Source: Mycobacterium sp.
GTDB taxonomy: Bacteria > Actinomycetota > Actinomycetes > Mycobacteriales > Mycobacteriaceae
Length of the DNA: 36,603 nt
NCBI GenBank assembly: GCA_025965975.1
Contig: JAOPVX010000180.1
Coordinates: 1 to 36,603 of the forward strand
Reading direction: 5' to 3'
Part shown: piece after piece, positions 1 to 36,603 of the stretch
Layout of the letters: each line of letters opens with the position of its first letter
Numbering within the stretch: position 1 is the first letter of the stretch
Notes under the pieces: generated by a model
The model's database searches: none
The model's input: the letters and a program-made list of their open reading frames with translations, nothing else
What the model was told of the DNA's origin: nothing
Made by a program: the position numbers and the translations under genes

Positions 1-1675
1 CGCCTGCGACCCTGCGGCAGGCGACGTGTCGCGCCGCGACGTAGCCGAACACCATCGTGCTCGCGATGCTCGCGCCGGCACCCGGATACGTTCGGCCCAT
101 CACCGTGGCTGTCGTGTTGCCCGTCGCGTACAGACCGTCGATCACCTGATCGTTCTCGTCGATCACCTGTGCGTGCTCGTTGGTGATCACTCCCCCGCAC
201 GTGCCGACGTCGGCCGGGAACACCTGAGTGGCGTAGTACGGCCCATGATCGATCGGCCCGAGCGCGGCATTGGGCTTGTACCCGGGATCACCCAAGCAGA
301 TGTTGTACGCTGACTGGCCGCGGCCGAAGTCGGGATCGAGACCCTTGGCGGCGAACTCGTTGAAGCGCTTTACCGTGCTTTCCAATGCGTCGGCAGGAAC
401 ATCGATCTGGCGCGCGAGTTCGCCGATCGTGGCGGCGCGCTTGACGGCGCCCTGCTCGATCACCGCTTCGGGGATGGTGCGCTTCTGGAATGGGTTTGCG
501 CCCGAGACGTATCTGCCGAGATAGCCTTCGTCGAAGACCTGCCAGCACGGCACGGCCTTGTTGGCGTACATCGCCTTGCCGACTTCGACATAGGAGTTCG
601 ACTCGTTGCAGAACCGCTTGCCGGTTCCGTCGACGTAGATAGCCCCTGGCCTCTGCCGCCCCGAGCCGACGGCGCGGGCGCGGGGGTCTGCGATGAAAAC
701 CGTTGGGAGCCACCAGGCCTCGTCCAATAAGTCGGTTTTCGCACCTAGCTGCATCGCTGTCTGCAGTACTTCACCGGTGTCGCCGGGGTTCGAGAGCGAC
801 CACTGTGCCTCATTGGGCTGGTCGCCGCTGTACCGACGGCGCATTTCCGCGTTGCGACTGAAGCCTCCCGCTGCGAGCAGGACGCCCTTACGCGCCTGGA
901 CGTTGAGTGAGGTGCCGTCCCTAGTGAGTCGGGCGCCGACGACGCGACCGTCCTCGACAATGAGATCGTCCATCGCGGTGTTCGTCCACACCGGTGGCTC
1001 GCCGCGCAAGTCGATCAGCACCCTGAGCATCTGACCGATGAGTGACGCACCGTTGGTCAGGAGGTCGCGACGCCGGAGTCGGGCCGCCCTGGTACGCAGG
1101 AAGACCCGCATGGCTACTGCGAACGCTCGCGGCGAGCGGTTGAAGTACTGCACTGAACGCAGCTCGCTGGTCTTCACCACGAATCCGCGGTTCCAATTCT
1201 TGTCCATCCGCTGGAGCTTGTCGCTCCAGTCCCCTAACGCTGCCGCGTCGTACGGGATGCCCTCGACCGAACGTCCCGCTGCGTTGCCGCCCTTGTGATT
1301 CGGGTAGTAGTCGCTATACCCGGGGCATCGCACCATGCGAACACCTTTACCGACGAGGAAATCGATCATCTCGTTGCCGGCGGTGAGGAACATCTCGCGG
1401 CGCGCGGGCGACGACGCTTCACCGATGTCGCCGACGACGTCGTCGAAGTAGGCCAGGCCGTCCTCGTGGGAATCCGGTATGCCCTCCGCCCGCATCAACG
1501 GGTTGTTCGGCAGCCACACCATGCCGCCCGACATTCCGGTCGCCCCGCCGATGAGGGCCTGCTTCTCGACGATCAGCGGCTCGAGTCCGGCATCGAGCGT
1601 CGCGAGCGCCGCGACCATTCCGCCCCCGCCGCTTCCCGCGATGAGCAGGTCGACGGACGTGTCCCAGTCGGTCAT
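1..1675 (-). CDS. FAD-dependent 3-ketosteroid delta1-dehydrogenase-like protein (3' end beyond window)
   Basis: Partial gene: about 558 residues are readable from the ATG at 1675 with no stop before base 1, close to the family's usual 560-570. Near the N-terminus is a dinucleotide-binding GSGGGG run followed by VEKQALIGGATGMSGGMVW, and near the C-terminus GLYATGNTTATVMGRTYPGAGA, with the Tyr-Pro-Gly-x-Gly signature of KstD-type flavoproteins. A YYATQVFPADVGTCGG stretch also fits. Family role: FAD-dependent 1,2-desaturation of 3-ketosteroids or related ring ketones. Its ATG overlaps the stop of the upstream Rieske oxygenase gene by 4 nt (ATGA), so the two are probably translated together. The family also contains fumarate reductase-like and other ketone dehydrogenases, so the steroid substrate is an inference. 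Confidence 0.85.
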   Translation of the reverse strand, partial: MTDWDTSVDLLIAGSGGGGMVAALATLDAGLEPLIVEKQALIGGATGMSGGMVWLPNNPLMRAEGIPDSHEDGLAYFDDVVGDIGEASSPARREMFLTAGNEMIDFLVGKGVRMVRCPGYSDYYPNHKGGNAAGRSVEGIPYDAAALGDWSDKLQRMDKNWNRGFVVKTSELRSVQYFNRSPRAFAVAMRVFLRTRAARLRRRDLLTNGASLIGQMLRVLIDLRGEPPVWTNTAMDDLIVEDGRVVGARLTRDGTSLNVQARKGVLLAAGGFSRNAEMRRRYSGDQPNEAQWSLSNPGDTGEVLQTAMQLGAKTDLLDEAWWLPTVFIADPRARAVGSGRQRPGAIYVDGTGKRFCNESNSYVEVGKAMYANKAVPCWQVFDEGYLGRYVSGANPFQKRTIPEAVIEQGAVKRAATIGELARQIDVPADALESTVKRFNEFAAKGLDPDFGRGQSAYNICLGDPGYKPNAALGPIDHGPYYATQVFPADVGTCGGVITNEHAQVIDENDQVIDGLYATGNTTATVMGRTYPGAGASIASTMVFGYVAARHVACRRVAG

Positions 1676-3030
1676 CGGGCCTGCGACCTCACGGGTTCGG
1701 ACAGCCCGAGTTCGGCGACGGGTACGTCGATGGTGGTGTTGGTTTTCTGGATTGCCCCCACGAGCCGCTCGTAGGGCACGCCGGCCAGGAAGCCATCAAC
1801 GACGCGCTCGAAGTTCGAGATCAGCCCTTCGATTTCCGTCGACAACCGCATGAAGTCGAATCCCTTGGCGTGCAGGCCTTTTTGCTGTCGGGGCAGGTTC
1901 GAGAAATCCTGTGCCGGGATCGTCGGCCAGCTCGGGTCATCGGGAGCCAGCGGCTCGGGCGGGGTGGGTCTACCGGGTGAGCGGTCGCCAGGGTAGCGGG
2001 TGAGCGACCAGATCTCGAAGAGCGTCTCCTCGGGACCGAGCGGCCGGATCCGGTACGACGATGCGCTGCTGTAGGTGGGCAGGATGAAGTAGTGCGGGAA
2101 GCAGAACCCGATCGGGTCGATGACGCCGCGACGATCCAGATCGTTCAGGTCGGGAAAGTCGCAGCCACGGGCCCGGTGCCACGTCGTGACCGCGTCGTTG
2201 ACCGCGGCGCGCCAGCCCGCCATCGCCGCGGCCGGATCGTCGGGGAGCGACATGTTCTGCAGCCCCTCGGCGATGCGGACGTCGTTCTCGTGGGTCATCC
2301 CTCCCATGCCGGTGCCGAGTGTCCGCATGAAGTGCAGGCTCGTCTCGATGATGGGGTGCACCGACGACGCTGCCCTGCTGTGCGACGACGGCAGCAATTG
2401 CGGGTGGGTCTGCGGGACGTGGTAGCCCTCCATGAAGGCTTCGGTCGCCAGCTTCCAGTTCACCGGGAGCAGGCACGACTTCCACCATTCGGTGCGCAGC
2501 GCGTCCACCTTCCATTCGTCGTGCTTGGACGCGAACGGCTCGAGGCAGTCACGCAACGGCGGCGCGTCGTCGTCGAGGTTGATCCATGCGCACCCACCCC
2601 ACAGCTCGCACCTGACCGGGGCGAGGCGCAGATCGTCGGCACCGAGGTTGCTTTCGTCGAAAACCTCGGGCCGCAACACGAAGCTGTTGGCACCGTCAAG
2701 GCCCCAGCACCAGCCGTGGAACGGGCAGACGAAGCTGCGGCGCGACCCGCTTCCCTCGACGAGCTTCATGCCGCGGTGGCGACAGGAGTTGTAGAAGGCG
2801 CGAACGTTGTCGTCGTCGAGCCGGACGACGATCACCGACTGGTCGAGGATCTCGTACTCGACGAAGTCGCCGCGCGCGGGGATCTCCTCGAGCCGGCACG
2901 CCATCTGCCACACCCTTGGCCAGAACAACTCGGCCTCGAGGGCGTAGAACTCCTCGTCGTAGTAGCGCTGTTTGGGGATCCGGTCCACAGCCTGGACCGC
3001 CCACGGAACGGGAAGCGGTGTCCAGTTCAC
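1672..3030 (-). CDS. Rieske non-heme iron ring-hydroxylating oxygenase, alpha subunit
   Basis: 452 residues if translation starts at the GTG at 3030, which has a GGAGG 13 nt upstream. The frame is open further upstream, but that part lies over the divergent gene and does not look like protein. The Rieske [2Fe-2S] ligands are visible as C83-R-H85 and C102-P-F-H105. The mononuclear iron site is E201-x2-H204-x4-H209, and a QD motif near residue 400 may supply the acidic ligand. The family hydroxylates aromatic or steroid rings using electrons from a separate reductase. No ferredoxin or reductase gene is nearby, so these must come from elsewhere. The gene is coupled by a 4-nt overlap to the KstD-like flavoprotein, which suggests consecutive steps on one ring substrate. 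Confidence 0.88.
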   Translation of the reverse strand: MNWTPLPVPWAVQAVDRIPKQRYYDEEFYALEAELFWPRVWQMACRLEEIPARGDFVEYEILDQSVIVVRLDDDNVRAFYNSCRHRGMKLVEGSGSRRSFVCPFHGWCWGLDGANSFVLRPEVFDESNLGADDLRLAPVRCELWGGCAWINLDDDAPPLRDCLEPFASKHDEWKVDALRTEWWKSCLLPVNWKLATEAFMEGYHVPQTHPQLLPSSHSRAASSVHPIIETSLHFMRTLGTGMGGMTHENDVRIAEGLQNMSLPDDPAAAMAGWRAAVNDAVTTWHRARGCDFPDLNDLDRRGVIDPIGFCFPHYFILPTYSSASSYRIRPLGPEETLFEIWSLTRYPGDRSPGRPTPPEPLAPDDPSWPTIPAQDFSNLPRQQKGLHAKGFDFMRLSTEIEGLISNFERVVDGFLAGVPYERLVGAIQKTNTTIDVPVAELGLSEPVRSQAR

Positions 3031-3082
3031 TTCGGTCAGTCTGCCTCCGGCGTTGGGAATTGCGATCGGCCAGCGGTTTCGT

Positions 3083-3088
3083 ATCTTA
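3083..3088 (-). promoter_or_regulatory. Probable -10 element of the Rieske/KstD operon
   Basis: TAAGAT fits the mycobacterial SigA -10 pattern TAnnnT and lies about 55 nt upstream of the GTG at 3030, within an AT-rich patch in otherwise GC-rich DNA. No good -35 is seen, which is common in mycobacteria. Confidence 0.4.
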
Positions 3089-3166
3089 GCAAAAATAGCA
3101 AGTTCGGCTTGAGTGTTTGGTGTGCGAATACTGGAACACGAACGAACGCGTTTACCGGGAGGAACG

Positions 3167-3421
3167 ATGGACACCTGGATCGACGAGCTTGCGCGCGCCC
3201 TTGGCGAGGAGCCACTGACGACAACGGAAACCATCCGGCTGCTTGACGCAGCCCGCGATGTCGCGCATCGGGTCGAGCGCAAGATGACTCCGCTTTCTGC
3301 GTTCGTGATCGGCTGCGCCGTCGGACGCAACGTCGCGGGCGGGGCGGACCGTACCGAGACGCTCAGCGCGACGCTGAGGCAGCTCGAGGCCGCGCTCCCT
3401 CCGGCAGCGCCGGAGCTTTAA
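3167..3421 (+). CDS. DUF6457 family small protein
   Basis: 84 residues. The ATG at 3167 has a GGGAGGA ribosome binding site at 3158-3164. A longer reading from 3113 has no such site. The protein begins MDTWIDELARALG, has a central VAHRVERKMTPLSAFVIGCA segment and a C-terminal helix. The pattern matches the small all-helical actinobacterial DUF6457 family, sometimes found near or fused to molybdenum cofactor proteins. No catalytic motif is visible and function is unknown. It is divergent from the Rieske oxygenase over a 136-bp intergenic region. Its stop codon lies inside the first unit of a 14-bp tandem repeat. Confidence 0.75.
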   Translation: MDTWIDELARALGEEPLTTTETIRLLDAARDVAHRVERKMTPLSAFVIGCAVGRNVAGGADRTETLSATLRQLEAALPPAAPEL

Positions 3422-3469
3422 CCGAGCAGCTTTAACTGGGCAGCTTTGACTGGGCAGCTTTAACTGGGC
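3414..3469 (+). repeat. 14-bp tandem repeat, four units
   Basis: Four consecutive copies of AGCTTTAACTGGGC (first unit with two changes, third with one), followed by two decayed GGGC-ending half units to about 3490. The array overlaps the last codons and TAA stop of the DUF6457 gene. Because 14 is not a multiple of 3, the units carry TAA or TGA in changing frames. It may act as a transcription or translation barrier, or be simple slippage product. Confidence 0.85.
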
Positions 3470-3682
3470 AATGTCGGGCAACGCTGGGCACCGAAGCGCA
3501 TTGTAGGAAATCGGCGCCGCGTCGCGAAGCTGCGCGTTCGCGGGCTGGGGATCGGCGGTGATGTCGACGTCATCGGGGTCGTAATGGACGTCGGTGTCGC
3601 CGGCGATCGCCACGGCCGCCCATTTCTGGCAAATATTGGCGGCGACGTAAGGGGCATCTTCGTCGGTGAGCCTGCCGAAAAC
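3470..3682 (-). pseudogene. Coding-like stretch of unknown function lacking a normal start
   Basis: The minus strand reads as a plausible 70-residue protein (FGRLTDEDAPYVAANICQKW, then acidic HYDPDDVDITADPQPANAQL), with strong C/G at third codon positions and no competing gene on the plus strand. No ATG, GTG or TTG precedes it in frame. A GGGGAG ribosome-site-like run sits 8 nt before a GTT codon at 3682, where GTG might once have been. The frame runs on through the tandem repeat without its own stop. It lies opposite the TetR gene and shares the palindromic operator region, so it may have been the divergent target of that regulator. I do not recognise the family. It may be a decayed gene or only a chance open frame. 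Confidence 0.35.
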
Positions 3683-3700
3683 GAAGATCGCTCCCCGGTT

Positions 3701-3718
3701 GTTGGGCGATCGCCCAAC
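3701..3718. promoter_or_regulatory. Perfect 18-bp palindrome, probable TetR operator
   Basis: GTTGGGCGATCGCCCAAC is a perfect inverted repeat ending 15 bp before the ATG of the TetR gene at 3734. Position, length and symmetry are typical of an autoregulatory TetR-family operator in a divergent intergenic region. Confidence 0.65.
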
Positions 3719-3733
3719 GTTTAGGCTGCCGCT

Positions 3734-4408
3734 ATGTCGAGCAGCCCCGCTGACGAGCGGCCAAGGGTTGGCCGGGAGGCGACGAAGGAGGCGCTGATCG
3801 AGGCAACCGCCCAAATCATGGTCGACGAGGGGTATGCCGCGGCGACGTCGCGGCGGGTGGCAGCCAAGGCCGGGGTCAAGCCGGCCCTCGTGCACTACTA
3901 CTTCCCGAGCATGGACGACCTGTTGGTGGCCGTGCTGCGCGACAAGGCCGAGACCAACCTGCAGCGGCAGCGCAAGGCGATCGCCGAGACCGAGCCGCTG
4001 CACGCGTTGTGGCATCTCAGCGGTGCGCACGACGCGCAGTTGTTCACTGAGTTCCTTGCGATGGCCAACCATCGCAAGGCCATCCGCAGCGAAATCTCTT
4101 CCTATGCAATGCGTTTCCGCGATCTTGAAGAGGGTGCGATGACCCTGGCGCTGAAGGCCCGGGGTATCGACCTCGAGTCGTTTCCTCCGGTGGTCATGTC
4201 GATGATCATGGGCAGCCTTGCGCGCATGGTGCTCCACGAACAGGGCCTCGGCATCACTCGCGGTCACGAGGAAGCAAGAGTTTTCATCGAGCAATGCCTT
4301 GACCGCTTCGAAATGCCCTCATGGGACGACGAGCAGCGCGAAGCTGGGCGGCACCGTGACCCAGGCCGCTCTGGGGGTGCGGAGGTGACCAGCAACACAA
4401 TTACTTGA
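3734..4408 (+). CDS. TetR/AcrR family transcriptional regulator
   Basis: 224 residues. The N-terminal DNA-binding domain spans roughly residues 13-66 (TKEALIEATAQIMVDEGYAA, then SRRVAAKAGVKPALVHYYFP), with the usual HYYF end of the recognition helix. The rest is an alpha-helical ligand domain with a low-complexity tail. Start chosen at ATG 3734, just downstream of the 18-bp palindrome. The gene lies upstream of and in the same direction as the mmpS-mmpL operon, 105 bp away. It probably represses itself and possibly that operon or the decayed divergent frame. The ligand is unknown. Confidence 0.85.
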   Translation: MSSSPADERPRVGREATKEALIEATAQIMVDEGYAAATSRRVAAKAGVKPALVHYYFPSMDDLLVAVLRDKAETNLQRQRKAIAETEPLHALWHLSGAHDAQLFTEFLAMANHRKAIRSEISSYAMRFRDLEEGAMTLALKARGIDLESFPPVVMSMIMGSLARMVLHEQGLGITRGHEEARVFIEQCLDRFEMPSWDDEQREAGRHRDPGRSGGAEVTSNTIT

Positions 4409-4513
4409 GCTAATCTGTTTCGCGGCGAGAAGTTATACCGGCTAAGTTAAGGGCTGACCTGCAGTCGGTAGGCACAAGAAGAGGGCATAAATGGGTAGCG
4501 AACGTCGGGGGCG

Positions 4514-4951
4514 ATGGGTTCGATGATGCGTCTCGCCAAACGCACGTGGGTACTGCTGGTGATCCTGCTGGTGGTGGTCGTGGCGGCGTTCTGTGTGGAC
4601 CGCTTCCGCGGATTCTTCGGCCACACCGTACTCACCAAGCCGGGCGCCGGCCTGGTCAATGACCCCGCGCCGTTCAACCCAAAGGTCGTGAAGTACGACA
4701 TTTTCGGAACCGGAGGGGCGGCGACGATCAATTACCTTGACCTCGACGCGCAGCCGCAGAAGGCCGAGAACGTCGCGTTGCCGTGGTCGCTCACCCTCAC
4801 CACGACTGCACCCGCCTCTAGCCCCAACATCGTCGCCCAGGGCGACGGCGACACCATCACGTGCCGGATCACGGTCGACGGGGTCGTCAAAGACGAGAGG
4901 ACCACGGACGGATTGAACGCCCAGACCTTCTGCTTGGTGAAGTCCGCATGA
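4514..4951 (+). CDS. MmpS family transport accessory protein
   Basis: 145 residues from ATG 4514. ATG 4523 is an equally possible start. A short basic N-terminus leads into one membrane helix ([15 protein letters not shown]), then an extracytoplasmic domain with the MmpS patterns [49 protein letters not shown] and a C-terminal FCLVKSA. MmpS proteins assist the partner MmpL in exporting lipids or siderophores across the inner membrane. The stop overlaps the mmpL start by 4 nt (ATGA), so the two are translationally coupled. This is the first gene of a five-gene operon. Confidence 0.9.
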
Positions 4952-7848
4952 GCAACACACACGTCGGCGCGCACCCGATGATCCCCCGCTTCATTCGCCT
5001 GTTCTGCGTGCCGATCTTCCTTGGCTGGATAGCCATCGTCGTGATGGTCAACATCATCGCGCCCCAGCTGGAGACGGTCGGCGAGTCACACGCAGTGTCG
5101 CTGGCCCCCAACGATGCGCCGTCGCTGCAGGCGATGGAACGCGTCGGCAAGGATTTCAAGGAGTTCGACTCCAACAGCTCGGCGATGGTCGTCCTGGAAG
5201 GCGACCAAGCTCTCGGTGACTCTGCCCATAAGTACTACGACGGGTTGATCGACAAGCTCGAGGCCGACACGAAGCACGTCGAGCACGTCCAGAACTTCTG
5301 GGGTGATCCGCTGACCGCGTCGGGATCCCAAAGCGCCGACGGCAAGTCCGCCTACGTTCAGCTCTACCTGTCAGGCAACCAAGGTGAGAGCCTGGCGAAC
5401 GAGTCCGTCCAATCGGTCCGCGACATCGTGGCCAACAGTGCGCCGCCACCGGGGATCAAGGCCTACGTCACCGGCCCCGCACCGCTGACCAACGACCAGC
5501 ACCACGCCGGCGACAAGAGCGTCAAGCTCATCACCATGATCACCATCTGCGTGATCTTTTTGATGCTGCTGTTCGTCTACCGATCCATCCTCACCGTGCT
5601 TCTCGTCTTGGTGATGATGTTCATCGAGCTGGCGGCGGCAAGGGGAATCGTCGCGGCTCTTGGCTATTACGACCTCATCGGGCTTTCGACGTTCGCCGTC
5701 AACCTGCTCACGACGCTGGCCATCGCGGCGGGAACGGACTACGCGATCTTCCTCGTCGGCCGCTACCACGAAGCGCGTTCAGCGGGCGAGGATCGCGAAA
5801 CCGCGTTCTACACGATGTATCACGGCACCGCCCACGTCATTCTGGGATCGGGCCTGACCATCGCAGGCGCGACGTTCTGCCTGCACTTCACGAGGCTGCC
5901 CTACTTCCAAACACTTGGCATTCCCTTGGCGATCGGCATGCTCGTCGCCGTTGCTGCGGCGCTGACGATGGCGCCCGCCCTGCTGACCATTTGCAGTCGG
6001 TTCGGCCTCTTCGATCCGAAGCGGATGACCCAGACGCGCGGCTGGCGCCGCATCGGTGCTGCGATCGTGCGTTGGCCTGGCCCGATCCTCGCGGCTTCAG
6101 TGGCTCTCGCACTGGTGGGTCTGCTGGCGCTGCCGTCTTACGCGCCGAGTTACAACGACCGCAACTACCTGCCGCCCGACATCCCGGCCAATCAGGGCTA
6201 CGCAGCGGCCGACCGGCACTTCCCGCAGGCCCGGATGAACCCGGAAATGCTGCTGGTCGAGACCGACCATGACGTGCGCAACTCGGCGGACATGTTGGTC
6301 GTCGACCGCATTGCCAGGGGCATCTTCCACATTCCCGGCATCGGCAGGGTGCAGGCCATCACCAGGCCGCAGGGCACACCCATCGAGCACACGTCGATCC
6401 CGTTCCTGATCAGCATGCAGGGCACCACCCAGCAGATGAACCAGGACTACATGGACAGGGTCATGGCCAACATGCTCAAGCAGGCCAACGACATGCAGAC
6501 GACCATCGCCACGATGGAGAGGATGCAAAACCTGACTCAGCAGATGGCCGACACCACGCACGGCATGGTCGCCAAGATGCACGGGATGACCGTCGACATC
6601 CAGGAGCTGCGAGATCACATAGCCGATTTCGACGACTTCTTCCGCCCGCTGCGCAACTACTTCTATTGGGAGCCGCACTGTTACGACATCCCGGTCTGTT
6701 GGTCGGTTCGGTCGGTGTTCGACACTCTGGATGGCATCGACACCATGACCGACGACATCCAAAGTCTCATGCCGCTGATGGATCGCCTTGACACGCTGAT
6801 GCCGCAGTTGGTCGCGATCATGCCGTCGATGATCGACACGATGAAGAGCATGCGGAACATCACGCTGACGATGTATCAGAGCCAGAAGGGCCAGCAGGAC
6901 CAGACGAAGGCCATGCAGGAGAACCAGAACGCGATGGGTCAGGCATTTGATGCGTCCAAGAACGACGATTCGTTCTATCTGCCACCCGAGGTGTTCGACA
7001 ACGCGGACTTCAAACGCGGGCTGAAGATGTTCGTGTCACCGGACGGCCATGCGGTTCGGTTCATGATCTCCCACGAAGGAGATCCCGCGACCGCTGCAGG
7101 CATCAAGCTCATCCCGCAGATCAAGAACGCGGCGTTCGAGGCCATCAAGGGCACGCCATTGGAAGGCTCGCGCATCTACCTTGCGGGCACCGCGTCCACC
7201 TACAAGGACATGTCGGAGGGTTCGAACTGGGACCTTCTGGTCGCCGGAATCGCTTCGCTCTGTTTGATTTTCATCATCATGCTGTTGATCACTCGAGCGG
7301 TGATCGCTTCTGCGGTCATCGTGGGGACCGTCTTGTTGTCGCTGGGCACGTCCTTCGGGCTGTCCGTGCTCATCTGGCAGCACATCATCGGCGTCCAGCT
7401 GCACTGGATGATCCTTGCGATGTCGGTGATCATCCTGTTGGCGGTGGGATCCGACTACAACCTGCTGCTGGTGTCCCGGTTCAAGGAGGAGATCCACGCC
7501 GGCATCAACACGGGCATAATCCGGTCCATGGGCGGTACCGGTGCGGTGGTGACGTCTGCCGGCTTGGTGTTCGCGTTCACCATGATGTCGATGGTGGTCA
7601 GTGATCTCACCGTGGTCGGCCAGGTGGGCACGACCATCGGTCTTGGCCTGCTGTTCGACACGCTGGTCATCCGGTCGTTCATGACGCCGTCGATCGCGGC
7701 AATGATGGGCAGGTGGTTCTGGTGGCCACAGCGAGTGCGAGCTCGGCCCAAGCCGGTGCCATGGCCGACGCCGGCCCGCCACTCGGCCGACAACACCCCG
7801 GTCGGTGTCGGCGCCGGTGATGAACACCCAACGGGCCCAATCGGATAG
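4948..7848 (+). CDS. MmpL family RND lipid transporter
   Basis: 966 residues from the ATG at 4948, which overlaps the mmpS stop. A longer open reading is rejected. It has a typical RND layout of 12 membrane segments in two halves. The proton-relay Asp-Tyr pairs are present in [15 protein letters not shown] (near residue 262) and [15 protein letters not shown] (near 834). Between the halves, roughly residues 505-670, is a Met/Gln-rich coiled coil with [18 protein letters not shown]. This is the extracytoplasmic hairpin of the MmpL4/MmpL5 subgroup thought to bridge the periplasm. Probable role: proton-driven export of a lipid, glycopeptidolipid-like molecule or siderophore. The substrate cannot be read from sequence, but the downstream methyltransferase hints at a modified lipid. 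Confidence 0.92.
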
Positions 7849-7856
7849 GAGGATTG

Positions 7857-8198
7857 ATGAAGCGAATGCGACTCGCCGTCAGCGTCATTGCTGCACTTGC
7901 GCCTGCCGTTGTCCTCGCCGCGCCGGCACATGCCGACCCCGACGTCGACTTCGCCAACGAACTGCACACGTACGGCATTTACGGCCAGAAGGACTACAAC
8001 GCCTGGATCGGCAAAATAGTCTGCAAACGCCTGTACAACGGCGTCGACCCGGATGCCTACAAGTCGGCGGAGTTCATCTCACGGAACCTGCAGAAGGGCA
8101 GCACCACCGAGCAGTCGTGGCAGTTCCTCGGTGCGGCGCTGCGCACCTACTGCCCCGACAAGATGCCGGTTTTGGAACAAGCAGCGGCGCGACAATAA
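7857..8198 (+). CDS. DUF732-type secreted protein
   Basis: 113 residues. ATG 7857 has AGGAGG at 7847-7852, overlapping the mmpL stop; a TTG at 7854 is too close to that site. The signal peptide (MKRMRLAVSVIAALAP, cleavage near PAHADP) is followed by a small domain with VDFANELHTYGIYG, a Cys in KIVCKRL and a Cys in LRTYCPD, probably a disulfide. This fits the mycobacterial DUF732 family of small exported helical proteins, of unknown biochemical role. It is embedded in the mmpSL operon, so it may be a periplasmic partner of the transporter or its cargo. Confidence 0.82.
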   Translation: MKRMRLAVSVIAALAPAVVLAAPAHADPDVDFANELHTYGIYGQKDYNAWIGKIVCKRLYNGVDPDAYKSAEFISRNLQKGSTTEQSWQFLGAALRTYCPDKMPVLEQAAARQ

Positions 8199-8208
8199 GG
8201 AGTCGAAA

Positions 8209-8649
8209 ATGTTGATCAAAGTGAGTGTCGCCGCGGCTGCGGTAAGCGTGGCGGCGGTGGCCCTTCCCGCGCTGGCGTCAGCCGACTCCAGCGATGACTA
8301 CCCGATCCCCAACCGGATACTCAAGACCACCTGCACGGTCGATCAGTACATGGCCGCAGCGCGCGACGTCGAGCCGGTCTACTACGAGCGCTACATGACC
8401 GACTACAACAACAGGCCGCCCGACATTGAGCAGGGCGCCCGCGACCGAATCTACTGGTTCTTCTCGCTGGACTACGCGGGACGGCGGCAGTATTCGGAGG
8501 ACACCGCGACCAACGTCTACTACGAGCAGATGGCAACTCACTGGGGCAACTGGGCGAAGCTGTTCTTCAACAACAAGGGCGTCGCCGCGCGCACCACCGA
8601 CGTCTGCGCCGGCTACCCGCCCAGCGACCCGTCCGTCTGGAATTGGTGA
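8209..8649 (+). CDS. DUF5078-type secreted protein
   Basis: 146 residues from ATG 8209 with AAGGAG at 8197-8202. A signal peptide (LIKVSVAAAAVSVAAVALPA, cleavage near ALASADS) precedes a compact domain rich in Tyr, Trp and Arg: PIPNRILKTTCTVDQYMAAA, VEPVYYERYMTDYNNRPPDI, HWGNWAKLFFNNKG. I recognise this as the mycobacterial DUF5078 family, an exported protein without known activity. Two Cys residues (TTCTV and TDVCAG) could form a disulfide. It sits 10 nt after the DUF732 gene and its stop overlaps the methyltransferase start, so it belongs to the mmpSL operon. Confidence 0.82.
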   Translation: MLIKVSVAAAAVSVAAVALPALASADSSDDYPIPNRILKTTCTVDQYMAAARDVEPVYYERYMTDYNNRPPDIEQGARDRIYWFFSLDYAGRRQYSEDTATNVYYEQMATHWGNWAKLFFNNKGVAARTTDVCAGYPPSDPSVWNW

Positions 8650-9284
8650 CGACAGCGCCTCGCAGGACTCTGAACGACGCGGTCACGCAGTTCTGGAGTG
8701 TGGCAGCGCCGCTCTACGACCTGCCGTTTCTTCAGCAGTCGGTGTACCGACCCGCGCAGAACGAGGTGATCGCTGCGCTCACTGACAGCGGAGCGGGCAA
8801 GGTCGCCGACATCGCCTGCGGTACAGGCATTCTCGCCGACCGCATCGCGCGGGAGCTGCATCCCGACGAGGTCTACGGTGTCGACATGTCTGACGGCATG
8901 CTCGCCAAGGCCATGGCGCGCTCGTCGGAGGTGCGGTGGCGCAAGGGCCCTGCCGAGGATCTGCCGTTCGAAGATGACGCGCTGGACGCGGTCGTGACGA
9001 CCTCGGCGTTTCACTTCTTCGACCAGCCTGCTGCGCTGCGTGACTTCCACCGGGTGTTGGCTCCCGGCGGTTTGGCAGCGGTTGCGACCCTGAGTCCGCG
9101 GCAGCCGCTTCCGCTGCAACGACTGTCCGCCAATCGGCTTAATCCGGCACACAACCCGTCGCCTGCGGCGATGCGGGCATTGTTCGAAGGCGCCGGCTTT
9201 CGCGTCAGCGATCAACATCGTGTTCGCCGCCCCGCATGGACGCGGGTGTTGTCAGACCTGATCACTGTCGGCATCAAGCCGTAG
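8646..9284 (+). CDS. Class I SAM-dependent methyltransferase
   Basis: 212 residues. The GTG at 8646 overlaps the preceding stop (GTGA), so start and coupling agree. It has SAM motif I VADIACGTGILADRI, the acidic ribose-binding loop YGVDMSDGML, AEDLPFEDDALDAVVTTSAF and FHRVLAPGG, i.e. a UbiE/Methyltransf_11-type fold. The acceptor is unknown. As last gene of the mmpS-mmpL-DUF732-DUF5078 operon it probably methylates the lipid or glycolipid that the transporter exports, or a precursor. No membrane segment, so cytoplasmic. Confidence 0.85.
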   Translation: MTTAPRRTLNDAVTQFWSVAAPLYDLPFLQQSVYRPAQNEVIAALTDSGAGKVADIACGTGILADRIARELHPDEVYGVDMSDGMLAKAMARSSEVRWRKGPAEDLPFEDDALDAVVTTSAFHFFDQPAALRDFHRVLAPGGLAAVATLSPRQPLPLQRLSANRLNPAHNPSPAAMRALFEGAGFRVSDQHRVRRPAWTRVLSDLITVGIKP

Positions 9285-9548
9285 GGCTGCGCTAAAGGCA
9301 GGCTCGAACACGCGATCATTGGATGGTTTGCTGACCGATTTCTGCGGGTAGTCAGCACCCATGTTTGGGTTTGCGGAGCAGCAATGGACGGTGCGAATGC
9401 AGCCACCGCCGCGCGGACCATCAGCACTATCGGGCAGGCACGCACTGCGCATCGTGTGCGTGCGGCCGGTACCGCGCCGGGCGTACTCACGTGATCACGA
9501 TTGACGGCCGCGAGCCCCAACCAACCGCGGCGCAGTTAGGCAACCCGG

Positions 9549-11123
9549 TTAGGGCAACCCGCTGAACAACGGGCTCAATACGGCCTGGAGAGGGTCCGGC
9601 GGGGGCGGTGGAACGGGTGGATCCGGTGTCACGGCCTGCGCTGGCGGGGCGATTGGTGCCGGCGGGGCCGCGAGCGGCGCCGCGGGTGGCGGAGCAATGG
9701 GTGCCGCTACCGCGGCTGCAGGCACCGCGGGTGACAAAGCAGCCGGCGCGGTGACGGGCGCCGCGGCTGGCGGAGCAGTGGGTGCCGGCGGGGCCGCCAG
9801 TGGCGCGGCGGAAACGTTGGCAGGCGGCGAGGCCGTGTGTTGAGGAACCGGGACGGAAACGGGTTCGGGCTCCACCACGGCAAGGGGCTCGGCCGGGAGT
9901 GTTTGGGTTTCCGGCGGAGCCGGTGTCGCGGGCGGCGGCGCAGCAGCCAGCGCTTGAACCGGCGGAGCGGGCGGCGAAAAGACCGGTGCGGGAACGGCGT
10001 GGACACTGGCTGAGGTCACTGAAGCGCCCGCCGCCTGCGGGTTTGCGGCCTGCGTTGACACCTTCTCGCCGTTGAGCGCCGAACCCGCAGCGAGCGAAAG
10101 CGCCGCCCCGACAACGGCCACCGCGGCCGCCGAGGTGGTCACCTTCTTCACATCCGATAGCAGCCTGGACCGGTCCGGCCGCGGCTTGAGCTTGCGCGGT
10201 GTCTCGGCCACCGGCGAGGAAACGACAGTGACGTGCCCGGCCGTCGACTGCGCCGCCCCGACAACGGCCTGAGCGGCGGTCTCAGCGGCGGTCTCAGCGG
10301 CCGCCGGGGTGGTCTCCTTCGTCACATCCGGTAGCGGCCTGGGCCGGTCGGGCCGCCGCTTGAGCTTGCGCGGTGTCTCGGCCACCGGCGAGGAAACGAC
10401 AGTGGCGTGCCCGACCGTCGCCAGCGCCGCCCCGCGCGCAAGGGCCAGCCGGGAGTCGACCGAATCGAACACGGGTATCGGCAGACCGTCGCTGATCGGA
10501 GCCGTGACCGCGTCCAGATCATCGTCTGAGCCGACAAGGTACAGGCATTCCGGTAACCAGTCGTCTCTGTTGAAAATCGTGGTCAGCCAGTCAACGAGGT
10601 CGGCTGCGTGCTCGCGGGCATTGGTGACGGCGGTGAGCACCGAACCGGCGCCGGTGGCGACGACCATCACCGTCGCTGTGCCGGGCTCGAGAATGCACAA
10701 AGCGGTCTTGTTGTGCTCGTTGGCACGCCCGGCCTCGATCGCCCAACTCTGCGTGGCCTGACGCAGCGGGATCGCGACAACGTTGTCGAACTCCAAGTCC
10801 GCCAATGACTTCAGCAGGGCTGTGGCGCTCGCCTCGACATCCTGGCTCCACGTCACCCGGACAGAGCCGACCGTGTGACCGCTTGCCGCCGCGATCGCGT
10901 GCGCGCCCCTCGCGGCCGCCGCGTGCTGGGACATATCACCGAGGCCGGCGCCGGACTGGACATCGAACGCATCGTGGTCGAGGGTGACGGCGCCGGGGTC
11001 TTGTCCGTCGAGAAGTGCCCACCCGACACTGGTGGACGTCATCGACAGTCCCAGCACTGTTTGCACCTTCGGCCCCACTCTCGTCGCCACACCGACGTCG
11101 CCGCCACGGGTCAAGCCCCGCAC
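9549..11123 (-). CDS. DUF7159 family protein with transmembrane segment and Pro/Ala-rich tail
   Basis: Up to 524 residues. The N-terminal part (VLGLSMTSTSVGWALLDG, TLDHDAFDV, ALCILEPGTATVMVVATGAG, YLVGSDDDLDAV) resembles the actin/Hsp70-like fold of mycobacterial DUF7159 proteins. A duplicated linker follows, then a hydrophobic helix (AAAVAVVGAALSLAAGSAL, near residue 340) and about 160 residues dominated by Pro and Ala, probably exposed in the cell wall. Start uncertain: the longest frame begins at GTG 11123, just after a TATGCT -10-like hexamer, so a leaderless or near-leaderless transcript is possible. GTGs a few codons later could also serve. Function unknown; the layout suggests an envelope scaffold or sensor. 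Confidence 0.75.
   Translation of the reverse strand: MRGLTRGGDVGVATRVGPKVQTVLGLSMTSTSVGWALLDGQDPGAVTLDHDAFDVQSGAGLGDMSQHAAAARGAHAIAAASGHTVGSVRVTWSQDVEASATALLKSLADLEFDNVVAIPLRQATQSWAIEAGRANEHNKTALCILEPGTATVMVVATGAGSVLTAVTNAREHAADLVDWLTTIFNRDDWLPECLYLVGSDDDLDAVTAPISDGLPIPVFDSVDSRLALARGAALATVGHATVVSSPVAETPRKLKRRPDRPRPLPDVTKETTPAAAETAAETAAQAVVGAAQSTAGHVTVVSSPVAETPRKLKPRPDRSRLLSDVKKVTTSAAAVAVVGAALSLAAGSALNGEKVSTQAANPQAAGASVTSASVHAVPAPVFSPPAPPVQALAAAPPPATPAPPETQTLPAEPLAVVEPEPVSVPVPQHTASPPANVSAAPLAAPPAPTAPPAAAPVTAPAALSPAVPAAAVAAPIAPPPAAPLAAPPAPIAPPAQAVTPDPPVPPPPPDPLQAVLSPLFSGLP
10101..10434 (-). repeat. Internal tandem duplication inside the DUF7159 gene
   Basis: Two copies of a linker segment lie at about 10101-10250 and 10251-10424, bounded by three occurrences of GCGCCGCCCCG. 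Each copy encodes VVSSPVAETPRKLK followed by an Arg/Pro-rich stretch. The second copy has an extra 24 nt made of a doubled 12-mer (GCGGCGGTCTCA), giving a 58-codon offset. Both copies stay in frame. Confidence 0.85.
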
Positions 11124-11464
11124 TCGAAGCGAGCATAGTTTGCTCGCCCTTGCACGTCATCTCCTACGGAGAAGAAACGCAACACCGGCGTTGTGGCGTA
11201 TATCGAAGGCCGACCAGGGCTGTTACCCGTCGTCGGGCCGCGCAATATTGACGGTCATGATTGGAAATTCGCGCAACCGAGCAGCCGCGCTCGGCGTTGC
11301 TCGTCTCACGCGGCGGCGTTAACCGTCCCGACTTGCTGCGTATGACGTCCATTAACCGTCTTCTCACACAGGGTCCACTATCGTTTGGTCGGGCACGATT
11401 GGTCACTCTTGAACCGCACCATTGACGAAAGTCGCTGCTGCCCTTCTAAATAGGAGCATTGGCC
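11124..11464. other. 341-bp divergent intergenic region
   Basis: No convincing gene. A TATGCT hexamer at about 11133-11138 on the minus strand fits the -10 of the DUF7159 gene. TTAACCGTC occurs twice, about 30 bp apart, near 11320-11360, possibly a regulator site. AGGAG at 11452-11456 serves the VOC gene. Confidence 0.4.
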
Positions 11465-11908
11465 GTGGACATCAGACTCGAGGTTGTGGTGCTGCCGGTT
11501 TCAGACGTCGACCGGGCCAAGGAGTTCTATGTGGGGTTGGGGTGGCGGCTGGATGCCGATTTCGTCGATGGTGATGACTTCCGGGTGGTGCAGCTGACCC
11601 CGCCCGGCTCACCCTGCTCGATCATCTTCGGCACTGGAATCACCACGGCAGCACCCGGCTCGGCCGACGGGTTGTACCTCGTCGTAGCCGACATCGAGGC
11701 GGCCCGCGCCGAGCTCGTCGGCCATGGCGCACAGGTCAGCGACGTTTTCCACGACGCGAAAGGCGTGTTCCACCACGCGGGCACGACGGCGCGCGTGCCC
11801 GGCCCCGACCCGCAGCGCCGCAGCTATGCGTCATTCGCTTCGTTTCGTGATCCCGATGGCAATGGCTGGATACTTCAGGAAGTGACCACCCGCCTACCGG
11901 GCCGCTGA
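11465..11908 (+). CDS. VOC superfamily (glyoxalase/bleomycin resistance-type) protein
   Basis: 147 residues from GTG 11465, 8 nt after AGGAG. A TTG at 11459 is too close to that site. One glyoxalase module is visible: LPVSDVDRAKEFYVGLGWRL, FRVVQLTPPGSPCSIIFGTG, YLVVADIEAARAELVGHGAQ, and the end FRDPDGNGWILQEV with the usual Glu. The expected metal-binding His of the first strand is not obvious (RLEVVVLPVSD), so it may not use metal in the classic way. Proteins of this type are metal-dependent lyases, dioxygenases or drug-binding proteins. The substrate is unknown. It stands alone between the DUF7159 and cutinase genes. Confidence 0.82.
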   Translation: MDIRLEVVVLPVSDVDRAKEFYVGLGWRLDADFVDGDDFRVVQLTPPGSPCSIIFGTGITTAAPGSADGLYLVVADIEAARAELVGHGAQVSDVFHDAKGVFHHAGTTARVPGPDPQRRSYASFASFRDPDGNGWILQEVTTRLPGR

Positions 11909-11928
11909 CGTGACATCTGTGGGTCGCC

Positions 11929-12588
11929 GTGCGATTTACCAACATGGACACAACGAGCGCACACCGGATCACATGCATTCTCGCGGCTGTGGCGGCGGCA
12001 TGGGCACCGCCGATCGCCGTTATCCACCTCCCGAAAGCAGCCGCGGATCCGTGCCCCGACGTCGAGGTCGTGTTCGCCCGCGGCACAACCGAGCCACCTG
12101 GTGTTGGTGGCGTGGGACAGGCGTTCGTCGACTCGCTTCGTTCGCAATTGGGCGGGCGCTCTCTTGGGGTGTATGCGGTCGACTACCCCGCCAGCAGGGA
12201 TTTCGACCGCAGCACGCCTGCCGGCGCAAATGATGCGAGCAGCCATATTCAGTCGATGGCTGCGAACTGCCCAAACACCCGCATGGTGCTCGGTGGATAC
12301 TCCCAGGGCGCAGGGGTGATCGATCTGTCCACCACCGCAATGCCACCGCGGATCGCTGCTCATGTCGTTGCCGCCGCCCTCTTCGGGGCTCCCGATAGCG
12401 CCTTTGCGGACACCCTCTCCCCCGGCCCGCTGCCCACGACCGGCCCTCTTTACGCAACCAAGACCATTGACTTGTGCGTGCCCAACGATCCAATTTGCTC
12501 CGACGGCTCGGACATGGGTGCCCGCGTGGCGTACGTCCAGACCGGGATGGTCAACAAGGCCGCAACGTTCGCCGCGGGTCGCATCTAG
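11929..12588 (+). CDS. Cutinase-like secreted protein with catalytic His replaced by Arg
   Basis: 219 residues from GTG 11929; ATG 11944 is an alternative. A signal peptide runs to about AAADP (residue 41). The cutinase core is clear: VVFARGTTEPPGVGGVGQAF, VYAVDYPAS, the nucleophile elbow GGYSQGAGV with Ser125, and DLCVPNDPIC with Asp187. The usual C-terminal signature with His (AHxxY before the GMV motif) reads ARVAYVQTGMVN here, so the catalytic His position is Arg199 (codon CGC at 12523-12525, one base from CAC). Four Cys for two disulfides are present. The family hydrolyses esters or lipids outside the cell. This copy may be inactive or a binding protein. Confidence 0.85.
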   Translation: MRFTNMDTTSAHRITCILAAVAAAWAPPIAVIHLPKAAADPCPDVEVVFARGTTEPPGVGGVGQAFVDSLRSQLGGRSLGVYAVDYPASRDFDRSTPAGANDASSHIQSMAANCPNTRMVLGGYSQGAGVIDLSTTAMPPRIAAHVVAAALFGAPDSAFADTLSPGPLPTTGPLYATKTIDLCVPNDPICSDGSDMGARVAYVQTGMVNKAATFAAGRI

Positions 12589-12966
12589 TCAAGATCGAGA
12601 AGGTTTTCGGCCTTCCACCGCACTGGCTGCCACACATCCGACTCACCGTCTCCGTCCTAACCACCGAAAAGCGGATTCAAGATCAACCTCCCGATCACGC
12701 CAACCTCGGCATTCGAAGCGCTGATCGCGACCATCCGTGAACACCGGTTGCGACTCGGAACGATCCAGGCCCCGCCCGCCCCTTAAGGAGGCGCCGCCCG
12801 CAGGTACCGGGCTCTCCGCAATGGCCGCTCTTGCAGAAACGGTTTGCGGTTTATCACCCACGCGTGAGTTTCTCAGCGAGAAACGTGATAGCCGAGGCTG
12901 GACTGTGCGACGATTAGAATCGGTAATCGACCGACGAGGTCCCCGTGCTTTTGGGAGGAGCTCACC
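12589..12966. other. 378-bp upstream region of the signal-peptide protein
   Basis: No credible gene. It holds a perfect 7-bp inverted repeat with a 3-nt loop (GTTTCTC-AGC-GAGAAAC, 12868-12884), a possible operator, and a TAGAAT -10-like hexamer at 12915-12920, about 40 nt before the strong GGGAGGAG ribosome site at 12953-12960. Confidence 0.45.
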
Positions 12967-14157
12967 ATTTCGACGCATCTGCGCTCCACAGCGGGTGTCT
13001 GCGTGCTTTTCACCGGCCTGCTCATCGGTGGTGCCGGCGGAGCGATCGCGGCGGCCGATCCCAATGCCGGCGATTCGGCGGCCAAGAGCCAAGGTGTTAA
13101 CGCGCCAAGCCAGGGTGTTGACGGTCCGAGCCAAAGCGCCAATTCGGCGAGCGGGCCGGCCGGGACGGTCGCAAACAACCTGCTAAGGACGGTGCGACAG
13201 ACCGTTCTTGGCGTAACCCACACGCTGGGTTCGCTCGGGAAACCAAGCCAGCAATCCGCAGGCGCGAACACCCACTCCGACAAGAATGGGTCCGGTGTCA
13301 CCGCAGCGACTACCACCCCGGTCGAATCGAATTCGAATGACATCGCGCCGGCGACGAATGCGGACGCGGCCGCTACCGATCCCGTCGCGCCAGTATCGAG
13401 AGTGGTCGAGCCGATAACAAATGCGGTCGCGACGGTTGCGAGTACCGTCGAGTCGGTTCCGGCCGTGGTCATGTCGCTTCCCACTTCCGGTACGCCGGTC
13501 TTCGACGTCATCACGACGGTTCAGAACCTGCTCACTTCGGTGTCCAACGCGGTCGTCCTGCTCGAGCAACTGCCGTCCGATCTTGCCTCCCTACTCGGTG
13601 TTACCGCAGTTGACACAGCGGTGCTCACAGCAGGAGGAGGCGTGTCGGGAGCTGGGCCAGTTGCGGCCGCGGATGCCCCGGTGATTGCGGCGCCTTGGCC
13701 GCAGGCCCTCCCCGGTATCTGGGGCGTGCCGTTGGCCGGCAACGTCGCCGCGCCTGCGGCGCTCGGAGGCATCGCCACCGCGGGCTTGAGTCAAGAAGTA
13801 TCGACGTCGGGAGTGGCGCCGCTAGTGCCCGCGGGCGTCATCCCTTCGGATGTGTTGTCGATTCTGGAGCACACCGTGGGTGCACTCCTGGTACCCGCTT
13901 CACTGTCGGCGCTGGCCGCCGTGGCTCTGCCGGGTGTCGGCGGGCTTCTGATAATTTGCGCGGCCGGCATTCGGGTCGGATACCGCCAGGCCAAGGCGGG
14001 CTGGGCCGTGCGAATAACGGGCGTGGCGCGCTTCGCCGGCCCTGCGCCGTTGGGTGTCGTCCGCTCGGGTTCACCGGTTGCCCTGCGTCCCCGCGCATTG
14101 CGTGTCGTCCCTCCAGACGCATCACGGGTAGCGTTTCTTCTTGATCAAGTCGCCTAG
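12967..14157 (+). CDS. Secreted/membrane-anchored mycobacterial protein of unknown function, probable ATT start
   Basis: 396 residues if it starts at ATT 12967. No ATG, GTG or TTG lies in frame between the stop at 12889 and GTG 13003. GGGAGGAG sits 6 nt before the ATT, and starting there gives a full signal peptide: a basic start (STHLRSTAG), a hydrophobic core (VCVLFTGLLIGGAGG) and cleavage near AIAAAD. Starting at GTG 13003 would remove the basic part. A low-complexity Ser/Ala/Thr region follows to about residue 160. The C-terminus has hydrophobic segments and a conserved-looking block (ICAAGIRVGYRQAKAGWAVR, RSGSPVALRPRALRVV). I recall similar mycobacterial proteins but know no function. 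Confidence 0.7.
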   Translation: MSTHLRSTAGVCVLFTGLLIGGAGGAIAAADPNAGDSAAKSQGVNAPSQGVDGPSQSANSASGPAGTVANNLLRTVRQTVLGVTHTLGSLGKPSQQSAGANTHSDKNGSGVTAATTTPVESNSNDIAPATNADAAATDPVAPVSRVVEPITNAVATVASTVESVPAVVMSLPTSGTPVFDVITTVQNLLTSVSNAVVLLEQLPSDLASLLGVTAVDTAVLTAGGGVSGAGPVAAADAPVIAAPWPQALPGIWGVPLAGNVAAPAALGGIATAGLSQEVSTSGVAPLVPAGVIPSDVLSILEHTVGALLVPASLSALAAVALPGVGGLLIICAAGIRVGYRQAKAGWAVRITGVARFAGPAPLGVVRSGSPVALRPRALRVVPPDASRVAFLLDQVA

Positions 14158-14262
14158 CAACCTGCTGGGATGGTGTCGCCTGCGCGACCGTACATGCGCA
14201 CGTTGAAGGAACCTTTTGATGCTCACGCAGGCGGGATTTGAACCTGCGGCAGCTATCCGGCC

Positions 14263-15727
14263 ATGACGCGGGAGATCTCACGTCAGGCATTCGTACATGG
14301 CGCACTCGGCGTGGCCGCCGGTGCGCTGTTGGGCTCGTGCCGGACAACTGACGCTCCAGGCGCGCAGACCCCGGCCCGCGGTGTCTGGCCCGCAAGACTG
14401 GAGTGCCCTCGATGCTGCGATCGACGGCCGAGTCGTTCTACCGGCCAGCGCGGAGTACGCGGCGGCGAAGAACCTCTTCAATGCCCGATTCGACACCTCG
14501 ACGCCTGCCGCGGTTGTCGCGGTGAAATCGATCAACGACGTGCAGAAGGCCGTGGCGTTCGCCGCGAAGAACAGCATCAAAATCGCTGCCCGTAGTGGCG
14601 GACACTCCTACATCGGTGCTTCGGCGGCAAACGGCGCAATGGTCATCGACGTACGGCAGCTGCCCGGCGGGATCACTTCCGACGACCGCAGGCTCGCGAC
14701 GGTTTCGGCCGCAGCACAGCTGGATTCGGTGCAGACGGCACTGGCCGCACAGGGCCGATCGATCCCGACAGGAAGCTGCCCAACCGTCGGCGTCGCCGGT
14801 TTGACGTTGGGCGGAGGGCTGGGGTCCGATGCCCGACGCTGCGGTCTGACTTGCGACGCGCTGGTGTCGGCTTCGGTCGTGTTGCCCAGCGGTGAGGCGA
14901 TCACCGCGGCGCCCGACGATCACGCCGATCTGTTTTGGGCGCTGCGGGGTGGCGGAGGCGGCAATTTCGGTGTGGTCACGTCGTTCACGTTGCGAACGTT
15001 TCCGGTCACCCACAGAGACGTCGTCACGCTCGTGTTTCCCGAGGGCGCGACCGCCAAGGCAATCCTCGGCTGGCACGCGTGGCTGCGCACCGCGGACCGA
15101 GCAATCTGGGGCATGGTCAACATCACGGTGGGTTCGGGCTCCCGGGGTTGCACCATCGTGTTGGCGACTCCACCTGGCGACGGGCCGAGCCGAGCCAGTG
15201 ACCTCAGCGCCGCGATAGGGGTGCAACCCGATAGCAATACCAGCCGAACCCTGCGCCGCATCGACTTCGTCCACTACTTCGAAGGCGGCGCCACGGCGAC
15301 CCAGCCGCGGGCGTTCGTGGCAGGCTCCGACATCATCGGGGAAATGACGGAGACCGCCGCTGAATCGATCGTCGCCGCAACATCGGCATGGCCGCAGGCA
15401 GCGGGCGCATCGACAACCGTGATCGAGTCGCTCTCCGGAGCGGTGAGCGATGTCGATTCGGGCGACACCGCGTTTCCGTGGCGCCGTCAGGCGGCATGCG
15501 TTCAGTTGTATGCCGAGACGCCATCGCAGGCGACAGTCGGCTCCGCGAACAAATGGCTGGCGGATGCACACAACACGGTGCAAACGAATTCGGTGGGCGG
15601 CTATGTCAACTACGTCGAACCGGACACCCCGGCAGCACACTATTTCGGCGACAATCTGGGGCGGCTCAAAACCATCCGGCAGACATACGACCCGGACGGG
15701 TTGATGTACTCGGGTATGAGCTATTGA
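14263..15727 (+). pseudogene. BBE/VAO-type FAD-linked oxidase, frameshifted after its signal sequence
   Basis: The main frame (from 14297) gives an FAD-linked oxidase: KIAARSGGHSYIGASAANGA with the flavin-linking His, GSCPTVGVAGLTLGGGLGSD with a Cys where bicovalent members attach FAD, and a berberine bridge-type C-terminus YFGDNLGRLKTIRQTYDPDG. The N-terminal signal is in another frame: ATG 14263 reads SRQAFVHGALGVAAGALLGS followed by Cys, a Tat-like lipoprotein signal. Joining the two needs a +1 shift between about 14340 and 14390. Read from ATG 14297 the 476-residue enzyme would lack a signal and has no clear ribosome site. Family role: oxidation of alcohols or sugars with O2, probably extracytoplasmic. 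A sequencing indel is possible. Confidence 0.75.
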
Positions 15728-15747
15728 AAAGGGTCCAACCGCCGGGT

Positions 15748-15975
15748 TCAGGACTCCAATCCCCTGGCGCGATCTTCGTAGGCTTTGCGCGCGGCGTGGT
15801 CGACATCGTCGAGAAAGACATGCTCCATACCGAGCTTGCGGGCGATGAATTCGCCCGTCGCCTTAGGGACGAATTTCATCGACGCGACGATGAGGCCCGC
15901 CGTCCTGGTCACAGCCACCCGCGCCACCGGTTTCGTGATGAGTCCGATGATCGCGTTGGCGATGTCTTCGGGTGA
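15748..15975 (-). pseudogene. 3' remnant of a short-chain dehydrogenase
   Basis: About 75 codons with no start of their own read SPEDIANAIIGLITKPVARV, then FIARKLGMEHVFLDDVDHAA and end RKAYEDRARGLES. This is the typical C-terminal end of a mycobacterial SDR; the Rossmann part and active site are missing. It begins exactly where the alpha/beta hydrolase sequence stops, one base out of frame, and the two share direction. This looks like a deletion that removed the hydrolase 3' end and the SDR 5' end. Confidence 0.7.
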
Positions 15976-16516
15976 AGCGGGCGAGCACGTCGGGATCGGC
16001 CTGTGCCGGATCGGCGTACAGCAGCCGAGCGAAGGCGCGGCGAATGGCACGGTGGTACAGGACATTCGGGATCGGCATTCGGCGATCCAGTACCCGGAAC
16101 GGATCGGCGCGCCGACGGGAGATGCGCATCAACAAGTGCGACGCGAGAATGGGCTCGTCAACTGCGATGACACCGCAGATGTTGCCGGACCCGCGAGATG
16201 CGGCGCGCACCGAGACGCAGGCCCCCAGCGAGTTACCCATCAGGATGACAGCCCCAGTATCGGCGATGGTGGCGTCGATGAACGCGTCGAGCTGCGCGAT
16301 GATCATGCCTGTTTTGCGTGGGTCCGCGTGACCGTAGCCGGGCATGTCGACCGCAAAGGCCGCTCGACCTGCCGCCTGGAATGCCGTCAGCACTCCTCGC
16401 CACGTGTCGGCGCTGTCGGCGAATCCCTGCAGCAGCGCTATCGGTACCCCGCTGCCCGGGACGGATAGTCGGCGAGTGTGCACACCGCCCAGGCAGACTC
16501 GGTCCTCGATGATCAT
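15863..16516 (-). pseudogene. Truncated alpha/beta hydrolase
   Basis: ATG 16516 overlaps the upstream TetR stop (ATGA). About 180 residues belong to an alpha/beta hydrolase: GVPIALLQGFADSADTWRGV (oxyanion region, with Gln where His is usual), AFAVDMPGYGHADP, and the nucleophile elbow ILMGNSLGACVSV. From about 15975 on the frame is no longer hydrolase. It runs out of frame through an SDR remnant to a stop at 15863. The catalytic His and the C-terminal third are absent, so the product is probably non-functional. It was the last gene of the thiolase/ACAD/ligase/TetR operon. Confidence 0.75.
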
Positions 16517-17727
16517 CTGACCCCAGTCCGGTCAGTGGTGGCGAGAAGCTCGGTGCCGATAGTGACCAACGCCGCATCGATGCCTGCATGGTTGCGAAGC
16601 GACCGGGTAAGTGCGATGTCGTTCATCATCGTCTGAACGGCCTGCACTCGGATCCGGGCCGCCACGGCGTCCCACTGCGGGTGCACCTCGCGCAGCAGGC
16701 TCACCCACTCGGCGATATACGCATACTGAGCAGCCCTGGTTCGATGGCGTTCCGGTTCGGGCAGGTGCTCCGCCTCCGAAACGAGCACCTGGATGAGATG
16801 CGGGTTATCGAGGACGAAGGCGCAATAGCTGCCGAGCAATCGATTCAGCCCGTCATGTGGATCCGATGCCGCAGCGAATGCGCGGTGCATGTCCATCCGC
16901 AACCATTCATCACCGCGGAGCATGGCGGCGACCAAAATGTCTGACTTGGCCGCAAAATGGTTGTAGACGCTTGGCCCGCTAATACCGACACTGCCACCGA
17001 TATCTTCTGTGCTCACACCCGCGAACCCCTTGGCCGCGAAGAGCTTTGTCGCCCCGGTCAGGATCGCTTCGCGGCGCGATTGTGTCCGCAGCGTCCTCGT
17101 CTTGGGACTTTGGGTGGGAGGCGATGGCGGCAGCCGTATCGGAGCGTCCACGACGGTGGTGATCAATCCGCCGAGGAGAGTGGTTAATTCGGGTTCAGGC
17201 AGGACCAGGCTGTGAAGTGACACGCTGGTCGCGACCGCGAGCCCCGACCAGGCCAGCACGTCCGCTTCGACCGCAGCGAGGCCGGGGCGTCGTGCTCGGA
17301 TCAGCGCGGCGAACCGTGCTGCGATCTGCTCGACCGCCGCCCCGAATTTCGCTCGGTCGCCTGCGGACAGCTGCCGCGCCTCGCGCTGCCAGAGCACTCC
17401 CGCGCCGCGATGCCTGAGCACGACTACGGCCAGCGTTGCCGCCACATCAGACGACTGTTCGTTCTCGGCAAGGTTGATCGCATCGTCGAGTGTGTTGAGC
17501 GCATCACCCACCACCGCGGCGAGCACGTCTCGTTTGCCGCGAAAATGCCGGTACAACGCCGACGGTCCGATCGCGACCGCCTCGGCGACATCTCCCATGC
17601 CGACGGCCGCGTATCCCTTGCGGGAGAACAGATCCGCGGCGGCAGCGATGATAAGCTGTCTCCGGTTCGCCGGGCGGGTACCTCGCGCCGGACGGCCAAC
17701 AGATCGCTCTGCCGGACCCGCGGTCAT
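16513..17727 (-). CDS. Double TetR-domain transcriptional regulator
   Basis: 404 residues containing two complete TetR units. The first HTH is near residues 20-70 (RRQLIIAAAADLFSRKGYAA, GPSALYRHFRGKRDVLAAVV), the second near 215-265 (RREAILTGATKLFAAKGFAG, GPSVYNHFAAKSDILVAAML), each followed by its own helical ligand domain and joined by a Pro/Ser/Thr linker. ATG 17727 overlaps the stop of the acyl-CoA synthetase by 1 nt (TGATG), and its stop overlaps the hydrolase start. A single chain with two DNA-binding domains may act as a pseudo-dimer. It presumably controls this catabolic operon in response to an acyl-CoA. The frame is fully intact although its neighbours are broken. Confidence 0.88.
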   Translation of the reverse strand: MTAGPAERSVGRPARGTRPANRRQLIIAAAADLFSRKGYAAVGMGDVAEAVAIGPSALYRHFRGKRDVLAAVVGDALNTLDDAINLAENEQSSDVAATLAVVVLRHRGAGVLWQREARQLSAGDRAKFGAAVEQIAARFAALIRARRPGLAAVEADVLAWSGLAVATSVSLHSLVLPEPELTTLLGGLITTVVDAPIRLPPSPPTQSPKTRTLRTQSRREAILTGATKLFAAKGFAGVSTEDIGGSVGISGPSVYNHFAAKSDILVAAMLRGDEWLRMDMHRAFAAASDPHDGLNRLLGSYCAFVLDNPHLIQVLVSEAEHLPEPERHRTRAAQYAYIAEWVSLLREVHPQWDAVAARIRVQAVQTMMNDIALTRSLRNHAGIDAALVTIGTELLATTDRTGVR

Positions 17728-19274
17728 CAGGACACCTGATTTCCAGCGTCGTCCCAATATCGTTTGCGAAGTTCGCGTTTGAGGATCTTGCCGGCGCCGG
17801 ACATCGGTAACGCGTCGACGAAGTCGACACTGCGCGGTGCCTTGTAGCCGGCGATGAGTGTCTTGCAATGCGTGCGGATCTCGTCCACGGTCGCCCGCTG
17901 GCCCCCCAACAGCACCACCACAGCGTGGACCCGTTCGCCCCAATCGGGGTCGGGCACACCGATCACCGCGCATGCTGCCACCGCAGGATGGCTGGCCAAC
18001 GCGTTCTCCACCTCAGCGGAGTACACGTTCTCACCGCCCGTGATGATCATGTCCTTGATTCGGTCGACGATGAAGATGTAACCGTTCTCGTCCATCCGAC
18101 CGCCGTCGCCGGTGTGCATCCAGCCGTCGCGAATCGCTGCGGCGGTGTCGTCGGGCCGGTTCCAGTAGCCGAGCATCACGTTGTCGCCGCGGGCAACGAC
18201 CTCGCCGACCTCGCCATTGGCCACGTCGTGGCCGCCGGGGTCGACGATGCGGACCTCGACGTGCGGCGCCGCGCGCCCCGCCGCCCCGCGCAGCGCCGGG
18301 TTGTCGTGGTCGGCTGGCATCAGCAGCGCCACCATCGGCGCCATTTCGGTCATGCCATAGCCTTGCGTGAAACCGACCGCAGGTAGCGCCTTGCGGGCCC
18401 GCTCCAACAGCGCCTCCGGCATCGGTGATGCGCCGTACACCAGGTGCACAAGGCTCGACAGGTCAGTGTCGGCGATCGCCGGATCATCGACCAGCATCTG
18501 GATCATCGTCGGCACCAACAACGTGTCGGTGACCCGGTGCTCAGCGATCGCCCGCATGACCTCTGCCGGGCTGAACATCGGCACCATCACATGGGTCGAG
18601 CCGACCAGGCACGCTGACGTCCATGCACCGAAGGCTGCGAGGTGAAACATTGGCGCCGCGTGCATGATCCGGCCGCGCGGCGTGATGAACTGGCCTGACG
18701 CGAGGCCGCCGAGCGCGGAGGTGAGCACGTTATTGTGGGACAGCATCACCCCCTTGGGGTGACCCGTGGTGCCCCCCGTGTAGAAAACACCGAGCAACTC
18801 GTCGCCCCCGCAGCGGGTGTCCTCCACCGGCCGGCTCTCGGTGATCAACGCTTCGTAGCCCAACGCGCCGGAAGGTAGTTCATCATCCCCGCAGAAGATC
18901 ACGGACGCCAGGCCTGAATATTGCTCGCGCAGTGCCGGAATCATCGGGGTGAAGGCATCGTCGACGAACAACACCCGGGTGTCGGATTCGCGCAGCGAAT
19001 ACGCGATCTCGGCGGGACTCCACCGAATGTTCACCGGGTTGACCGCCGCCCCTACCCATGCCACCGCATAGAGGAACTCGTGGTAGCGATCGGAATTGAG
19101 TGAAAGGATGCCGACACGGTCTCCGCGTTGCACACCCAACTCGGCCAGCGCACCGGCAAGGTGCGCGATCCGGTCAACCGATTCGGCCACCGTGCGGATG
19201 CGGTCGCGGCAGATCGTCGCCGGGCGGTCGGGGTTCTGCTGCAGGTTGCGATGCAGCGATTGGGTCAGATACAT
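17727..19274 (-). CDS. Class I adenylate-forming acyl-CoA synthetase (FadD-like)
   Basis: 515 residues, ATG 19274 with GAGGAG 5 nt upstream. Adenylation motifs are intact: P-loop FYTGGTTGHPKGVMLSHNN, QGYGMTEMAP, DGWMHTGDGG, hinge VDRIKDMIITGGENVYSAEV and the catalytic Lys near the end in SGAGKILKRELR. It activates a carboxylic acid (fatty acid, side chain or aromatic acid) to its CoA thioester using ATP. The gene follows an acyl-CoA dehydrogenase remnant by about 20 nt and is coupled to the double TetR gene, i.e. a beta-oxidation-like operon. Substrate not predictable from sequence. Confidence 0.9.
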   Translation of the reverse strand: MYLTQSLHRNLQQNPDRPATICRDRIRTVAESVDRIAHLAGALAELGVQRGDRVGILSLNSDRYHEFLYAVAWVGAAVNPVNIRWSPAEIAYSLRESDTRVLFVDDAFTPMIPALREQYSGLASVIFCGDDELPSGALGYEALITESRPVEDTRCGGDELLGVFYTGGTTGHPKGVMLSHNNVLTSALGGLASGQFITPRGRIMHAAPMFHLAAFGAWTSACLVGSTHVMVPMFSPAEVMRAIAEHRVTDTLLVPTMIQMLVDDPAIADTDLSSLVHLVYGASPMPEALLERARKALPAVGFTQGYGMTEMAPMVALLMPADHDNPALRGAAGRAAPHVEVRIVDPGGHDVANGEVGEVVARGDNVMLGYWNRPDDTAAAIRDGWMHTGDGGRMDENGYIFIVDRIKDMIITGGENVYSAEVENALASHPAVAACAVIGVPDPDWGERVHAVVVLLGGQRATVDEIRTHCKTLIAGYKAPRSVDFVDALPMSGAGKILKRELRKRYWDDAGNQVS

Positions 19275-19294
19275 ATCGGCTCCTCAGATCAGCG

Positions 19295-19740
19295 CTACAG
19301 CGAGCGCGCGATCAGTTCCTTCATGACCTCGTTCGCGCCGGCGTAGATCTTCTGGGCCCGCGAGTCGATGAACATCCGGGCGATCGGGTACTCGAGCATG
19401 TACCCGTAACCACCGAACAGCTGCACACATCGATCAAGTACCCCAACCTGCATATCGGTGACCCAGGCTTTGGCCATCGACGCGGTCGTCGCATCGAGCT
19501 CGCCCCGCAGGTGCCGTACGATGCAGTCGTCGATGAACACCCTCGCGATCCGGGCGATGTGGCGCACTCGGCGAGTTCGAACCGGGTGTTCTGCATATCG
19601 AACAGCGGCTTGCCGAACGCGTCACGGCTGTTGGTGTACTTCACGGTTTCGTCGACGGCGCTCTCCAGCACGGCAACGCCGCAGACCGCGACCACGAACC
19701 GCTCGTGGGCCAGCTGTTGCATCGCGTAGCTGCACTGCCA
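19295..19740 (-). pseudogene. Acyl-CoA dehydrogenase, 5'-truncated and frameshifted
   Basis: Only the C-terminal domain remains: [40 protein letters not shown] and FELAECA in one frame, then HIARIARVFIDDCIVRHLRG and LFGGYGYMLEYPIARMFIDS to IYAGANEVMKE in the next. The switch at about 19560 is explained by one missing base in the codon after GCC. The N-terminal FAD and substrate domains are absent; the sequence enters directly from a thiolase at about 19740. Family role: FAD-dependent alpha,beta-desaturation of acyl-CoA. Non-functional as it stands. Confidence 0.8.
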
Positions 19741-20179
19741 TCGGGGCTTGCTCGTCCCATCCCTGCAGCGCCTTCGTGCTGTCGTCGAAGCGGGTGAAAG
19801 CGCTTGGCCGGTCGCTCCATATCGAACCGAGTGCACCGCGCATCATCTGCTCGAAGCCGAGGGCCATCACGCAGTCGGCTGCGCCCGTCTCGATCGCCTG
19901 CCGCGCCAAGAACAGCGCGGACGAGCCTGTCGAACAGTTGTTGTTGACGTTGAGGATCGGAATTCCGGTCTGCCCAAGCCCATACAACGCGGTCTGGCCC
20001 GACGTCGAGTCGCCGTAGACATAGCCCACATATCCCTGCTGCACCTGTGCGTACTCGATGCCGGCATCGTCGAGAGCTTTCCGCGCGGCAGCTTCGGCCA
20101 TCACGTGGTACGACTCGGTATTTCTTGGCGTGGTGAACGGAATCATCCCGACACCCACCACCGCGACGCGTGAGCTCAT
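19738..20179 (-). pseudogene. Thiolase/lipid-transfer protein, 3'-truncated
   Basis: From ATG 20179 the frame begins [18 protein letters not shown], with the thiolase nucleophile in [20 protein letters not shown] (Cys82) and [20 protein letters not shown]. After about residue 147 ([12 protein letters not shown]) it leaves the thiolase pattern and becomes an out-of-frame acyl-CoA dehydrogenase, stopping at 19622. Full SCP-x/Ltp-type thiolases have about 390 residues, so some 60% is missing including the catalytic His and second Cys. The in-operon deletion removed the thiolase 3' part and the dehydrogenase 5' part. Confidence 0.82.
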
Positions 20180-20421
20180 CGGCGCTACTTCGATCGAAAC
20201 TATGGCAGATTCACTTAGTAGAGCACGAGCGGTAGGGCTCATACAAGTAGCATGACGGTGAACAGCCGTTTTCTGCTTCATACAGCGAAAACATGAGACC
20301 GGTAGCGTGGCCGGCGCTCCCAATATGCGACTATGCGAAATTCAGATCAGGTCAGGCCCCCCGGACTTTCTGGCACCCGAGCGAGACACTGGCGAGCAGT
20401 TGATTCGAGGCAGAGCGTCCA

Positions 20422-21177
20422 TTAGACGAACTGCTGTCCACCGTCGATGTCGTACGTCGCGCCGGTGAGCGCTGTGTTGGTCATGAGGTGGACGGCGAGA
20501 GCGGCGACGTCGGCTGGGCCGACGACGCGGCCGATGGGCAACGTCGCCCGCAGCTCATTGCGGCGCTCCTCGAGTCGATCTCCGAGCAGCGATGCCGACA
20601 ACGGGGTGTCGACGAAGCCCGCGGCGATGAGGTTCACGCGAACCGGCGCGAGCTCGAGCGCGAGGGCCGCCGTGAACGGAGGCAGCGTGGCAGTGGCCGC
20701 CGAGACGATCCCGAGACCGTGACCGACGCGCCGACCGCCGGTGCCACCCATGAGGATCAACGAGCCGCCGGGCCTAATGTTGCCCACAGTGTTGCGCGCG
20801 ACCTCAAGGCCCAGCACCACATGCCCGCTGAGCGCTTCTCGCACCTGGTCTGAGTCCATCTCGAGCAACGGCCCGTATCGCGGGCCGCCGGCCGTGACCA
20901 TCACATGGTCGATCGGTGTTGGCAGGTCTGAGAAGAACTCCCGCAGGGCAACCGAGTCATTGGCGTCGAACGCAGCGGTGCGTCGGGCGTCGGCCTCGAG
21001 CGCCGCTTGCTTCAGTCGCTCGGGATTGCGGCCGGTGAGGATGACATCGGCACCTTCCGCCCGGGCGCGTCGCGCCGTCTCGAGTCCGATGCCTGCGCTG
21101 CCGCCGATCACGACGACGGTCTGCCCAGCCAGTTCGGGTTCGCGCTGGGCGGCAACAGGAGTGGTTCCGCTGGCCAT
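20422..21177 (-). CDS. SDR family oxidoreductase without the usual Tyr-Lys pair
   Basis: 251 residues, ATG 21177 with GGAGGA 5 nt upstream. Rossmann signature VVVIGGSAGIGLETARRARA, TGRNPERL and the C-terminal ALTGATYDIDGGQQFV define an SDR. Where classical members have YxxxK, this protein reads GHGLGIVSAATATLPPFTAA, with no Tyr and Thr instead of Lys. The rest of this block (LALELAPVRVNLIAAGFVDT) is well conserved. I recall a widespread actinobacterial subgroup with the same change, so it may be functional but chemically different. It is divergent from the ABM gene over 142 bp. Confidence 0.85.
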   Translation of the reverse strand: MASGTTPVAAQREPELAGQTVVVIGGSAGIGLETARRARAEGADVILTGRNPERLKQAALEADARRTAAFDANDSVALREFFSDLPTPIDHVMVTAGGPRYGPLLEMDSDQVREALSGHVVLGLEVARNTVGNIRPGGSLILMGGTGGRRVGHGLGIVSAATATLPPFTAALALELAPVRVNLIAAGFVDTPLSASLLGDRLEERRNELRATLPIGRVVGPADVAALAVHLMTNTALTGATYDIDGGQQFV

Positions 21178-21319
21178 GGCTCCTCCGTGTCCTATCGCGA
21201 CAGCGCCGCCGCGTTAATCGTCACATGGAAAGCTTGGTCGCACCCATGAAACACAATGGCCCTTGCGACAACATCAGCGCCCCCAGCGGGACTCTTGACC
21301 ACCGACAAAGGAGACGACG

Positions 21320-21612
21320 ATGCCGGTCACGGTGATCCTTGAACTCACACTGAAGCCCGAGTCGGTGCCTGCTGCGCGCGATGTCATGCGCCGAGCGCTT
21401 CAAGATACTCGGGCATTCGACGGCAACCTCGGTACCGACGTGCTCGTCGATGAGGACGACGACGCGCACTGGGTCATCTACGAGCGCTGGGACACCGTCG
21501 AGCACGACGAGGCCTACCGCAGCTTTCGGGCAGGCGAAGGTCGGCTGACCGAGCTGCCTCCGCTGCTCGCCGCGCCCCCGTCAAAACGAGGTACAGCACT
21601 ACCGACGTCTGA
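21320..21612 (+). pseudogene. Antibiotic biosynthesis monooxygenase (ABM)-domain protein, frameshifted near the end
   Basis: ATG 21320 has AAGGAG about 7 nt upstream. The ABM ferredoxin-like fold is recognisable: VTVILELTLKPESVPAARDV, LVDEDDDAHWVIYERWDTVE, YRSFRAGEGRL. The expected family ending reads PVKTRYSTTDV then TGA at 21610-21612, but in a frame one base off. A run of five C near 21584 would restore it if it had six. Without the shift the frame continues in phase through the downstream cutinase as one 455-residue reading, which I judge artificial. Similar proteins are cofactor-free monooxygenases or quinol-related enzymes. Confidence 0.7.
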
Positions 21613-21787
21613 TCGCCAGCGTGCTCCCGCGGGGGCGCGACGAATTTCAGACTCGAGCCTCACGGCATCGGCGGGTGGCGCCGATCAAGTATCAGAAGGG
21701 CGGTCGAGCAAAAGGTGCAGCAGCGCAAATAGACGCCGGACTTGCGCTCAACGCGCGTCTGGCGTCGCGATATGTCAGCATTGGTCC

Positions 21788-22687
21788 GTGAGGCGACGCC
21801 ACATCGCTGGAATGATCGGTGCTGCGGCGTCGGTGACGTGGGCGATGCAGATCGCGCCGACGCCTGCGGCGCACGCGGCGGGGTGCCCCGACGCCGAGGT
21901 GGTATTCGCGCGCGGCACCACAGAGGCGCCCGGTGTTGGCCCAACGGGACAGGCGTTCGTCGACTCGCTGCGCTCACATGTCGGCCCGAAGTCGGTCGGG
22001 GTGTACGCGGTCGACTATCCCGCCACCACCGACTTCCCCACCGCCGTCGATGGAATTACGGACGCGCGAACACATGTCCTTACCACCGCGGCGAACTGTC
22101 CCCACACCAAGATGGTGCTCGCCGGATTCTCCCAAGGTGCCGCGGTGATGGGCTTCGTCACCGCCAACGCGGTGCCCGACGGGGTTTCGCCTTCGGATGT
22201 GCCTGCGCCTTTGCCGCCCGACGTGGCCAACAACGTCGCCGCGGTAGCGCTGTTCGGAAAACCGTCGGTGCGATTCATGCACGCAATCAATGACCCGCCG
22301 GTCGCCATCGGTCCCCAATATCTTCCCAAAACCATCGACCTGTGTGTCGACAATGACCTGGTGTGCGATTCACACGGGACGAGCTTTTCCGCGCACAACG
22401 AGTACGTAGACGCCGGCATGGTCGACCAGGGAGCAGCGTTCGTCGCAAGTGAACTCCAGGCGAGTTGGGCCGCGGACGTGCCGGTGCCCCCGGCGCCGCC
22501 CGCTGGGGGCCCGGCTCCGTCGCCGCTCACGGCGTCAGCGCCTCTGACACCTCCCGTGCCTGCAGCTGGACTTGCACCACCGGCGCCCGCTGCTGGACCA
22601 TCGCCGCATTTGCCGTCCACGCCGCTGACACCTCCAGGGCCTGTAGTTCCGGTTGCACCGCCGCAGCCTGTCGGGCCGCTCGCCTGA
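21788..22687 (+). CDS. Cutinase-like secreted esterase with Pro-rich tail
   Basis: 299 residues from GTG 21788, which gives a basic start (RRRH) and a signal peptide ending near AAHAAG. An in-frame upstream extension into the ABM gene is rejected. The full triad is visible: Ser115 in LAGFSQGAAVM, Asp190 in DLCVDNDLVC, His203 in SAHNEYVDAGM. The last 70 residues are Pro/Ala-rich, likely a cell-wall-spanning or disordered tail. Role: extracellular hydrolysis of lipid or polyester ester bonds. It is a paralogue of the His-less cutinase at 11929. Confidence 0.88.
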   Translation: MRRRHIAGMIGAAASVTWAMQIAPTPAAHAAGCPDAEVVFARGTTEAPGVGPTGQAFVDSLRSHVGPKSVGVYAVDYPATTDFPTAVDGITDARTHVLTTAANCPHTKMVLAGFSQGAAVMGFVTANAVPDGVSPSDVPAPLPPDVANNVAAVALFGKPSVRFMHAINDPPVAIGPQYLPKTIDLCVDNDLVCDSHGTSFSAHNEYVDAGMVDQGAAFVASELQASWAADVPVPPAPPAGGPAPSPLTASAPLTPPVPAAGLAPPAPAAGPSPHLPSTPLTPPGPVVPVAPPQPVGPLA

Positions 22688-22796
22688 TTTCTCGAAAGAT
22701 CCATCCGCGCACGGTATTTCGTGTCAGCGCGTGCGGTGTGGCGCGCCATAGTTGATCGACGTCCACGCTCGTCCGGGCGCGTACCAAATGAGCAGT

Positions 22797-24113
22797 TCAG
22801 ACGGTCTCGGCGGTCATCGACGAAAAGCCGGTCGCGCTCAGCCGCGCGGCCACCGCCGCAGCCAGAAAGCATCCAAGCGCCGTCCACCCCGCAAAACCGC
22901 TCAGCCCGTCCTTGGCCATCAGCAGCAGCGCCACGCCCGATACGCATATGAGTGCACCGGCCGCGGTCGACCTGACGCCGACGGCGCGAACCGGCGCGTC
23001 CCACCACGGCAGCCGGCGATGCTCGAGCGGTGCGAGCAGTCGGAACGCCACAGCCATGACGACCGTGAACACGAGCTCCCGCAGCGCTAGGACGCCCACG
23101 AACCCCGGCGCGTTGACGTCGTATGCGTCGAGGCCGACGGCATGCAGGGAGAAGGTGGCGACCGCGATCGCGGGGATGTGCCAGAGATAGAGCGTCATCG
23201 CTCCCCCGTTGCCCACCGCGACGGCGTGCCAGATGCGCGGCCGCGCGGCCCACCGCCGGATGGCGTCCGCGGCCGCCACGAACACGCACGACATCCACGT
23301 GCATTGCAGCGCAAGCAACAGCGTGGGCGGCGACACGTTGGACATGCGCTCGGTTCCGGTGACGACCAGCGAGAGGTCGTACGGCCCTGCCATGGCGAGC
23401 ACGATCTGCGCGACGAGCGCCGATGCGGCGACGGCGAGGGCTGCACGCGGCCCGATCAGTCGGCGCGCATACGCCACCCCGATCACGACGGGGATGAGCC
23501 AGACGATGAGGTAGTTGGCGGCGCCGGCCTCGGGCGTGCTGACGGCGATCCGGATCCCGTCGCACGCCGCCGCGGCCGCGAGCAGGGACGCGACCACGAA
23601 TGCGACCGCGCGCCAAGAACGCAGCCTGGTCAGCGCCGGCACGAAGGCGAGCACCACCAGGTACACGCCAAGGAACCACAGGAGCGCGACGCACTCGCGC
23701 CCGAGAGCAGCGGCGGACTCCGCTCCGAGCAGCGTGCGCGTGACGAGAAGACCGACCGCCCACGCCGCCAGGTACCAGAACACGGGTCGGCACAATCGCT
23801 GTGCGCGGGTGAACAGCCACGTGCCCCACGGTGTGCCCGAGCGCCAGCCGTAGGCGCCCGCCGCGCCGCCTGCGAGGAAGAACAGCGGCATGACCTGCAC
23901 CACCCACGTGACCGGGGCGATCGCAGGCAGCTCGCCGAGCAGGTTGCCGATCCGCAGACCGTCGGTGTCGATCGTGGCGAGCAGCAGAGCGCAGTGTCCG
24001 AAAATGACGACCACCAGTGCGGCGAGCCGAGCGACGTCGACGGCGCGGTCACGGCCGGGTGACGTGTTGTCGGCGACCGTGCTTCTGTTGGACACGGGCT
24101 TTGTGGGCGGCAT
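22797..24113 (-). CDS. Acyltransferase family 3 integral membrane protein
   Basis: 438 residues from ATG 24113. A longer frame to 24263 has no better start. After a hydrophilic N-terminus comes RDRAVDVARLAALVVVIFGH with the Arg and His typical of acyltransferase-3 proteins, then about ten hydrophobic segments, including MPLFFLAGGAAGAYGWRSGT and GGAMTLYLWHIPAIAV. The family transfers acyl groups to sugars or lipids on the outer face of the membrane. Closely related proteins in mycobacteria have no known substrate. It converges with the intact cutinase gene, 109 bp apart. Confidence 0.82.
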   Translation of the reverse strand: MPPTKPVSNRSTVADNTSPGRDRAVDVARLAALVVVIFGHCALLLATIDTDGLRIGNLLGELPAIAPVTWVVQVMPLFFLAGGAAGAYGWRSGTPWGTWLFTRAQRLCRPVFWYLAAWAVGLLVTRTLLGAESAAALGRECVALLWFLGVYLVVLAFVPALTRLRSWRAVAFVVASLLAAAAACDGIRIAVSTPEAGAANYLIVWLIPVVIGVAYARRLIGPRAALAVAASALVAQIVLAMAGPYDLSLVVTGTERMSNVSPPTLLLALQCTWMSCVFVAAADAIRRWAARPRIWHAVAVGNGGAMTLYLWHIPAIAVATFSLHAVGLDAYDVNAPGFVGVLALRELVFTVVMAVAFRLLAPLEHRRLPWWDAPVRAVGVRSTAAGALICVSGVALLLMAKDGLSGFAGWTALGCFLAAAVAARLSATGFSSMTAETV

Positions 24114-24369
24114 GATGCCAGCATGCCGGGCCGGTGGACCCGACGGATGAGTAGTACTACGCGCTGGCCGGGCTGACTGGTCGGGCTGACTGTGTTTGAA
24201 CCTGCGAGCACTTAACCCCAGTTGGCCTGGAGGCGTTTCGCAGCGTGTCACAGTGGCGCTCAAATCGCGGCGACCTGCGGGAACCGTCTCACGTCGTCTC
24301 TGGTTGTATCGACGTAACCCGTGGGACTGACATCAACGTGGTGACAATGATGCCGTCGGCGCTCCATCT

Positions 24370-24755
24370 TCACGCCCGCGCCGCGGGCTTGTTATGCGCA
24401 GCAGCGACCTTTGGCGCTGAGCGCGTTGATGGTGCCGCCCGTCCCGTTTGGCCCCTCTCGCGCGGGACCTTCGCAGCCTTCTGACGCCGGGGCCGATCAA
24501 TCGGCCGTACCTCAAACGTCAATCCAACAGCGGGCAGCATATTCACCAGAGCATCCAAGCTGAACTTGTGCAGCTTCCCATTCACTAGGTCCGAGAGCCG
24601 AGGCTGGTTGACATGAAGAATCTCCGCGCCTCGGTTTGAGTCCACCCCATCCCCTCGACGCGCTCTTCAATGGCAATCATCAACAGCGAACACGCGGTAA
24701 TATTCGCCGCCTCCCCTGGAGTATCGGCGATGTCGTAGAACACGCTCCTAGCCAT
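24370..24755 (-). pseudogene. XRE/HigA-like antitoxin, frameshifted
   Basis: From ATG 24755 the frame gives MARSVFYDIADTPGEAANI and MGWTQTEA, then loses the family pattern. The next frame continues AEILHVNQPRLSDLVNGKLH and FSLDALVNMLPAVGLTFEV, the helix-turn-helix of short XRE antitoxins, ending in a basic Ala-rich tail at 24370. One missing base after the GAG codon at about 24625 explains the switch. The start overlaps the end of the toxin remnant by 8 nt (ATGGCTAG), the classic toxin-first arrangement of HigBA-type pairs. Confidence 0.75.
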
Positions 24756-24979
24756 TTTTCGCCTCCTTGTACCGCTGGTTGGCCTTATCAATATCCGGCT
24801 TGGGGGTCGTTGTGATTTCTGCTCAAATACGTGCAGGAGATGAACCGTGTTCCGGAACTTCGCCGCGTATCAGGCGTGCGATGCCATCCTCGTCCGATAC
24901 CCGGATCTCGTAGGCCCCAGCGCCAACGGCTGGACGCGAACTGGCTTGTGCCGAGCCATTCGACCGGCTTGAGCTCCAC
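24748..24979 (-). pseudogene. HigB/phage Gp49-like toxin remnant
   Basis: Pieces of a Gp49-type toxin appear in three frames: VELKPVEWLGTS from GTG 24979, GAYEIRVSDEDGIARLI, VHLLHVFEQKSQ, and TPKPDIDKANQRYKEAKNG ending in TAG at 24748-24750. Intact members have about 110-120 residues; here the middle is deleted and two more shifts are needed. The family cleaves mRNA on the ribosome. This copy must be dead. Confidence 0.72.
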
Positions 24980-25092
24980 TCCATGACTATGTCTGAACGG
25001 ATATGATCCCTGCACGTCTGAGACCAACGTGGCATGCCGAGTGGTGCCCACAAGTCTCCTCTAATGCGCCGTGACCGGCCAGAATGTGAGTT

Positions 25093-27450
25093 GTGGAGGA
25101 ACGGTTTCCTGGCGAATTGGACACCCTGCGTGCCGACAATGTGCGCTTGCGCCGACTGCTCAAGCTCAGTGAGAAACAGGCACGCGCGGCAAGCCCCGAT
25201 CAGGCAGCACTGACTGGCGCCCCGACTGCGCCGGTGGACATGGGATCGACACCAGACGACAAGATCCGCTTCTACACCAACCTCTTCCGCTGCCGCACAG
25301 ACGTTTACGCCCTCCGTTGGGAGAACAAGCGCGACGGCCGATCAGGTTGGATGCCGGCCATACACGGGTACTGGCGCAAAGGAATAAAGCGGGAAGACGT
25401 GCCTTACCTGCGGCTCACTCATGACGTGATCGGAAAGCACCTGCGCGGCGACGCGCATATCGGGCTGTATCCGCTCGGTGACGATGACACGTGCTGGTGG
25501 GTGGCGGCGGACTTCGACAAGGATTCCGCGATGCTCGACGCACTCGCCTATCTGAAAGCTGCTCGCGCCCAGAATGTTCCGGCGGCTCTGGAGGTGTCGC
25601 AGTCGGGACGCGGTGCCCATGTGTGGATCTTCTTCGCGCAAGCCACATCGGCATCAGTGGCGCGACAGATCGCGACCAGCCTGCTTGGCGAGGCGTTCCA
25701 GTTACGTGGCAGCATGCACCTCAGTAGCTACGACAGGCTCTTTCCGTCCCAAGACGTCCACTCCGGTCGGGGCATGGGCAACCTAATCGCGGCCCCGTTG
25801 AACGGCAGGCGCCGCCAACACGGCACGACACTATTTCTAGACCCCGCCACGCTGGAGCCATTCGACGACCAATGGGCCTACCTGTCGAGCATCGCCCGAT
25901 TGTCCACCAGCGACGTCGCCGCCCTCGGCCGTCGACTCCCGATCCTCAAGATTGGTCACGATGTGCGCCGGCTGCAATTGCCGACGTCGTCGAAGATCGT
26001 GCCGCGTCCGTCGGCGATCATCCGCACGCACCTTGCGGCCCGAATGACGGTGACCACTGCCGATCTCGGACCAGCGATGATCTCCGCGGTCAAGCACGCC
26101 GCTTCAATCCGCAACCCAGAGTTCGATGCACGCCAACGTGCACGCCGAAGCACCTGGGAAACACCACGATTCCTCTACAGCTACGACGAAACCCTCGAAG
26201 GCGACCTGGTCCTCCCCCGCGGCCTACAGAGCCTGCTGACAGTCCTCGTCGAATCCGCGGGCAGCGCACTGAAAGTCGACGACGCACGCGCCGTCGGCGA
26301 AAATCAGCAGTTCACCTGCTCAGCCGAATTGCGCGCCGAACAAGCCTTCGCGGTGCAACAACTCGTCGAACAGGACACTGGTGTACTCGTCGCTCCGCCG
26401 GGTTCGGGTAAGACCGTGATCGCCTGCGCGAGTATCGCTGCGCGTTCGACGACCACACTGATTCTCGTCGATCGAAAAGCTCTCGCCGACCAGTGGCGTG
26501 ACCGCCTTCAAAAGCACCTCGGGTTCAATTGCGGACAGATCGGCGGCGGACGGTCGAAGACGACCGGCATCCTCGATGTTGCCCTGCTGCCGACCCTGGC
26601 GCGCCGTAACCAGATCGACGAACTGACCGGCCGCTACGGATTCGTAATCGTCGACGAATGCCACCACGTCGCAGCGAGCGCATTCTTCCACGTGCTCAAC
26701 CGAATACCCGCTCGCTTCTGGCTCGGGCTGACGGCCACACCCGAGCGCCGAGATGGACTCGAAGACCTCATCTACCATCAGCTCGGATCCCACAGCGTCG
26801 TAATCGACCCCCCAACCGCGGGGCAACTGCCCGAGGCAGCAACAGCCGCGCCAGCGCCTCATCCGGTGCTCCATCTCCACAAAACCAAGTTCAAGTACAC
26901 CGGGGACGCCGATCCAACCGCGCCAGGCGGAATGGCCAAAATCTACCGGGCACTCGTCGCCGACCAGGAGCGACTCGACCAGATCACCAGTGACGTACTC
27001 GCAGCCCACAAAGGCGGCGCCAATATCCTGGTCCTGACAACGTGGATCGACCACCTCCATGCCATAACCCGTCGACTCAGCGACGCCGGCGCATCCGTCA
27101 CTGTCCTGCACGGCCAGATGAAGACGCGCGAACGCCGCGAGATCACCGAGGGCCTTGCCGGCCACACGACCGATGATCCGCCATTGCTACTCGTCGGTAG
27201 TAGCTCGTTTATCGGCGAGGGCTTCGACTGCCCAGCGCTGGACACCCTGTTTCTCGCCGCTCCCATTACCTTCAAGAACCGTCTCGTGCAATACGTCGGG
27301 CGCGTGACCCGCGCACACCTCGGCAAGACGACCGCCACCGTGCACGACTACCACGACGAACTGACCCCGGTGCTCGCATCGTCGCTTCGTAAACGCGCAC
27401 CCGGCTACGTCAAAATGGGCTTTCCCGACCCACGCTCCATGCTTCGGTGA
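25093..27450 (+). CDS. Archaeo-eukaryotic primase plus SF2 helicase fusion (TOTE conflict system type)
   Basis: 785 residues from GTG 25093. Domains in order: a short Leu-rich coiled coil (residues 8-30); an archaeo-eukaryotic primase-like domain (about 55-300) with the metal motif WWVAADFDKD (Asp140, Asp142) and SGRGAHVWIFF (171-181); then an SF2 helicase with Walker A APPGSGKTVIACA (near 434), VDECHH (near 519), LTATPERRDG, VLHGQMKTRERR and motif VI QYVGRVTRAH (near 732). This matches proteins described with TOTE conflict systems, thought to act against invading nucleic acid. No partner nuclease is visible; a dead toxin-antitoxin pair lies head to head with it. The C-terminus appears complete. 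Priming and unwinding are inferred from motifs. Confidence 0.85.
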   Translation: MEERFPGELDTLRADNVRLRRLLKLSEKQARAASPDQAALTGAPTAPVDMGSTPDDKIRFYTNLFRCRTDVYALRWENKRDGRSGWMPAIHGYWRKGIKREDVPYLRLTHDVIGKHLRGDAHIGLYPLGDDDTCWWVAADFDKDSAMLDALAYLKAARAQNVPAALEVSQSGRGAHVWIFFAQATSASVARQIATSLLGEAFQLRGSMHLSSYDRLFPSQDVHSGRGMGNLIAAPLNGRRRQHGTTLFLDPATLEPFDDQWAYLSSIARLSTSDVAALGRRLPILKIGHDVRRLQLPTSSKIVPRPSAIIRTHLAARMTVTTADLGPAMISAVKHAASIRNPEFDARQRARRSTWETPRFLYSYDETLEGDLVLPRGLQSLLTVLVESAGSALKVDDARAVGENQQFTCSAELRAEQAFAVQQLVEQDTGVLVAPPGSGKTVIACASIAARSTTTLILVDRKALADQWRDRLQKHLGFNCGQIGGGRSKTTGILDVALLPTLARRNQIDELTGRYGFVIVDECHHVAASAFFHVLNRIPARFWLGLTATPERRDGLEDLIYHQLGSHSVVIDPPTAGQLPEAATAAPAPHPVLHLHKTKFKYTGDADPTAPGGMAKIYRALVADQERLDQITSDVLAAHKGGANILVLTTWIDHLHAITRRLSDAGASVTVLHGQMKTRERREITEGLAGHTTDDPPLLLVGSSSFIGEGFDCPALDTLFLAAPITFKNRLVQYVGRVTRAHLGKTTATVHDYHDELTPVLASSLRKRAPGYVKMGFPDPRSMLR

Positions 27451-27541
27451 CGGTTCGCGCTCAGTCGGAATGTCCGGAGGATGTCAAAACTTGTGGATGA
27501 GCGGCGCGCAATCACCGGGGGCCGCCCGCCAGATTTCAGAG

Positions 27542-27949
27542 CTACCCCGCGCCGGGTGGCGGGCGGCTGGACGATCCTGGCGGCGCCAATTTCGCGCGAC
27601 GGATGTGGCGAGGAGTCCGTCCCGGGAGGGCATCGGCGGTCGTCTTGAAGCTCTGTGCCCTCTCGTGTTCAACCTGGCGAGGGGAAGTCGTGTACTCGGG
27701 GGCGAGCTTAACGTTGTGACTCTTCGCGTCGAACAGGACATTGACGACCTCACCTGGTCGCGGATGCTCGGAATGGCCGTGCATCAGAGGCTCGTGGAAT
27801 GTCGCCCTGAAGGGCGCCTCGCCTTCCGGCCTGACATCAGCTACGTACTCGTGCGGGACGGTGGCGTCCCCGGTTCCTCGACTCCAACTCGTCAAAAGGC
27901 TCTCCGCAATGATGGTCGCCTCCGCCGACTCCCAGTCATGTCCAAACAT
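27542..27949 (-). CDS. Small hypothetical protein with a DUF3592-like beta domain
   Basis: 135 residues from ATG 27949 with GGGAG 6 nt upstream. The readable core is EYVADVRPEGEAPFRATFHE then PRPGEVVNVLFDAKSHNVKL, a pattern seen in actinobacterial small beta-barrel proteins where an R-P-x-G-x-P-F strand is followed by a P-G-x-x-V-x-V-x-x-D strand. The C-terminal 40 residues are basic and low complexity, probably disordered. No signal peptide or membrane segment. Function unknown. It converges on the primase-helicase gene with 91 bp between. Confidence 0.62.
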   Translation of the reverse strand: MFGHDWESAEATIIAESLLTSWSRGTGDATVPHEYVADVRPEGEAPFRATFHEPLMHGHSEHPRPGEVVNVLFDAKSHNVKLAPEYTTSPRQVEHERAQSFKTTADALPGRTPRHIRRAKLAPPGSSSRPPPGAG

Positions 27950-28062
27950 CCGTATCTCCGATCTCCCAATGCGGGTTACGAGGGCATGTCGTCGCAGCCG
28001 ATGTCATTGTGATGACGGCATTCCGTGCTGCCTGGACGCGGGCCGACGAATGGTTCTAGCCG

Positions 28063-28419
28063 TTATCCCGGCGGGCACAGGGCCGGCAAAAAGAGGGACC
28101 AACACTGCCTCGGCGCCAGCGGTGGAGGATCATCTCCGTCCCAAATACCGGGAACACCGGGGGGTGTAGGGCCATAATTGCTAGCAACATTGCCCTGCCC
28201 GTAGCCGACAGCCCACCAGGTGTGGCAAACACTCATGTCCCAAGCCACTCCGGGCGGTCCCGTCGGCCATTCCATGGGTTGCCCTGGGCACCACCGATGT
28301 GGGCCGTACGAGTTGTCGGCCTGGGCGGTACCCGCGCCCAGACCCAAACCGGCCACCGCGATGCCGCCCGACAGCAGCGCTCCGGCAATGATCCGCTTCA
28401 GGTTGTGACTGGTGTTCAT
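28063..28419 (-). CDS. Small secreted Cys/Trp-rich mycobacterial protein
   Basis: 118 residues from ATG 28419, with AGGGAA about 8 nt upstream. Signal peptide KRIIAGALLSGGIAVAGLGL with cleavage near AQADN. The mature part of about 82 residues has four Cys (WCPGQPMEW, DMSVCHTWW, RQCWS, LCPPG) and many Pro, Gly and Trp, typical of a mycobacterial family of small exported proteins of unknown function. The four Cys could make two disulfides. Confidence 0.75.
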   Translation of the reverse strand: MNTSHNLKRIIAGALLSGGIAVAGLGLGAGTAQADNSYGPHRWCPGQPMEWPTGPPGVAWDMSVCHTWWAVGYGQGNVASNYGPTPPGVPGIWDGDDPPPLAPRQCWSLFLPALCPPG

Positions 28420-28597
28420 GTTGCGGTTCCCTGGGTCGTGTCTTCACACGCCGCCCCATTTGGCGTCGCGAGTGCGGTAAGTACAGACGGCGGGGGTGGC
28501 TACCGATCCCAACAACTGCGTCACACGCGGTGGCCGGTCGCTGTGAAGTATGCGCTGGCCCGCGCCGCGAGTTGATGGGGAAGGGAGACCGCGTTCG

Positions 28598-28710
28598 GTG
28601 CAGCGCCTGCTGGAACGCGACGGGGCACTGGCCGAGCTAGGTGGACTTGCCCGGCGGGTTCAGCAGGGCGCCGGAAGCGTGGTGTTGCTGCGGGGAGGCG
28701 GCGGTCATTC
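28598..28710 (+). pseudogene. N-terminal fragment of a LuxR-family (LAL) ATPase regulator
   Basis: GTG 28598 has GGGGAAGGGAGA upstream and starts a familiar LAL beginning: QRLLERDGALAELGGLARRV, then GAGSVVLLRGGGGHS. The Walker A loop (normally GxxGxGKT) is destroyed, and the frame then loses any resemblance. Only about 38 codons survive. Confidence 0.55.
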
Positions 28711-28819
28711 GGTTCGCCCGGCAAACGTGCGGGCCGACGCGAGCCGGTGCTGGTTCGTGCCGACACAATGGGTTGGGTGTCTCCGGGTTGACCGTTTGGC
28801 GGTAGAACAACGCGTGGAA

Positions 28820-29087
28820 TCAGGTCTCGGTGGTGGGTTGGGGTTGGCGGGCGTGTGCGGCGGCCTGGGTGCGGTTGTCGACACCGAGTTTGGTCCTGAT
28901 GGCGCTGACGTGGTGGCTGACGGTTCTGGGGCTGATGTGCAGGCTGGCGGCGATGTGGGCGTCGCTGTGGCCGGCGGCCAGGAGTGTGAATACTTCGCGT
29001 TCGCGGCGGCTCAGTTGCTGTGTGTCGGCGAGGATGTCGGCGCGGCGGCCGCGGCGGGTTGGGCCGCGCAGCGTTGCCGGTCGGTGC
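28820..29087 (-). pseudogene. C-terminal LuxR-type HTH fragment
   Basis: Minus-strand reading after an in-frame TAG near 29088 gives LSRREREVFTLLAAGHSDAH then LHISPRTVSHHVSAIRTKLG and NRTQAAAHARQ to a TGA at 28820. This is a LuxR/GerE helix-turn-helix with no usable start codon. Large LAL regulators end this way, so it probably derives from one, facing the N-terminal fragment at 28598. Confidence 0.65.
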
Positions 29088-29097
29088 TAAGCACACG

Positions 29098-29132
29098 AGG
29101 GCGGCCCCCGGAGGACTCTCCGGGGCCGCCCT
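29098..29132. terminator. Very stable hairpin, probable bidirectional transcription stop
   Basis: A 15-bp stem with a 1-nt bulge (left arm 29098-29113, GACT loop 29114-29117, right arm 29118-29132), nearly all G-C. No long T run follows on either strand, which is common for mycobacterial terminators. It lies about 200 bp downstream of the second mmpL. Confidence 0.5.
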
Positions 29133-29333
29133 ACCTACGGCTTGCCGAAGCAGCATACTTCTTAATATCGTTGTGCGACAGGCAGTTTGAGGGCCATCTC
29201 GCGCGGCGACGACCCAGCGATTCCTGTCGATTCCAGGTCGGTGGCGGTGAATAACCGGTAACCGAATCACGATGCCCTGCAGGGCGCCCGTGGTTCACGT
29301 CGAATTAACAAGAGTGTGAAGGTAATTCGGAAG

Positions 29334-32213
29334 TCAGCCAGCGGGCTCCGATTCCCCCTCAAGCAGTTCGCGAACGGCGGGACGTGGTCCGTAGGGTCGA
29401 AGCATCTGGCTGGCGGGGCGCGGACGCACTGATTGCGGCCACCAGAACCAGCGTCCGAGAAGCGCTGCGATGGACGGCGTCATGAACGAACGCACGATCA
29501 ACGTGTCGAACAGCAGCCCCAGGCCGATGGTGGTCCCTATCTGACCGAGAACGCGCAAATCGCTGAACACGAACGAGGACATGGTGGCGGCGAAAACGAG
29601 GCCGGCGGACGTCACCACCGCGCCGGTGCCGGCCATTGCACGGATGATGCCCGTCTTTAGTCCGGCGCCGATCTCTTCTTTGAAACGCGAGATCAGCAGC
29701 AGGTTGTAGTCGGATCCCACCGCCAAGAGCAGGATGACGGCCAGCGCAAGCACGATCCAGTACAACTGGATACCGAGAAGGTCCTGCCAGACGAGCACGG
29801 ACAGCCCGAAAGAGGCGCCAAGAGAAAGCCCCACCGTGCCAACGATGACGAGCGCGGCAACCAGACTTCGGGTGAGGATCATCATGATGAGCAAAATCAG
29901 ACTCAGCGCGGCTATGCCCGCGATCATCAGGTCGTATTTGGCGCCGTCTTGGATGTCCTTGTAGGTCGCCGCGGTGCCGCCGAGATAGATGTTGGCCGTA
30001 GCCAAAGGGGTACCCTTCAGGGCCTCCTGCGCGGCGTTCCTAATCGCGTTGATATGCGAGATGCCCTCGGGGGTCGCGGGATCGCCGTCGTGGGTAATGA
30101 TCATGCGAGCGGCCTTGCCGTCCGGGGATAGGAACAGTTTCAGGCCCCTCTTGAATTCGGCGTTGTCGAATGCCTCCGGTGGCAGGTAGAACGAGTCGTC
30201 GTTCTTGGAGGCGTCGAAAGCTTGTCCCATGGCGGTCGCGTTTTGCAACGAAGCCGCGGTCTGTTCGTCGATCCCCGACGTGGTGGCGTAGTTCGTCATC
30301 GTCAGGCCCCGATTGGTCTGCTGACTGGCGATCTGGGGCGGGATCAGCGCCAGCAGCTGCGGCTGGAGTGCATTCAATTTGTCCAAACTTGCCGTGATCT
30401 GACCGAATTGGTCGGTGAGCGCGTCGATGCCGTCGAGTGCATCAAAGATCGATCTGATCGCCCAGCAGATCGGAATGTCAAAGCAGTGCGGTTCCCAGTA
30501 GAAGTAATTGCGCAGCGGCCTGAAGAAGTCGTCGAAATTGGCGATCTTGTCGCGCAGATCAGTCACCGTGGCGACGGTATTGTGAAACGCTTCGGTCTGT
30601 TCGCGAGTGGCGGCGGCGGACTGCTGTTGCAAGGCATATTGTTGCCGCAAAATGGCAATCGTTTTGTCTATCTCGGCGGCCTGTTTCAGCAAGTCGGCCG
30701 CGCGGTCTTGCTGGTATTTCAGGTTCTCGATCTGGCCGAAGCTTTGCGCGCTGATCTGAAACGGTATCGAGCTGTGGTCCAGCGGGGTTCCCAACGGCCT
30801 GGTCATGGATTGCACCAGGGCGATACCGGGTGTGTGGAAGATCGCCTTGGCCACCCGCTCCAAGACGAGCATGTCGGCCGGATTACGCATATCGTGATCC
30901 GTCTCGATCATCAGCAGTTCGGGATTCAGCCGGGCCTGCGAAAAGTGCCGCTCAGCAGCCGCGTAGCCGACATTGGCCGGGGCGCTGGCAGGCAGGTAGA
31001 GGCGAGCATCGTAATTCGTCTTGTATCCCGGCAGGGCCAGCAGACCGATCAGGGCCACCGCGGATGTCACCACAAGAATTGGCCCGGGCCAGCGCACGAT
31101 GGCGGTGCCGATCCGCCGCCACCCCTGGGTGCGCATCTTGCGCTTGGGGTCGAACGCCCCGAAATGACTTCCCATCGTAAGCACCGCGGGAGACAGGGTC
31201 AGCGCGGCTGCCAGCGCAGTAAGAATGCCTATTGCGGCGGGAACTCCCAGGCTTTGAAAATACGGCAACCGGGTAAAGCTGAGACAGAACACAGCGCCGG
31301 CGATGGTCAGGCCCGAACCTAACACCACGTGCGCGGTCCCGCGATACATAGTGTAGAAAGCCGCTTGGCGATCCTCGCCGGCGAGGCGCGCCTCTTGATA
31401 ACGGCCCAGAACAAATATCGCGTAGTCTGTTCCGGCGGCGATGGCCAATAACGTCAGCAGATTAGTCGAGTACGTAGACAGGCCAATTATCCCGTGGTGC
31501 GCAAGAAAAGCGACGACTCCGCGGGCCGCGACCAACTCAATAAGGACCATGACAAGCGCCAGGGCGACGGTAACCACCGAACGGTAGACAAAAAACAGCA
31601 TCACCGTGATCACGACGAGCGTTATCACGGTCACCTTCGCGGTACCTTTGCTGCCCACCGCGAACTGATCGGCGATGAGTGGCGCCGCGCCGGTGACATA
31701 GGCCTTGACCCCCGGCGGCGCCGCCGTGCCGTCAACAATATTGCGCACGGCGTCGACGGACTGGTTGGCCAACGTGCCGCCTTGATTACCGGCAAGAAAC
31801 ACCTGAACATACGCGGCCTTGCCGTCAGCGCTCTGCGAACCCGACGCCGTTAGCGGATCCCCCCAGAAGTCCTGGATGTGCTCTACATGTTTCGTGTCCC
31901 GGGAGAGCTTCTGGACCAAGGTGTCGTAAAACTGGTGGGCGTCAGCGCCAAGGGGCTTATCGCCCTCCAGGACGACCATCGCCACACTGTCGGAATCGAA
32001 CTCGTGAAACACCTTGCCCATACGTTTCATCGCCTGCAGTGACGGCGCATCTTGGGGGCTCAGCGACACGTTCTGTTCTTTGGCAACCGCCTCCAATTGC
32101 GGCACCGCAGCATTCGTGATCGCAGCCAGCGCCAGCCAGAACAGCGCGATCGGCACCGAAAGCCGGCGGATCATCTGCGCTAACGAAGGGCGCGGGACGT
32201 GATGGTTGCTCAT
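29334..32213 (-). CDS. MmpL family RND lipid transporter (second copy)
   Basis: 959 residues; ATG 32213 overlaps the mmpS stop by 4 nt. Same layout as the mmpL at 4948: proton-relay motifs [15 protein letters not shown] (near residue 262) and [15 protein letters not shown] (near 834), and a central coiled-coil hairpin rich in Gln with [18 protein letters not shown] (MmpL4/5 subgroup). The N-terminal segment [20 protein letters not shown] aligns closely with the first copy. Probable role: export of a lipid, siderophore or drug. Lacks the DUF732, DUF5078 and methyltransferase genes that follow the first copy. A TetR gene lies upstream, so it may be induced by its substrate or by drugs. Confidence 0.92.
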
Positions 32214-32656
32214 CCGGACTTGTCCAAGCAGAACGTGTAGGCGTTCATCGTGTTGACCGATCTCTCGTCTTTGACCACACCGTCGATGGTGATGCGGCAG
32301 CCGATGGAATCGCTATCGCCCTGGGCCATAACGTTGGCGAAGACTGCGGGCTGGGTCGTGGTGATGTCGTAGGACCACGGCAGGGTCGCGTCATCAACAC
32401 GCTGCGGCTGGGCATTGACATCCAGGTAATTGATCGTTGCCACGGTGCCCGGCGCACCGAAAACCTCAAGGATCACGTGTTTGGGGTTGAACGGGGTGAT
32501 GTCATTGGAGATGGCACTGGCCGCCGACGTGTTGTGGTGAGATCCGAAGATGCCATGCAGCCGATAGACGAAAAAACCCGCGACCGCGACGACCACCACG
32601 GCGACCAGCAGCATCCAGCCTCGCGTCACCAGCCTGCGAACTGAAATCCCGTTCAC
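32210..32656 (-). CDS. MmpS family transport accessory protein (second copy)
   Basis: 148 residues from GTG 32656, AAGG 8 nt upstream. One N-terminal membrane helix ([20 protein letters not shown]), then the MmpS domain: [48 protein letters not shown] and end FCLDKSG. Coupled to mmpL by a 4-nt overlap. It functions in the inner membrane with the downstream MmpL. A SigA-like promoter at 32738-32766 with a repeated GTAC-type operator drives it. Confidence 0.9.
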
Positions 32657-32737
32657 CCGTTAGCCTTTCGATAACCGGCGACACGAACGATTGGGCGAGG
32701 TCATCCCTTCCTGCGTTGAGCGGACTCGACTGCAAAA

Positions 32738-32766
32738 ACAGTACGGTACGGGACCGGACAGGACAA
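32738..32766 (-). promoter_or_regulatory. mmpS-mmpL promoter with overlapping 5-bp-phased operator
   Basis: On the minus strand TTGTCC (32761-32766), a 17-bp spacer, and TACTGT (32738-32743) form a good SigA promoter about 80 nt before the mmpS start. The spacer and -35 consist of a five-fold pentamer on the plus strand: GTACG GTACG GGACC GGACA GGACA (32741-32765). The same motif occurs before the TetR gene, so a regulator bound here would block polymerase. Confidence 0.65.
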
Positions 32767-32851
32767 GGCATGACGACGTGCGCATCCACACGCGTTGGCC
32801 AGCAGATGTTCTCGAGGTGCCCCGGTCGGTAACCGAGGGGCACAAACAGCC

Positions 32852-33448
32852 TTACCCGGTGGGTCGGGTGAGGCTGGGGATGATGACGTTATCGACGAGG
32901 GCTTCCACGGTGCGTTGGGTGGGGGGACGGCTGGGGATGATGGACCGGAATATCAGGTAGCCGGGCAGCAGGTCCCAAAGTTCGTCGCTGATGGCGGCGC
33001 CGTCGATCTCACCGCGACCGACGGCCTGGTGCAGGATGTGGTGGATCAAGGCTTTGCGCTGATCGAGGAACTGGTGCTGCAATGCGTCGTTGAGCGCGGG
33101 GTTGCGCGACACCTCGACGAGTACCGCGCGGATGGTGCTGGCGTGCAGGCGGGCCTGCTCGCCTACCACCTTCCCCAGGTGCAGCAAATCGCCCCGGAGT
33201 GTGCCGGTATCGGGCGGCACCGCGACCTGGCGGATGCCCTCGATGAACGCGGCCAACACCAATTCGGCTTTCGACGGCCAGCGCCGGTACACGGTGGCCT
33301 TGCTGGCCCGGGCGCTGGTCGCCACCGCGTCCACTGTCAACCCGTCATAGCCGTGCTGCTGCAGCAGTCGCAACGTCACCGCAAGCAACTCGGTCTCCCG
33401 CGGCGACCACGGTGGGGACTCCGCGCAGCGATCGGCAATTCGCGTCAC
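32852..33448 (-). CDS. TetR family regulator of the second mmpS-mmpL operon
   Basis: 198 residues from GTG 33448, or 201 from GTG 33457. HTH region near residues 15-60: ETELLAVTLRLLQQHGYDGL then SARASKATVYRRWPSKAELV, with the YRRW recognition helix. The C-terminal domain (GTLRGDLLHLGKVVGEQARL, IFRSIIPSRPPTQRTVEALV) is that of many mycobacterial efflux-linked TetR proteins. I prefer 33448: a TATCGT -10 ends 7 nt before it, so the mRNA may be leaderless. It lies about 200 bp upstream of mmpS in the same direction, and both promoters carry the same GTAC-rich motif. Probable autoregulator and mmpSL repressor. Confidence 0.85.
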   Translation of the reverse strand: MTRIADRCAESPPWSPRETELLAVTLRLLQQHGYDGLTVDAVATSARASKATVYRRWPSKAELVLAAFIEGIRQVAVPPDTGTLRGDLLHLGKVVGEQARLHASTIRAVLVEVSRNPALNDALQHQFLDQRKALIHHILHQAVGRGEIDGAAISDELWDLLPGYLIFRSIIPSRPPTQRTVEALVDNVIIPSLTRPTG

Positions 33449-33455
33449 AGCGCAC

Positions 33456-33495
33456 ACGATAGAACCGTTGCGGTAGTACAGTCCAGTACCGTACC
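33456..33495 (-). promoter_or_regulatory. tetR promoter and GTAC-repeat operator
   Basis: On the minus strand TGGACT (33480-33485), 18-bp spacer, TATCGT (33456-33461). The 33475-33494 stretch reads GTACG GTACT GGACT GTACT, matching the motif in front of mmpS over about 20 positions with few changes, consistent with autoregulation. Confidence 0.6.
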
Positions 33496-33584
33496 GCCAG
33501 CTCGCTCGTGTAGCCCTCGAGGAACGGATCTTCGGCGGCCAGCACAGCGTCCATCTGAAAAGGGTGGTCGGCCAGGGTGAACAT
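33480..33584 (-). pseudogene. Truncated start of an unknown gene
   Basis: Sixteen nucleotides after the ThDP enzyme stop, an ATG at 33584 begins a frame with good codon use (FTLADHPFQMDAVLAAEDPF, then LEGYTSELAVRYW). It then runs into the tetR promoter and coding sequence, where it stops resembling protein. Likely the 5' remnant of a third gene of the aromatic operon, cut off by the arrival or rearrangement of the tetR-mmpSL block. I do not recognise the family. Confidence 0.35.
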
Positions 33585-33599
33585 GGTGGCGCCCAGTGA

Positions 33600-35201
33600 T
33601 CAGCCGCCCAAGGGGACGCCGGGTTCGACGTCGACGATGATCATGTGCGGTCCGTTGGCCGCCGTGAACGCTTGCTTCACCGCAATGGCAAGTTCGTCGG
33701 GCCGTCCGGTTCGCACGGCGGGGATGCCGTATCCCTTGGCCAACGCCTGGTAGTCGAGGTAGTCGAGGTCGAGGCCCGGCACACCGGTGGTGGTCAGGTA
33801 GTCCCCGAAGCCTTTCAGAATTCCGTATTCGCGGTTGACCAGGATCAGGAACGTGATCGGAAGCCGGCGGCTGGCAGCCGTGTACAACCCCTGGATGCCG
33901 TACTGTGCGCCGCCGTCGCCGCTGACCGCCAGCACCGGCCGCTCGGGTTGAGCGAGCTGGGCACCCACTGCGCCCGGGACGGCGAATCCGAGACCGCCTG
34001 CGGCACAAAAGAAGAACGAGCCAGACCGGCGGAACTTCATACGGTCCCACATCGCCGGCGCCCCGTTCATCGATTCCATCACGACGATACCGTTGTGCGG
34101 GAGCAGCGGCCCAAGAATGTTGTAGACCTGGGATGCGGTGAGCGTATCGACTGCGAGCGGGATCGCCAGCGCCGCACGCGGCGCGGGCGCGGGCCTGCTG
34201 GTCTGCGGTAGGAGTTCCAGTAGACCTAGTAGCGCGAGGGCCGGGTCCGCAACCAAGGCGTCGCCGACGGGCGCGCGCGCGGCGGCATCCGGATCGTCGA
34301 CAATCGCAACCAGTTCGGCGCCCGGCGGCAGATAGTTGCCCGGTGCGTACGGGTAGTACTGAAACACCGGTGCCCCCGCGACGAGGATTAGGTCGTGCCC
34401 GGCGAGGGACTCGGACAGCCACGCGATTCCGGCGGGGAGGCTGCCCCGGAAGTGTGGGTGGTCGGTGGGAAACCCGACGCGAGAGCTGTTGGGCGCGAGC
34501 CACACCGGCAGATTCTGGCGGTGCGCCAGCGCGATGCCGGCCTCAAAGCCGCCCGGTGTCGCGTCCAACCCAGCGCCCACCACCAAAACCGGATTGCGGG
34601 CGGCAGCAAGACGCTTCGCGAGCGCGTTCAGCTCGACGCGCGCGGGGACAGACCGGCCGGTAAGCCGGCGAGCCGCCAGCAGTTCTGTGGTGCCGGCTTC
34701 CGCAGGCTGCTCGAAGTCGTCCATCGGCAGAGACACGAAGACCGGTCCCGCCGGTGGCAGTGCCGCGTAACGGACCGCCCGCGCGAGCGCCGCGGGCACG
34801 TCCTGGGCGCGGGGCGGCTCGAACGCCCACTTGACGGCTGGCCTGGGCAGCGTTGTCGGATCGGGATTGGCCAGCAGCGGTTCCATTGTCAATGTCGCGC
34901 GCACCTGTTGGCCTGCGGTGATGACTAACGGGCTGTGCCCACGGGCGGCGTTGATGACCGCGCCCATCCCGTTACCGAGGCCTACCGCGGTGTGCAGGTT
35001 CACCAGGGTGGGCTCCCCGCTCAACTGCGCGTAGACGTCGGCCATGCCGATCACCGCGCCCTCGTGCAGGCCGAGAACGTAGTCGAGGTCCTCGGGGAAG
35101 TCGGCCAAGAACGGCATTTCGGTCGACCCCGGGTTGCCGAACACCTTGTGCACGCCCAGCGCGCGGATCAGTTGCCAGGTGGCCTCGTGAACGGTGGCCA
35201 T
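33600..35201 (-). CDS. mdlC: Benzoylformate decarboxylase-like ThDP enzyme
   Basis: 533 residues, ATG 35201 with GAGGTG upstream. Residues align by number with Pseudomonas putida benzoylformate decarboxylase: Ser26 in FGNPGSTEMP, Glu47 in GLHEGAVIG, His70 in LHTAVGLGNGMGAV. The ThDP/Mg site is in VSGDGGAQYGIQG. The second active-site His (His281 in the reference) seems replaced by Tyr283 in VFQYYPYAPGNYLPPG, so substrate or rate may differ. Family role: non-oxidative decarboxylation of aromatic 2-oxo acids to aldehydes, or carboligation. It lies 20 nt after an FAD aromatic hydroxylase gene, suggesting an aromatic catabolic operon. Confidence 0.8.
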   Translation of the reverse strand: MATVHEATWQLIRALGVHKVFGNPGSTEMPFLADFPEDLDYVLGLHEGAVIGMADVYAQLSGEPTLVNLHTAVGLGNGMGAVINAARGHSPLVITAGQQVRATLTMEPLLANPDPTTLPRPAVKWAFEPPRAQDVPAALARAVRYAALPPAGPVFVSLPMDDFEQPAEAGTTELLAARRLTGRSVPARVELNALAKRLAAARNPVLVVGAGLDATPGGFEAGIALAHRQNLPVWLAPNSSRVGFPTDHPHFRGSLPAGIAWLSESLAGHDLILVAGAPVFQYYPYAPGNYLPPGAELVAIVDDPDAAARAPVGDALVADPALALLGLLELLPQTSRPAPAPRAALAIPLAVDTLTASQVYNILGPLLPHNGIVVMESMNGAPAMWDRMKFRRSGSFFFCAAGGLGFAVPGAVGAQLAQPERPVLAVSGDGGAQYGIQGLYTAASRRLPITFLILVNREYGILKGFGDYLTTTGVPGLDLDYLDYQALAKGYGIPAVRTGRPDELAIAVKQAFTAANGPHMIIVDVEPGVPLGG

Positions 35202-35221
35202 GACGAATCACCTCTTCCGAT

Positions 35222-36603
35222 CTAGGTTTTCGGGTGGAGTGCGCGTGCTCGGGCGGCGTTGACCGCCAGTGCCGGAACCGAGTGGGTGGATTGCGCTCGC
35301 CAGCAGATCACGCCGTCTGGCCGGACGAGTAGGCCCGCCGTGGCGGGCGTGGGAAAGATCCGGTCCCATGTCAGCTGGTCAGCTATTTCTTGGCGGCGAA
35401 GCGCACACAGCCGCAAACCAGCGACAGGATGAGTTCGCAGGTCGGATGCGTAGGAGCTGGCATCGGGGGCGAGGAACGAGAACCGGCACGGATCCAGCAG
35501 ATCCAGCGTGCTCGAAACGGTGCCTTTCAGTGGGATGTGTGGGGCGCGGGTGCCGGGCTGTCCGCTAGGTTGGGCCGGATCTTCTATGGGCAGTTGGGGA
35601 TCGAAGCCTTCGGCTGTCGCCATGGGGTAGCGGAATCCCAACGTGATCGGATTGGGGTCGAACTGGTCGAACTGCCGGAAGAACTGGCCGATCCCGTCCC
35701 CGGCACGCAGCATGACGTGTTTGAGCGTGAACTCGGTGATCGGTTGTCGTTCGGACTCATAGGTGTCGAGTAGTGCATCTGCGGCGCCTCCCGAACACGC
35801 TGCGGCGAGTTTCCAGGCAAGGTTGTGCGCATCGGCGATTCCGGTGTTGCCGCCGAATCCACCATAGGGCGGCATGAGATGCGCTGCGTCGCCGACAAGA
35901 AAGATGCGACCCTCGCGGTAGCGGTCGACGACGAAGGCCCCGGTACTCCAGGTCATCGCGCTGTGAACCGCAATGTCGAGATCGGATACACCGACCACCG
36001 ACCGGATCATCGGAATCACCTCGGTGGCAGCAGAATTCGGATCAATGAAATCCAGGTCGGTTCTAGGAGTCAGAGCGAACCAGTTGTGGTCGCGGGCTTC
36101 GCTGCGGACGAACAACAGGGCGCCCTTAGCCGGGGCGACCATTGCGCTGATCCGACGTCCGCGCAGTGCCGGCTCGAGGTCGGCGTCGAACAAGACGCTA
36201 AGACCTCGTCCCGGAATCGGTTGGCCGTGGCGGCCTATTCCCAGGCTGGTGCGGATCGTGCCCCTGGCACCGTCGGCGGCAACCAAGTACCGGGCGGTGA
36301 TCCGATTCGGTGGCACGGCCGGCGTGCGCGTGCCAACGGTGGATGGAGACCACACCACGTCCGCGGTGACGGTGGACTCGTGCTGCTCGATGTTGACGGC
36401 TGTGCAGCCATAGAACAGCTGGGCACCCAACTCGGCGCTGCGCTGCAACAGAATTGGTTCCATTCGGTCCTGGTCACATGCGTAATGCGTGGTGGGGCTC
36501 AGTCGGTTCTGGCGGGCCAATGCGAGTGGTAGATGTATCCGCTCGTAGTCACCGGAGAGGCTATCGCCGATCGCCACACCGAAATGGTTTTCGCCCGCGG
36601 CAC
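35222..36603 (-). CDS. FAD-dependent aromatic hydroxylase (5' end beyond window)
   Basis: About 460 residues are readable and the frame is open to the window edge, so the N-terminal GxGxxG domain lies outside. Visible are the DG motif YLVAADGARGTIRTSLGI and the GD motif RIFLVGDAAHLMPPYGGFGG followed by NTGIADAHNLAWKLA, both hallmarks of class A flavoprotein monooxygenases of the PheA/MhpA/TfdB type. The C-terminal thioredoxin-like part is present and ends with RARALHPKT. It would use NAD(P)H and O2 to hydroxylate an aromatic ring. First gene of the pair with the benzoylformate decarboxylase-like gene. The GTG at 36577 is only an internal codon. Confidence 0.85.
   Translation of the reverse strand, partial: AAGENHFGVAIGDSLSGDYERIHLPLALARQNRLSPTTHYACDQDRMEPILLQRSAELGAQLFYGCTAVNIEQHESTVTADVVWSPSTVGTRTPAVPPNRITARYLVAADGARGTIRTSLGIGRHGQPIPGRGLSVLFDADLEPALRGRRISAMVAPAKGALLFVRSEARDHNWFALTPRTDLDFIDPNSAATEVIPMIRSVVGVSDLDIAVHSAMTWSTGAFVVDRYREGRIFLVGDAAHLMPPYGGFGGNTGIADAHNLAWKLAAACSGGAADALLDTYESERQPITEFTLKHVMLRAGDGIGQFFRQFDQFDPNPITLGFRYPMATAEGFDPQLPIEDPAQPSGQPGTRAPHIPLKGTVSSTLDLLDPCRFSFLAPDASSYASDLRTHPVAGLRLCALRRQEIADQLTWDRIFPTPATAGLLVRPDGVICWRAQSTHSVPALAVNAARARALHPKT

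Follow-up and report, generated by a model that had tools for sequence, protein, structure and literature searches.

A mycobacterial primase-helicase gene and its toxin-antitoxin partners in units bracketed by tRNA 3'-end repeats

The locus and its primase-helicase gene

The window (the whole stretch of DNA analysed, 36,603 nucleotides of contig JAOPVX010000180.1, Mycobacterium sp.) carries a primase-helicase gene preceded by the remnant of an antitoxin gene on the opposite strand and by a degenerate copy of a tRNA 3' end:

25093..27450, plus strand: primase-helicase gene (AEP-TOTE and SF2 helicase), a 785-codon open frame with a GTG start, matching Pfam PF22548, ResIII and Helicase_C
25258..25923, plus strand: AEP-TOTE primase-polymerase domain, residues 56-277 (PF22548, E 1.3e-76), aligning with the solved chains 7nqd/7nqf
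26326..27315, plus strand: SF2 helicase lobes, residues 412-741 (ResIII 412-552, Helicase_C 635-741), XPBII/Rad25-like by profile
24180..24222, no strand assigned: degenerate copy of the tRNA-Pro(ggg) 3' end, putative left repeat of an element, 38 of 44 alignment columns identical, no tRNA gene called
24370..24645, minus strand (opposite to the primase-helicase): first piece of an antitoxin remnant (HTH_37, 42.6 bits, cut-off 27) in the toxin-antitoxin (TA) slot
24585..24791, minus strand: the other antitoxin piece, in a different frame (HTH_37, 15.4 bits, E 0.016, below cut-off)
24823..25053 (also 24788-25051), minus strand: possible toxin remnant, unconfirmed and proposed from its position only

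The primase-helicase frame holds no internal stops, and the fusion of 785 residues described in the initial annotation was borne out by profile search, in which PF22548 matched at 257.7 bits against a cut-off of 27 and was covered over positions 1-229 of its 230. Among solved structures, the helicase part comes closest in sequence to XPBII/Rad25 and the primase part to 7nqd/7nqf, which the structure listing labels only as a TPR-region protein and which we take to be a CRISPR-associated PrimPol. The NCBIfam model PrimPol_Msp scored 72 bits against a cut-off of 200. Both motifs named at the outset, ADFD and SGRGAHVW, are present, and the metal-binding DxD of AEPs (D140, D142) is retained with its downstream histidine (H176); an alignment of 23 sequences shows no variation at these three residues or at K440, T441, D521, E522, H524 and H525. 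Paired aspartates form the catalytic site of CAPPs, according to the part of PMC8211822 consulted. The dN/dS of 0.08-0.12 against four relatives, an estimate near saturation because dS exceeds 1, indicates from sequence comparison that the frame is under purifying selection. An AlphaFold2 model built on the 23-sequence alignment (mean pLDDT 58, pTM 0.36) was set aside as evidence; the coiled coil claimed initially shrinks in this poor model to a predicted helix at residues 8-22 only, with a pLDDT of about 35.

The tRNA-end copy scored 30.5, where three shuffles reached at most 12.5-13, and is the sole match in the window scoring at least 19. A short T-arm-like match at 14234-14244, outside any tRNA call, may be due to chance. 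The two minus-strand HTH_37 pieces fit a single antitoxin broken between frames, while the putative toxin remnant gave no Pfam match; the dead TA pair said to face the gene is thus upheld in its antitoxin half only. No significant match to PIN, TacAT or AbiE remnants was obtained in the window, nor any CRISPR-like repeat array at 20000-32000, nor any TPR, OB, TBP or Cas match among the 20 window ORFs scanned with Pfam. That the gene has no visible partner holds for the window copy, but not for mycobacteria at large.

Distribution and the toxin-antitoxin slot

The distribution is patchy and marked by decay. Within the genus Mycobacterium, 31 of 396 genomes matched the primase-helicase at 1e-30 or better, and 19 of the 396, with the source genome counted in, held a full-length match without stops, the other matches being split, truncated or interrupted. 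At the level of the order, 26 of 397 genomes matched at 1e-60 or better, spread over 10 of 85 genera. Plasmid records matched in 238 cases, 91 of them over at least 80% of the protein, and these relatives sit on large plasmids. Phage records matched 1157 times, in no case over 80% of the query, and all 25 matches listed begin at residue 343 or later and therefore concern the helicase part only. Among viral contigs, two stretches fitted a pattern and none was confirmed as a relative.

Comparison of neighbourhoods across mycobacteria, proposed as a check in the initial annotation, revealed a fixed slot: a same-strand TA pair lies directly upstream in 30 of the 33 copies having a start and at least 1000 bp of upstream DNA, with 36 to 432 bp between the end of its toxin match and the aligned primase-helicase start; defence genes are not constant neighbours. 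The 33 take in query representatives and two copies each from L033, L068 and one genome (L062/L088); leaving out L180 and L185, both retrieved by toxin query, gives 28 of 31. The 30 pairs comprise 13 of PIN type, 11 of TacAT kind 1, two of TacAT kind 2, three of AbiE type and one XRE/nucleotidyltransferase pair, the last (in L032) named by eye; Pfam names the pairs as TacA1 with GNAT, HTH_17 with PIN_3, AbiEi with AbiEii, and Gp49 with HTH_3/HTH_37. The pair was found by clustering and a purpose-written simple gene caller that can miss small genes. The three exceptions are the window copy, an old fragment in L033, and L085, where the pair stands 1 kb off. Nucleotide similarity between the window and its relatives stops at the ends of the primase-helicase gene.

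The association was also followed from the toxin side in 297 genomes. The primase-helicase followed PIN homologues of at least 60% identity in six of nine fetched loci (L144-L152) and those of lower identity in none of 21 (L153-L173); TacT of at least 76% identity was followed by the gene or its remains in nine of 20 fetched loci (L174-L193), and the other TacT loci in one of ten (L194-L203). PIN and TacT pairs therefore also live alone. As background, 123 genes of 60-200 residues were scanned out of 332 neighbours outside the TA slot, and the 25 commonest families listed included PIN three times, GNAT three times, Gp49 twice and TacA1 twice, some of them from older units.

The occupants of the slot have been exchanged. 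On a 37-row tree of the primase-helicase, with 22 rows TA-labelled and broken rows left out, the TA kind changes seven times where four is the least possible, and a single origin is rejected for PIN (p-AU 7e-69) and for AbiE (6e-5). A first tree, whose 39 rows included two broken copies, had eight changes and weakly rejected a single origin of TacAT (0.037), with weak support for 10 of its 36 inner branches; the TA groups had been fixed in name before the trees were viewed. The copies in L068 differ in kind, PIN going with the older, broken one and TacAT with the newer. The swapping of unrelated TA kinds in one fixed slot suggests that the function of the pair, rather than its chemistry, is selected.

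Outside mycobacteria, no constant partner was found in ten plasmid regions examined, of the 91 records with most of the gene; several have TA genes a few kb away, and integrases or tyrosine recombinases occur in five of the ten. The TA link is therefore not a property of the whole family. On plasmids of Gemmobacter fulvus (L092) and Agrobacterium pusense (L093), three adjacent tyrosine recombinases lie near the primase-helicase gene. Among the mycobacterial loci, the genes at 3048-8456 of L048 and related genes of L037 look like a Wadjet type I system beside the TA pair, judged by their size, their order and JetA/B/C and DUF3375/DUF4194 matches from batch scans without member assignment.

tRNA-end repeats and the tRNA-Pro array

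In many of the mycobacterial units, 125-250 bp separate the end of the unit from the 3' end of a facing tRNA gene: tRNA-Pro(ggg) beside der-cmk-rluB-scpB (names given by eye), tRNA-Met, tRNA-Leu or a tRNA-Phe cluster, with the unit reversed in L035 and L036. Exact tRNA 3'-end direct repeats of at least 19 nt bracket the unit in 12 of 17 loci (L054, 54 nt; L055, 47; L033, 44; L068, 43; L030, 31; L032, 27; L078, 26; L035, 25; L034, 24; L050, 24; L038, 22; L052, 21). Control placements with real pairs excluded reached this length in 4 of 336 cases, all in L068 because of its tandem copies; a first control had stood higher, at 11 of 313 placements, because shifted placements still contained real repeat pairs. 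Since ARAGORN calls no tRNA gene in L030, L032 and L052, only the repeated end is visible there; the repeat of L030 is a hairpin-like sequence adjoining the tRNA-Met end, also found in G011.

Nine of the 12 brackets are compact (3.7-4.5 kb), holding the TA pair and the primase-helicase alone, three genes each with no integrase of their own, the gene being split in L050 and L054. The remaining three add a 41-codon call (L038), a Fic gene and a 55-codon call (L034), or four genes (L078), and no tyrosine-recombinase motif was found among the called genes of the brackets. The Fic/DOC-family gene of L034 (6516-7727) lies within a tRNA-Phe bracket together with TacAT and the primase-helicase. When degenerate matches are allowed, a tRNA end is present on at least one side of 32 of the 37 copies with a start, stacked copies sharing sites. 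The five in which none of the four tRNAs tried gave an end (L029, L042, L048, L059, L061) each have a contig end within 2.3 kb on one side; four of the five had left-hand DNA long enough to reveal a left repeat.

At tRNA-Pro, PIN units (L033, L054, L055) and TacAT units (L038, L052, L068, L078) have similar left arms of about 125 bp, and several of their right arms also resemble each other; the arms at other tRNAs are unlike those at tRNA-Pro. Stacked copies of the unit are seen in L033 and L068. In two genomes without the primase-helicase, G016 and G022, the chromosomal sequence matches that of L054 as far as the tRNA 3' end. No complete empty site was obtained: 61 genomes were searched for the flanks of L030 and as many for those of L035, which recurred in one and no other genome respectively, and L235 offered a tRNA-Met side with the hairpin only. 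None of the four tRNA ends was found in 13 Nocardia and Arthrobacter loci. Two repeats, of 16 nt and 14 nt, do occur at one spacing in L073, an Arthrobacter locus of the HigBA type.

Set against these units, the window copy looks like a decayed example, with the left repeat kept, the TA remnant broken and the primase-helicase frame intact. Its left repeat lies 927 bp before the start, compared with 1068-1125 bp in TacAT-type relatives and 1449-1673 bp in PIN types, and neither a right-hand repeat nor a left or right arm was found in the window.

In the source genome the tRNA-Pro end occurs nine times when up to three mismatches are allowed (reversed-pattern control, 0), once within a called tRNA gene. 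The tRNA-Pro left arm occurs at six places in contigs with end copies, five of which adjoin a copy, and no TA or primase-helicase match was found at these six. Contig C123 breaks off 36 residues into a second primase-helicase copy (86% identical), with TacAT kind 2 beside it. We read the whole as an array of tRNA-Pro insertions split up by the assembly, in which mixing of sequences is possible because it comprises 449 contigs with 4.6% contamination. Contig C142 (L247) carries three end copies and, at 5768-9220, encodes a protein kinase of 1150 residues that also has TPR repeats and a STAND-type NTPase region; at 10477-11349 a single frame joins an Arm-DNA-binding integrase-type domain to a group II intron maturase domain, apparently an integrase interrupted by a group II intron. 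In contig C266 (L250), positions 2344-4983 encode a cyclase plus NB-ARC protein of 879 residues; a tRNA-Pro end copy flanked by the same left arm lies close by.

Integrases for the tRNA-Pro site exist in the genus. The end of an integrase-like protein (by eye) sits beside a tRNA-Pro copy in L249, a contig of the source genome, and its relatives of at least 78% identity outside that genome had a tRNA-Pro end near in seven of seven cases (L254-L260), six of these ends being inside a called tRNA gene and one of the seven relatives having stops. Among the other relatives fetched (L261-L282), a tRNA-Pro end appeared in two of 22, farther off. In G085, tRNA-Pro ends flank both sides of a 35.6-kb stretch that contains an integrase; this integrase was rejected as a helper candidate, since the stretch shares the core with the TA units but has a left arm unlike theirs.

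Explanations and comparison with known systems

Because tRNA 3'-end repeats bracket 12 of the 17 loci, the mobile element is taken as the primary fact, and the primase-helicase is very probably the distal gene of a minimal integrative element in Mycobacteriaceae. This element would measure about 4 kb and run from a tRNA 3'-end repeat through a left arm, TA pair, primase-helicase and right arm to the tRNA gene, and we infer the mobility of the unit from this structure. An integrase acting in trans, from a prophage or another tRNA-targeting element, would excise and insert the unit; the TA pair would penalise its loss; and the primase-helicase would unwind and prime the element DNA after excision, whereby the circle would be copied or kept. 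A role in element replication or maintenance is an open contender that stops a little short of probable, and is somewhat more likely than one in defence; the explanation as a whole, with its integrative element, trans integrase and replicative role, is put forward just as tentatively. Speaking for the element reading, AEP genes occur in tRNA-integrated elements (PrimPol-PV1) and AICEs have Prim-Pol modules, in the consulted parts of PMC5862659 and PMC3218068 respectively. Against the full explanation stand the five of 37 copies without a tRNA end, the window without left arm and right repeat, the G085 integrase with its left arm unlike that of the TA units, the lack of a complete empty site, the plasmid relatives without a constant TA pair and the naming of the family after conflict systems.

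The units may further represent a new class of minimal mobile element, in which any TA pair serves as a retention module and the primase-helicase as a copy module, about 4 kb in size, sited at tRNA ends and moved by the integrases of others; we regard this as conceivable and rather doubtful. If true, few integrative elements with everything needed for keeping and copying themselves would be smaller. The placing of a "conflict systems" family in a mobile-element context with defined ends renders its function testable and accounts for the patchy occurrence and frequent breakage of the gene in mycobacteria.

The foremost alternative, a mobile defence islet, accepts the same tRNA element and would make the primase-helicase an anti-phage cargo directed at foreign DNA as it invades or replicates, the TA pair being its abortive arm or guard. 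In its favour, the domain is classed with TOTE conflict systems by Pfam and with CRISPR-associated PrimPol by PADLOC, AbiE-type pairs stand in three copies, a set of 90 neighbours includes matches to models of Wadjet JetA/B/C and restriction-modification (the scan does not specify which neighbour), and the relatives on large plasmids presumably have replication genes of their own at hand. The primase-helicase nevertheless completes no known defence system, and its constant neighbour is a TA pair and not defence genes, which leaves the islet a possibility that we would tend to doubt. The stand-alone defence candidate proposed in the initial annotation is only partly supported: the fusion and the broken antitoxin beside it are upheld, but in mycobacteria the gene usually belongs to a tRNA-bracketed TA element.

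It is unlikely that the units are passive CIME-like remnants, decayed from larger elements with attachment sites, TA pair and primase-helicase kept and moving only with a neighbour. CIMEs by definition lose integration and transfer genes and keep attL and attR (PMC5704250, in the part consulted), to which the compact brackets without integrase, the many broken copies and the stacks at tRNA-Pro would conform. The content of TA pair and primase-helicase, however, recurs at tRNA-Pro, -Met, -Leu and -Phe with several TA kinds, so independent decay to one content is improbable, and the frame is under purifying selection. A chromosomal DNA-repair helicase with a primase domain, suggested by the resemblance of the helicase part to XPBII/Rad25 and RadD, is highly improbable given the patchy distribution (31 of 396 genus genomes, 19 full-length without stops) and scores far below the NCBIfam cut-offs (XPB, 82 vs 610; RadD, 48 vs 720).

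Returning to the integrative element with its proposed replicative primase-helicase, no description of a TA and AEP-helicase element at tRNA genes was recognised among titles and abstract beginnings of the open-licence literature. The protein architecture itself is already published (PrimPol-helicase, CAPP_A type 3) and widespread. TOTE denotes TPR, OB, TBP and Effector in the part of PMC12458937 consulted, and not the Tudor/OB composition first supposed; the window protein has the AEP-TOTE domain by Pfam, whereas the TPR, OB and TBP partners were not found among the 20 window ORFs; relatives, for which the 25 commonest neighbour families were listed, may have them. A PrimPol followed by a helicase is the most prevalent architecture of non-CRISPR CAPPs, typically in mobile elements, according to the same portion of PMC8211822 as above. 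The window protein shares this domain order with CAPP_A type 3 and matches 7nqd/7nqf in sequence; it differs in lacking a CRISPR-Cas neighbourhood (no array at 20000-32000, no Cas in the ORFs scanned), and in its TA slot and tRNA brackets, of which that portion makes no mention.

The AICEs, as described in the consulted part of PMC3218068, are likewise actinobacterial integrated elements, often at tRNA genes and with a primase-polymerase gene, but possess an integrase, an FtsK-type Tra and a PF09250 Prim-Pol, which the TA units do without; Pfam finds no PF09250 match in the window primase-helicase. The PrimPol-PV1 elements, in the consulted part of PMC5862659, share AEP genes, direct repeats and many tRNA-gene sites, but belong to another AEP group by Pfam name and are drawn with integrases and many more genes. 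Lastly, CIMEs and tRNA integrative elements, as far as the part of PMC5704250 goes, resemble the TA units in their attachment-site-like repeats, absence of integration genes and stacking at one site, from which the units differ by repeating one minimal content at several tRNA genes, unlike the outcome of chance decay.
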